DNA of 64,000 nucleotides. It comes from Owenia fusiformis (taxonomy: Eukaryota > Annelida > Polychaeta > Sabellida > Oweniidae). The notes beneath the pieces were generated by a model. That model did no database searches, had not been told where the DNA came from, and worked only from the letters and a program-made list of their open reading frames with translations. Every line of letters starts with the position of its first letter. Position 1 is the stretch's first letter. Where the stretch lies: contig CAIIXF020000010.1 in NCBI GenBank assembly GCA_903813345.2, positions 36,633,425 through 36,697,424 on the forward strand, given 5' to 3'. Below, piece after piece: positions 1-64,000 of the stretch. The position numbers and the translations under genes were made by a program.

Positions 1-757
1 AATATAATAAAAGAACTAGGATCAGCACCAGAGTGTGTTCTCACCATAGGGCTGAGTATCGATTTACCTTTAGACTGTCTAAAATTCAATGATTTCGTAT
101 ACATGATCAGCAAATATGAAGTTTTTTTTATAAATTTCGTCATGCTTAGCTGAACAAAAGACAAATGTGTAATCCAACAGTTGAAAGTTTCCTAATAATT
201 TCCGTTTTTGTGTTTTTCCATCCATCCTGCCCATTGGTTTGTCTCTCACTTTACTCAGGGAATATACGAAACGGTTGCATATCTTTCCAGATACAAGCAT
301 TGTATATTTCAAATGGATTTATTGTGGCGATCAGTGATGCTTTTTAAACATATCTTAAATGGATTTCTTGTCCATTGTCGGAGAGTTATTTGGCCTTATA
401 TTGTAGTTAACGGTAACATGTATTACAGTTGTGTTACATGAAAGAGCTGCAACAACAGCATGAATGAACACTAACGCTTGTCACTTCTATGACTGGAATA
501 TAAAGGTTCTTATATGAGTACCAGTGCAAGATCATCCATTCTTGATGAGCTTTGATGATTCTTTATCGAGTCGCAGACGAGATAAAGAAACATTATCAAA
601 GCGCCTCAAGAATGGACGATTTTGCACAGGTACGAGTACAAGAACGTTTTTTTCATCTTACACGTGTGACTTCTTAGGATGAAAAATGGCAATATCTTGC
701 ATGGGGTAAAGCTGTATCTTGGCTAGTCAGGAGAAAACGTAATCTAATATACCGTTA
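1..757. other. No gene seen; AT-rich flank
   Basis: I see no open frame longer than about 77 codons here, and none shows family motifs or a convincing splice structure. An imperfect inverted repeat lies around 520-625, where a segment near 530-550 (atcattcttgatgag type) is mirrored near 605-620. Together they look like the arms of a small foldback element. Nothing else can be supported. Confidence 0.5.
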
Positions 758-1192
758 CAGGGTGGTCAAAAAACGGAAACCATGCGTCTTCCTCATATCT
801 TTGTCATTATAGAAAATTACTACCTGATATTTTACACCTTTGTACAACATTCCATTTCCAACTAGCCTAGCATATTACATGACCATCAGCCTAATAGTCA
901 CTATATAACAGAACTTTGAACATGCTGCATGCAAACCTGCACACGTGGTCAATGACCCGACTTTATTCCTTAGAGCCTATGGCCTGAATGGCACAGATAA
1001 TCTCCCTTTTAAGGTCTGCAATTGTTCCGATGAGGCCATTCTTGTACACTTTGTCTTCGGTATATCCCTACAGGTAAAAGGAAAGTAACCCGAGATAAGG
1101 ACATTTTGAATTACTTGAGCATGTTTGCCTACAGCGCAATGGTGAGATATGATGAAAATAGTGGCAGGGCTTCCAATTTTTTTACCACCCTG
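758..1192. mobile_element. Mariner-type MITE with TA duplications, 435 bp
   Basis: The element starts CAGGGTGGTCAAAAAA and ends with the inverted form TTTTTTTACCACCCTG. A TA dinucleotide directly flanks both ends (756-757 and 1193-1194). TA target sites and ends starting CAGGGTG are typical of Tc1/mariner-derived elements. No transposase frame lies inside, so it would depend on an enzyme supplied elsewhere. A single end with the same 5' sequence is present at 39320. Confidence 0.85.
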
Positions 1193-1860
1193 TACCTGCA
1201 ATACGCTATACATGAGAACCTTCTTTTAGCGTGGTACATAGCCTACCATACTTGACTTCATGGTGTATTCGGTTGAAAACGAGACTGTAAGTGGATATTG
1301 CAGACGACCGGGAATAACCATAGATCATGTGGTCGGTTTCAATGAGAAACATTTCACTCATGTCACAAATATTGTAAGATTATTCAATACATAAATTATG
1401 ATGCAAATCGTCAAATTTTTAAAGGCCTAGCTATTCATTTCGGCCATTTTTCATTTCTTATGTCAACGTTTTAAAAAAGGTTAAATGAAGATGTATGGGG
1501 TTGATGAAACTTCAAAGCAATACTGATGCAAGTTGTTTTTCATATAAGCGTTTGTAAGTTTTTATGTCTACAATTAGACAATAGTCCTCAATCCTAAAGA
1601 TGGGCATATTCGATTTTGATCCACAATTATGAATTGCAACATTTTGGAGATATTAGTATAAATACCTGTATGATGAATATCAAACTCCTAATAATAATAA
1701 TAAAGAACCAATTGCAAATATGTATATCTCATATCTAGTTTATTTTTGACATTTAGTTTTACAACAAATGGGAAATACAAAATGCTATACTTGTATTTGT
1801 ATACAGAGCCTATTTCAAGACTAATACATTGTACAATAAACATATGCATCATTATAATTT
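1193..1860. other. No gene seen; AT-rich spacer
   Basis: This AT-rich spacer has no recognisable coding frame and no splice-bounded segment. A short ATA/ATT microsatellite-like stretch lies near 1690-1705. Nothing else can be supported. Confidence 0.4.
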
Positions 1861-2840
1861 ACATACAAACAGTCATCATCTGGCAATTGTCAAAATGACA
1901 AAATGTCAGCACTTGGTTTCAATTTTTTAAAAAATGGATCCAAAAACTTCAACCAAGGTGAAATATCTAATCTAAGTAAAAAACTTCTGAGAAAAAAATT
2001 GGTGAATCTGAATCAAGGACTTATTTGAACTTGAGGTCATTGAATATCAAATCTCCCATCTAAGGTCAGATCTGAACTTCTTAGAACACCTTAATAATTT
2101 TGAAGAACAATACAACTTGAACAATAATTAACAAGGCATTTTCATTCAAAAAGTCATCATCTGGTAATTGCTACGAAGTTGTAACAAGGCATTAACATGA
2201 CAAAATGTCAGTACCTGGTTTCAATTTAAAAAAATCATTTTCAGAAAAAAAGTCTGGTAATTGTTAGAAAGTTGTAAAAATGCTATTCTTACATTTGTAG
2301 GCTTATTTCACCATCAATATATTATACAATATTTACAATACTAATAAACTTACAGTAATATACAAGGCATTTACAAGCAAAAAGTCACTGGCTGAAGTTC
2401 TTAAGTTGTTCAAATGCTATTCTTGTATTTCCATGCTTATTTCACCACCATTGTATTTTGCAATGAACTTATATTATACAAGGCATTTATATGCAAAAAG
2501 TTAGAATCTGGCAGTTATTGTAGTCAGTCTATTATAACCAAATTATTTTGCTTTAGGCAATAATTTGCGTGTTTGAGGGTCATTGATGTCTCGTCACCAT
2601 TATCCAAGGATACTGTTATGCACTTCTTTTTCCGTGTGGTTATTGTGCCTGGAAATAGAAACATAATACGAATAAAGCCACTGCTACTATATCATATCTC
2701 ATCATACATATTTCTACTTGCAAGTTGCAAGTGTTGCTTACTTAAAGCAAAATACGGCTTTACGACATTTAAAGAGTTTTAACAAGAAAATGGCAAACAA
2801 GGCATTAACATGACAAAATGTCACCACCTGTGAATGGTTT
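1861..2840. repeat. Degenerate dispersed or tandem repeat (aaggcattaacatgacaaaatgtc family)
   Basis: Related phrases recur: 'gtcatcatctgg(c/t)aattg' near 1872 and 2152, 'acatgacaaaatgtca' near 1894, 2194 and 2809, and 'acaaggcatt' near 2130, 2184, 2362, 2480 and 2799. Another copy lies near 8095. The units are diverged and unevenly spaced. This suggests an old tandem repeat or several insertions of one element downstream of, and overlapping, the end of the zinc-finger gene. No element family is recognised. Confidence 0.6.
2524..2648 (-). CDS. Last exon of zinc-finger gene (Tudor-like C-terminus)
   Basis: The acceptor reads TTTCTATTTCCAG and is followed by 41 codons ending in TGA at 2526-2524. 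With the split glycine codon from the previous exon, the segment reads G-T-I-T-T-R-K-K-K-C-I-T-V-S-L-D-N-G-D. This basic strand-turn-strand pattern resembles the start of Tudor, agenet or PWWP-type barrels. The preceding exon supplies the upstream aromatic part (I-Y-G-S-S-D-T-Q-W-Y-E). Phase 1 matches on both sides. The domain family is inferred from pattern only. Confidence 0.6.
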
Positions 2841-5800
2841 CAAAAGTGATACAGATATTGAAAAAACATTTGGGCAAGTTAAAAATACCTTTTTGACCTC
2901 CAATATGTTGCTGACAATGTTTGTGATCAAGTTTGATAACCTCAACTTTTGACCTTGATGATTTTACTTTTTCAGACCTCAGTAGGTACTTTGTGTTTAG
3001 GAAGATTTAATTTGGATCCAAAAATCAATTTGAAAAAACTTTTTTTGACATTTTGATTGTGACTGAAGGACAACCAAAGGTTGAAACTCAAATCTCTTAA
3101 ATATAAAGTCAGAACAAGGCTAGTGATATAAAATTTGTGGCCAATACTCATTTCGAACATCGATGGAAGAATGAAATCATGCTGTATATCCTGTCAGACT
3201 TTTTGCAATATAAAGGATAGAAATATTATCAATCTTGAGTCTCTTGACAACCTTTTCCACTTACCTTCATACCACTGTGTGTCTGAACTCCCATAAATGG
3301 TGTATTCCCGTTTAATTCGTGTGTTTGTTCTCAAATTTGAGATCTCATTCTGCTTTTTGTTCTGTCCATCTGTCTCCAACTCATTCACTTTGTCTATCTC
3401 CATGTTGTTCTGTTCTGCTGTACCCCTGTTGTTCTGTATTACTGGCCCAGTATAACTTTGGCCATCTTCTCCCATGTCATTCTGTCCTCCCCTTCCAATG
3501 TTCATTTGTGCATCTGTCTCAATGTCATTCTCTTCGCCTGACCCTATGTTGTTCTCTCGAACTGTACCCATGTCATTCTTCCCATTAGTCCCTATGCTGT
3601 TTTGTTCATTCGGTCCATTTGTGTCACTCTCTCAATCTGTCCCATTATCATTCAGTCCATCTGTCCTTGTGTCAATCTGTCTGTCTGTCCCCATTCTGTT
3701 TTGTTCATTTGGTCCACCTGTCCTTGTGTCATTCGATCCATCTGTCCTTGTGTCCCCGTGTTGTTTTGTTCATTTGGTCCACCTGTCCTTGTGTCATTCG
3801 ATCCATCTGTCCTTGTATCCCCATGTTGTTTTGTTCATTTGGTCCATCTGTCCTTGTGTCATTCGCTTCATCTATGGGCACCAGTAAACCTGAAAATGAT
3901 TGAACACTCAAATCAATCTATTAAACTTACATTAAATGACTTGGCAAATCAAGATAAACACCCTGCCAAAATAAAATAACAAGTTGGAAGGATATGAAGG
4001 AAGTGGAAACTGCTCCTTAAGAAAATACTTATTTCAAGTTGAAAAACCCCCTGAAAAGTCTCAGATCAATTTATTTTGGCACAAAGTTTTTGGTTCAGTT
4101 CAAAGAATGTTTTACTAATAATTGCCTCATACATACCCAATTTTTCCATGCTGGAAGTAGCTTCTCTTTAATATCACATGGAGCAGCCTCAATATCATCT
4201 TCAATTTTCCGACTGATATCTTCTAAAATAGATAAAATATACCAAACTAGTGATGTCAAAGTTAAAAAAAAAAAAATACAGTAAACAATATAAGATTCAA
4301 TGATATTCTGTGATTCAGGAAGAAAGGGCCATATTCAATAGACTAGATGCGAGTAGAAATAATCTTGATTTACTTCATTAAATAGTCAAACTGATGTCAG
4401 ATTTGGAATCTGCATGTAAAATCACATCCAGAAATGTGGTTTTGAAAAGACTTGATCATCAACTTTGCAAATTTAATTTTCTTTGAAAATATTACTTCTA
4501 GGTCGAGGAGATTCACCATAGACCCCATGTTGTAAAATCACAAAAAGTGAAATATCTTTTCTTGTGTTTCTTGTGTTGGACAGATAACATTTTCTTTTAC
4601 TGGGCATATTTTAATTTGTAAAACGATAAGATACATAAGGGTAACATGAAAAATGAACCAATAAAACTGATGAATATTGAAGTTTACGATTTTACGATTT
4701 TTTATTCATTTCCCCCGAATTAGCTACTTGGTGGCGAAACTGGTAATTACCTACTCGCATCTGAGTAATTGAGTTAATTTATTGTACATTTTGATTTATC
4801 TCCACCCATTTACCATGGCCTTTTGATTTGCCCTCAACATAAGATATTTTAACATACAGTTTATTAACAATTGCTCCAAGTTACCATCTATAACAAACCT
4901 CACCTTTATCTGTTTATGGACACACACATGTGCTTTTAGGCCATCTTTGGGCACCTCCTCCTCACATCCACGAATGCCACATGTCACAGTGCCATCATCT
5001 TGAAGACAAATCACAAACAGTTTAATTCATTTGGTCTGTACGTGTAATTATAATGTCTATTGTTGGTAGGTATTAGAAAGTGTTAAGTACCGGTAAAATG
5101 TGCTTTTTTGTTCAGATTATTTCATCATTTCAAAAACCATTCAATTATATCTCATGAGTATTCTTCCTGAAATCATACTTACAAGAATAATCAACATGAA
5201 TTAGATATGGAATTTTCACCAGAACTAAAGATGGTCAACCAAAGCTATACAACATTTGGAAGTTGGTACCATTTAACATTTTGTTCAATCTGTATAAAGT
5301 AACTAGCAATGACTGATTAAATAATAGCCATGGGCTGCAGCTTTATCTAAATTAAACTTATTAATATTAATTTGGTACAGGAAAGAAATCAAGTTTAAAA
5401 CACCATGAGTTAATGACAAAACTGTCTATTAAGAAATGTGAGAAGACGTACAATCTGTTGACATGTTTCACATGTATGCACCTCCCCCCCCCCCCATAAA
5501 CTAATTCATGTAATATGCTACCCTAGCTAGAAATGTGAAATACAGAAACTAAATTTTTCCTTTAAATTGCCCACAAAACGACCAGAAATTCCTTCCCCAT
5601 GATCCATGCCCACACACTTTGATACATTATATCCTTTTCAGGGACGCCTCTGGATTCTGAAACTGCAATCTTATATAACTTTCCATGAGGAACAAAATGA
5701 TTTATAACATGATAGGCTGGCAATACTACAATTATGAGTTGATGGGGGTGCATACATATGAAACACCCTGTATACAGTTTAAGTAAACAATTAAGTACAG

Positions 5801-6321
5801 ATGTATACAATGATATTATATAGCATTAAAGTGATACAATGATATTAAATAACATTAGTGATACAATGATATTATATAACATTAGTGAGTCCCCATTCAT
5901 CTGATTATCTTGGGAAAAAAATGGTAAATCTGACAGGCGTACTGATGCCATACTCTGGCAAATGGGGTAGATCCGCCTCTGGTATAGTTAGAAGCTGCTC
6001 ACAAAAATAGTCATTTGGAGTCTATACATTTTTGATAAATTTCATTTGGAACATTCATATTCTTAAGTATAGACAGTGCCCCTACGCTTGACATTGAGTT
6101 CCAAGTTCCAATTACTATTTTTTTTAAATAGAGTCTAATAATTAGAAAAAAATATTTTGGTTGTAGAATTGTCCTAAAGCAGCTGCCTAATGCCTATGAC
6201 AGGGTCATATACTTTACAAAATTAGGCTTACCTCTTGGGTGTTCTTTCCTAACATGATGACCCATCATGCCCCTTTTGTTTGTTGTGAATTCACAATGCT
6301 TGCACTTCTGGTAAGCCCGGT
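2524..6321 (-). CDS. Split gene: C2H2 zinc-finger protein with Tudor-like C-terminus (model)
   Basis: I assembled this gene from splice-bounded exons on the minus strand: 6321-6232 and 4998-4904 (one C2H2-like finger each), about 4199-4137, 3889-3265 (repeat-rich acidic exon) and 2648-2524 (last exon). The junction between the last two keeps phase 1 and reads W-Y-E-G-T-I-T-T-R-K-K-K-C, a W-x-G-x-(I/V) run followed by LDNG that recalls Tudor-like chromatin-reader folds. A nuclear DNA- or chromatin-binding protein is likely (inference). Weak points: phases do not agree between the 4998-4904, 4199-4137 and 3889-3265 exons, so an exon or alternative donor is missing. The repeat exon also carries frame breaks. 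The 5' end is not fixed. I do not recognise a named orthologue. Confidence 0.55.
3265..3889 (-). CDS. Repeat-rich acidic exon of zinc-finger gene
   Basis: The acceptor is TCATTTTCAG at 3890 and the donor AAG|GTAAGTGG at 3264. The exon mostly encodes Asn/Gln/Asp/Gly-rich repeats of about 8 residues (QNDMG, QNNMG, EQNNMG types). It ends in a basic stretch and the WYEG segment that joins the Tudor-like last exon. The 3' half (3571 to 3265) is open. In the 5' half a 65-bp repeat unit changes frame from copy to copy, and a TGA lies in the main frame near 3631. The exon may be degenerating, polymorphic in repeat number, or affected by assembly collapse. Confidence 0.5.
3690..3860. repeat. 65-bp minisatellite inside a coding exon
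   Basis: The plus strand repeats 'ttggtccacctgtccttgtg' followed by 'tcattcgatccatctgtcc' about three times with a 65-bp period. Because 65 is not a multiple of 3, each added or lost copy shifts the frame of the minus-strand exon that contains it. The wider region 3330-3890 has a weaker 24-bp (8-codon) periodicity that looks like the ancestral coding repeat. Confidence 0.7.
4137..4199 (-). CDS. Candidate internal exon of zinc-finger gene
   Basis: The minus strand has an acceptor TTATCTATTTTAG, a 63-nt open segment and a donor TTGG|GTATGTATG. The most protein-like frame is acidic-amphipathic (D-I-S-R-K-I-E-D-D-I-E, then K-E-K-L-L-P-A-W-K-N-W). That frame does not join in phase with the flanking exons, so this is a candidate only. 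Confidence 0.35.
4341..4375 (+). repeat. Dispersed 35-bp repeat, copy 1
   Basis: 'actagatgcgagtagaaat' followed by 'aatcttgattta' occurs here, at about 25104-25135 on the same strand, and inverted at 37268-37303. Three near-identical short copies in one window suggest the end of an abundant unidentified element. A partial form ('actcgcatct') is at 4753. Confidence 0.65.
4904..4998 (-). CDS. Zinc-finger exon (C-x4-C / H-x3-H)
   Basis: The acceptor TTTGTCTTCAAG and donor AAAG|GTGAGG bound a 95-nt exon. It encodes T-C-G-I-R-G-C, then 11 residues, then H-V-C-V-H, which is a C2H2-like finger with a four-residue cysteine gap. The finger spans most of the exon. The exon starts in phase 1 and ends in phase 0. 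Confidence 0.6.
5486..5500 (+). repeat. Poly-C tract
   Basis: A run of 13 or more C residues. This simple repeat is prone to slippage and sequencing error and has no coding context. Confidence 0.9.
5762..5770 (-). mobile_element. Solitary mariner-type end
   Basis: The sequence ends ACACCCTG followed by TA, the inverted form of the CAGGGTGT ends seen elsewhere in the window. No matching opposite end is visible nearby, so this is probably a truncated copy. Confidence 0.4.
5806..5886 (+). repeat. Short tandem repeat, about 3 copies of gatacaatgatattatataa
   Basis: Three tandem units of about 30 bp sharing 'acaatgatatta(t/a)ataacatta' run from about 5806 to 5886. There is no coding context. Confidence 0.75.
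6232..6321 (-). CDS. C2H2 zinc-finger exon
   Basis: A 90-nt exon with strong splice sites: acceptor TATGCTTTTGCAG and donor AAGAG|GTAAGCC. It encodes Y-Q-K-C-K-H-C, then 12 residues, then H-H-V-R-K-E-H, a classic C2H2 finger. Both ends are in phase 1, typical of modular exons. It is the most secure exon of this gene. Confidence 0.75.
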
Positions 6322-6517
6322 CTGCAAAAGCATAAAGATACCTACTTTTTATTATGGCTTTGTATTGATATAGAAAGAATATGAGTAGTTTGATCACATG
6401 TTAATGTGCTTTCAATAAGTGAGATTTCATGAGGAAAAGTATCATTGAGAAAAGGTTCAGCACAAGAAATCCTCATTGTCATGTAAGAAAATAACAAAAA
6501 TGGTTTCGATACCTTAC

Positions 6518-6579
6518 CTTCAAACTGTTATGAAATGTGTATCCTGTCCCTTTTCCTTTTCTTTGTGTTCATAGTTTCT
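6518..6579 (-). CDS. Candidate 5' exon (basic, NLS-like) upstream of the finger exon
   Basis: The acceptor TACTTTTTCAG and donor GAAG|GTAAGG bound 62 nt. One frame reads E-T-M-N-T-K-K-R-K-R-K-R-D-R type basic residues like a nuclear localisation signal, but every frame hits a stop before the donor. It is either untranslated leader, an exon with a different donor, or chance. Confidence 0.25.
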
Positions 6580-7009
6580 CTGAAAAAGTATAATATGGAA
6601 ATGAGATATTTGCCAGACTTAGCTTTCATTGATTATTCTGGAAAATGACACATCTAAGACTAAAAACCAGGAATCTAACACAGTAGCTTGACAAGGTCGT
6701 GATCAAAATTTGTTTAACACTATTTTGAGGCTAGCTATGGAAAACACTGACCAGTCTTTATTATAAACCTTCCAACCCCCATCCTCAAAAAAAAGTAGAA
6801 CCAAAAATCTGCACATTGTAGAAATTTCAATTAATAGAGGACCATGTATTTTTCCAAAGTTTAACCCTACATGGATCACTGTTCCACAACGAGTTACTTT
6901 AACGGAACATCAATGGAACAATATGGATGAACTTCCTAGATATGAGTTTTTTGTTTTCTCGATTTAAACTTATGTATAAGTCATGTTGCGGATTATCATT
7001 TGACATTAT

Positions 7010-8008
7010 CACGGTGTTATAGCATGACGGTTACGACACCTCTGAAAACGAGATTAGACGACTACGATCACTGATTTATCCAATAAAATGGCCGAGATGG
7101 AACAGAAAACTAAGGTTGGTGCAGTATTTTCTTCTACTGTGTATCAATGAAAGGATGAACGATTTTTGTAGACATCGCATTCGGTGATGCATTTAGTAAT
7201 GTATAGTTTGAACATATTTTTTGCAAATTGATGCCCGGGGATAACATGAAATAAGCGAAAAACTGTTGAGTTTGAAATTCAAAACTTCACAAAATTTAGT
7301 AATCTGTTTGTTTTTGTTGTCAGGGCATGGTCTACATTGCCTAACGACCTCAGGGTATATAGATGTAACCAACATACGATCATAAAAAGCGAATTGAGCA
7401 TTGGAAACCACCTAATATGTTCTACTTAAGCCATAATATTGTATTTTTAATTTGCGGTTACGCCAAAAATTGATTGACGGTTACGCGAACCTCATTCAAA
7501 TATGTATCCCAGATTCATTCCGTCCGCTGAACATCTAATGTACATCTAATACAATACGTTACCGTCCATAGAATTCATACGTAGTCGTCTAACGACATTG
7601 CGTTTGAAACCTTATTATTTACAATATGACCACGTTCCTGTTCTGAATTTGTCATTTTATGGCTTGTTTATACAGTTTACTTACTGTTAATAGTTTGAGT
7701 GGCTCTGAGGCACATATACTGAGAAATCACGAGAATGGACTAAAAAATATGAACTTGGACATCTCAGTCGGTAAGTTTACAGCTTATATTCCGCTTCTAG
7801 TAAACCACCTGGCAGATTTGACCCAGTCTTTATAACCATCCATATATATGTCACCGAATGGAACTAGTTAAAAAGGGAATCTTATCTGTGAATCTTGCCT
7901 ACAGGCGAGAAAGAGGACATGCTGTCTTTCCCATCCACCATTTTTTGTAATCATTACCGCAAAATTTTGCAAATCGCCTTTTCGTAACCGTCATGCTATA
8001 ACACCGTG
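7010..8008. mobile_element. 999-bp inverted-repeat DNA transposon with CACGGTG ends and 5-bp duplication
   Basis: The ends are near-perfect inverted repeats: CACGGTGTTATAGCATGACG then GTTACGA, mirrored at 7982-8008. Both sides are flanked by an exact ATTAT duplication (7005-7009 and 8009-8013). The subterminal motif 'gacggttacg' recurs near 7027, 7456 and 7474. No transposase frame is present. CAC-starting ends with a 5-bp duplication recall Transib/RAG-type transposons (heptamer CACWRTG), although the fourth base here is G. The family is left open. Confidence 0.8.
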
Positions 8009-9723
8009 ATTATTAGATAATAAATTTTACTACTTGTGAAATGTGAATATTTATTCTGCTATATATGAGTCTTGTCATGATCACAAAATTTGAAACAAGG
8101 CATTAACACGTCAAAATGTCACCACATAATTGCTCACAATATAATGAATCTTTTTTGACCTTGAGAAGGTCATTAAAGTTAATTAACATTTACATCAGAT
8201 TTAAACACCTGAGAATTTGTAGTAGGGCAGGTATGAAATATTTCAGGCAAAATGCGTGACATATACCATATCCGCGTGAAAAGTCTGAACGAAATGCGTT
8301 CATTTTTTTTTCGTCGTTCGGTTTTGTGGTGTATCACCGATCATTTTTGAAAGTTTTTCTACAGGAATATTTTTGCTGGACAATAATCAGGTAAATTGCA
8401 TATTTGCATGACAAACTCTGTCACGCAAAACAAAACTGTCGTGACTTCAAATTTTCCAGCAAATGCGTGACAAATACGCAAATTGCGGGACAGTTGGACG
8501 GCCTGGATGTACCATAAATCTTGCAATATTGGATAAAAAATTGTAAAAAAGTGTAGCTTGTAAAGATCGTAGTTTATTGATTTATTTTTAACTGTGAGTG
8601 ATTCCGCCCCGTTGATTCCTACTATCAATAATAACGGAAGGTCATACTCTCAAATCAAATCAAAACTTGATTTCATCGCTTTTAATTATATTTATGCGAC
8701 TAATACACTTGTATATTTGACACAGTTTGATTGAAAACATTACCAGATTACCAGGGAGGTGCAGGACTATAAGTCCTGGAATTGGATAAGACATGACCCT
8801 TGTTAGTCCATAGGGAACTATTTTCGACAATTGCCGATAATTCATATTTTCTGGGTCAGTCGTCTTGAATAAGATCTCGCCTGTTGGTGATTTCAATCTT
8901 CTTTTAAAATTTTTCAAAAACAAACATGGTGGACTTCGTTAAACGGAAATATAAGCCAATGTCAAAAAAGCCCCATGGTCAGGTCTAGTCTATATCCAAA
9001 TTTCAAAAAAAATTCAGACTATAGGATATAGTCTAGGTCAGGTCAATATGTAACCGCATACATCGAAGTTCGACGGATCTCATCTCGTTTATAGCATATG
9101 GGCTCTATCATGGTAGAGCCCATGTTTATAGCTATAGTTACTGGATTTTCTCGCATATAAGCCCTGGGTGTATAACTGAAAGAAGGGGCAATTTCGTCTG
9201 TTATTTTACCTCTTATTTTTCGCCCATGGGCGTATAAGTGTACTACTTTCGATTTTTGGCCCAGTGGGCGTAAAGGTGAGAAGAGCTGATGAATACAATG
9301 GAATGTTAAGTTGTTAATGAATGTTAATACAATGAAACAAAGTACGACAGAACGATCTGCCAATGACAAAATACTCTTGAATTTATTGAAAAAATCAATA
9401 AATAGATCTAGTCATTTTTTATAGGCCCATGGGCGTATAAGCGTACTATATGCGAGAAAATCTGGTAACTAAAATGCTTTGGATATAACCCCTGATGTGG
9501 ATTAAAATACAATAAAGTTAAGGAATTTAATTTGAAATTTGGCCAACCAGTGTCTACAAAAAAGATCGTCCTGATCCTAGGCCTATAGGACCGCCCCCCA
9601 AGAATTGCATACATACCCCCCTCCCCCGAGTTTATTTACGTGTACCCATGGCCGAGTATACCCCACACTCTTCCTCCCAACATAATAAGTTGAACAAATA
9701 GAAATAAAAACGTGCCAACTTAC
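8009..9723. other. No supported gene; repeat remnants and a small hairpin
   Basis: This stretch contains another copy of the 'aaacaaggcattaaca' repeat near 8094, a short hairpin near 9096-9130 built on 'gggctctatcatggtagagccc', and a phrase 'cccatgggcgtataag' repeated near 9223 and 9426. Open frames up to 108 codons show no family motif. Confidence 0.45.
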
Positions 9724-9737
9724 CCAGAGTCCGCCAT
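9724..9737 (-). CDS. Candidate first coding exon (M-A-D-S)
   Basis: The minus strand reads AACAAAAATGGCGGACTCTG followed by a donor GG|GTAAGT. This good start context four codons before a consensus donor is common for first exons of nuclear proteins. It ends in phase 2, so it would need a partner starting in the same phase, for example the 6518-6579 segment. The link to the zinc-finger gene downstream is inferred. Confidence 0.3.
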
Positions 9738-9984
9738 TTTTGTTGTAGATCAGGAGTAAATATATCTGTGCCTGTCAGGAATCAGCATATCATTATTTGT
9801 CTTCAGAAAACCGCCTCCAAACATTATGATTTTATTTATTATTTACTTTGTAAATAAATACTTATTTTTTAACTCTCAAATTTAATAAATAATATTAGCA
9901 CTGAATTTGACATTAATATTGCGGCATGAGCGCAACTGCTATCATTGCGGCAATACCGCAACCACTTTATGAGCATTGACTGTT

Positions 9985-10730
9985 TTAGGACGGAAAATCC
10001 AAAATGGCTGCCTTGACATTTACCCAGAACGCCAAAAAACTAATCAGATCTAGATTTTCATACCAAGAATCATCCCTGAAAATTTGAAATTGATCTACCA
10101 AACGGTTCACCTGAAAACGTGTAGACAAGACTTTACAGACAAGATTTTAGGACGAAAAAAACAAAATGTAAAAAAGTGATTATGAGTTTTTGCTGATTTC
10201 CTTTTACAAAATTATCACATATAACTACTGTTAACAATAACATAGGCTTTTTCAACAAAGTACACCTGAAATTATTTATAAAGCTACCAAATAGTTAAAG
10301 TATGAAAACTCAAAAACACCATTCAATATGATACAAAGTATTATCGCGCGCTAACTTTTCTTCAGACATTCAAAATGGCTGACATGACTGGGCTAACAGG
10401 TCCAAAACCTAATCAGATGTAGAATGAAGTGAGCTGAACAAGATGTTAAAGTTTTAAAAGCAACTGTGAAGCCGTTTTTCTTAAAGTTTGAAGACAAGGA
10501 TTTTAGCATTTGACCTTAGAATGGCCGACAGGAAGTAGCTATCGAGTTAATTTTTTTTCATCCACATCTGTATGCACTCACAAGTTATTCCTGAAATTTT
10601 GAAGGTGATACCTGTAGCGGTTTTGGAGAAAACTGCCGGACAGACAGACAGACGGACAGACAGACGGAAGGACGGACGGACGCGCCTAGGACGACAATAT
10701 GGCCCCACACTATGTGGTGGGGACATAAAA
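9985..10730 (+). repeat. Dispersed repeat with GACA/GACGG microsatellite tail
   Basis: Two related segments begin 'caaaatggctg' (near 10000 and 10372) and share 'aacctaatcagat' and 'cctgaaa' phrases. The second continues to 'gttttggagaaaactgccgg' and a (gaca/gacgg)n tract at about 10636-10682. This looks like a high-copy interspersed repeat. The microsatellite alone accounts for the short open frames on both strands. Confidence 0.6.
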
Positions 10731-10978
10731 AGGGTAACCAAACTGAACATTTATTGATTCTTTCAAAAGTTGCCTTTAGTAATACACATCTAAATGTTTA
10801 ATTGATAATATTGTACAAATATAGTGAAATGGAGTATTTACAGTACCAAGGACCCCATTATTGGGGTACTATTGCCTATTTTTCAAACAATCATGACTCT
10901 AAAGCATTCACAGTTAAATAACTTCATGTTTTTATCATAGATCAAAAAGCCAGAATTCCCATGGCGCTTTTCAACCCA

Positions 10979-11945
10979 TCAGTTAATAGACTGAATGATA
11001 AAAGCTTCCTCTACAACATTTGTCTTTCTCCGACATAATTGTTTAACTGCGTTTCGATATTCTTTCTGACATATGCCATACACAATTGGATTGACAGCCG
11101 GGTTTAGTCCGACTATTGTCGTGACAACGAACCACATTATGAACGAGGATGACATTTCTTCATACTCCGATATAGCCACTATTACTAAAAGGTAGCCATG
11201 ATAAAATAAGAAAACCCGCCACAAACACAGGTAAAATGTCTTTCTTATTGATTTTTATACCATGGTTGTTTTTGTTTTCAATGTCTGAATTTTGTATTTC
11301 CATACTAGCGATATATCCCTTAGCTGTTTCCGCACAATTACTAATATTTTCATATAAATTACCACTATTAATGCTCCAACTAATATCAACTCTCGAAGAA
11401 TAAAGATTCTAAATGTTTTTGGAAATACATCAGTAGGTTAACACCCCGTGGCATTAATCGCATTCTTTAGTATTTCCAAAACCAGATGGCAATAAAGCAT
11501 AACATATCACAATATAGACCATGTTTACAAACGGTACTAGAGACGCAATAACAGCTGCCAGTTTGATTCTTTTCAAACTCATCCATTTTTGATAAATGAA
11601 TGGATGCAAAATAGCAACATATCTTTCAATTGCTATCAAGAGAACTATATTACAAGATACATGCAATGTAATATAAATTACACTGTATGTGAGTGGACAA
11701 TATTTCATGTTGAAAACATTTGCGTACATATATAGAGGCATACCGATACATCCTGTTAAGAAGTCAATGATTGTTAATATTACAATCAAAAAATGAGTTG
11801 GTGTAAGTAATAATCTCTTTTTAACTACCGCTGCAACTATCAATCCATTGCCGGAAACTATTTGTACCGATAGAACTGAAACCACTGTGATTGTTATATC
11901 GTTAGCACGACTCAGTCGAGATTCACTTTCCGTTGTTGCATTCAT
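10979..11945 (-). pseudogene. Rhodopsin-family (class A) GPCR pseudogene
   Basis: The first 163 codons (11945-11454) read as a class A receptor N-terminal half: an N-glycosylation motif after the start (N-A-T), TM1 with G-N, TM2 with a conserved D, a cysteine before TM3, E-R-Y at the end of TM3, and TM4. A stop then occurs near 11454. TM5 (about 11434-11330) continues in another frame, TM6 (W-L-P-F, about 11222-11180) is back in the first frame, and TM7 with N-P-x-x-N-P-I-V-Y and a basic tail (to 10979) is in the TM5 frame. Three frame changes in under 1 kb mean it is dead unless the assembly is wrong. There are no introns. The ligand class cannot be assigned. Confidence 0.85.
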
Positions 11946-12352
11946 TGTCCGTTATTGCATTCATTGTCCGTTGTTGCATTCATTGTCCGTTATTGCATTC
12001 GTTGTCCGTTGTTGCATTCATTGTCCGTTGTTGCATTCATTGTCCGTTGTTGCATTCATTGTCCGTTATTACATTCGTTGTCCATTATTGCATTCGTTGT
12101 CCGTTGTTGTATTCATTTTCTGTCGTTGCATTCATTTTCCGTCGTTGCATTCATTGTCCGTCGTTGCATTCGCTGTCCGTTGTTGCATTCATTGTCCGTC
12201 GTTGCATTCATTGTCCGTCGTTGTATTCGTTTTCCGTTGTTGCATTCATTGTCCGTCGTTGCATTCATTGTCCGTTATTGCATTCATTGTCCGTCGTTGC
12301 ATTCACTGTCCGTCGTTGCATTCATTGTCCGTTGTTGCATTCATTGTTCACT
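11930..12352. repeat. 19-bp minisatellite, about 22 copies, derived from the GPCR start
   Basis: The plus-strand unit is cattcattgtccgttgttg, with variants (gtc for gtt, gttg for attg, some ttttc). Read on the minus strand each unit is AATGAATGCAACAACGGACA-like, which matches the first codons of the adjacent receptor (M-N-A-T-T). The array therefore looks like an amplification of the start-codon region. In frame, each unit soon meets TGA, so it gives a string of short upstream ORFs rather than a longer N-terminus. The long plus-strand frames here are repeat artefacts. Confidence 0.9.
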
Positions 12353-12359
12353 CTCTGAT

Positions 12360-13193
12360 ATGTGTTCTTAAATATATGCTTGTCTTTCTTGTCCTCTCAA
12401 GATGTCGTTTTTTAAGATTCCAAGACTATAATTAGTTCCACATCAATTGGCATCCTGTCTGCCCTTTAAGATTAAACCCCATCAATATATTTCCCACAAT
12501 TACTTCCAAAAAGCAGCTGCACCATGGGATGGATGGGCATCACGTGACCATTCTTTTGAAGCTACGCGAAGAGACTGCATGTTTCATACGATTGGACAAA
12601 AATTGTTAATTTTCCATTCTCACAAAGCTGAAACTTGAACCACTCACGTGAAAATATATGACCAAGGCATAAGCATCGTATCAAGTTCAGAGGCCTTGGC
12701 TATGAAATACAGAATAACATGAATAAAGTATGATACTTATTTTATAAACGTTTACTTCACATGTATATAATATACGGTAAATAACATTAAATGCACTCAT
12801 ATTAAGGTTCATTTATGATATATCTGATAACATACAGTGGCGTATTGTAAACCCGTAAGAAAAATATCACCATTGCCTTGATATAAATTAGAAAAAGATC
12901 GGAAAAGAGAGCATGCCTATACTTAAATAGCCAGAACTCTTAATTGTAAATAAATGCAAAAATTGGGTCATTTATTCAGAATTTAGTGCAAAACTGAGTA
13001 AAACGTTAAAATGTATGAACAAAGAAAGTTATTTTGAATTTTAAGTACAGGTGTAAATGTAAACATGATTGTCACAAAGAGTCTCATAGGCACAATGTTA
13101 ACAACATTTTGAAAGTGGGTCACGAAAGAACTAAATATTTATTAAGCTATAGAGAACTTGGAATCCACAAAAGACTAGGATTCTGTACAGAAA
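12360..13193. other. Spacer upstream of the SIR2 gene; presumed promoter, no motif assigned
   Basis: AT-rich and without a supported gene. The transcription start of the SIR2-family gene should lie here if it is intronless, but I see no unambiguous TATA or initiator arrangement. Confidence 0.35.
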
Positions 13194-14075
13194 ATGGCAT
13201 CCACTAAGAAAATTGTTGGACTATCCATCGAATATGCTGCTAATGCTATATATCAAGCATCTGCGATGATTATAACAGCCGGCGCTGGTATGGGAGTTGA
13301 TTCAGGTCTACCCGACTTCAGAGGTGACAGAGGATTCTGGGAAGCATATCCTCCCTTAAAAAAGCCTGGAATAAATCTTCAAGATATGGCAAATCCAAAG
13401 TGGTTTGATAGTGATCCTAAATTTGCATGGGGGTTCTATGGTCATCGTTATAAATTATATAAGAACACGACTCCTCATGATGGATTTGGAATTTTGTTAA
13501 AGTGGGCGAAATCAATGGAGAATGGTTACCATGTATACACAAGTAACGTTGATGGACATTTTCAAAAGGCAGGATTCCCAAAGGACAGGGTAGATGAATG
13601 CCATGGTACCATACATTATCTCCAATGTGCTGATGTTAGTATATCTGATGCTATATGGCCCGTGCCCGATAATTTTGATATCCATGTCGAAGAGTCCACC
13701 CTTAGGGCCTCAAGTCCTCTCCCCCTTGGCCCTCCGAGCAACCCTACCCACCTCGCAAGACCGAACATCAAAATGTTCCATGATGCGACTTGGATTAACA
13801 CACGCACATCCGCCCAGGAAGTTGAATTCAAAGCTTTTGAGGAAAAGCTCATCGGTGATGGCACTACATTTATCGTGATTGAAATAGGAAGTGGACTAGC
13901 TGTGCCTAGAGTCAGAGAAAGAGCAGAAACTATTGTTAAAAGATCAAAGGGTAAAGGAACACTTATTCGTATTAACCCTGCGGAGTCCACTGTCCCCCAT
14001 GGACAACATATAGGACTACCTCTTGGTGCCCTTGAAGCTATTACAAGCATTGACAAAATTCTGAAATCAACGTAG
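13194..14075 (+). CDS. Intronless SIR2-family NAD-dependent protein (bacterial-like, no zinc ribbon)
   Basis: A 293-residue single-exon frame with the sirtuin NAD-binding core: G-A-G-M-G-V-D-S-G-L-P-D-F-R-G (about 30-44), T-S-N-V-D (116-120), catalytic-type C-H-G (His137), A-R-P-N-I near 188, and an E-I-G-S-G / R-I-N-P C-terminal half. Classical sirtuins bind zinc through two C-x-x-C pairs. Here only two cysteines are visible (136 and 145), so the ribbon is missing or degenerate. The length and the F-W-E-A-Y-P-P-L and F-Y-G-H-R segments resemble a SIR2 group common in bacteria. Function could be deacylation or NAD hydrolysis. Having no introns, it may be a horizontally acquired gene or a retrocopy. 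GC content rises in the middle (13650-13800). ATG at 13194 is the first in-frame methionine (AAAATGGCA). Confidence 0.85.
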   Translation: MASTKKIVGLSIEYAANAIYQASAMIITAGAGMGVDSGLPDFRGDRGFWEAYPPLKKPGINLQDMANPKWFDSDPKFAWGFYGHRYKLYKNTTPHDGFGILLKWAKSMENGYHVYTSNVDGHFQKAGFPKDRVDECHGTIHYLQCADVSISDAIWPVPDNFDIHVEESTLRASSPLPLGPPSNPTHLARPNIKMFHDATWINTRTSAQEVEFKAFEEKLIGDGTTFIVIEIGSGLAVPRVRERAETIVKRSKGKGTLIRINPAESTVPHGQHIGLPLGALEAITSIDKILKST

Positions 14076-14268
14076 GGGGAGTGGGGGAAAGCAATAGTTA
14101 GATGTCGTTATATTTCTTGTACAGTACAATTATCCTTCTCATACATGTCATACTGGACAATATAGACGTCTTTCATGGTCCCCCACAGCTGATTGCTTGA
14201 ATAACATTCTGAATTCGAAATTTGCGCACATCAGAACTGTTTTTTAGTTAGGCCAGAAGAATTTTTGC

Positions 14269-14396
14269 ACGAAATTGTAGCCAATCAGTCAACATTACAT
14301 CATGGACTGTGTTATTTACAGAATGTTTTCAATAATTGGTTTAAGAGAAAAACATTGTTGAGTTTAGTTCACCATATCGATACCTATCCTTTGTTT
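14269..14396. repeat. Repeat shared with 34888-34993
   Basis: 'gaaattgtagccaatcagtc' then 'aacattacat(c/a)atggactgtg' and 'gttcacc(a/t)tatcgatacct' appear here and again at 34888-34993 in the same orientation. The later copy lacks an internal part and lies inside the 33512-35046 element, so this copy is probably a fragment of a related transposon. Confidence 0.7.
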
Positions 14397-14399
14397 GCT

Positions 14400-17300
14400 G
14401 AGAAATGTATACATTTTATGGGCATAAAAAGGGATGACATACCAATTTGCAGTGATTTCAAACACTTATCTATACATTTTGAAGAATATTTAAACAGAAC
14501 TATTATTCAAGGGTAAAAATAAGAAAATACACAATGTATGCCAAAGTAATCAATTTTGACGCACATCAAATTTTCCGCCATTTCGTCTGATTCTGATTGA
14601 ACGAAATGCGATGGTACTTTCAGACCCTTGTGATTGCTATTTGGATGTGTTTGTTTTTTCTGATTTACTCAAAATCGTGCAAGCAAGGGTACGCAAAACA
14701 AAGAATCTACTTCTTATTGCCTTATGTACATAACACTGTACATGGAATGTTTTTTGTATCACAGTTTTACTTTGGCCGATTTTTCATCAAAATTAAGTAA
14801 TATTATTGGTTTTGTCAACCCCTGTAACCAACTGCTGTGTCACTGTCTGGAACTAATAGACTATAAAGGACTTTATGATTTCTCAATACTAAGAATAAAA
14901 CTAAGAATACCACTTGTAAAACATGCTTAAGAGCAAAGGTCTTTCAAATTGAACAAAACATATCTTTAACAAAATGGGAAACCTAGTATAACTTCTTGTT
15001 AAAGACCCTGTAATCAAGACTCTCGCGCGTTATTTACAAAAAATGGTACATTATTGCGATATTTTCATAAACGTACTGTTAATACTATGTTTTTTAAAAC
15101 TTTGACACAAACGCCATCTTTCATTTATGCACTAATTTATTTCATCGTCTGATGATGCGGTTATAGAATATCGAATAGAATATACCTTTCTTACAAAGTC
15201 ATAGAGGATCTAAATGATCATATCATTGTAATTAGAGGAATGTTAAAGTTGGTGATATGTTATATAATATCTGATAAATACAAGTTTAATACATACCTGA
15301 CAGTCTGCAGTTTGATTGGGTGGTAGAATACACTGATTACATGATCAAAATAAATCATTATGGTCTCGTCATGTGTCAAATCATTTCTGATACTTATTTT
15401 GTTGTTAACAATAATCCAAGTGTCTTGTTTGTGGAAACATCTTCAGGATCGGCCACAAATTGGTTCCATCAAGTGATAATTGAATACTTTCAGCTCATGA
15501 ATTCAGATTAACCATGGCCATTTATTTATGTTTTGCAGAAAGTTAAAAGTATACTGTATTACAGTTACCATTGTACTAGTACTTATAAATGTATATTTTA
15601 TCGATCAATTCCAATGCTTTTCTCACCGAAAATGAAGTTTCTTCTATTATATCTTGTTTAAAAGGTTGACTGTATACTAATATGAGTTCATGCCAAGTAT
15701 CACTCCTAACCATTAACCGTGTCTAAAAGAGATAACGTTTAACCCACATATAAACACATTTTTTAAGTGACGGTTCCTTATAAATGGATATGCTTCGCAT
15801 CAAATGATGACGTAGTACACACACTTAAGGGATTTAAAAACAGTGTATAAGCGCGGTTGCTAAATCTCTCTGTTATCGAGATTATATAAGTTAAAGTGTT
15901 ACAGTTACATTGTTTTATATGTTATATACAGGGTGTACCAAAAATGCACCTAACGATTCATATATTTTTAAACCAAATGAGTTTGAGGTTATGAGATTAT
16001 AAATATTAACATAGATGAACGAAGCTATCGTGAAGATGCAATTATTATTTATTTATTATATATATAATATTATATATTATTTCGACAATAATTATTTCTT
16101 TATTATATTATTTTCACAAACATACTAAAATACATGATAAATTGCTATACATGCAATACAACGTTCATCACATTGTCTCACAAGCTATAAGATTATAATT
16201 TAGCATTCACATGAAAAATGTCATTGACAATTACATATATATATATCCATACAACAAATAAAGAATAGAAAACATAAACGTTAAACACATGTTCACAACA
16301 CACAGTGATATAAAACTACTAAATAAATTGGATACTATAATTCTAGATTGGATTGTACAACTTGATTGGATAGTATAATTTTGGAAATGTATTGATATTA
16401 TGCTTACAATATGTATATATTTCTTATAGCTAAAGTAGTTGAAATAAAAATACGTCACCACTTTTTGGTGGTGACATAATTATGTCTATATGACAATATT
16501 AAACTATTTTTAACCTAACAAGTTCAATTACTGATGATGGCTTTCCTTTAGAAGTTAGACCCAGTCTTCGATGGTTAAGATCTTTTTGATAAGGCCCAGG
16601 CTAAACAAAAACGCAACCATCGACTTTTGAAAACAAATTCCAAATCAGTGTTGAATCCGTTTTACCTCATATTATGAGTTAACAGATATTTCCTTAGGTC
16701 CCGTGTGATTTCTTAAATAGTATTTAGTTTCACCATTTTATTTATTTTTATCCAATGAATACAAGTTCCTAGACAGGAGGAACTCTCCTTTCCATGTGTA
16801 TCATTTATAAAGTCAGACTTCTTAATATATTATCATGGAATTTGCTTATTTACTGGATGAAATATGGCGAAAATACCATTTGACAAGTTTAACTTAGTTA
16901 AAGTTGCATACAGACATTTTACCTATATTTTAAAACCACAAAATGTAGTAACAGAACCCATGCTATTATAAGGTAAGACTATTTTCTTGAGAAGGATTTC
17001 TTGAAATCCCTAATTTCAGCCTCTAATAAGTCCGTGAAAGTCACTTTAAGATGTTTCTTCGGGGATTGAATTATATTTTGTTCTTCTAATCCTAATATAT
17101 TCGGTCTACAATTTGTCAAACAATATATTGACGTATTACTCTAAGCTTAGGCTTTTGCATGATTTTTCTTTTTAGTCATTATATTGGAGTTATACACACA
17201 GCAAGCATTTTTACAATCGGGTTAGTTTGACAAGTTGACGAGTTTCCCGAATTCATGACTATAGAACATAATCTTATGTCCGTTGTCACATTTGTTCCGG

Positions 17301-17450
17301 TGTGAAAGAAATGACGGTCCCCCAGGGATTATGGTCCCCTTTCTTAACGGCCCTTACTGGCCCTAATTGCGTATAAGATAATGAGGGAAAGAGTTGTATT
17401 TAGGTCATCATATAAATCAATGGAGAGTAGAACCATAATTTGAGAGGACC
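14400..17450. other. No supported gene; AT-rich, isolated transposon end at 15929
   Basis: About 3 kb without a recognisable gene. It holds a TA-flanked CAGGGTGTACCAAAAATG end at 15929 without a visible partner, a TA-rich stretch at 16050-16110 and a small perfect hairpin (gtcaccactttttggtggtgac, about 16454-16475). Open frames of up to 83 codons show no motifs. Confidence 0.45.
15929..15950 (+). mobile_element. Solitary mariner-type end
   Basis: CAGGGTGTACCAAAAATG preceded by TA. It resembles the other TA-flanked ends in the window. No opposite end found. Confidence 0.4.
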
Positions 17451-17451
17451 T

Positions 17452-17558
17452 CCTACCCTTTTACACCGGTCAAGCCCTATGAGTATTTTGTTTGAATGCA
17501 ATTTTGAACAAAGAGCTCATCAGCAAGCATTGGACTGGCGCCGGTGTAAAAGGGTAGG
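17452..17558. repeat. Hairpin with 18-bp perfect arms
   Basis: cctacccttttacaccgg (17452-17469) is exactly mirrored at 17541-17558, with a 71-bp loop. It may be a small foldback transposon. It lies downstream of the first channel-STAND gene. Confidence 0.8.
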
Positions 17559-17579
17559 AAAATATTTTCATAAGACATT

Positions 17580-17955
17580 AACTTACAAGCTAGGACATTC
17601 CCACGGGACATTCATATGACATCAAGAGACACTGTCAGTTGTTGTCCTTTATGTCCCACTTTGTCCGCGCGACATTGTCCGTTGTTGTCCGATTTTGTCT
17701 CTATGTGTCCATTTATGTCCCATGTAAAGAATGAACATAATGTTAATTCTTTTCAAGGACCATTACCGGACAAATGAAGGTCATTTTATAACGTGACGAT
17801 TATATGACTATTTTCTGACAAAGTGCCGCTGTACAAACAGACAAAATGGCATAACGATATTGCCTGATGAAGTCCAGGGGACAACAGTGGACAGGTTGCG
17901 ACAAAACGGACAAAGGGACAAACTCGGACAATGTCCCATTGGTGTACGGCTAGCT
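17580..17955. repeat. TGTCC/GGACA-rich foldback downstream of paralogue 1
   Basis: The first half is rich in TGTCC (for example ttgtccgttgttgtccga near 17675), the second in GGACA (for example acaaaacggacaaagggaca near 17901), giving a loose inverted repeat of about 370 bp. Its inner edge is 40 bp past the stop codon of the channel-STAND gene, so it may overlap the 3' UTR and could fold in the transcript. Confidence 0.6.
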
Positions 17956-17995
17956 TTAGCAAACCGGTTTTTGAGCATGAACTGTCATGTACAAG

Positions 17996-20547
17996 TCAAG
18001 GACTATTCATAACCTCCAGTAGTTGCTGGAGTTTTACGATAGTATCTTTCTCAATTTTTTCCTTAGTGCAAATTTCAATTGCTCTCGTTGCATAGCTTAT
18101 TGCTTTTTTCCAATCATCTTTTTTATTACGTTCGCATAAGGCTTCTGTGATACTCTCAAGAGCTCTAATTCTGTTATTACCTCTCCGGGTAAGTTCATTC
18201 TCTAATTTAAGAGCTTTCTCGTATTTGGATATTGCTTTATCCAAATACTTTTTATGAATTCCACTCATTTTCATCTCAAGGTCACCAAATTTAATGAAAG
18301 CCTCTATCCTGTTGTGTTTGTCCCTTTCTTTTATATTTTTGAGTAGCGCTCTGGCTTCTTTACACCCTTCGTCATATTTCTTCAATTTCTTTTTCGAGTC
18401 ATCTTCACATTTGACGGCGGAAATGTAACAAGTTACTAATTGTTTACGGCATGTTGTCTTGTGATACGAATCATCCTTTGTTGCTATTTTCAGTAATCCT
18501 TTCTCATAATATTCTCCCTTTTCATCCAACAACTTCTTGTAGTGATCTGTCGCACGTTTTATCCTCTCACTGTCTTTGCTTTTTACATCGATGTATAAAA
18601 AGCCATTCCGTTTGGCCAAAAGCAACGTGACTATACTTTTGTCGTGTTCCTTCTTGATAAGGGCAGAAAGCTCATACGCGAGGCGCAGGTCATGTTCATA
18701 AACACTTGCTTCTTCTTTATTATCATCCTTGTAAAAATACATTCGACCATGCGTGTAGAGAATAGAGGCCATGAGCTCCAAAAGGAACATTTTCCTCATT
18801 TTCTCCAAGCTGATTGCTAGTCCCTTTTCTTCCAAGTATTTGTACCTGCTTTCTATGAGGTAATCATTGGGTAAATTTTGACTTGGATAATCAGGATCTG
18901 TTTTATCATCTTTTCTTTGACATAGAATATTACAACATTTTCTGTTGCTCCATTCTTTCATTTTATTTTGTAAAAGTTCGACATTACCTTTATCAAGACG
19001 TCTTGTACAAATAAGCTCTTGAATGTAGTCTAAAGGCTCAACGGGAACTTCTAGCTCATCAAGTTTATTGTAAATCAATTCGGCTTTTTTCTGTATGAAT
19101 TCAAGATCAGTCTGATTGATATTAACCTGTTTTTCCAGGTTAGAGCCAACTTCAGTTAATTCGCCGTAACTCTGCACTGTCCCCGGCATGCCACGCTGTC
19201 CTTCATCATCCACGTTTGATTCAGTCAATTCGATATCTTGCAATGTATCCCATGTGCCCTTCCGTACTTCGTTATCCACGATAGCCTCAGCATCTTCAGG
19301 AGAGAGATTTTGATTGATGAGGAGATAGCATAGTTTTTTAGCTTTTGACTCGTTCTCCTTGAAGTACCCTATCAGCTTCGTTTGTGTATACATATAATAC
19401 AGTTTATCTTGGAGACTGATTTGTAATATCTGGATGCCAAGATCTTTGGCTTTTCTGCCTAAAGTAAGATATTCATCTTTCAGAGCATGTTTAACATGGG
19501 GAATAAGTTTGAGGAAATACAGAAAGTCTTTGGAACTTCGTGTGTCTTTATCAGCTTGGTCATCAAGGACTAACAGCATTTGTGTGTAATATTTGATCAA
19601 CTCATCAGGTTCCCATGCTTTTCGTAATGCCAACACCGCTGCACTATGCATTCGAAGCATCTTCGTGTCCGAACCATTCGTCTCAACCGTCCCGAGATGG
19701 AACCGTTTTATGATATCGAGGAATTTGTTCCTTTTATCTATTGTTTCATCTGATTTTGATGATATATTCCCATTCTCATTTGTCTTCTCGGTATCATCAT
19801 GCTTTGATTGATAGCTTACTCGTATCGTCCAGTCTAGAACATCAAAGGGTATTGGGTCAAGGCTTAGTAAGGCGACGATATTGAGTAGTAGACTGACCTT
19901 TATATCCTTGCATGTCGCGAGAGCTTTTCTGTACAACATTTGGAACAAGCCATTTATGGGGTTGTCATCTAGTTGATTTGGTAGTTCAGGAATAGCTTCT
20001 TTAGACTCAATAATGTATTGACAGGCTGCGTGTATTCCGAGTGGTAAAAAGTTGAGCCGTTTTGCCAACTTTTGTATATCGTGGTTGAATTTCTTGTATT
20101 GACATATACTTAGGGTGTTTACATCGGCATCACTGTAACCTTTTATTTCGATTTTCAAATCATTGTAAAAACCTTTCAAAGATGGGTCTGTTGAGGTAAT
20201 TATAACGATGAAAGAGCTACTACTTATAAACACCTCTTTGATGATACAAATTATTTCGAAAGTAGCATTGTCAAAAATAAACAAAGTTTTTGTATTGTCC
20301 TTGACAAGGTCTTCGCGAATACGGACAAGTAACCTCCAGGCTTTGTTCTCCATACTGTCTTCTCCACCTTTGCCACTGTCAGGACTATGAATGTCTAGTT
20401 TACATTGATCTATCAACTTTTTGCCATCGACGAGAACATCCTCCGGGGATTTTGAGTTGAACTTAAAGCATGTGCTGTCCTTATGTTCATGTATAAACTT
20501 CTTGGCATAGAGCAGCGCAAGCTGTGTTTTCCCCGAACCAGAGAGAC
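17996..20547 (-). CDS. Exon 3 of paralogue 1: NB-ARC STAND NTPase and TPR-like region
   Basis: An 850-codon open exon including the stop. The frame runs upstream of the first in-frame methionine (20416) to an acceptor (CCAATACAG, AG at 20549-20548), so the P-loop is encoded before that methionine. After Walker A come Walker B (L-F-I-F-D-N), a sensor-like strand (F-I-V-I-I-T-S-T-D), L-P-L-G-I-H-A-A, a winged-helix segment with L-S-L-D-P-I-P-F-D-V-L-D-W, and L-R-M-H. An acidic segment around 19150-19290 carries an internal duplication that is absent from paralogue 2. The C-terminal 280 residues contain repeated helix pairs with A-x-x-x-Y-x-K/Y-E-K-A-L-K-L signatures typical of TPRs. Confidence 0.85.
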
Positions 20548-23500
20548 CTGTATTGGTAAGGAAATAGCAACCTTAATTATTTTGTATCATTATGATATAT
20601 GTTATTCACTTTCACTGCTATTTCTATGTTTGACATAGAAATCCTGTGACCAAAAGCCATTTTAACAGTCATTTCTTTTCAGTAAACAAAGGGTATGATG
20701 TCGGGGGAGGAAGGGGGGCAAATGTGTCTCACATGATCAGTTGAAAATTAAAACCGTTAAAACATTTTTGACATGTTGTAATGTAAAACGTTACTTATTA
20801 CTCAGTAGCTCATGGTAAATGGTGGGATTCATTATGATCAATTTGTGTTTACTGAACGTTCTGAAGTGCACATTTTTACTGATCTCAGGAACAAAGTCGG
20901 GGATAAACTTCAAACATATAAATAGGATAATACAATGGAATACTGAGTAAGCTACCATTTAAGGAATCATCCAGCTCCATTTACCCATTAACTGATATTC
21001 GTAGATCAGTCCAGAGCCATTTTGGTTTTCGGTGTATAAGATAATGTATCTTATAAACAATTTTAGAAATTCGCAGCAGTAGCTAAATGACGAGCAAAAC
21101 CTTGCAGTATTAAGTCTTTAAAGATAATAGGTATATTGACTCATTATTTTACAGAAATTGCTGTAATTGTGCATTTTATCTTCAGAAACGGTGTAAGAAT
21201 AACTTTTTAATGTGTTGTAAACATGTGTCTCCCTCCCCGTGAAATTACACTCGTCATTCTGGAAAATGTTTCTGAAGAATTACGGTGGAATGGGACATGC
21301 TTTTGATCTAGAATGCAAACGCACGGTTAAATGGCATTTTTTCAAATGGAAGTCTTATTTTGACTAAATTAATTTCGAGTAATTTTGAGTTTAAAATGTG
21401 TAAAAGCAAAATTTTATGATGCAGAAAAAAGTATTGCAGCTTTATTTTCTTACCACTTAAGATAACAAAGGTCTCCTTCTTTAGTTTCTTCTCTAGTTTT
21501 GTATAGTTTTCACATCTGATGACATCTTCTACTGGATCAGGGGGTCTTTCACAATGGGATTTCTCTTTTACTAAAATGAAGATACATTTTACAGATGTAT
21601 ACTCAAATTACTATTTCTATCAATATCAGCTAGTATACATACAATTATCAATTGTGTTATTCCACTTTAGAAATTTATTATTAACATTTAAAGCTGCAAG
21701 ACCATGGGTCGCAGAAAAACCTCTGCACAACCATGTTCATTAAACGACTTAATTTTCACCAAATCAAATCGAAATCAAACTTTAAACTATTCCATATGTA
21801 CTGCCCTTTCCTGTAATACATCAAAACGATTAGTAAATACCATTATGTGGCATCTAATACTCCCTCCTGAGGGTCATAGCAACTATAACCTGGCTTGTTA
21901 CATTAATAAAAACATCATTAAAAATCCCATTGTTTGACCAAGATAGATAATTGCAGTCACGATTTCGATGCGCAAATGATAGTACTATACGTATTAACAT
22001 TTTCACGCAAACCCCAACATTTCTTCGAATTGATATGATCATCTCTCGAAACCACGAGCAGTGTCATTCAAGGGATCTCTTAATAAGGAAAAGGATGTGT
22101 CCGGATATATGCCCTTTTGGTCCCTCAGTCAAATGTATGTCAAATATGGTTTTTATTAATGTCCTAGTTATATTTGATAAGTATATTTACTTTTTCACGA
22201 GTTTTGATGCATAATTAACCCCCTGCTGAGAGTCAGAATAAGTATCTTAACAAAACAAAAAAATAGTCATTATCATAGAAAAAACACCAATGGCAACATG
22301 TATGACATACAAAGAAGAAATAACTTAAGACCCATGAAGAATTTTAAAGAAAATCATATTTTTGAAATATTTAAGGATTAATTTTTTTTTCAAATTTTTG
22401 AATTTCCCGCAAGTTCAATTTGAAGGGGAAAAACAAGATGGCTGCCATTTGATGTAAGAAATATCAGAAAAAAAGTTGCTTCACTTTTAGTTTTCAAAAT
22501 GAGCACAGTTTTCCGGTTTAGGTTTTTTGACTGATTCTGACTTTTCATCACCAGGGTCATGTATAGAGATTATAAAATTGAAACTAACATGTTGTGCTCA
22601 GCATGAATTTGACTGAAATATGTGTAACTTCACCAACACAATTGAAGTCTCAAAACTGGATGCTCAGTAACTTTGAATGACTATAATCCCTTGATTACCC
22701 AGATAAACACCAATTCACTTATCCAGAAATACCATTCAACACTGGCATGTAGCGGCCCTGATATCGATAAATTCTACACGCAATATAACCCGATTTTAGA
22801 TGCTTGGTTAAAACTTTACACGAAAAAGCCTCGATATCCGGGCATTTACTCTTACACTGAACTGAAAATAGCATCGTCTAAACGTGTATGTCTTGGCTTC
22901 CGGCTAAGTTATTCAAAATTTATACTCAATTGAAAGAGCAGTCGTGCATATATCGTGTACCAGTTTGATTGTTTTATATGTGTGTGTATTTATAATATGA
23001 TAGTCTAGTAATACCGTGTCGTTAGAACAAGTGCTAGATATCGAACTGATGACCTGAAATTAGATTATTGGACTGATCGCGCATCTGATATTAGATGATT
23101 AATTTGCATTGAATCTGATATTAACTTGCAACCCAATACTACAGTAAATACCATGATTTTACATTAGAATGATAACACGGCCTCATATTCTAATTCATTA
23201 TACGTCCATTGCAGGCCAAAAATGTTTCAATGGGGATATTGTAATGCACACGAGAATACATTCGATTCGTATATATTGACACCCCAGTTGTCCGAAACCC
23301 TACCCTTTGCATTCGTTTGACTTCACTTCTTAAAAGAGAGCTTCGACTTAACTAGACTCTGCACGCAGGGTACCGAAACCCAGTTGTCCGAAACCCAATA
23401 GGATAGTTTCTAAATAGCAGAAAAATCAATGAAATCTCGTGCTGCCATCTTTTATTCAGCTTTTAACTCTGGCTAGAGCTCCATTCACTTACATGCTAAA

Positions 23501-26500
23501 ATCTTGGAAAAGTGGCTTAATTTCATTATTTATCAAATTGTGTTTGTTGAATCTGTATAAAACTTGAATGATATACCACATGATGACCCTGTTTATGAAC
23601 ATGTTGTGATTAAACATGCTAATGTTGATTGACATACAAATAATCCACGGTTTTAAAGAATTTTAGCATTGCATCTATGGACATTTGGCCCAACTTTTTT
23701 TAAATTGTCATAGAAAATTATTCAAATTACATAACTGTGTAAATCAAAGCTATTTTAGGAGAAAACATTCCACTGAATTCAAATATACCATTTAAAAGAA
23801 GGTAATGTAAGTCATTAGAGGTCTAATATGCAAGTCTCTTAAAATCTCACGAAAAACGAGATTTAGCGAGATTTCAAAAGCTATATGGAAACTATACTAT
23901 TCCCCGAAACCCAGTTGTCCGAAACCCATTACTCCGAAAAATAAAGTCATAATTTACCAGAGAAGGGGGGGGGCGTAGCTTACTTAAGCTTACGTCAGTT
24001 TCATGCCATGTATTTGGCCAAATTAATGGCATGGACGCATTCTGATATTCATAGATCTCTCTCTCACTTTGAATTGCATCCATTGCATGGCGTTACCAGA
24101 ATGGCAGGAACGGGAGATTTATTTTACATTGTGATTCTAAAAAAGGTTATTAAAACACAATATATATTACGGAACAGTTTATCTTATCTTCTTCAATCTC
24201 TTTTATATAGGCAAAATAAAATGAAACATTTTGAAACAGATAAAATAAGGTATAGAACTTTAAGAATAAAACAGTATACAAATTACGTTGTCAAAATATT
24301 TCGTCGCATTTAATTTCTTAGTCTCAGTCTCTTATCAAATCGTAAAAGAATAAAACATTCTAAACTTAATCACTTGGGATTTATGTTTCGGCATTCGTTT
24401 CAGGCATTTGTTTTTTATGTTCTTCTCCTGAAATGTATTTGTTTGACAATAATCAGAGAAAGTGCGTATACGTATAAATATGCCACGCAAACAAACGGGT
24501 GTGACTTCAATTTCTTGTCTGTCTGAGGACGTATTGGGAACGAGGTACAATTAAAGAATTCTTATGAACAAATGTATTGGATAAGTTAATTTCTGATGGA
24601 TCTGGATAAAATATATTTCAAAACTTTGTCAACACTAGATAACTTCATTTAGGCAGATATAGTATCTTGATATATTTGGCTATCATGCGTTTAAAATACG
24701 TTCCTAAAACTATGAAGACGTTGGGTGAGAAATATTGCTATTGTACGTTCGAAAAGTATTTGGTTGTATTTTGTAGTTCTCAAGTTACCCATGAACTTTC
24801 GTGGGCTAATTAACGTCTTGACTCAGCATATTTAGCCTAATTTTGCAATGATGTCAACGTGATTCAAATGTTATGCTGTCGTGATTCGCAGAGGTTGCGA
24901 CAAGATTCGTTTTAAGAAATTGTATTTTTTGATAAGATCCCCTAATTTTCGGAGAACTTGGTTTCAGACAACTGGGTTTCGGAGAATTGAGTTTCGGACA
25001 ACTGGGTTTCGGACAACTGGATTGACCCCTATGAGGGTTGATCATACATCAATTGAACATGGAGATTTTCCTGTACACTTTTCCCAAACATGTGGAATAG
25101 ACTAGATGCGAGTAGAAATTATCTTGATTTATCCTATGCCAAGTAGGGTTTTAGGGAGATAAGTTGGTAAGATATATCCCGTATCCTGATTTTGAGGTTT
25201 CCATATCAAGAACCTCCATATCTCCCGTCATATCTCCCGCTTCGGTGCATATCTTCCCGCTTCGGGTCGTATCTTCCCGCTTCCAAAAAAGTGGAAATGC
25301 AATAAAATGACTTTGCATATGAATGGTTTGTTTATTTTTTACACCTTGTGCTACTGAAAACTCTACTTGGTATAGGATAAAGCAGTTATGTACGGTTGGT
25401 TTGGATATTGGGTTCATCCCTCGTGAGATATGCACATCTACTTTCTGTCCCTACGGTCCCTCAGGTAGATATGCATATCTCCCTCTGGAAAAACCCCGCA
25501 TCCAAAACCTCCCAGTACATAACCAGTATTTATCCCATGGTTACAAGGATATAGATCGAATATCACGTGAAGATATAATTGATACGTGGATGAAGATATC
25601 ATATTTTAGCAAACAATTCCCAAATCATCGAATATCACTTTTGAAACCATCGAATATCACTTTTTGAAAGGTGATATTCGATGGTTTCAAATTGATATTC
25701 GATGGTTTCAAAAGTGATATTCGATGGTTTTGATTTTTTCAATTTTTTTTATTAATTCAGCAAAACGATTGTTTATGAATACCTAGCAAGAGCTCAAAAA
25801 GTTCAATCATCTATTTATCTCAAAAAGACCTCAAAAACTGAGCTTGAATTAGAAATATGTCTTCTAAAATCTTCCTCGCCTGGACCTGATGGGATTCTAC
25901 CATCACTTATTAAGTCTGTAAGACAGTTTTTAATTGATCCGCTCTTGTATATATTTAACTTATCTTTTAAATCTGGTATTTTCCCAGACGCCCTCAAATT
26001 GGCCAAAGTAACACCTGTATTTAAAAAAGGAGTCACTACAAATCCTTCGAACTATAGACCAATTTCAGTTTTATCGGTATTTTCTAAATTGTTAGAAAAG
26101 CTCATGCACGCCAAACTCACTGGTTTTTTAGAACGTTTTGAAATTATTTTTACTTATCAATTTGGATTTCAGAAATTCAACTCTACCTACATGGCCATTT
26201 TATATTTCATTGAACAAATTCGAAAATCAACTGATTTGGGGAAAACGAGCATTGGCATAACATAAGATTTTTCCAAGGCCTTTGACACTATTAATCATGA
26301 CATTTTGATACAAAAACTTGAATATTATGGCATCGGAGGAATAGCTAAGTCCTGGTTTGAAAGTTATTTAAAAGACTGCAAACAATATGTCACCATTAAC
26401 AATTATGAATCTAAACAATCATCTCTAAATTGTGGTGTTCCGCAGGGCTCGGTACTTGGACCACTATTATTTATTCTTTACATAAATGATCTGCCTTTTG

Positions 26501-29500
26501 TTGACCCTAATCTAAAATTTATTATGTTTGCTGATGACACCAATCTTCTTGATAGTGATTATGATTTAAATGAACTTATGACTAGAACTAATGCAAACTT
26601 GAATTCAATAGATGACTGGATAAAAGCAAACAAACTTTCACTTAATATTGGCAAAACCAATGCTATTCTATTTGGACCCCAAAAAAAATCTGAATCTCAA
26701 AATACGCAATGAGAACATAAATTTCCGGGATAAAATTGACTTTCTTGGAATTATTATTGATAAAAACTTGAAATTTAAAGATCACATAAAATCTATTGAA
26801 ACAAAGATTTCTCACGTCATTGGTTCTCTTTATCACATTAAACATCTACTTCAAATAGACAGTTTCAAAACAATTTACTACTCATTGATGCACTCTCAAT
26901 TAAATTATTGCAACATAATCTGGGGTAACACATTTAAATCATTTTATGATCGTCTACATAAACTGCAGAAACAATTCTTAAGGCTAGCTTTAAATAAAGG
27001 ATAGACCTTCTCACTCCGCTCCCTTATTTGAAGATCTTAACATATTAAATATTTTTGATGTCAACAGATATTGTACTGGTCAGTTCATGTACAAAATCTT
27101 TGATAAGCACCCCAGTCTTCCAAAAAATCGATTTCAAGACTTGTTTGGTATCAACATTAATATTCATCATCATTACACAAGACAATTGCATTATTTTCAT
27201 ATCCCTAAATGCTCTAAACTTTCCCTTCGCTATCTAGGTCCTAATCTTTAGAATGCTCTACCACATGATATTAAAAAATGCTCCACTCTAAATATTTTCA
27301 AATCTTCATATAAAAAACTACTCATCTATCGATAATGTATAATACCAATATCATACTATACTGTTGATTTTATACTGATACCTGATTTTTGTAACATTTT
27401 TACATTGTACATCCTTAGATTAATTGTTAATACCATTTTTATATACCTACATGTAACATAATATAAGTGTTTTCTTTTATATGTAGTCTAGATGTCATTT
27501 TAATGATTTCTGTTAGACCGCAACATATACCCACTAGGGTGTCTAGCGGCTTGTTTTTATAGTGTATATTATATAATAATTATGAAATAAATTGAACTGA
27601 ATTGAATTGAATTATATATTTATTATATATTTCTATTTTTTGGGATCCTGTTTTTACGGCGTTCGCATTAAATACAAACCACTCTGTTACGTCACGTATA
27701 TGACGTTCGTTGAATTATCGCAATCAAAATGTCAGACGAAATGGAATTTCCATTACAATTTATGTGACTATTCAATGTTCGCTGGATAATAATTCCCAAT
27801 GGGATAAACGGACAATCCTATAGTTTTTCAAAAATATCACTTATATCCACTCATGGATATCAGTATCTTCACTCATTCGCTGCGCTCACTCGCGAAGATA
27901 TCAATATCCACTCATGGATATAAGTGATATTTCAGAGCCATAGGATATTCCTATATTATTCCATAGTTAGCATGATATCCATAGGATAACATGTCAAAAT
28001 AAAAACGGTATTTTTGAAATCAGTGGTAAAATATGATATTTTTGGCAAATTTTCACTTAACCATAGCATACGGTGTTTTAGCCATGACATGCGGCGCCGT
28101 ATGCCATGGTTTATGGATTTTTGCTACTTCAGACTCAAAACGAGGCTAAGTGTCAATATCGCCGTATCGTTTGGAAAATTCGTTTTAGATCACTTAATTC
28201 CCGAAGATTCTGATGATGACTTTAACTATGGAATATAAAGAACATCCTATGATTTACTCGTGATATGATTTTAATCCACTCATGGATGTTGATACATGTA
28301 TCTGCACTCTCTCGCTACGCTCACTCGTGCAGATATCATATCCATTCGTGGATAAAAATCATATCACTCATAAATCATAGGATATCCTCTATTTAAGATG
28401 TGATATTCGATAGTTTAAAAGTGATATTCGATGGTTTGTAAATTGTTTGATAAAATATGATATCTTGATCCACATATCAAATATATCATCATGTGATAAT
28501 CGATCTATATCCTCCTTGCAACCATGGGATAAAGCTTTACGTCCCGCTCCAAGCGGGCAGATGTAGTATATCTGCCCGCTACGTCATAATCGCCGCTTGC
28601 ATATTTGTTCATAATTTGTAACGTTCGCGGAATGACTGTAAACGGCAATGGAGAAAACACAGACAATCAGGGTCTGTTTGATAGTTAAAAAAAGGGAAAG
28701 GGCATCCACTTTATCAATAAAAAATTCGAGAAAATAAATATGGGATTATTTGAGAGAACATGAAAATCCGCCCACGGCCAAGAAAACAAAACTGGACATG
28801 AATATTCTAAAATATTTCCACGATTTAACAATGTGAACCAGATGACCAAGATTGGTATGGGATAAACATATTATCCTATAGTCAGGAAATTGGGATTATC
28901 CCTTGGCCAATATATAGGGGTTATGCAATTGGAGGTTTTGGATACAGGGAATATCCCGAGGGATATACAATATATCTTCCCGAGGGACCGAAGGGACCAA
29001 GGGAAGACATATTATATATCCCTCGGGATATTCCCTGTATCCAAAACCTCCAAGTGCATAACTGTTGTATATAGTTTAGCATGATATGTACTTCTTTCTG
29101 TAACTGGAATACGATTCTAATATACAAGCAGCACATACGTATTCCCGGGGAACCATAAATATTTTGTGTAGTGTGTGGACATTTTTCTTTTCATTTCTCT
29201 AAAATCAGATTATTCTCATAAAATTCATACAAAGTTGGGCCTAAGCCTCTATTTTCGTATTCTGCATGTTAAGATATTTATAATGTAAAACCTAAGAGAT
29301 AAATTCAATGTCTTCAGTTGAGAATAAGTATAAGGTAAATGTGTGAATTCTGCTTGTTGTTGCACTATTTTTATAATAAACAAGGTTCGATACGCAACAC
29401 TGAATAGACTGCAGTCATAGCTTAGTTGTAAAGAAAACAAAAGAAGTTGGGACGTGGTCATGCTTGAATACGATTTTAAATATATCGCCGTTTACATTTG

Positions 29501-32500
29501 TTGAAATCGGCCTGTATTAATTTCAACAGGTGATCGGTGTACAAGGGCATATATTTGAGTTATTGGTTTAACGATAAGTATGACCTATGAGTGGGTAACG
29601 TTTTACAAATGCATGAAACAAATACTCCAATGGCCTAATCTCAATTTTCCTGCATAAACTATTACATTGAAATGATGGTCATTTGCTCTCTAACTTCCGC
29701 ACCGCATACGTAACTTCGTAACAATTCAATAAGCCAAGACAGGACCGCTATAATCGCTACATGCCAGTGATTCAATGTCTCTTCAAAGAAAGTAAGCAAT
29801 GTTTTGGAGGATATGTTTCAAACCTTTTGTATAAACTATTCATTTAATATTTGCCATTGATTATTTTTCAATTCTGACAAAGTGATATGCACTGTCTTTG
29901 ATGCCAATTTTCTTCATCGATTGTGATACAAATTGATATTTAGGTAATCTCAGAAGAAGGATTAGATATTGAAGTTTAATAATATGTGTGATTAAATTGG
30001 TTTTTCAGACATTACAATTTTCAATATTTTCTAAGTCGATACCCAGACTCATTCCCAGACTCATCCTTTAGAACGTCATTTTTATTTTTAATAACATATG
30101 ACGCAACGCTCATTACTCGCACACGTGTTTTCGTTAGAAGAGATCCCCGCGATCATGAGACGTGTGACACAAATCTGTATAATTAGATAAAACTTACCTG
30201 ATAGTATTATGATCTATGTTGACGTGTATTGATCTTTGGCATATAAAGAATTTCGAAAACGAATTTTGTCTGTCATATCTCGTTTTAGACTAAATGAAGC
30301 TGGATTTATCGACATATTATCTACAAATATTTTCGACATCAAGAGAATTTGATTTTATGGTAGTAAACAAGTATTTTGAGGAATTATAAGTAAATTATCT
30401 GTCCCATGGTCGCTCGGTTTGGAATTGTGATATCAATACCTAGAGGTTTATAATGATATTTATCATGCACCTCATTAAAATACTCAAATCTGATTGGTTA
30501 AGAGCTGCAGGGTTTATTGCCATACGTGGCAGCAAGATCCATCCCGTATGCCAGAATACCTATCCATGAAAAATACTAGCCTCTGCTTCTGTTTTAGTAG
30601 ACCCATTCTTAAAATAAAGTATTTCTTGACAATCTAACACCATCTTTTATTTATCTACAGTAAATTAATGGTAGGAATATGATATTAACAAAGGGAGGTG
30701 CATAATAAAATAAAAACTGGGAGTTCGCCTCGCCTAGTATTTTTTCTTCGGATAGGTATTCTGGCATATCCACCTCATGGTCATCCAGTATTTGTTTAAT
30801 ATCGTTACCTTGTAGGTTAAATGAAAATGATCAAAAGATGTCCTTGTTTCCTTATGACTGGATATGTACTTTGTCATGCTATTTGGTATTTTCTGTTTGG
30901 CGATTATGCTTAATATATGAGGTGGCATTAACTAGTCTCAGAGTACTCTTGACAAAAAGTGTTTCAATTTTTGAATTTTTTGCTTCATATATTCCTTTGT
31001 CATGTCTTGTTTCTAAAATCCCTTAACCGTATACTGTACTTGTGGAAAACCTGAGATTTTTACAATAATGTATTCATTTTTATATAAATATGGTTACCAA
31101 ATTTATTATTTGAAAGAATTTAAAGAATATTCCCCACTTATACACTATGGAACTTAAACAAATTCACTAATTGATAACATATCGTGGATCTTTTGGGAGA
31201 TATTGTATTTGAGATTGTAAGGATAATATTGGTAGGCCAACTGTACATGTTGCTTGCAATTTGGTCACTTCCTATAGATCAGAGGCCTCATCACCCGCTC
31301 GTCGAAACGCAGATTCGCAAGTGCACCGCACCGCAACGCAAGTTTTTACGGATCGCAATCAGGATTAGTATCATCCGCTCGGCGCAACGCAACGCAATCG
31401 CATATTGATAGATGTTTCAATCGCAACTGACCAAAAGTTGGGATAGCTCTTTCCCTACCGCCAATAGCAAATATAACCCATATTTAAGACAATTGTTATC
31501 TATTTAAAATGTGTCAATCTAGGATTTCTTTATTGATTGCGAAAGTACGTTCTTTTCTCAAGGTGACCGAGTAATAAAAAGTTAGTTTATGTTTTTCGAA
31601 AGTGCTTAAATCAAAGGAATCGTTAATGGTATGAGGGGTGTTTAAAACCTTCGAATATTATAATTAAATCTAAATTCTGATCGCAAATCCAAGAAAACGA
31701 AACGCAACATTCATTCTGGCATCGCTAAAAATGGGCATAACTTTGAGGTTCTTTGCAACAGGCAACTTACAAATGACAAATATGTTGGATTTACACTAGA
31801 GCACCAAGACGTCTTGGCTAAAACGTTTAAGCGTTAAAACTTTTTACAAATGTAATGTAAATCCAGATTTTCTTAAGAGCTCTAAGAGCTAAGAGCGCTT
31901 AGTTAAAACGTTTTAGGACCCTAGTCATAGCCAAGACGTCTTAGCGTTAAAACGTTTTACAAGCGAGTGTTAATCCATCGGTTTTAGCTAAGAGCTCTTA
32001 GCCCGGTTTTTGCGTGATTTGCAGCGGGGCAAGAGCTATCGCAACTTTTTAGTAAGTTGTGATTGAAAGATACAAATCCTGATTGAGATTCGAAAAAACT
32101 TGCATTGCGTTGCGGTGCGCTTGCAAATTTGCGTTGCGACGAGCGGGTGATGAGGCCTCTGATTCTGTCTTTAAGTTCTATTGGAAAATAAATAATGCCT
32201 GGGTACGTGGAGCACAATCTGACATCGGGAGTCGAATTGACAAAGTTTAAAAGGCCAAAAATTAAGTTTGTTTAAATGTGTCATTTCTTATTGTATTTTT
32301 GATTTGGATAGTAAAAATGTAGGTGACTTGGTCAAACCATTGGCTTGGTTCTAGCTGTCTATTATAAATATATAAAAAACAAGTGAACAACTAAATTGAT
32401 TGTGAATCTTACACCATATGGATCAAAAGTATTAATTACCTGTATCTTCTAGCACTGGTAAGAGGGAACCGTCGTTTGCTCTTAGTGTCCAGATTCCGTA

Positions 32501-33070
32501 CGTGAAATCTGCAACGAGCAAACCCAACACAACAATGGAGATAACGAACATAGCCACAAGCATGGCGACCCTTCCGATCACTCGAAGGACATCGCATTGT
32601 ATACGTCTATTATCTACTGAACAAACGAATTTGCTATCTACTTCAAATCCGTATAAGAAACCTTGAGAAACGATAAAGCAAGTCTCAAAAACTGCCCTTA
32701 TCGCAGTTTGAACAAGGTATCCTCGCTCGACATTCTTAGAGATGTTCTTCTTGTGCTTAATGGACCACAAGGATGGAAAATAGAAGCAAATCAAGACGCC
32801 GATTGTCAACCCTAACTGCATGAACCAATGGTAATGGGGAGGCCACGATGTAGCGAATTTTACATAACATCGTTGCCTCAGACTTCCGTATTCCGAATCC
32901 AAAGTGCTGTTCGGTGTACATGCAAGGTAGTCTTTATTGAAGAATTCTGATTGAGCAACCAAAGTAATAGCAACTCTTGGAATGTAGAGAACAGTCACCA
33001 GGAATCCAAAGATCGTGAAAAAGTTGGATTGTTCATTAATCTGTTTGACACTGTTTTTGAGTACATCCAT
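17996..33070 (-). CDS. Paralogue 1: connexin-like 4TM + NB-ARC STAND NTPase + TPR-like protein (3 coding exons)
   Basis: Gene model: exon 1 33070-32440, exon 2 21570-21454, exon 3 20547-17996. All splice sites are GT-AG and both junctions are phase 1, giving one 1099-residue frame. Order: four-TM connexin-like domain (1-190), linker (about 200-249), Walker A G-L-S-G-S-G-K-T (250-257), Walker B L-F-I-F-D (Asp342), L-P-L-G (about 417), winged helix (about 471-490), R-M-H (548-550), and a Lys/Glu-rich helical TPR-like region (about 820-1099). STAND NTPases of this kind act as nucleotide-switched, oligomerising sensors. The N-terminal domain would be the effector, here probably a membrane pore. 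The intact full-length paralogue at 41396-46550 supports the model. Exon 1 could be a separate gene because intron 1 is 10.9 kb, but phase, order and the paralogue argue against that. Confidence 0.75.
20548..21453 (-). other. Intron 2 of paralogue 1 (906 bp)
   Basis: The donor (minus strand) is AGTG|GTAAGAAAA at 21453 and the acceptor CAATACAG at 20548. The split codon G|GT is the first glycine of Walker A, exactly as in paralogue 2. No other gene is visible inside. Confidence 0.8.
21454..21570 (-). CDS. Exon 2 of paralogue 1: linker
   Basis: 117 nt, phase 1 on both sides; acceptor CTTCATTTTAG, donor AGTG|GTAAG. It encodes about 38 residues containing E-R-P-P-D-P-V-E-D-V-I-R-C-E-N-Y-T-K-L-E-K-K-L, then a strand (T-F-V-I-L-S) leading into the P-loop. 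The counterpart in paralogue 2 shares E-R-P-P-x-P-V-E-D and C-E-N-Y-T-x-L-E-K-K-L, so this exon is conserved and therefore real. Confidence 0.85.
23282..25031. mobile_element. Inverted-repeat element with CAGTTGTCCGAAACCC ends
   Basis: 'cccagttgtccgaaaccc' occurs at 23283, 23380 and 23908. The inverted form 'gggtttcggacaactgg' occurs at 24978-25022 in tandem, with partial forms from 24951. Repeated short terminal units on both sides suggest a foldback-type transposon of about 1.75 kb. No transposase is seen. Confidence 0.65.
23300..23360. repeat. 60-bp repeat, inverted copy at 37016-37078
   Basis: 'acttcacttcttaaaagaga' followed by 'gcttcga' and 'actagactct' recurs inverted at 37016-37078. 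It is part of an unidentified dispersed element and is embedded in the 23282-25031 element. Confidence 0.7.
25104..25135 (+). repeat. Dispersed 35-bp repeat, copy 2
   Basis: Same 'actagatgcgagtagaaat' unit as at 4341. Here it directly follows the 23282-25031 element. Confidence 0.6.
25627..25735. repeat. Tandem and inverted copies of a 24-bp unit
   Basis: Repeats of 'aaaccatcgaatatcacttt' are followed by three inverted copies 'gtgatattcgatggtttc', which can fold into a long hairpin at the inner edge of the left arm. Confidence 0.8.
25810..27612 (+). pseudogene. Non-LTR retrotransposon fragment (reverse transcriptase), broken
   Basis: RT domain in order: S-S-P-G-P-D-G, then F-K-K-G with N-Y-R-P-I-S, then D-F-S-K-A-F-D, then G-V-P-Q-G-S-V-L-G-P, and the catalytic F-A-D-D near 26530. 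An in-frame stop precedes D-F-S-K-A-F-D (26263-26265), and frame changes follow at about 26712 and 27004. There is no endonuclease, so the copy is 5' truncated. It ends in short gaatt repeats (27591-27612), as in CR1/L2-type elements. Inactive. Family placement beyond 'CR1/Jockey-like' is uncertain. Confidence 0.85.
27832..27932. repeat. Large hairpin with CGCTGCGCTCACTCG loop
   Basis: 'aatatcacttatatccactc' then 'atggatatcagtatcttc' is mirrored by 'gaagatatcaatatccactc' then 'atggataagtgatatt'-type sequence at 27894-27932. The loop 'actcattcgctgcgctcact' has the same core as the second hairpin at 28243-28386. Confidence 0.8.
28243..28386. repeat. Second large hairpin, related to 27832-27932
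   Basis: Arms 28243-28310 and 28325-28386 share 'atcctatgattta' and 'tgatatgattttaatccact'. The loop is 'ctctctcgctacgctcactcg'. With the first hairpin it brackets 27940-28240, which holds a 74-codon open frame of no recognised family. The pair looks like ends of a single foldback element. Confidence 0.75.
28540..28600. repeat. Small hairpin (agcgggcagat)
   Basis: 'agcgggcagat' at 28552 is mirrored by 'atctgcccgct' near 28570-28580, next to the right arm of the 3-kb element. Short foldback; no other function seen. Confidence 0.6.
28922..29060. repeat. Palindrome with 46-bp arms
   Basis: The left arm 28922-28967 starts 'tatgcaattggaggttttgg' and contains 'atacagggaatatcccgagg'. It is mirrored almost exactly at 29015-29060. 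The centre reads 'cgagggaccgaagggacc'. Related phrases ('ccctacggtccctcagg', 'atccaaaacctccc') occur at 25450-25515, and 'ggaggttttgg' at 49690, so this is one member of a dispersed foldback family. Confidence 0.85.
29061..30547. other. No gene seen in intron 1 segment
   Basis: Within intron 1 of paralogue 1. Short open frames only, no motif, no clear repeat. Confidence 0.4.
30548..30772. mobile_element. Small foldback element with about 35-bp arms
   Basis: 'tatgccagaatacctatcca' followed by 'tgaaaaatactag' (30549) is mirrored by 'ctagtattttttcttcggat' then 'aggtattctggcata' (30735-30768). About 150 bp lie between. MITE-like; duplication not determined. Confidence 0.7.
31278..32163. mobile_element. 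MITE with about 90-bp inverted ends rich in CGCAACGCAA
   Basis: The left end 'atcagaggcctcatcacccg' then 'ctcgtcgaaacgcag' is mirrored at 32080-32163 ('acgagcgggtgatgaggcct' then 'ctgat'). The arms include 'caccgcaccgcaacgcaagt' and 'aatcaggatt'. The middle has its own mirrored 'agacgtctt' and 'aagagct' motifs (31808-31995). About 886 bp and non-coding. Confidence 0.75.
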
Positions 33071-33091
33071 GACTGGTGTTTCAAAGATAAT
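32440..33091 (-). CDS. Exon 1 of paralogue 1: connexin-like four-TM domain
   Basis: Acceptor GTGTATTTCCAG at 33092, start codon ATG at 33070 (context CAGTCATGG), donor ACAG|GTAATT at 32439; the 21 nt before the ATG are 5' UTR, so a non-coding first exon lies upstream. There are 210 codons plus 1 nt. TM segments are at about 19-39, 83-103, 122-142 and 166-188. The first loop has Cys51 and Cys68 followed by Y-V-K-F-A and an aromatic run before TM2. The second loop follows G-F-L-Y-G-F and has Cys150 and Cys159. Topology, loop cysteines, R-C-Y and F-L-Y-G-F recall connexins, which usually have three cysteines per loop; here there are two, as in innexins/pannexins. An earlier in-frame ATG at 33103 lies inside the intron end. 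Confidence 0.8.
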
Positions 33092-33511
33092 CTGGAAATA
33101 CACACATATATTTTTTTAGTCATGAACTTTTAATTAAATGTCAAGGCTTGTTGACATCAAAAGCTAATCATACAAGTTGGCCCATGCATACATTGATATC
33201 GTTGATCACCAGTTTATAGTTTAGCATATCAATTGTATATTTACACAAAAAAGAATTATATAACAATAAAAGAGGGAAACATCTTTAAATACATATTTAT
33301 ATTCGTCAGAAGATTCGAGACATCTTCTAAGATAATGTGAAAAACCCCAATTTCCCCTAATTTCTGATAATGCACACAATAGTTTCAAACAAATAAAATA
33401 CATTTTGGAAAAGTATACATCAAACAAAAATACGGGCCAAAAAGAAAGACATGTACAAACCAGTTTCTTTCTGTATCTCATTTTTAAGAAAATATTCTAA
33501 AACTTATGTTA
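33092..33511. other. Upstream of paralogue 1; no exon identified
   Basis: The 5' UTR exon predicted by the acceptor at 33092 should be on this side (higher coordinates on the minus strand), but I cannot identify it. No promoter motif is assigned. Confidence 0.3.
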
Positions 33512-34626
33512 CAAGGGGTGATCAACAAATAACGCAAATAGAGCCCTATCTCAGAAACTAATTAGAGTTAAAACACTAAACTTGATAATATAGTATCACC
33601 AAACATTCATCAATATTTCCAGAAAATTCCAGGTACAAAGATTGATATATGTCAAAGTTACAGTTACCATAGTAACCCGTGGTATGGGTACCTGAAGTAG
33701 GTCTTAATTATTAAAGGAACAATAAGGATTTAGCAGACGGCAACCTTAGTCATGAGCACCTGAAGCACCTCAAATCACACTTTTTTAATAATCATTTTTC
33801 ATGCTCATAACTAATGCCCAGTTCATGCCCAGTTAAATAGTGACAGTTTTATAAACCATTACCAGCTGCTTAACTTATTTATTCATCTCTGCTCTGCAAG
33901 TTGCCTTCTCTTTCTTATAATGAGATCTGAAGTTTTCAATTCCAAAATATTTCAGTATGGCTGACTTGACTTTGATTTCCTCGGTGCCTGTGTCTTCTGT
34001 CATCCTGTCGTTGGGTATCGACAAGTCACATGTATACTGGCAAACCTATTGTTGTGGAGGTATACTAACATCACGATTAAAAGTACATCACATCAATAAC
34101 AGAACCTTTCAGAATTGATTTACACCAAATAACATCAAATCTGTATGACTTGACGGTGTCTTTTTAACTCATTTTGGACAGACGTTCAAAACCTTATTGT
34201 TATGAATAAATCACGACCTGCTTCAGGTGCCCATACCACGGGTTGCTATGGCAACCGTAATTCTGACATAAAGTAAAATTTTTGCCTCAGATTTTGTGGA
34301 AATGATAATGAATGTCTGGAGATGTATGAACGGAGTGGTATCGATATGGTGAAGTTTTTGAACACGGATGGCAACATTATAATTTGAATTATATTTATAT
34401 TCTTTTCTCTTTATTGTTTTAGAAAACACATCAGACACTTTTTTCGTTCTTGGTATCATATGTTCGGAATGAAATGAAACATCTATCCGAACCTCATTGG
34501 AACAAAACGACATAAACACAACGTGTTTAGGTCTCTCAATATTTTAATTGTATAAAAGAAAGTTTGGTTGATTTAAAAAAGTATCTTGTTAATGAAATAA
34601 AAGGATCATCTTAATTTTTATCTTTT

Positions 34627-34651
34627 TGGGGGGGGGGGGGGGGGCGGGGGG
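34627..34651 (+). repeat. Poly-G tract
   Basis: A run of G broken by one C. Low-complexity sequence inside the 33512-35046 element. Confidence 0.9.
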
Positions 34652-34887
34652 CTTTTTTAAGTTTTTGCAAACTTTTTGTTAAATCAACAATACTTTCCTT
34701 TGTAAACGATAATATTGAGAGGTCTATGAAAATGTTGTAAAATGCTATTTTGTTCCAACAAGGTTCGGAAAGACATTTTATTTCATTCTCAGAAATTGGT
34801 AGAAAGGAACAAAAAACAATTGCACTAAAAAACAAAATATATTAACAAAAACAGTTATATAAAATACATATAAATATTTTTTTCATG

Positions 34888-34993
34888 AAATTGTAGCCAA
34901 TCAGTCAACATTACATAATGGACTGTGCTTTTCGTTTAAGAGAAAACATTGTTGAATTCAGTTCACCTTATCGATACCTATCCTTTGGTGTTC
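34888..34993. repeat. Repeat shared with 14269-14396
   Basis: Second, internally shortened copy of the 'gaaattgtagccaatcagtc' repeat, lying near the right end of the 33512-35046 element. Confidence 0.7.
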
Positions 34994-35335
34994 TAACTCT
35001 AATCAGTTTCTGAGATGGGGCTCTATTTGCGTTATTTCGCCCCTTGTAGTAATTTTTCTGAGAAACATATAGAGCGAGCGGGAATATACTTACAAAGTCT
35101 TATAAGCAGATCCTAATCATGTAGTTTTGACAAGTGATAACTTTTCCGCAAGTTGTATATGGCAATTTCATAATTCTTGTGCTTTCTGGGTCTTATCTTT
35201 GTAGTGTAGTACGATGTAAAACGTTCGGCGACGTTGTGGAGCCAGATACTTTAACATGTATGCCAGTTTGTTGTTTGTTAATACTCTTGATTTTTTGATC
35301 ACATGACCGATTAACGGAACATGCTTTTGGTGGAT

Positions 35336-36885
35336 ATCGGGTGTCCCAAAAATGAGCCGCTGTTTGAAAAATATTTTCTCAGCAATGGATGAACTAAATT
35401 TTCGGAAATTTTTTACAAACAAGTCTGCAAAATATATAGGCGATCTGGTTCAAATTATTCTCAAATTGTCAAATTTAAAAGTGAAAATATCCTATATCAA
35501 TGAAAAAGAAATGCTTTGAGCAATTTCCGCCAATGATAAAATTATCCCATCCTTCAATGTATGTTCGAGCACAGTGCATTTTCATAGGTCTGTTTACTGT
35601 TACATGACTCCATTCCTTGTCCAGAAATTGCTTCACGATTATTCTTCAACGCCATTTTTTCTCCTTGAAACAGTTTTCAACACCAGACAGCTGCCATAAA
35701 TATGATGAAGGCCTCATTTTATTGTTCAGCTCTGATATTGAATTTGTTGACATGCTGTTTTGAATTTGTCAGTTCTCATAACCGTCGCTTCAATTAGATT
35801 TTCATGAACTCTATGTCTAATAAAGCACCTAGACTAAATTCCTTTGGAACAACAATCAATCAAAGTGTCTTTATACTCACTGGACAGTAATAATGTTCTA
35901 CCATCGAAATAAAGTCTTTAATTTAACCAATCAAATTGAGGTACGGGACAACGGACACTGTATTACCATAGATTTATGAACTTTATTACACATTCATACC
36001 CATAAAAGGTTAAGTGTACACAAAGTAAACACTAATTTTACAATATATTATATATAACAACACACAAAATTAACACTTCATAATAAATAAATAAGTAAAT
36101 AAATGAACAAATAAATATGCATCATGGATAAGCACATGAATGGTGATTGTGATACGCGTCCATTGTTTATGTCATATATCACACCCTTCTATGTTATATT
36201 ACATTTATGAATAAATTCTGCTACAATTTCAATTTCTTTATTTTCACAAGACATACAATATTGGAAAAAAGTGAATCGTCCTCCATGTTGAAAATGTGTT
36301 TAATTGGGTTGCCGTGTGATACAAGTTTATCGAGCATTTTCTTTCTATATATACTGTATTTTTTACATGAACGCATTATGTGTTTTTCGTTTTCTATTAA
36401 ATTGCAAACCTCGCAAATTCTTTCATCGATCTTTAATTTTGGGCGTTCGTATCTACCCGTTTCTATTTTTAATTTGTGGTTACTGATACGAAACTTTGTT
36501 AGACTTCATATGTCGTTGTCTTTGTAAATTATTTCAAATTCAGATTCCGTTGTCATTGACAATATCGAAGATGCTATATTGTGGCGATTCACAACCCCAA
36601 TTGATAGAAATTGGGATTTTATATGATACATCACCACAAGAGCTTAATAAATGCACAGAATTAGCGACAATAAAATCTCATGAAATGAGAACCAAGTGAT
36701 TAAAGAGTTGAAGCGACGGTTATGTCCGCTATTTGTGACAACGGTATCTGAGTTTACCGTTGTCAGGCTATTCCAATGTGAGACTTAGTGCAAATGGTTA
36801 ATGAATTTGGTTAATCCATTGCTGAAATATATATATATAATCAAAAAGCGGCTCACTTTTTTGGGACACCTGATATTGTATGTTT
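35336..36885. mobile_element. 1.55-kb element with GGTGTCCCAAAAA ends and nested insertion
   Basis: The left end 'atatcgggtgtcccaaaaat' then 'gagccgc' is mirrored at 36853-36885 ('gcggctcacttttttgggac' then 'acctgatat'). Similarity continues inward ('cagcaatggat', 35381 and about 36815). A second inverted pair, 'ataaccgtcgcttcaa' at 35778 and its mirror at 36709-36724, marks a nested element. That inner element contains a LINE tail at 36190-36530. Confidence 0.7.
36190..36530 (-). pseudogene. Retroelement ORF C-terminal fragment (C-x2-C ... H ... C motif)
   Basis: A minus-strand frame of about 100 codons reads F-R-I-S-N-H, R-Y-x-R-P, then E-R-I-C-E-V-C and E-x-E-K-H-I-M-R-S-C. This zinc-knuckle-like tail occurs at the end of many LINE ORF2 proteins. 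It is followed by a stop. No RT core is present, so it is a relic. Confidence 0.65.
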
Positions 36886-37015
36886 ATAAAGAAAGTAAGG
36901 TTAAATACAACATAAGGCAATGTGCTCCTGGTTGCTTGTTTGCCAAAAGTTATTTATACTGGTCCCGTCTTATCTAATGCATTGACGGTCGTTGTACTTT
37001 TCTCATGCTAGTAAA

Positions 37016-37078
37016 TAGAGTCTAGTTATAAAGACGAAGCTCTCTTTTAAGAAGTGAAGTCGGTCGAAGGCAAAGGGT
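37016..37078. repeat. 60-bp repeat, inverted copy of 23300-23360
   Basis: Inverted match to the segment at 23300-23360 including 'tctcttttaagaagtgaagt'. Confidence 0.7.
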
Positions 37079-38400
37079 ACATATGTGATATACAATACAA
37101 TACAAGAAAATATATTTATTTTTTGTGATTTTATAACATGGGCTCTATGGGGAATATCCCCGAACACATTTTCAAAAAAAGATAAACAATTTCATATTTC
37201 TAGATGTATTTTTACTTGTAGATTTCAATTACTACATAACTTTGACTGAACTTTGAATATTTAATGACGTTAATCAAGATTATATCTACTCGCATCTAGT
37301 TCATTGTTATGTGAGTCTTGTTAGGTAGTTTTCCACAGACTTCCCAGGAATAAATTTTAAAATTGACAAACAAAACAAATAAGATGTTTGAAATAAACTC
37401 AATGATAATAAATAATTGTGTCAAGTGTGACTGATCATAGAAGTTTATTGAGATAAAGCAGGTAATTAATTTGGGTAGGTATATCTTGATACATCGATCA
37501 TGATTTATTAATCACGATCGTTTGATTTTAAGTGTCATGACTTTAATTTATGTAGTTCTTCAAAAATGTAAAGACATATAATTTATTTATCATACAGAAA
37601 ATAATTGTAAACTGTTATCAGTCTCATATAATTTATATTTTAAGCAAAATGTCTACTGTTCCGAGACGTTAATTAATTGATTATACTTAAGATCATTTTA
37701 ACTTTTGGAGCTTAAGTGACCAGTATTTATTTTATAATTATATATTGATTTATTGAGACATGTCAAGCTGTTGATTGAGTGGATATACTATTTATTCTAA
37801 TTTAGTGTAGAATAGCAAAAAATCAAGAATATTTATATGTAGTTATCAAACCTACAAATACTCAGATGGGTGATATAATTATTCGTTATTTTAAAAGAGA
37901 AATATGATAGCAATCCAGATTCTATGTCATGCCAGTCATCGCTTTCTAAACCAAGATTCAAGATTCAAGATTTTATTGTGTTTCAAACCAAACACTTGGT
38001 TTCCTCACAAAATCAATTACAAGACATTTGCATATAATTATACAGTTAAAAAACAACATGCATTGTTTCACAAATACTATCATACAATCTAATTTTTTCC
38101 TTTTTCAAACCATTATATAATAAATGCAATCAAATACATTGATTTCGCTCAGGCTTGAGGTAATCTGTGGATGGCATTACCAATAACTTTAGGTGTTTTC
38201 TATATTTTCAATCATTGTACTTTTGCGTACTACTCCCTACTTTAGATTCTATTTTTAGTTCGAGGTAACAATGCCCGACATCATCTAACCATACGGGGGA
38301 GGGATACTGATCAAGTATAAATTTCAGGTATGTGTACTAAGAATTGACATAATTGAAGTCCCCTATACTTGTAGGAATGCAATATCCTGTTGCATTGCTT
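37079..38400. other. No gene seen; AT-rich, one dispersed repeat
   Basis: Contains the third copy of the 35-bp dispersed repeat, inverted, at 37268-37303 and a short direct duplication 'gattcaagattcaagatt' near 37952. No open frame with motifs. Confidence 0.4.
37268..37303 (-). repeat. Dispersed 35-bp repeat, copy 3 (inverted)
   Basis: Reads 'aatcaagattatatctactc' then 'gcatctagtt', the reverse complement of the copies at 4341 and 25104. Confidence 0.65.
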
Positions 38401-38511
38401 CCAAAGGTCCATGTGCAGTGTATGGCAAGTTGATTTTAGACGGTCATATTTTTAACCATGATCATGAGTACATCTAAAATCACTTGCCATACTGCACACG
38501 GACCTTTGTAA
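38400..38511. repeat. Hairpin with 38-bp arms
   Basis: 'caaaggtccatgtgcagtgt' then 'atggcaagttgattttaga' is mirrored by 'tctaaaatcacttgccatac' then 'tgcacacggacctttg'. The loop is about 34 bp. The stem is long and nearly perfect, so it is either a small foldback element or a locus able to form hairpin RNA. Confidence 0.8.
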
Positions 38512-40140
38512 AACAACATGACTTTTGAAAATATGACTGCATTTTGTGTTGTTCTTATTAATCGGAAATTACACATTGTCTCGGGCTAGTGATTTTACAT
38601 ATTAAAAAAATTATACCACATTTCAAACAAGACCTGATCTCAATGATGGGTCAATAATATCTGAGAAAATTAGAATTGCAAGTTGCGTGTTGCAGGGGTC
38701 AATTGAAGGAGGTCATTGATATATGCATTGATTTACATAAGCACCTATTTGGCTTACCATTAATAATTAATTAATGTTGTGTATGTTAAAAGTTTTTCAC
38801 AAACATCTGTGTTATACTATATTTTGAACGTGATAAGGCATGGCCAATTGAACAGACAAATGATAATACGTGAACATATGTCTAAATTGTAGAATTATAT
38901 ATTAGAAATATGATAAAATATAAATTATCCTATGGAAATCTGTCACGGTTTTAAACAATCATTTCTATAACATTAAAATGCAAGATATATTTTGTAAATC
39001 TAATGGATCCAAGATGCAGTTAAAATAATGTTCAAATATACTATTCCAATGAACGTTTTATATGGACAAAAGACCCCAAAAATCAATGATATATATTATA
39101 TTATTTCTTTATTTTATCATATATTACAACCAATTATAAGTACATGTACATGACCATTTCATATGATACAGACCTTTTCCTAAATTTTGTGAGCCAAAAT
39201 GCATTAAATATAAATGAAGAAGGTCATAGTAAACATACAATTAAAACGTCTTTTTCATTTCAAAAAAGCTATCAATTTATTCAGTAGAAAATAAAAATAC
39301 ATGAAAAACGGCTAGAATACAGGGTGGTCAAAAAAGTGAACCCCTGCAACAGGCTATATTTTCCTTAATACATGCATGAATCTGCTCATATTATCACAGC
39401 TTGTAAAGAAAGGTCTGGATTTTTTGTTGATGTCATAATTTATTCTCAGTCTTCAATTTTAAAGAAATTACAAGACTTAAACAAACATGCCTAAAATTAG
39501 ATACTGTACTGTGCAAAATTCTACCAATGTGATTCACGGAAATTGTTGAAACACATTGGATGATCTTAAAAAGCTTACAGTGAGGGATATAGGTTTAAAC
39601 CATACCATAAGACAAATGGGACACTATTTGGGCAGAAAACACATTTCACACTTTCATTGGCCATTTTGAAGCAGTTTTAACCATTCAGCAGTTAGGGGAC
39701 ATGTTACCTACACAAACAGTTAGAGGGGGGCAAAGTGACTCAAAATCTGAGAAGCCCTTCATCTTATACGAGTGTTTTGAGCCATATTTCGTTAGAATTG
39801 GTCCATGATTAATGAAGATATAGAAATTTCAAGATCACACAGGTGTATGTTATGATTTCACTGGAAGATGTTTTTGTCTCTCGAAACTAAGACCATTTCT
39901 TTGGATCACAATAACTTTGCAACTAATGGGGGCAGGATCGCAAAGTTGAAGTTCACATTTTATCGATTTTCAGTGATGTTTGGTTAGAGCTTATAATTTC
40001 TGCAAATTTCAAGACTACGAAAAGTTTATGGTAACAACACAAATTTTGGACCTTCCTCTACAATATATTAACATTTGGACATTGTTAAACATTGTCCAAC
40101 AAGTCAAGTGTGTTCAGTTATACATTAGTTTATAGATGCA
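38512..40140. other. No gene seen; isolated mariner-type end at 39320
   Basis: AT-rich sequence without a supported frame. A TA-flanked CAGGGTGGTCAAAAAA end at 39320 matches the MITE at 758, but no opposite end was found. Confidence 0.4.
39320..39340 (+). mobile_element. Solitary mariner-type end
   Basis: CAGGGTGGTCAAAAAA preceded by TA (39318-39319), the same sequence as the left end of the 758-1192 MITE. No opposite end found. Confidence 0.5.
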
Positions 40141-40145
40141 TGTTT

Positions 40146-40412
40146 CCAAGTGTGAAATTGCAATAATGAATTTTGACAGTGCAGTAAGTTATTATGACAT
40201 TGCAATACGTCATTGTGACCTTGCACCAAGTTATTGTGACCTTGTAAAAAGTTATCGTGACATTGAAATTAGTGTAACATTGCAATACGTTATTTTGACC
40301 TTGCAATAAGTTATTGTGACATTCAACTAAGCTATTTTGACCTTGCAATTAGTTATTTGGAACTTGTAATAAGTTATTGTGACATTGCAATAAGTTATTG
40401 GTCCATTGCAAT
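40146..40412 (+). repeat. 21-bp minisatellite (cattgcaataagttattgtga)
   Basis: About 12 diverged units of 21 bp alternate 'gacattgcaataagttattg' and 'gaccttgcaataagttattg'. The 72-codon minus-strand frame here is simply the translated repeat. Confidence 0.85.
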
Positions 40413-41395
40413 AAGTCATTCAATAATTAATGAACTATTGGAACATACTGTTTGGAAAAGAAAGTAGTGAACTAACACAATTGCTATAAATATGAAATCA
40501 AAATTGTATAGTTTAAATATTGTCCACGGTATAATAGAAGTGGGAACAGTAGAAGCTTTGCAAAAAAACGTTTCTTTGTTTATATCAAAGTAAATACATT
40601 GTTCACGATACTTTAATAACATTTAATAACATTCAAAATATACTTTAAATAACAGCTTGTATTTTGGAAAATAATAAATATATCAGGTATAATACATATC
40701 ATACTATTTCTTCATATTATTCATAACAGTACTTTATACAATGTTATATACGCTAATACGACTACTAGACATTTATGTCGCACGGGCGTTCATTTGAAAG
40801 TCTTTGGAAATTGCGACTTGGTCTTTTGAAAGAGAGAAAATTTCTTTCTGTACACCCCACAATCAAATAAACCCATTTGGATCAAATACGAGAAACCCTG
40901 GTGATGCTATATATTTGTCTAACATACGACAATTATCCATTTGGTTTCATTATATCCTGCAAAACACAGTTTCAAGAATAAGCAATCTACGTCTTTCTCG
41001 ATAATACCTTCAGAGCGACACACACGATTCTGCTCTTGACATGAATGTTGAACTAGCTAGGCGAAATACAGGTTTTGTATAACAAAAACATATGATTATA
41101 TATACATGTACAACAGACACGACTGAAATTTACCTCGGGTAGTGATGATTCAGCATTTTATATCTTAAAGTCCGAAAGGATTTCTAATAGTTACACTCGT
41201 CTAATCATCGAAAGGTTCTATTAGTGACGTATTGCCACTTTAATTTTTGAAAGGGGATACACTTTCTTGGTTTCTTTGCGTGATCTCGTTATGTTCATAC
41301 CATCTCTTTAACCTAAGTCCTTGGTTAATAAGGCTTCTTTCCATAACTATGATCAAATGTTTATATCCGTTTGTACAAGGACAGATTTGGATATT
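40413..41395. other. Spacer downstream of paralogue 2; nothing supported
   Basis: No frame with motifs. The 3' UTR of paralogue 2 should lie just below 41396 on the minus strand. Confidence 0.35.
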
Positions 41396-43845
41396 TTACG
41401 GATCGTTCATTGCATCTAGTAAGTGCTGAAGTTTCGTGATGGTATCTTTCTTTATTTTTTCCTTCGTACACATGTCAATTGCTCTTGTTGCATAGTTTTT
41501 CGCCTTTTTCCAATCCTTCTTATGACGTCCATACAGGCATTCTGCAATCTTCTGCAGTGCTTCAATCTTTCGGTCAGCCCTTTGATTAACACTAGGTACT
41601 TTATCTTCCAATTTTAGGACTTTTTCGTACTTTTCAATGGCGTTATTCAAATACTTTTTGTTCTTGATAGTTGGTTCGTTCATTGCCATTTCGAGGTCAC
41701 CAAATTTTATGTAGATTTCTGCCTTGCTCTGATAGTTCTCATCTTTTATGCCGTCAAGAAGGTTTTTGGCTTCCTTACATCCTTCTTTATATTTGTTTTG
41801 CTTTTTCGTGCTGTTTTCTTCGACCTTAACTGTGGCAATATAACAATTTAGCAATTGCTTTTGGCATATTGTATGATGATATTTGTCCTCGCGTGGTATT
41901 ATTTTCAGCAAACCTTTCTCATAGTAGTCACCGTCTGCATTATACAATTTCTTGTAACGTTCTATTGCAGTATCAATTCTCTTCTGATTTTTACTATCAA
42001 CATCTGTGTATAGAAAGCCGTTGCGTTCAGCTAAAAGCAGCGTGGCTATCTGTTTGCCGCTCTCCTCTTTAATTATGACAGATAGCTCATAAGCGAGGCG
42101 CAAGTCATGTTCATAAACCTTTGCTTCCTGTTCGTTTTTGCTTTTGTAAAAATACATACGACCATGCGTGTAGAGAATATTCGCCATAAATTCAATAAGG
42201 TATAAATTCTTCATTTCTTTTAAACTTATTGCGGCGCCGTGATTCACCCACTTTTTGTATTTGCTTGTTATGCGATCATCATCAGATTTACTCCCGGTGT
42301 CTTTCAAATATTTTCCCGGAAGTTCAGCTCCATCAGACTTCTTTTCTGTTTTCTGTTTTTTCGAAAGTTTCTTCGGACTAGTTTTCTTTTTTTTCTTTAG
42401 GAGTTCAACAATCTCGCTATTGAGACGCCTTGTACATACTAACGCTTTAAGAAAGTCTTTTGGCTTTACAGGGATGGGTATTTCTTTCAGTCTGTCGTTA
42501 ATCAATTTGGCTTTCTCTTTTATAAATTTAGTATCGGTGATACAATAAATTTCTTTAACAGGCAAATTCTTTTTTGCTTCTTCATCCAGGCAAGATTCAT
42601 CCTTTTTTATGATTTTGGAATAGCACAGCTGTTTAGCTTTCGAATCGCTCACATTAAAGTACCTTATCAGCCCCGTTTGTGAGTACATATAATGTAGCTT
42701 ATCTTGGAGACTTATTTGTACAATGTTGATACCAACAGCCTGCTCTTTTGCTCCTTTCAAGTCAGTTCTCAGTGCAAGTTTTACATGAGGAATCAGCTTG
42801 AGAAAGAAATTGAAATCCTTAGCACGACGTATGTCTTTATCAACAAGGTCGTCAAGGATTAATAGCATTTCTATAGAATATGTGATCCTTTCGTTTTCAT
42901 CCCAGCTTTTTTGAATTGCTCTTATTGGAATATTATGCATACGTAGCATCTTGTTATCAGATCCCTTTATTTCCACTGTCCCTAGATGGAATCTCGTTAT
43001 CACATCGATTATCTTGTTTCTCCTTTTTGCCATTTTATCCAATTCAATAGAACGATCAGCTTTCCTTTGAAACGGGTCTTCATTGCCGCTACCTATCGTC
43101 CAGTCGAGAACATCAAATGGTATCGGATCAGGGCTTAGTGCAGCAACAACATTGAGTAGTAGTTTAGCCTTTTCATCTTGTTCACATTCCTTGCATGCCT
43201 TTTTGTGTGACATTTGAAACAAGCTATCTAATGCGTCCTCTTTACCACCCTTCAGTTGGTCAAGAAGCTTGGGTATGGTTCCTTTAGATTCGATAATGTA
43301 TTGACACGCTGCATGTATTCCCAGTGGCAAATAGTCAAGCTTCTTTGCCAAATTTTGCATATCTTTGCCTTTGAATTGGTTGTATTGGCAAATAGTGAGG
43401 GCGTCAACATCTGCCTTGGAATAACCTTTAACTTCGAGTGTCAAATTCTCAAACCCTTTTACAAATGCATCATTATCATCGCTTGAGGTAATTATAACAG
43501 TAAAAGAACTATGGTTAAGGAAAACCTCTTTGACAATAGAAGATGTATCAAACATTGCACGATCAAAAATAAACAACGATTTTTTATTGTCCTCAAGAGA
43601 TTTATCACGAATACGGATTAGCAACCTCCATGCTTTGTTCGTCATATTAGCGCTGTCTTCTCCATCTCTACCACTGTCAAAAATTTGAATGTTCAGTTTA
43701 CATTGATCGATTAACTTCTTACCATCAACTAGGATGTCCTCTGGGGTTGATGAGTTGAAACAGAAGCACGTGCTGTCACTGTTTTTGTTTGTAAACTTCT
43801 TGGCGTAGAGGAGGGCTAGTTGTGTTTTTCCAGAGCCAGTGGGAC
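41396..43845 (-). CDS. Exon 3 of paralogue 2: NB-ARC STAND NTPase and TPR-like region
   Basis: The exon opens at an acceptor GTTCAAACAG (AG at 43847-43846). A methionine in the same frame at 43861 lies in the intron and is not the start. Intact frame of 816 codons plus stop. The NTPase part aligns throughout with paralogue 1 (same F-I-F-D, G-Y-S, L-P-L-G-I-H-A-A-C-Q-Y-I, R-M-H spacing). A Lys/Ser-rich tract (about 42330-42400) replaces the acidic duplicated segment of paralogue 1. The C-terminus (H-G-R-M-Y-F-Y-K, E-H-D-L-R-L-A-Y-E-L-S, A-I-E-K-Y-E-K-V-L-K-L) is the best conserved part and shows TPR-type helix pairs. Confidence 0.9.
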
Positions 43846-46550
43846 CTGTTTGAACATACAATATGTTTATTCACAAAGAGCACCATGGGTATTTAACTTA
43901 TACAAAGGTGTGTTCACAAATAACCATCCTTGAAATTGTTAAGTGAAAACCGGTTGGACGATTTTTGTACAATTAAAAATGACAGGTTTTTGATTTAAAA
44001 TACGTGCCCATAAATTCACACGGTTTTGTATTGAAATAAACGTATATCTGATAACTATAAACCAATGCTTTAACAATTCACAAATTGCTACGTTGTATCG
44101 ATTGTGGTGACCAAAGACCTAGAAACATGGCAATTAGGCGTATTTGATAACCAGGCATCAGGAAGGAGCCCAAGATGACAACATATGGAAATGGACGGGG
44201 GGGGGGGTAGATTTCCCAGAGATGACCTTTCATATTGGCACGTTTGAAAACAAATTTTATGAACAGGCCTCATTTGCCATTGAACTGAATCTCCCTATGT
44301 TTGCTGTAGTTTCATGAGTATTCTCTACAAGTTTGGATCGAGTAACTTCAATAGTATTACCGTAGGTTTAAAATGCTGATATTGAACTGATGTTAACGCC
44401 ATTTTAACAATTTCAAATTTTACTTTGCGCATGCGGAGCCCTGAAAGAGCATGTGCTCATGATTGTTCACGTGATCGCATCCTGCAATTTGATTTGAGAT
44501 GATGCGGGAGATATCGATGACGTAATGGGGAATCCCCGAATACGATAGAATATAAAGAGATTATGGGAGCTACTCACTTCTTCTGGAAATGGAAGTGAAT
44601 TTAACCAATATGTGACAAGGGACAGATGTGAATAAAATAGAGGGAAATGGAAATTAGTGAAGACATTTTTGGAACAAGTCCATTTCGATGCAATAAAATC
44701 TGATGGAGGAGGGCACACTAACTATTTAGGACATCATGAAAATATAGCCAAATTTCAACCAAGATCATTGAGAGCTGTTGAGTTAATGTTACTTTGGATT
44801 ATATATGATATATCATACTAGGTAACTTATTTGACACCATGTACATATCGTATATACGTATATGTTATTCCATTTTTTTCTAAATTACAACTGTGCTGTA
44901 TGACTTAACATAGCGAACCCATAAAAATATCAATGCAAGTTACAAAGTTGATTTGACACATGTGACATCTTTCGTGTGTCTTCAGGTCAAAAACGATTAT
45001 GGAATACAAGCAACTCCGACTTTTGATATTTTCGTTTTTAATTTGCTAATGGACGACTTTTGCTAGATTTTGTCTAACTCCCAATGGACATATCATTGTA
45101 GCTAGCAAACCATTAGTCACAGCTTTCATAGTAAGTTGGCTACTCCATTTTGAATTCCTGAGAATTTGATTAGTTGCATTAAGCATATAACCTACTTAAC
45201 CTACGTGCGGTACACTACGATCAACAACAATTTCAAATTTTAAGAAATAATTTGACAAAAAAGATGAATGAGAGAGAAAAAATAATTCATAGTACTAATA
45301 CTTGGCTTATAATATAACGGGGAATTAAAAACGCTAATATTGAATGAATATCGGACTACTTTTGTCAGATTTAGATTTTTATAATTTTATTTGCCCCTCG
45401 CGGTTTCTCTTTGCTCGTCTAAAATCGTTAATATGATCACCACAAATGGTCAAAACGATGTTAGCATCTTTTATTTACCTCTTAAAACAATCAATGCCTG
45501 TTTCTTATCGTTGAGCTTCTTTTCCAAATTTGTATAGTTCTCGCACATGATGGCATCTTCTACTGGAGCCGGTGGTCTTTCATGAACAATCTTCTTTTTA
45601 CCTGGAGCCACATAATATTCTAACTTATTTTAAATACATATTATATATGCAAGAACTATCGGGATCCATGAATCTGTCATGTTTACAAAATTGTTTTTTT
45701 AGTTCTTTGGTATTATCGTATTCTGTATTTATTTGGGGTTTTCACAATGTCAAATTTTCACCAAAAAATGTGTTTAATTTGTAATTCATTTAGGAATTCT
45801 AAAAGCTAAAAAATGTATATTTACTATTGGAATTGTTCTAATTATCACTTTCAGTGTAATTTCACTAATCACATTAATTCGAGAAAGAAGTTGTATTTAT
45901 AGCAAACGTATCTTACTTTTTTCTTCAAGCACGGGTAAAAGGGTCTCGTCGGCTCTCAGCATCACTATGGTAAAGAGTAAATCAGTCACGTGCAAGCCAA
46001 AGGCGAGTATGGAAAAAACAAACATAGCAACCAGCATGGCAACGCGCCCATTCACTCTAAGCACATCACATGGTATCTTTTGATTTTGGATTGAACAAAT
46101 GTATCTTTCAGAGACGTGGAACCCATATATGACACCCTGGGAGATGATGAAACTGAGCTCGATAACTGTTCTTATGGCTGTTTGTATAAAGTAACCCGGA
46201 GCAATATTTTTCGATTTTTTCTTATTGTGCTTTAGAATCCAGACGGATGGAAAGTAGAAGCAGATCATAACGCCTATTGCAAGACCTAACTGTAGAAACC
46301 AATGGTAATGTGGCGGCCATGATGTAGCGAATCTAGCGTAACATCGTTCCTTGAGGGTCTCCGACGCCCCGGAAGTACCATTAGGTGTGCATATAAGGTG
46401 GTCCTTATTGAAGAATTCTGATTGAGCAACTAAGGTGATGGCAACTCTAGGGATGTAGAGAACGGTCACCAGAAATCCAAAGATCGTGAAAAAGTTTGAT
46501 TGTTCATTGATATTCTGAAGGCCACTTTTAATTCCTTTCACGACCTCCAT
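41396..46550 (-). CDS. Paralogue 2: connexin-like 4TM + NB-ARC STAND NTPase + TPR-like protein (3 coding exons)
   Basis: Gene model: exon 1 46550-45917, exon 2 45601-45479, exon 3 43845-41396, GT-AG sites, phase 1 at both junctions, total 1068 residues. Order: four-TM connexin-like domain (1-192), linker (about 200-252), Walker A G-P-T-G-S-G-K-T (253-260), Walker B L-F-I-F-D (Asp347), L-P-L-G (435-438), winged helix with S-P-D-P-I-P-F-D-V-L-D-W (about 490-502), R-M-H (554-556), a lysine-rich low-complexity stretch and a TPR-like C-terminus. It is compact (introns 1633 and 315 bp), which makes the fusion architecture much more certain than in the expanded first copy. Likely role: a ligand-triggered oligomeric membrane channel, possibly in innate immunity (inference). 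Confidence 0.85.
43846..45478 (-). other. Intron 2 of paralogue 2 (1633 bp)
   Basis: Donor AGAG|GTAAATAA at 45478 and acceptor at 43846. It includes a poly-G run near 44199-44208. No gene within. Confidence 0.75.
45479..45601 (-). CDS. Exon 2 of paralogue 2: linker
   Basis: 123 nt, phase 1 on both sides; acceptor GGCTCCAG, donor AGAG|GTAAAT. It encodes 40 residues with H-E-R-P-P-A-P-V-E-D-A-I-M-C-E-N-Y-T-N-L-E-K-K-L and then A-L-I-V-L-R before the P-loop glycine. Two residues longer than in paralogue 1. Confidence 0.85.
45602..45916 (-). other. Intron 1 of paralogue 2 (315 bp)
   Basis: Donor AAAA|GTAAGATAC at 45916 and acceptor at 45602; phase 1. Stops follow the donor in the exon 1 frame (R-L-L then stop), which supports splicing rather than a short protein ending there. 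Confidence 0.75.
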
Positions 46551-46577
46551 GGCTGATGTATTGTACTAGATTCGATT
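45917..46577 (-). CDS. Exon 1 of paralogue 2: connexin-like four-TM domain
   Basis: Acceptor TTATATCTCCAG at 46578, 27 nt of 5' UTR containing an in-frame stop, then ATG at 46550 (context CAGCCATGG). 211 codons plus 1 nt. TM segments are at about 21-41, 85-105, 124-144 and 168-190. Loop cysteines are 54 and 70, and 152 and 161. It shares long blocks with paralogue 1, such as N-E-Q-S-N-F-F-T-I-F-G-F-L and F-A-T-S-W-P-P-H-Y-H-W-F. The second loop follows I-Y-G-F, the counterpart of L-Y-G-F. The cytoplasmic loop between TM2 and TM3 is Lys-rich. The C-terminal L-L-P-V-L-E-E leads into the linker exon. Confidence 0.85.
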
Positions 46578-48434
46578 CTGGAGATATAAAGAAAGGTATA
46601 TGTGTAATTCCCTGTTTTTATTTACATACAACTTCATAAATCCCCTGTACAAAAAGATAGATTAATGTCGGTATGTCACCTGCCAAAAGGCTGCAATAAA
46701 CGCAAATCGTATACGGGTTGAGGGACAATATTTAAATCAATATCTGCAACTATTGATTGAATTTTACCGAATTTGAGAGAATATATTTCTAATTGATATT
46801 ATTCAAAATGCATATACAGGGTGGGCCAAAAAACGCCACTTTATTTTCAAAATGCTATAACTTTTTTAACTTATGATACAAAATCATAATTTGCATACCA
46901 AATGAAAATGAGGTTGTTATCTAGCCATGGATTATGAATTATACACTTTTACTTGAATAAAATATGTCACCAGCGTCTCACTTAAACATGTGGTGTGCCA
47001 TGAGAAATAAGCATAATATTTATGTGAATAACAAAGACTTATTAAAATGATATACACATTTTTAAAAATGTCGACTTTTTGTTTTTGACTTTAAATATAA
47101 ATATTCATACTAATTGTCATGTGATTGTTAAAGGCCCACTCAAAATTTCATTCATATTTCATTGTTTACTATTTATTATAAAACGAAACCTGGTGGCTTT
47201 ATAGAGTCAACAGTACTCTGGTATGATAAGTATGCATACGGTAGACCCAAATCGTATATAAAACACTCCCAGCTCTCTAAAATCTGTAACCAAATACAAT
47301 TTTTTACCCACAGTGTTAAAAACTATCATAATCAAGAAGGTATTACATTGAAATTACGTGTTTAATCTTAGTTATATCAAGGTAAATCAATAAAATATTA
47401 AAAGAAAGAGAGATTAATTGTCATTTCAAAAGCATCGTTATCTTTTTATTTATTACACAATGTCGCATTACTAAGATTACACAACCTTCGTATGAATGAC
47501 CTTGGAGTTTAAGAAATGTGTACACAAAATCGTCCTGGTGATAAAAACTTTGTGCAATGTTGAGGAATGTAAAATGTATGAAATGCATTTCATCAAAAGC
47601 TAATTATAATCAGTTAATGATCAAACAATCATCCAACTTTATATGAAATTCATATTATAATATGAGATAATGTTAAGATAATTCTGACATTAACATAGGC
47701 TATATTTTCATACACTGGAGTAGTAAAGTGGTTGTTTATAGAAAATATAATATTAATATAATATGTTAATTTCAAGCTAAGTCAAAATAATGCCCTATAA
47801 ATTATACAAAACTGCTCCAATGTATGGCGTTAAATCGAATAAATCTCATTTATCGTTCTAGATATACAAATATAACACTCATATGTATGGTATTTTGCTT
47901 AATTTTTTGAAATAATTTGGTTGATTTTATTTTTTGTTACAAAATGATATCATTAAAGAACTAATTACAGTGACATGTTTTTTTACAATGCAGACACATG
48001 AAAGTATCTATAAATCTACTGAATGGTCTCATAGTAAATTTTGCGAGACAAAAATGGTGGATATTTTGAAAGCAGCGAGCTTTTAAATCAAAGGGGGGGG
48101 GGTGGTCTGTATTGGTGTTGAAAAAAATTTATAACGAGAATCCTATCAACAAAGGTTTGAAATTATAAGGTACTGATGTTGAACACAAATAACGTAGATA
48201 TGATTGGATATATGAATAAATTGATCAATTGAATTGAAATTTTATTTTTTGTTTCAAAATGATTTAATTAAATAACTGTTTACAGTGACATTGGTTTTTA
48301 CAATGCATGAATGGCGACCATCTTGAAAATAGGCAAGTTTTTGAATCAGGAGTTTTAGGGAGAGGATAGTGTTGTAGAAAAAATAACTTCAAACGGGAAT
48401 CTTATCAACAGGGGTTTTAAAACGAGCCACTATA
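46578..48434. other. Upstream of paralogue 2; no exon identified, mariner-type end at 46817
   Basis: The untranslated first exon of paralogue 2 should lie on this side, but it is not identifiable. A TA-flanked CAGGGTGGGCCAAAAAA end at 46817 has no visible partner. 47880-48420 has a diverged direct repeat ('caaaatgat(a/t)t(c/a)att', 'gtgacat', 'tttttacaatgca', 'gaat') at about 47930-48160 and 48240-48430. Confidence 0.4.
46817..46840 (+). mobile_element. Solitary mariner-type end
   Basis: CAGGGTGGGCCAAAAAACG preceded by TA. It lies 240 bp upstream of paralogue 2 exon 1. No opposite end found. Confidence 0.45.
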
Positions 48435-48442
48435 GTACGGAC

Positions 48443-49279
48443 TAGAGGTGTCAAGTATTAACCGGTTAACCGGTTAACCGCCGATAATGCCTTGACCGGT
48501 CTGTGTTTTTATGGGTGGTTAGTTGACCGTGTATAATTCTGTTATTTCCCGCGCTTATATTGCATGCTAATGCGTTTGGTTTTATGGTGTCAGTTTCACG
48601 TAAGCTACTCATAATTGTCATAAGTCCGGTAACTCCTTACAAACATCCAATCAGCAACTTTAATCCCTGCCACATTGCTTCCCCGCGGCTTACTTTGCAT
48701 GTTAATCTGTTTGTTTTTCAAGCGTCAGTTTCATGTGAGCTACTCATAAATGTGATAGGTCCGATAATTCCTTACAAACATCCAATCAGCAACTTTAATC
48801 CCTGCCACATTGCTTTCCCGCGCTTACTTTGCATGTTAATTTGTTTGTTTTTGTTATTATTGTTGTCTCTCAACGTCGCCAAAATGTCAAAGGTCAAAGC
48901 CCCGCTTTGGTAGTGAGAAAATTAAAATAAGCACTAATCAGCTGCAATTCTCCGAACCACCGTGCAGTGATACCGAGACACTGCATTGGAGTTCGGCAAT
49001 TCTCGTTGTTATGATGCGTTCGTGGAGATTCCAAGGGTAAACTAGTGTGGTAAGAGGTACCGGTAGTCAGGTAGTGTATGAATAGAATAGAGTAAAGCTT
49101 GACGAACGTAAAAAAATAAACGCCGATATATCATTTTTCCAATTTTTTCAACTTTCAAGATGGAAGATGAAGATTTCTTTTGAAATTATCAGTTCAAATT
49201 TCCTGCCGGTTAACTGACTTTAACCGGTAAAAACACCCGGTTAACCGGTTAATGCTCAAGCGGTTAATTGACACCACTA
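48443..49279. mobile_element. hAT-type MITE with exact 8-bp duplication, 837 bp
   Basis: The left end TAGAGGTGTCAAG and right end GACACCACTA are inverted. The target-site duplication GTACGGAC is exact on both sides (48435-48442, 49280-49287). An 8-bp duplication and TAGNGGTG-like ends are characteristic of hAT elements. The arms include the self-complementary 'ttaaccggttaaccgg'. It contains an internal tandem duplication (48550-48850). No transposase. Confidence 0.9.
48550..48850 (+). repeat. Tandem repeat of about 133 bp, 2.3 copies, inside the hAT MITE
   Basis: Each unit contains 'ttacaaacatccaatcagca' then 'actttaatccctgccacatt' (about 48637 and 48772) and begins 'cttactttgcatgttaat'. The 117-codon frame spanning it is a repeat artefact. 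Confidence 0.85.
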
Positions 49280-49287
49280 GTACGGAC

Positions 49288-50666
49288 GTACCGAAAAACT
49301 GACGGACAGACTAAAGGACTTTTGAGCGATAACAACAGCTCACTGAGTGAGCTAAAAACGCCCGAGCAATGTGCTTTACGGAAGACTTGCTTAAATACCA
49401 CTGAAAATACAATTTTGGTAGGGCCATATCATGTTTCTTTTTCGAGATGAGTAGAGCTTATTGAAGTGGCACTTCAAAACTATAAAGATATTGTTTAAAA
49501 ATATTACTTCAATTTACTACGATAAAATAATTAAATTCAAGTGTCCCTTGTTCTAAACAACCCCGAGTTAGCATATCGAAATATATTTTGCTTTAGATTT
49601 GTGAAGATTCTATACTTGTATATATTATACTTGATTCACTTTTATTGAAATCTACACATGTTTTGACAAAACATATATGATATGTTATGGGAGGTTTTGG
49701 ACATACTCACATTCAAAACCGAGCATCACATAACTAATTTATCCTATGACAAGTGAGGACTTTTACAGGTTCGTTTTCTTTAAAGTGTTCTCTTTTCGAG
49801 AAATCCATCAAAATTTTGGTCAAGAAAATTCTACCGCCTGCTGCATCATTTTTGATACTTTCGCCATATAGCAAGATGTTCTAACAAATTGACCGTTTCT
49901 ACACTGAACAAAAACGTTTATATTGGAGCGGGAAATATATAGTGTATTATGTCCCACCTCCCCCATTTATAAATTCTATATCCCGCTGCTATGTTCCTGA
50001 AACCTCATTTGTAATATGACGAATAAATGTATATAAATATTTTGTTTTTTTATTTGCTTTAAGACGATTGATATTTAAACCAGAGACTGTCATATATCAA
50101 GTATACTTGCCGTTCTGATCAAAGATTCTTTATTAAAATTTTTGATTTTGAAATATCTGCTCCTTTAGTTAAACAAGTTAATACAATTTATCTATTTTAT
50201 AATATAACACATCACATTCATGTGCTACTCTGGATCAATCTGCGATGTTTGGTCGAATGTTTCTTTATGTAACATTAAAAGTGTATCTAAATTATGAGCA
50301 TAACATAGCGCTTTTAACTGGGTAATTGAAGAGAGAGACACCGCGCCCTAACGTTGGTCAGTACTTGCGCCCGTCTCGCAAAGCGCAACCCCGCCTCATC
50401 CTACTCGCAAACAGATTCCTGGATTCACTATTGGACATCGAATGGCATGCCATAAAAACTACATATAATGATGTTGAATGTAGTCGACGTACAAGTAATT
50501 CTATTAAACCATACTTTTGATTCAGTTTTTTAAACTTTAAATGGAATGTTTCATTTCAGTAAAGTGCATATATTTGGGTCATTTCAATGTTTCAATGCAA
50601 CTCTTATACATTTGGGACTTGAACACCCATGATGGTATAAAGAAGAAATGAATATCGGATGAGATA
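49288..50666. other. No supported gene
   Basis: Contains 'ggaggttttggacatac' near 49690, a remnant of the palindrome family at 28922, and a tract at 49290-49460 that resembles the end of another dispersed repeat. No coding motif. Confidence 0.4.
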
Positions 50667-50871
50667 CAGGGTGTCCCAAAAGTCTGGTGCTGTATATTTA
50701 ATACGGCATAGACACAAAATGAATTTGAAAGAGATTTCAGTTCATGGGAAAATAATAAGAACCAAATGTAATTTTTACAACTCGTTATCGCATATTTCAG
50801 AATTTTCGCTTCCAGGTTTAAGCAGAATTTGCGCACAAAATCCCAGCAGCAGTACTTTTTGGGCACCCTTT
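50667..50871. mobile_element. Mariner-type MITE, about 205 bp
   Basis: The left end CAGGGTGTCCCAAAAGTCTG is flanked by TA (50665-50666). The right end, mirrored, reads AAAGGGTGCCCAAAAAGTAC next to TA (50872-50873). Mirrored 'gctgctg/cagcag' follows. Ends are imperfect, so the copy is old. Confidence 0.75.
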
Positions 50872-50873
50872 TA

Positions 50874-51988
50874 TACCAGAAAATAATGTCCAAAATATGA
50901 AAAGTGAAATTCTACAATCCATCCAAATCAACTCTCTAATAATTATGTTATCCTGTTTAAACACGAATAACATGCTACATTATTTTAATAATTTCGGACG
51001 AAATAATTTTTATTTCAAATTTTAAATATACTTACAAAACTGGCTTTTTATCTGCAGAATTTGAGTAACTGACCACGTCCTGTATGAGTCACGTGATGGG
51101 TTAGTTGATCATGATGAAAATTCTACTCTACGATTTGCAGGTGAGGAAACATCGCAAACAACGCTTGGATTAATTATTGCAGTTTGTAAGGTCATGGGAT
51201 CAGTGATCACGTGATCAAATTTCAAATCAAAATTCATTTAATAAACACAAAACGAAATTTTGTCAGAGGTCATTGCCATATAAGGCAATGCCTTTGGTAT
51301 CATCTTTGTTACATGTTCAAGTTAAAGGATCGGTCGTAATATTTACTTTGTCCTGTCAATGTTTCACACTGTCATTGAATGAAATGCTTAATTTGTGGCG
51401 ATTACAAAATGTATGTGTGACTCACTTATGTATAATTATTCCGTGTTATCGCACTAAAATTAGATCGCATGCTTTGATTGAAAATCATTTCAGCTATTGT
51501 ATTTTCCACCTGAATTGTATTCAAGAGTAATGAGATAACAACTTTGTGCAAAATTTTAAAGAATTGGTTTATCACGTTGACACGTTGATCTCATTAATTT
51601 AAATTTAAAGTTAAAGTTTACCCCTCACTTTCTCTTCATTATCACAAATAAAGAGATTCCAGTTCCAAATTTCAAATTCATAAATACCAGTTCTATTTTT
51701 CAAATCCAGGCACTACGAACATAAAAACAAAGCACTCGAACTTATTATCTAATTGATAAGTCTTGAACTTTTATTCATATTTAAAAGTAAAATAAGTTTA
51801 TAATATTGAATTTACAAGTATGACATTTGTTAAGAAAATGCATAGAACCTGCTTCACAATAATGTAGAAGCTCAGAAGTTCCAATGTGGTAAAACATTGC
51901 TATCATGATGAAAATGCTCAGATTGGTATTTAATCAGATGTCATTATTTTCCAATTGAAGATTATTTTGTATTTGTTGAGCTTTGGGA
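50874..51988. other. No supported gene
   Basis: AT-rich spacer. Longest frame 85 codons without motifs. Confidence 0.4.
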
Positions 51989-52743
51989 GACTCACTAGGT
52001 CTGCTTCGAATATCATTTGTGTATTTTGTTTACTCAATCAAAACGGGGGACGTACTAAATTAAGCGTGACGCGTGAGGCACGGTACAACAAGAGGGTGGT
52101 GAAATTTTGAGCAAACTGCTGTTTTCGTTGGTTCAGAATTAAGATCTGGTCTAGTTTCTAGATATTTTTAAATGTAAATATCTGTAACAACATCGTAGAC
52201 AGTGAACTTGACGGTGAATTTGCGTTATACCGTATCTCAGGCTTTATATATATTTTTTATTTCATCCGAATATGCTTTGCATTTTAACTTATGTTATTTG
52301 TAAATCAGATATGACCATTATGCCATCTATATAATTTTAATTGTCATTCATATTATCAATATATGAGATTTTTAGACTTTTTAGACAACGTGATTAATCA
52401 ATTATGGCATTAAATGGTTGAGAAAACGGATCGAAACCAGCCATAGTTTTCCCCTGATGACCATTGTGAATCATTTATTTTATGGATTATTGCAAGGGCT
52501 TTGCGATTGGATGTTGATCCTTTGATTTTTATCCCACATCATATGAGGCTGTATTGTATTTATGTGTACTAGTATCTGCAACTATCTTTTATTTTATGAG
52601 TATGTTCTTCAACATGTATTGTAGTAACTTCAGTATGGATAAAATGTCCGTTAGTGTTCTGGTCCTTGATTGTGATATTGGCTCTTGCTTGGAGGGGGTG
52701 TTGGACATTATTTCTTTTCACGTAAGATCATGATCTTGTGATG

Positions 52744-53486
52744 CACAGGGTGTTCAGTAAATAAGTGAATAGGTCTTAGAGTTGGTGGGGGCAGGCGAAT
52801 CCTCATGCTTCCAAGTTGCACTCTGTTGTGCTGTTTCGGGGGAATGGAATGAGATACAAGACTCTAGTGATAATATGACTAAAAATCATCTCCACCTGCT
52901 CGATATTTTGCAAGAAATTCACGTGACAACTCAACCCTTTTCTTCCTCTTTTTAATGGTTTGCTCATCACAGTAAAATGGTCTAACACAAATTACAAGAG
53001 AACGGTACAACTTCCCATGATAGAACATGCTCAATACTCGCCGGACCTTGCTCCCGGTGTTTTTATCTTTATGATAAACCGAAAAGTGGTTTGAGAGGTA
53101 ATGCGTTTTCATCAGGTGACGAGCTTTACAAAGCCATCCATTGCTAAACTCTCCCTGATGGGGAATAGTGAGTTCGAGATTTTATCCAGGGAATGGGCAA
53201 AGAGACACTAGAAATGCATTTAGCTTAAAGGACACTACACTAACTGTATACTTAAGGTATGATATACAATGTGTTATCAAACAAATATGAATGAATCTTT
53301 GAAAATGATTCGGGCACTTTCGTTTGCTATGGTAGCCATATTATCAACCAATCAAAAAGCAAAACTAATATCTTAACCCATATCAATGTAGAAATGTCCA
53401 AGGCATATGCTCACCAAATTCCACGATGTTAAGACCAAAACCAAAAACATACTAGACCCATTCACCTTATCTCCTGAACACCCAGT
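52744..53486. mobile_element. Inverted-repeat element in copy A, with unrecognised ORF remnant
   Basis: The left end 'cacagggtgttcagtaaata' then 'agtgaatagg' is mirrored by 'aaggtgaatgg'-type and 'ctcctgaacacccagt' at 53450-53486. Inside, the minus strand has a 77-codon frame (53112-52879) with H-K-D-K-N-T-G-S-K-V-R-R-V and V-R-P-F-Y-C-D-E-Q followed by K-K-R-K-K-R. It is probably a decayed transposase-related piece, but I do not recognise the family. Confidence 0.6.
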
Positions 53487-54333
53487 ATATGGTCTATTTT
53501 TCTCATGACTCACTAGGTCTGCTTCGAATATCATTTGTGTATTTTGTTTACTCAATCAAAACGGGGGACGTACTAAATTAAGCGTGACGCGTGAGGCACG
53601 GTACAACAAGAGGGTGGTGACTCACTAGGTCTGCTTCGAATATCATTTGTGTATTTTGTTTACTCAATCAAAACGGGGGACGTACTAAATTAAGCGTGAC
53701 GCGTGAGGCACGGTACAACAAGAGGGTGGTGAAATTTTGAGCAAAATGCTGTTTTCGTTGGTTCAGAATTAAGATCTGGTCTAGTTTCTAGATATTTTTA
53801 AATGTAAATATCTGTAACAACATCGTAGACAGTGAACTTGACGGTGAATTTGCGTTATACCGTATCTCAGGTAAATTTATATATATATATTTTTTTATTT
53901 CATCCGAATATGCTTTGCACTTCAACTTATGTTATTTGTAAATCAGATATGACCATTATGCCATCTATATAATTTTAATTGTCATTCATGAGGTTTTTAG
54001 ACTTTTTAGACAACATGATTAATCAATTATGGCATTAAAGTTTAAGAAAACGGATCGAAACCAGCCATAGTTTTCCCCTGATGACCATTGTGAATCATTT
54101 ATTTCATGGGTTATTGCGAGGGCTTTGCGAATGGATGTTGATCATTTGATTTTTATCCCACATCATATGAGGCTGTATTGTATTTATGTGTACTAGTATC
54201 TGCAACCACTATCTTTTATTTTATGAGTATTTTCTTCGACATGTATTGTAGTGACTTCAGTATGGATAAAATGTCCGTTGGTGTTCCGGTCCTTGATTGT
54301 GATATTGACACGTAAGATCATGATCTTGTGATG

Positions 54334-55078
54334 CACAGGGTGTTCAGTAAATAAGTGATCATGAATAAGTCTTAGAGTTGGTGGGGGCAGGCGAATCCTC
54401 ATGCTTCGAAGTTGCACTCTGTTGTGCTATTTCGGGGGAATGGAATGAAATACATGACTCATCACTAGTGATAATGTGACTAAAAATCATCTCCACCTGC
54501 ACGATATTTTGCAACAAATTCACGTAACAACTCAACCCTTTTCTTCCTCTTTTCAATGGTTAGTTCATCACAGTAAAATGGTCTAACAGAAATGACAAGA
54601 GAATAGTACAACTTCCCATGATAGAACATGCTCCATACTCGCCGGACCTTGCTTCCAGTGTTTTTATCTTTATGATAAACTGAAAAGTGGTTTGAGAGGT
54701 TTCATCAGGTGATGAGCTTTACAAAGCCATCCTTGCTAAACTCTCCCTGATGGGGAATAGTGAGTTCGAGATTATATCCAGAGAATGGGCAAAGAGACAC
54801 TAGAATTGCATTCAGCTTAAAGGACATTACAATAAATGTATACTTAAGATATGATATACAATGTGTTATCAAACAAATATGAATGAATCTTTGAAAATGT
54901 TCCGGGCACTTTCGTTTGCTATGGTAGCCATATTATCAACCAATCTAAAAGCAAAACTATTATCTTAACGCATATAAATGTAGAAATGTCCAAGGCATAT
55001 GCTCACCAAATTCCACGATGTTAAGACCAAAACCAAAAACATACCAGACCCACTCACCTTATCTACTGAACACCCAGT
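54334..55078. mobile_element. Inverted-repeat element in copy B
   Basis: Duplicate of 52744-53486 with additional damage. The ORF remnant is interrupted (its start is lost by a deletion near 54700). Confidence 0.6.
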
Positions 55079-55631
55079 ATATGGTCTATTTTTCTTATGA
55101 CAGGTTTACGCTTTTCTTGCTAGGTTTCCTTAAAGTTTAGGTCCTTTCCCTCAGGCACTTGTGCTTGGATATTCATCTTAGAGATGCAAGTCCATGTTTG
55201 GAATGTTTCCCGCTTCATTTTTCATTGTCTATATTTTCTGTTCATTATTCTAATTTGTTTCGTTTAAACGTATATGTACGTGTTTTGTACTGAAATACAT
55301 TCAAAAGCCCTTAAAATATTTGTAAGTAACACATTGTATTTTTTTTAAAATTAAATACTCTTTATTTCTTAATAACATAAATAAATTTACATTGTTATTC
55401 ACGGCGTAATTGCCCTGAAAGGGCATTTCTACTGCCGCTTTGAGTGAATTTAAATTAAAACATAATAACATAGTCATAGTTAGTATAAGAAAAAATATAG
55501 AATTTAGATACAATCTGTTTTTCTACCTGTCTGTACCCCCGTTGGTGCCCTGAAATCAGATTACTGTTACCGATTTAATTTAATTGTGTTTAATGAAATC
55601 TAAAACTGCCTTAAAGATTTTGGAATTGTTT

Positions 55632-56300
55632 TCATTTGTCAGATCCTTGTCGCCAAAAAGTAGGAAATTTGTCTTTTTTTTGTAATGTTTTGTATTTAGT
55701 TACATCTAAGTTTAGTTCATGTTTAACCACCGCTAGCGCATTTGTTTCTCTCAGAGGGCAGGACAAGAGTTTATGTTGTACTGTCTCTCGAGCTCCACAG
55801 TCACAAAATGGATCGTTAATGAAAGAGAAATTATGTTCAAAAAGATTGGATTTGAAATATCGATTTACTCTTATCTTATTTAGTACAATTTCTTCTTTTC
55901 TATCAAGATTCTGTAAGTAGGAGGTTGAAATTGTAGGTTCGGTGTTTTTAGTGAGGTGATCGTTTAGTTGTTTTTTGAAAAGTGAGAATTTGTTCGTTTC
56001 CTTGTGGTCTCTAGGAAGACGGTTCCACAAGGTTATCATTGAGCAAACTGTTCCCGTTTCCATTTTTTTTACTAATTGAGCCTGGTAATTTGTAGTAGTT
56101 GGTTGTTCTAAGATCTCGCGTCTGGGGTGATTTATATCGTTCAAAAATCCGTTTTACGTAAGATGGTACCGAATTTTTTATGAATCTTGAACATAACGCG
56201 CAATTTATGTTCATCCCGTCTATTTTGAAGATTATCCCAATTTAATATTTCAAGTGTTTTTTCGGTGCTTGCTCCTTGCATAACACCAGAACAAATAACA
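55632..56300 (-). pseudogene. LINE ORF2 C-terminal fragment
   Basis: Minus-strand frames read T-L-W-N-R-L-P-R-D and, further on, D-P-F-C-D-C-G-A-R-E-T-V-Q-H-K-L-L-S-C-P, the cysteine/histidine tail found after RT in many non-LTR elements. The upstream part (about 56214-56300) is in another frame (E-I-L-N-W-D-N-L-Q). A frame break lies near 56100-56140. It lies next to, but is distinct from, the LINE at 56609. Confidence 0.75.
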
Positions 56301-56549
56301 GCTGTCCTATAATGCAGCTTGTCTAATTGGTCTAGGCTGATAGCTGGAGCAGGGGAAGATGTTTTGTTTGCACTCAGCTGGTTATATTTATACTGTACAT
56401 ATTGTATTTATATATTCTGTCATTTAAACATACATGTTCTTGCACATTATAATTATATATACCTGTATACCATTTCTTCTGGAAGAAAGAAGAATCCTAT
56501 ATTATCCAGATCTTGTTATATGTAAGGTCTTACTAAGTGGGAAAAAGGT

Positions 56550-56563
56550 GGGGGGGGGGGGGT
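56550..56563 (+). repeat. Poly-G tract
   Basis: A run of G between the two LINE remnants. Low complexity. Confidence 0.85.
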
Positions 56564-56608
56564 TGTTTTCTTGAAAGCTCACTGGACATGGGTTAAAGGG
56601 GCTGTCAT

Positions 56609-59153
56609 CTAGTTGTAGTGGTACTTTGGGTTGTGGAAGTGTTTGTCAATTTGCGCCTTGAACTGGTTGACATTGTCAGCATCTATTGCAGTCAGTGGGA
56701 GATTGTTCCAGTCTTTCACAATTCTGTTTCCGAAAACATTCTTCCTGACATTCAGTCTACTGTATCTTGTATTGAGCTTCTCAGTGTTTCCTCTGGTTCT
56801 ATGTGCTTCAGATTTTTCAGCAATGTCTGTGATATTAATCCTGTCAAGACCTTTTATGATTTTGTAGGTTTGGATGAGATCCCCTCGTCGCCTTCTGTAC
56901 AGGAGTGATGGTAGCTTCAGGTATCTTAGCCTATCCCCATAATTCATGTCCTTAATTTCTGGTACAAGTTTTGTCGCTCGTCTTTGGACCTTTTCTAGCT
57001 TGTCAATATCCATGTTGTGGTGGGGATTCCATACGCTGTTTGCGTATTCCAAGTGGGTTCTTACAAGTGATTTGTAGAGAAGAGGGAGGATTGTTTTGTC
57101 CAGATGGGAGAAAGTTCTTTTTATTATTCCAAGGATGCTATTAGCTTTAGAGACTGATAGGTCAACGTGTTGGTGGAACTTGAGATTATTGTCGATATTG
57201 ACTCCAAGGTCCTTTTCAGTTTTGGTGATATCCAAGATCTGGTCATTCATGGTATATTTATGTTGATCATTTCCATGTCCAAGGTGCATTACTTTGCATT
57301 TAGCGGTATTAAAAGGCAACTGCCATTTATTTGACCACTTAGACATATTATCCAGATCCTTTTGTAGTGTTCTTTTGTCTTCTTCGGTTTTAACTTTGCC
57401 GTAAAGTTTTGCATCGTCAGCGTACATGAGTATCTCGTTCTTTGTTGCTTCAGGTAAATCGTTGATGAAGGCAGCAAACAGGGTCGGCCCGAGGCAAATT
57501 CCCTGAGGTATACCAGAGGTTACAGGGGCCCACTCTGATACTTTACCATTTACCGAAACTCTCTGTGCCCTGTTTGTAAGGAAAGACCTCGTCCAGGCTA
57601 GTAATTTTCCTGTTATTCCGTAGGATTGTAGTTTTACCAGTAGTCGCTCGTGAGGCACACTATCGAACGCTTTACTAAAATCAGTATATATGGTGTCTAT
57701 AGGGGTCCCTTCATCAATATCTTGAGTTATATTTTCTAAATTTAGAGATTTAGCACTGTCGATCTCTTTGGCACAAAACCAAACTGTTCATCTGTGAGGA
57801 GATTATTTTTGATGAGGTGTTCCAGAATTTCATCCCTTACAATTTTCTCCAACATTTTGACAACTATTGATGTGAAGCTTATTGGTCTGTAGTTGCTGGG
57901 TTGTTTCTTCCTGTTGGTAACATTCTTTAAAAAATTTTCACTTCCTTTTTTGAAAATGGGGGTGATGTCTGCAGTTTTCCAGTCTCTGGGGAGTGAGCTA
58001 GTTTGTATAGACTTGTTAAATAAGATAAGGAGTGGGATTACCAGTGATTCTGCTGTCTCCTTAAGGGGACGGGGATGAAAACCATCTTGTCCTGGTGATT
58101 TTGTAGCAATCAGTTTGTTTAACTGGCTCATAACCATTTCCTTTGTTATTTTAAGGTCACTAATCTTTTCTTTACTTGGGTGTGGTGACATTTGAGGTAT
58201 ATTGTACATGTTCAGTTAAGTTCAGTTCATTGGTTATTGGTTATTGGTTCATTGGTTATTGGTTATTTAGTGTCTGTGCCTTTTCCAGGTCTGTTTGGGT
58301 TTCTGTTCCATCTTCCATCACTAAGTTAGGGATTGTTTCTTGGGTATCTAGTTTGGATTTAGAGTACTGCCAGAATTGTTTAGGGTTCTTTTTGACTTCT
58401 AAGGCAATTTTCTTTTCATAGTCGTAGCTCAGTTTCCGTGTGTAGGCCCTGAGGTTGTCCCTTGCTTCATGGTATTGCTTTAGGTTTGTGTCTGTCCTAG
58501 CTGCTTTGTAGTTTTTTCCAATATCTATATTTCTTTTTACTCATTTTTATTGCAGTCTTATTAATGTATTTGCTTCTTCGCTTGTCTTTCCTGGGGTACA
58601 TTTTCGGTATGCATTGATCGATGGCATTTTCGTACACTGTTTTGAAATAGGTCCAACTCTCTTCCATAGATTTACTGTTGAGTTGTTCTTCCCATTCGGT
58701 TTCTTTTATTAATTTGTTCATTTCCTGGTAGTTTCCTTTATCATAGGCTAGTTTTGCTTTTGATTTTTTATTGCTACCCTTTTGGTTTTTGTAGTTAGTT
58801 TTGATTAGCAAACACTCATGGTCACTCAGTCCTAATGCTGGTAGGTGTTCAAAGAATTCAACTGTAATTTCATGTTTTGTTAAAATCAAATCATATATGC
58901 TAGGTGTGGTGGTCCCTCTGGATCTAGTTGGGCTTGTTACATGCTGTATCAGGAAGTTGTCGTTTATACAGTCTATGAACTTGTGTGCTGGGTGACTTTT
59001 ACTATCTGAGGAGGTTATTGTTTCCCAGTTGATATTGGGGTAATTTAAGTCTCCAACTATAATCAGGTTACTCCATGTTTTGCATACTTTATTAATTTGG
59101 TTGTTCAGGTCTTCATTATTTTCTTCAATCGCGTTTGAAATGTACTCTCCAAT
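56609..59153 (-). pseudogene. CR1-like LINE: endonuclease end plus reverse transcriptase, frameshifted, 5' truncated
   Basis: Reading on the minus strand: the C-terminal part of an AP-type endonuclease (G-D-L-N-Y-P then G-L-S-D-H-E, 59153-58800), a linker to 58497, RT N-terminal half (S-P-G-Q-D-G, F-K-K-G, N-Y-R-P-I-S, 58209-57742), RT core (G-I-P-Q-G, Y-A-D-D near 57420) and a C-terminal region ending at 56609 (57658-56609). The three pieces are in three frames, and a short 'attggttattggtt' tandem repeat (58225-58275) interrupts one junction. The 5' end stops abruptly at about 59153. Inactive copy. Confidence 0.9.
58222..58276 (+). repeat. Short tandem repeat (attggtt)n inside the LINE
   Basis: Repeats of 'cattggttattggttattgg' accompany a frame break in the LINE coding region. 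Confidence 0.8.
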
Positions 59154-59469
59154 GTATTATGGAGGCAATAAAGATACATAAACATAAACATATAACATCA
59201 AAATATTGAAAGATACACATAACAAAATCTGAAGCAATACATTTTCTCAATCAATATGAAAATTGAACAGGTTTGTGAAAATATCAAAAATCCAGTTATT
59301 TTGGCTGTTCCATTAGTCTGCCTCCTATTTATACCCCATCTCCCTCTTTAAGAGATATAGACCGACGAGCAGGTGTAATATTAGGGAGTTTGCTCTGTTT
59401 TTCACAACCTAAACGTGAACGGAAAATATTTAAGCGATGCATTTGTATGGCTGATTGGTCATATACGTA

Positions 59470-60458
59470 CAGGGCGTATCAAAAAAACGCAGTTATCTCG
59501 TAAAATCACAAAACTAGTGATGACTACATCAATTTCATTTAATGTACCGTAAAGCCATGTCTCTCCTCTTTGCAATGATATGTCATTCATTCACATGTGG
59601 TAATGGTTGGGTGGGAAATCCTTCCATTTGCACAGTGGGTAAAAATCGGCTCTGCGCCAAGTTTTAGATATTGAAAAAAATCAGTGCAAGGGCTAAGTGC
59701 CAATGGAAGTTCCCCTGACTTGAATTGTTGTGACTTTTTCTTTTGGAGCTATCTCAGGAGCATCTGTGCTCACAATTCCTCCACCAGATATTGCAAAACC
59801 TCGAGAAAGATTTGCCCATGGGCTGCTTTTCTTTGCTTTAACCCACACATGATTCAGAGCTGAACCATGCATGATGTGGACAGATGAGCGCATCTTTATG
59901 TGCAAGGAAGTGGTGGCAATTTGGAGGGGTTATAGGATGCATTCTTGCAAGAGTATGAGTATGAACACTTTACTGTCTATGCCATACCTGTCACACCTTC
60001 TTCCAATAGCCCCTATGCCCCTTGTACTGACTTTTGCAATGTTTTAAACTTGGGTCCGAGCTGAATTTTGCCCCACTTTGCAAAATTAATGATTATTCGG
60101 CCAGAGATGACCCCCTGTGAATGAATGATATTCCATTGCAAAGAGGAGTAATTTGGCTTTTTGGTACATTGAATTAAAAGGATGCAGTAAGCATTGATTT
60201 TATGTTTTTGTCCAATATTGCATCGGGCTCCGTACACTGACTTTTGCAATGTTTATAACTTGGACCGAAGCTAATTTTGGCCCACTTTGCAAATGGAATG
60301 ATTACTCACCGAACCATTACCAAATGTCAATGAATGATATATCATTGCAAAGAGGAGACATGTGGCTTTATGGTGCATTGAATGAAATCAATGCTGTCAT
60401 CACTGGTTTTGTGCTTTTCCAAGATAATAATCTGTTGCGTTTTTTTTGATACGCACTG
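59470..60458. mobile_element. 989-bp mariner-like MITE with TA duplications and long inverted ends
   Basis: The left end CAGGGCGTATCAAAAAAACG is mirrored at 60434-60458 (ACGCACTG side). TA flanks both (59468-59469, 60459-60460). Inverted similarity extends inward over about 150 bp ('cctctttgcaatgatat'). There is also a direct repeat of about 170 bp on the right side (60005-60180 and 60225-60400, 'ctgacttttgcaatgttt'). Non-coding. Confidence 0.85.
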
Positions 60459-60649
60459 TATAGGTTGACGTTTCAATTTTATTTGCAAGCATAAACTCCC
60501 TACTGTCAAAATACCCCGCAGTGCTAGGCACAAATGTTTTCTGTAAGTTAGCTCAGAAAGCTTTTGTGCATAGCCCTAAAAGGTGTATTCGACTACATTA
60601 CACCTGCTCCGAGGTATATATTACGATTCGAACATGACGAAAAACTTAC

Positions 60650-60686
60650 CATCTAAACTTCCATCCGTAGAAACATCCATGGACAT
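60650..60686 (-). CDS. Candidate first coding exon A (phase 1 donor)
   Basis: ATG at 60686 followed by 12 acidic codons (M-S-M-D-V-S-T-D-G-S-L-D) and donor GATG|GTAAGTTTTT. The upstream 200 bp are GC-richer than the window, as near a promoter. It ends in phase 1 with G, exactly as candidate B at 61021-61063. The downstream exons are not identified. An alternative reading of this segment as an internal exon starting at about 60773 is possible. Confidence 0.4.
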
Positions 60687-61020
60687 TTAAAATTAATCCT
60701 TGTAACGATTTGGCAGGAAAAATATAGACACGATTTATCGGGACGCCCGCCCAACAGCCAGCCCGGCAAACTGATTACAATATAAAAACACCCAGGGTGC
60801 GATAAAAATGCGCTCTTGGGTGGAGGGTAACCTCTCAATAACGGGCACCACGGGACACGAGATGGCAATGCTTACATCGAAATTCTCAAAAAAGATATCC
60901 TATTTGTCTAAAAATTGTAATTAAAAATGTGTTAAGATTGGGTGCATGGAAACCCTTTCTTTCAACTAAACCATTCCAATTTAATTCTGATCCTCACTGC
61001 AACGTTTTGAAATTATTTAC

Positions 61021-61063
61021 CTGACCAACGTTCCCCACCATAGGCTTCTGTTGGTGCTGCCAT
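61021..61063 (-). CDS. Candidate first coding exon B (phase 1 donor)
   Basis: The minus strand reads GATATAAAGATGGCAGCACC: a start codon, 14 codons (M-A-A-P-T-E-A-Y-G-G-E-R-W-S) and donor TCAG|GTAAATAA. The sequence around it suggests a transcription start close by. Same phase and same last base as exon A, so A and B may be alternative first exons of one gene running left. No later exon could be linked. Confidence 0.4.
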
Positions 61064-62174
61064 CTTTATATCGCCCAGAACCTATGTTCCTCTATGACAT
61101 AGAGTATTCAATTTGATTATTTTAGTGTTTAATGTTCAAATAATGATCTGTTAGTTCATCTTAAGTGTTTATTGTAATGCAGTGTTGGTGTTTCCCCATC
61201 TAGACACATGCGCTTTTTATGTTCATAATATATGCTTCAACTATTGCATGTATGTAGAACGTGACTACCGCTGTTTATTCATTGAACTTGCAAACCGATT
61301 GGTGAATAAGAATCAATTTATTAGTCAAAATTATTCTATAAATTAACAGAAAATGCGAAATCACGGAATTTAAAATGTGTAAGATTATGTGGTTTTCATA
61401 AGAGCAGAATCATGGTGACTATCCAGGCCCCGTATATCGCGAGCAAGTTCCCGCAGGCATCGCGAGCAATGAGCTGTGTTAGGGACCTTGAGAGATATGA
61501 TAAAATATAGAATATAGAACGCTGTTGCCCTGCACTTGAAATAACCAGACGTGTACTGTGAAATAGAGTTGTATTGAGTAGAACATTTTATATTTTAATT
61601 CTATCATATTGTCAAGGCCCCGCTTCTAACATGAGCGCATTTCTCACGATGTCAGTTGTGCCTGGATAGTCCCCGTGAGAATCAGATATACATGTATAGG
61701 GGTAACAATATTTTGAGCATGTGCAACTAGCCTATTAAACGCAGAATCAGATATATATAGGTGTCAAAATTGCATGTACAACTGACCTTTTAATCTATTC
61801 AGTACAATCTAAAATACATTACTTTTCAAAAGTTCCACGAAATGTTATAAATTGGTGATGCAATAATAAGGATGAATATGGTAACCATATTTATAGAAAA
61901 ACAATGTATAATCTTTAGTTTTGCCGAAATAATGTATGCAATTTGTGGATTTTTAGGAAAATAAACATGTCAAGGAAAGACTTGCGCCAAAATTGTCTTA
62001 AATCGAAACAATGATCTGATTCTCCCTTTAATTGAACTGATCAATTTATAGTTTGATAATAATTTCATTTTACTAAACGATAACTAGTGCTGCTTTAAAA
62101 GTAAGTAAGTCGGAGTCTTCTAGTTGCTCATTGTTTATATTTTCACGATGGTTTATCAAGGGCAGCTGAGGACT
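61064..62174. other. Intergenic; divergence zone between a possible promoter and the ShKT gene end
   Basis: No coding motifs. It may contain the promoter of the candidate minus-strand gene (exons A and B). A loosely repeated phrase 'cagatata(c/t)a(t)' with 'gcatgt(g/a)caact' occurs at about 61684 and 61749. Confidence 0.35.
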
Positions 62175-62299
62175 TCATTCGTCATAAACAAAGTTACAGA
62201 ATCCACATGTCTTCGGGCAGAGTTTCTTTGCATTCAGCCTTGAGAAACAAAAGTCACCCGGGCGATCACATTCATGACTGTAGTCCCGACATAATTTTC
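62175..62299 (-). CDS. Last exon encoding a ShKT (six-cysteine) domain
   Basis: Acceptor GTTTTTTTCAG, then 40 codons and TGA at 62177-62175. Six cysteines spaced C-x6-C-x6-C-x9-C-x3-C-x2-C, with Asp after the first cysteine spacing and K-T-C-G-F-C near the end, match the ShKT domain (PF01549 type). That domain is common as a C-terminal module on secreted metazoan enzymes such as astacins, tyrosinases and peroxidases, and in some toxins. Here it ends the protein. The rest of the gene lies upstream (higher coordinates), probably mostly outside the window, so the enzyme class is unknown. Confidence 0.75.
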
Positions 62300-62495
62300 C
62301 TGAAAAAAACAAAATATTTATTCAGTGACTTATATGTCACGCACAATTTAACTGTGAAATAATTTAAAGAAATCATGATTACGTCGGGAAAGGAACACGT
62401 AGATTATCGCTATCAATTTCAGACGATTGTAACTTGAATAATGAATATTTCCTGATCCTGAAAATAATGAATAGATAAAAGATATACATGTATAC

Positions 62496-62537
62496 CTGTC
62501 CTCATGGTCAGAAAATAGTCATAATCCAAGATATAAC
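62496..62537 (-). CDS. Candidate penultimate mini-exon of the ShKT gene
   Basis: 42 nt between a weak acceptor (ATGTGTAG) and donor GACAG|GTATAC, phase 1 on both sides, so it would join the ShKT exon in frame. It encodes about 13 residues (Y-I-L-D-Y-D-Y-F-L-T-M-R-T). The pyrimidine tract is poor; this may be chance. Confidence 0.25.
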
Positions 62538-62944
62538 CTACACATTTGAATTACATGCAATCCGAAAATATGAATTTGTAAGTTCTTTTATCAAAGACAA
62601 GCGATTAGTAAATCGACTTCTGAAAATGTGTGTGTGGATGTAATACTTCTTTCAAATAATGGCAAAGTTATTAAATCCCTTAAGAGAAAATTAAATAACT
62701 TTGAAAATAGTAATGGTCTTAAACATCCGAAACATGAAATGCTCTGAGGATTTAATTGGACTTAAGGGAATATTGTGTCAACTTGTTGTATTTCTATCAA
62801 TGAGCATCTTGGAACAAAATGCATGTACAGTAATACACAATTTGGTATTATTCTCCTCTCCTCGTATATCTACACAAATAACACCTTAAAACATTTGTGG
62901 AACTAAATTTATTTATTTATTTTTGGTCTTTTCCTTACGCTTCC

Positions 62945-63073
62945 TGGTCAACTCAACCCCAAGTCAACTCAACCCAAGTCAAGTCAATCCTTAGTCAAGT
63001 CGACCCCAAGTCATCTCAACCCTTAGTCAACTCGACCCCAAGTCATCTCAACCCTTAGTCAACTCGACCCCAA
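62945..63073 (+). repeat. 15-bp minisatellite (agtcaactcaacccca)
   Basis: About 8 units alternating 'caagtcaactcaacccc', 'tagtcaagtcgacccc' and 'aagtcatctcaaccctt', with a higher-order period of 32 bp in the last part ('cttagtcaactcgaccccaa'). Confidence 0.85.
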
Positions 63074-63263
63074 TGATTTTACTAGTTTTTCGTAGGTTAG
63101 AATAGATTATTCATACAATGTATCATTAAATTTTAATAGCAGTTAGTAAGATGATAGTAGATGAAATATCGAAGGAATGAATCAATAATACATAATCATG
63201 GTAAAGGTAAACTTTCCTATTTAAATTCTACTTGATTACTGCAAGGAATGTCTTCCCTAATTT

Positions 63264-63660
63264 AGCAAAAGACAAGTCCCGGTTTGGAGAACAGTCTATT
63301 GGGCTAATATTCTTTTACGAAAAATATAGAAATAAGGCCCAAATTATATTATGAATAAATCCAAAAGAGGACATTTGAATCTACAATATGTAAAAATATC
63401 GAAATTCTCCGAAGCATGCGAAACTTGCAGTAGACCGATTCAATTGAAGGCAAGTCTGGTTATTTGGAGAACGAAGATCATCAGTCTACTGCGCTAATAT
63501 TTTTTATAAAAGATATAGAAATAACACTCAAATTAAATTATGGATATTCAAAAGAGAACATTTAAATCTACAATATGTAAAGATATCAAAATTGTCCGAG
63601 CAGGCACAATGTGCAGTAGACTGATGCACTTTTTTCTCCAAACAGAGACTTGTCCTTTTT
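63264..63660. mobile_element. Element with direct duplication of about 180 bp and inverted right end
   Basis: 63264-63440 and 63447-63628 are direct repeats ('gtttggagaac', 'aaaagaggacatttgaatct', 'acaatatgtaaa'). The right edge 'caaacagagacttgtcc' (63638-63655) is the inverted form of the left edge 'gacaagtcccggtttgg' (63270). This suggests a small transposon with internal duplication. Confidence 0.65.
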
Positions 63661-64000
63661 TACAAAATCATGAATCCCATTGTTTATGTGCAGTCTTGAT
63701 TTCAAATTTTATTTAAAAAGTAAAGATTTATTTTGCATATAGATCAGAAGGAAGATTTGAACTGGATCATAAAATCCTGTTATGTTGTATGTTATTAACC
63801 TTGTAAATCATTTATATTTGTTTAACTCCATATTTATGGAGGAAATAAAGAATAAACAAACAATCAAATATTTGAGTAGGATAATGAAAATCAAATAATA
63901 ATATATTATTGATTTTTTAAAACTTTTTTAATTAAAGAGATTTCAATATAGAAATGATAGAAATGTATTTACTTTTTAAAACAAATTCATATGTGAAAGT
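63661..64000. other. No gene seen; AT-rich window end
   Basis: AT-rich sequence without supported features. An 'ataaagaataaacaaacaat' stretch near 63846 could be the tail of an unidentified retroelement or a polyadenylation region. Confidence 0.3.

Follow-up and report, generated by a model that had tools for sequence, protein, structure and literature searches.

Two genes of the annelid Owenia fusiformis, a protostome, each join a connexin-like membrane domain with four transmembrane (TM) segments to a STAND NTPase and a TPR tail. Both genes, here called A and B, lie on the minus strand of the stretch of DNA that was analysed (the window, 64,000 nucleotides). The architecture of this connexin-STAND-TPR fusion is well supported; on balance, with a probability of roughly 0.55, each gene is read as encoding one protein, a membrane-bound STAND sensor with a connexin-type pore as its effector, the pore and its gating being the parts that we infer.

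Two genes with one exon plan

Gene A consists of three exons (46550-45917, 45601-45479 and 43845-41396, minus strand) which, when joined, encode 1068 aa with no internal stop, from an ATG at 46550 to a stop codon inside exon 3. Both introns are GT-AG and phase 1, their donors starting GTAAGA and GTAAAT and their acceptors ending CCAG and ACAG. Such a three-exon gene had been proposed in an earlier note on this DNA, and its borders proved to be exact; residues 140-1068 (929 aa) are, letter for letter, a deposited protein of the organism (P0001). Exon 1 (45917..46550), an open frame with a Pfam Connexin match which ends at the donor GTAAGA, encodes the connexin-like 4TM domain (residues 1-211 plus the opening base of codon 212). 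Exon 2 (45479..45601), phase 1 at both ends and with a homologous exon in gene B, encodes the linker (ERPPAPVED...CENYT), the strand that leads into the P-loop and one base, the first, of the codon for its first glycine. Exon 3 (41396..43845), assigned by profile and motifs, encodes the STAND NTPase, the winged-helix region and the TPR tail, and holds the stop.

A translated search with the gene A protein identified gene B as a second three-exon gene in the window, with the same strand and plan. Its exon 1 (32440..33070, minus strand) encodes the connexin-like 4TM domain, as judged from Pfam Connexin and from phmmer against PDB; exon 2 (21454..21570, minus strand) is the linker exon, again phase 1 at both ends and devoid of an in-frame ATG; exon 3 (17996..20547, minus strand) encodes the STAND NTPase and TPR parts and completes a spliced product identical to the deposited protein P0002 over all 1099 aa. 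The introns are likewise GT-AG and phase 1, intron 1 spanning about 10.9 kb. The two proteins share 60% identity over 1032 aligned residues, and silent divergence between the genes is considerable (dS about 1.0-1.4), with P0006, a further Owenia product, more distant still. By the NG86 method, dN/dS is 0.146 for the 4TM exon, 0.156 for the linker, 0.208 for the STAND region and 0.236 for the tail; the YN00 values are 0.155, 0.384 and 0.441 for 4TM, STAND and tail, respectively, the linker value not having been computed. All are below 1, which indicates constrained coding sequence, and by both methods the 4TM exon has the lowest value.

Three further explanations were considered and dropped: a pseudogene on account of the open frames and the dN/dS of genes A and B, contamination because the contigs that carry family products are 37 and 35 Mb long, and a transposon artefact on account of the position of the reverse-transcriptase ORFs (25756-26712, plus strand, thus opposite to the gene), which sit within intron 1 of gene B and outside the exons. 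Elsewhere, the window contains an uninterrupted Sir2-family ORF of 298 aa (13179-14075, plus strand; Pfam SIR2, E 5.4e-15), an open frame with the beginning of a rhodopsin-type GPCR (11454-11951, minus strand; 7tm_1, E 2.4e-17) and a LINE-like element in pieces (56609-59156, minus strand), with endonuclease at 58497-59156 and reverse transcriptase at 56609-57787. Repetitive ORFs with several overlapping open frames at 3456-3979 and 11797-12435 are apparently tandem repeats, judged from the ORFs.

Each gene is probably a single transcription unit for a single fused protein, as far as exon structure can tell: the exon plan recurs in gene B, and the NTPase is incomplete without exon 2, which supplies the strand ahead of the P-loop and the opening base of its glycine codon. 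As both ends of exon 2 are in phase 1 and that of gene B contains no ATG, an upstream phase-1 exon is needed, and in both genes the 4TM exon supplies it. Conversely, the fusion could be an annotation error or a minor form if a stand-alone connexin-like protein of 212-217 aa were made beside a separate STAND-TPR protein. In both genes the frame that continues past the exon 1 donor runs for no more than 2-6 codons before a stop (45897-45916 and 32432-32439, minus strand), and an unspliced transcript could therefore yield the stand-alone form; also, two products deposited as partial hold 4TM only (P0007) and STAND-TPR only (P0004). We nevertheless consider two products very improbable in view of the exon 2 features just described, the small size of gene A intron 1 (just 315 bases), the deposition of P0002 as a complete fusion, and the end of P0007, which coincides with the very exon edge at which the 4TM exon ends.

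P0003 and P0006 show the join of 4TM, linker, STAND and TPR as well; P0006 is located on a contig other than that of the window genes, and each of the two was deposited with the second half of the 4TM domain only. P0005, a partial deposit, has only TM1 and a piece of loop 1 ahead of the linker. In a full-length protein search, which scored the 7999 candidates with the most words in common, six products were returned, all named Owenia, and a search with the 4TM alignment added one further Owenia product; a search with region 1-215 of P0002 returned P0002 itself alone. Vertebrate connexins were missed by these searches too, which makes them too insensitive to show absence outside Owenia. The Owenia genome paper gives RNA-seq support for 31,678 of 31,903 filtered transcripts, a genome-wide figure that is no evidence on single genes (PMC9977687).

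The connexin-like membrane domain

By sequence, the N-terminal domain of genes A and B is a connexin homologue, which bears out the likeness drawn in the earlier note. The Pfam Connexin profile (PF00029; cutoff 31.3 bits) matches the exon 1 frame of gene A (45897-46550, which extends the exon as far as the next stop) with E 3.6e-11 and 43.7 bits, the best stretch covering profile positions 137-223 of 225, and the whole gene A product with E 3.3e-8 and 34.0 bits; for the exon 1 frame of gene B (32432-33079) the values are E 1.5e-12 and 48.2 bits. Also matched are P0002 (E 3.7e-10, 40.4 bits), P0006 (E 5.1e-10, 39.9 bits) and P0007 (E 3.2e-12, 47.1 bits, with two stretches each below E 0.01 alone). 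P0003 stays under the cutoff (24.6 bits), and Pfam Connexin was not found in P0005 (E up to 0.1) or in P0001 and P0004 (E up to 0.01), from which the domain is mostly or wholly absent. Searches against PDB agree: with the gene B domain (32438-33073), phmmer finds Cx36 at E 2.6e-8, and connexins make up 20 of the 21 matches listed, the remaining one having an E of 1; a profile built from A and B retrieves connexins only (25 of 25 at E up to 10, best 1.1e-9), as does P0007 alone (20 of 20, best 6.5e-10). The match rests on TM3-EL2-TM4; TM1-EL1-TM2 is collinear with that of connexins but contributes 0.8 to 5.7 bits only.

Innexins and pannexins, too, have two cysteines per loop, as does the domain described here, and the 4TM structure model, built from two sequences, is poor and of low confidence, the fold search made with it giving no clear answer; both would suit a convergent four-helix protein which is no connexin homologue. 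Such convergence is hard to credit, however, given that every PDB match of the A and B profile is a connexin, that the 4TM exons of A and B match no Pfam family other than Connexin above cutoff, with no innexin or pannexin family found at E up to 1, and that none of nine scrambled controls (eight within-segment shuffles and one reversal) matched Connexin, the best control match to any Pfam family being at E 0.002 and under cutoff.

Four TM segments with two cysteines in each extracellular loop had been claimed for this domain. The cysteines are there in A, B and P0007 (residues 54/70 and 152/161 in gene A), but the 4TM regions of A and B each show just three peaks at the hydropathy threshold used, which in B marks the STAND stretches 338-369 and 458-488 as well. 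TM3 (about residues 122-143 in A) is polar, and was placed by alignment to connexin TM3 and by a helix in the low-confidence model. The canonical three cysteines per extracellular loop were found in none of A, B and P0007. The loop-2 pair aligns with connexin cysteines one and three; of the loop-1 pair, the second aligns with the third of connexins, and the first aligns on the connexin first in P0007 and lies 1-2 columns off in B and in the A and B profile. It follows that the middle cysteine is missing in both loops; in connexins the middle cysteines of the two loops pair with each other. The family has an exception in Cx23, and the Owenia domain is therefore best termed a connexin homologue with Cx23-type loops rather than a canonical connexin. 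As described in passages of two reports, Cx23 lacks the second cysteine of each loop and forms hemichannels (PMC4729916, PMC3920103).

A putative N-glycosylation sequon (NGT, residues 57-59; 46374..46382, minus strand) is located in extracellular loop 1 of gene A; loop 1 of B and P0007 has NST, and that of P0005 has, by eye, NIT. A further sequon of gene B, NIS at 109, falls in the loop taken as cytosolic, that between TM2 and TM3, whose net charge is +4 in both genes. This charge, the loop-1 sequon and the Cx23-type cysteines together suggest that loops 1 and 2 would face outward and that the channels would be undocked. A true cell-cell gap-junction subunit, its coupling set by the STAND switch, would be in keeping with the connexin homology, and zebrafish Cx23, with four loop cysteines, is described in portions of two papers as forming both gap junctions and hemichannels, though reports differ (PMC4729916, PMC3920103): mouse Cx23, according to a passage in one of them, seemed to make hemichannels only (PMC3920103). 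The loop-1 sequon shared by A, B, P0007 and P0005 speaks against docking as well, in so far as loop glycosylation hinders gap-junction formation by pannexins, although innexins widely carry sequons too, as stated in a section of a recent survey (PMC8769644). A gap-junction subunit is thus rated quite improbable.

The STAND NTPase and the TPR tail

The cytosolic part is supported as a STAND NTPase with NB-ARC-like motifs, going by sequence signatures. In gene A these are Walker A (GPTGSGKT, residues 253-260; 43823..43845, the first base of the first codon coming from exon 2), Walker B (LFIFD, residues 343-347; 43562..43576), an LPLGI motif (residues 425-429; 43316..43330) and an MHD-like KMLRMH (residues 551-556; 42935..42952), all on the minus strand. 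Walker A, Walker B, sensor 1 and the winged-helix region follow in the expected order in A and P0002; the sensor-1 pattern used had no match in P0005. In P0003, residues 135-142 read GPSGSEKT, an altered Walker A, and this copy may hence be a nucleotide-binding variant.

All six STAND-bearing products are matched by NF040586, the model of a bacterial FxSxx-COOH system TPR protein family, with E-values of 1.9e-10 to 7.4e-18 and best stretches of 256-388 residues; the matches fall within profile positions 16-374 of 830 and score far below the 300-bit cutoff. Pfam NB-ARC was not found in A or in B/P0002, and in P0006 only at E 0.039, under cutoff. nSTAND3 reaches 27.1 in B against a cutoff of 27.2, NPHP3_N is under cutoff in A and B, and ResIII, a helicase-type P-loop model, lies just over its cutoff in A (23.6 versus 22.5); PADLOC matches are weak and limited to the P-loop region. 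The complete NB-ARC switch which had been proposed here thus stands as regards Walker A and B, LPLGI, KMLRMH and the NF040586 profile, but not as regards Pfam NB-ARC. The LPLG and MH motifs of gene A and P0002 are taken by us to be NB-ARC-like, and NB-ARC is accordingly assigned at the level of motifs. An alignment profile of the STAND-TPR part produced only weak matches against PDB (best E 0.019), and in its structure model just the tail and a portion of the NTPase are of good quality; in a structure search with this model, tail matches filled the rows listed, which makes the search uninformative on NB-ARC structures.

The last 160 or so residues are, in a confident structure model, a TPR fold. 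The gene B tail, modelled as TPR-type in agreement with the TPR-like tail of the earlier note, comprises model residues 648-849 (17999..18604, minus strand), with 691-849 (17999-18475) as the confident part; by alignment to it, the tail of gene A spans about residues 862-1068 (41399..42019, minus strand). A profile of the tail had a best E of 0.31 against PDB.

A candidate sensor channel among known systems

In the proposed mechanism, the four connexin-type helices would sit in a membrane with their loops, presumably glycosylated, facing outward or toward a lumen. If so, an undocked large pore of the hemichannel type would be expected, and probably no gap junction. The NB-ARC-like STAND NTPase would hang below the pore, some 35-40 residues past TM4, with ADP held in the off state and swapped for ATP in the on state, and the TPR tail would bind a ligand or partner, until which event the switch would be kept off. 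Upon activation, assembly or rearrangement of an NTPase ring would assemble or gate a ring of connexin-type subunits, and the passage of ions and small molecules, ATP for instance, through the open pore would signal alarm or death. Topology and glycosylation, like oligomer, nucleotide cycle, ligand and biological role, are what we infer from the domains.

The 4TM domain might instead be a connexin relic that does no more than tether or gather the STAND switch at a membrane; the output would then be recruitment of other proteins, without any pore. Sequence cannot reveal pore function, and the first half of a connexin, which contributes most of the pore lining, corresponds to the less connexin-like half of the Owenia domain. 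Against a mere anchor stand the lowest segment dN/dS in the 4TM exon, the retention of two cysteines per loop, and identity between A and B over 37 residues across TM1 and another 12 before TM2, which is beyond an anchor's needs. We hold the anchor to be unlikely, and a sensor with a connexin-type pore remains the preferred reading.

Among known proteins, connexins, with Cx36/GJD2 as the nearest, resemble the Owenia domain in the order of helices and loops, in the TM3-EL2-TM4 alignment to Cx36 (E-values as above for B and for the A and B profile) and in the two cysteines per loop near the connexin first and third positions. Unlike connexins, the Owenia proteins stem from an annelid, lack the middle loop cysteines, carry the loop-1 sequon, have a very short TM2-TM3 loop and end in a cytosolic STAND-TPR module. 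A second comparison is with STAND NTPases of the NB-ARC/AP-ATPase type, such as APAF1 and plant NLRs, taken together with the bacterial FxSxx-COOH system TPR protein family; points of likeness are the NF040586 matches, the Walker A and B, LPLG and MH motifs and the C-terminal TPR-type tail. In the Owenia proteins, however, a channel-like membrane domain occupies the effector position, the NF040586 scores are far under the cutoff, and A and B lack the match to Pfam NB-ARC. Plant resistosome channels, ZAR1 and its relatives, insert their coiled coils into the membrane once activated. The logic would be shared, with an N-terminal pore in the membrane coupled to a ring of STAND domains; the N-terminal fold differs, and the Owenia TM domain would be resident in the membrane. 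LRRC8 volume-regulated channels also join a four-helix large-pore subunit to a cytosolic repeat domain, but have LRRs and no NTPase, and neither A nor B has a Pfam match to an LRRC8 family.

The earlier note knew of no described protein of this architecture, and no account of such a gene or protein was found in the open-licence literature (titles and abstract openings), among the matches listed; one paper, on the whale shark genome, contains the two terms connexin and NB-ARC. In the sequence database P0002 carries the name 'Connexin cysteine-rich domain-containing', with Pfam Connexin and nSTAND3 given as its matches; we take these for automatic labels. Databases thus already show the domain pair, but the literature, to the extent searched, does not describe it. 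A 2022 survey in eLife reports, in one section, that non-chordates are without connexin-like proteins except for one unconfirmed urchin transcript (PMC8769644).

The wider proposal, that a single protein serves as sensor and channel, its NLR-like nucleotide switch opening a non-chordate connexin pore, as the effector of an innate sensor rather than for cell coupling, is put forward tentatively, at a little under an even chance. If true, connexins either predate chordates and were lost in most lineages, or were captured by the annelid line, long ago to judge by the silent divergence of A and B and the still greater distance of P0006, in which case a connexin would have been recruited to a STAND gene through a phase-1 exon join. 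A connexin homologue in a protostome goes against the view of a chordate origin, and the origin of vertebrate gap junctions thereby becomes testable again. With STAND switch and large-pore channel domain united in one polypeptide, nucleotide-driven assembly and pore opening could be studied jointly, and an animal channel-type NLR could be added beside the plant ones.
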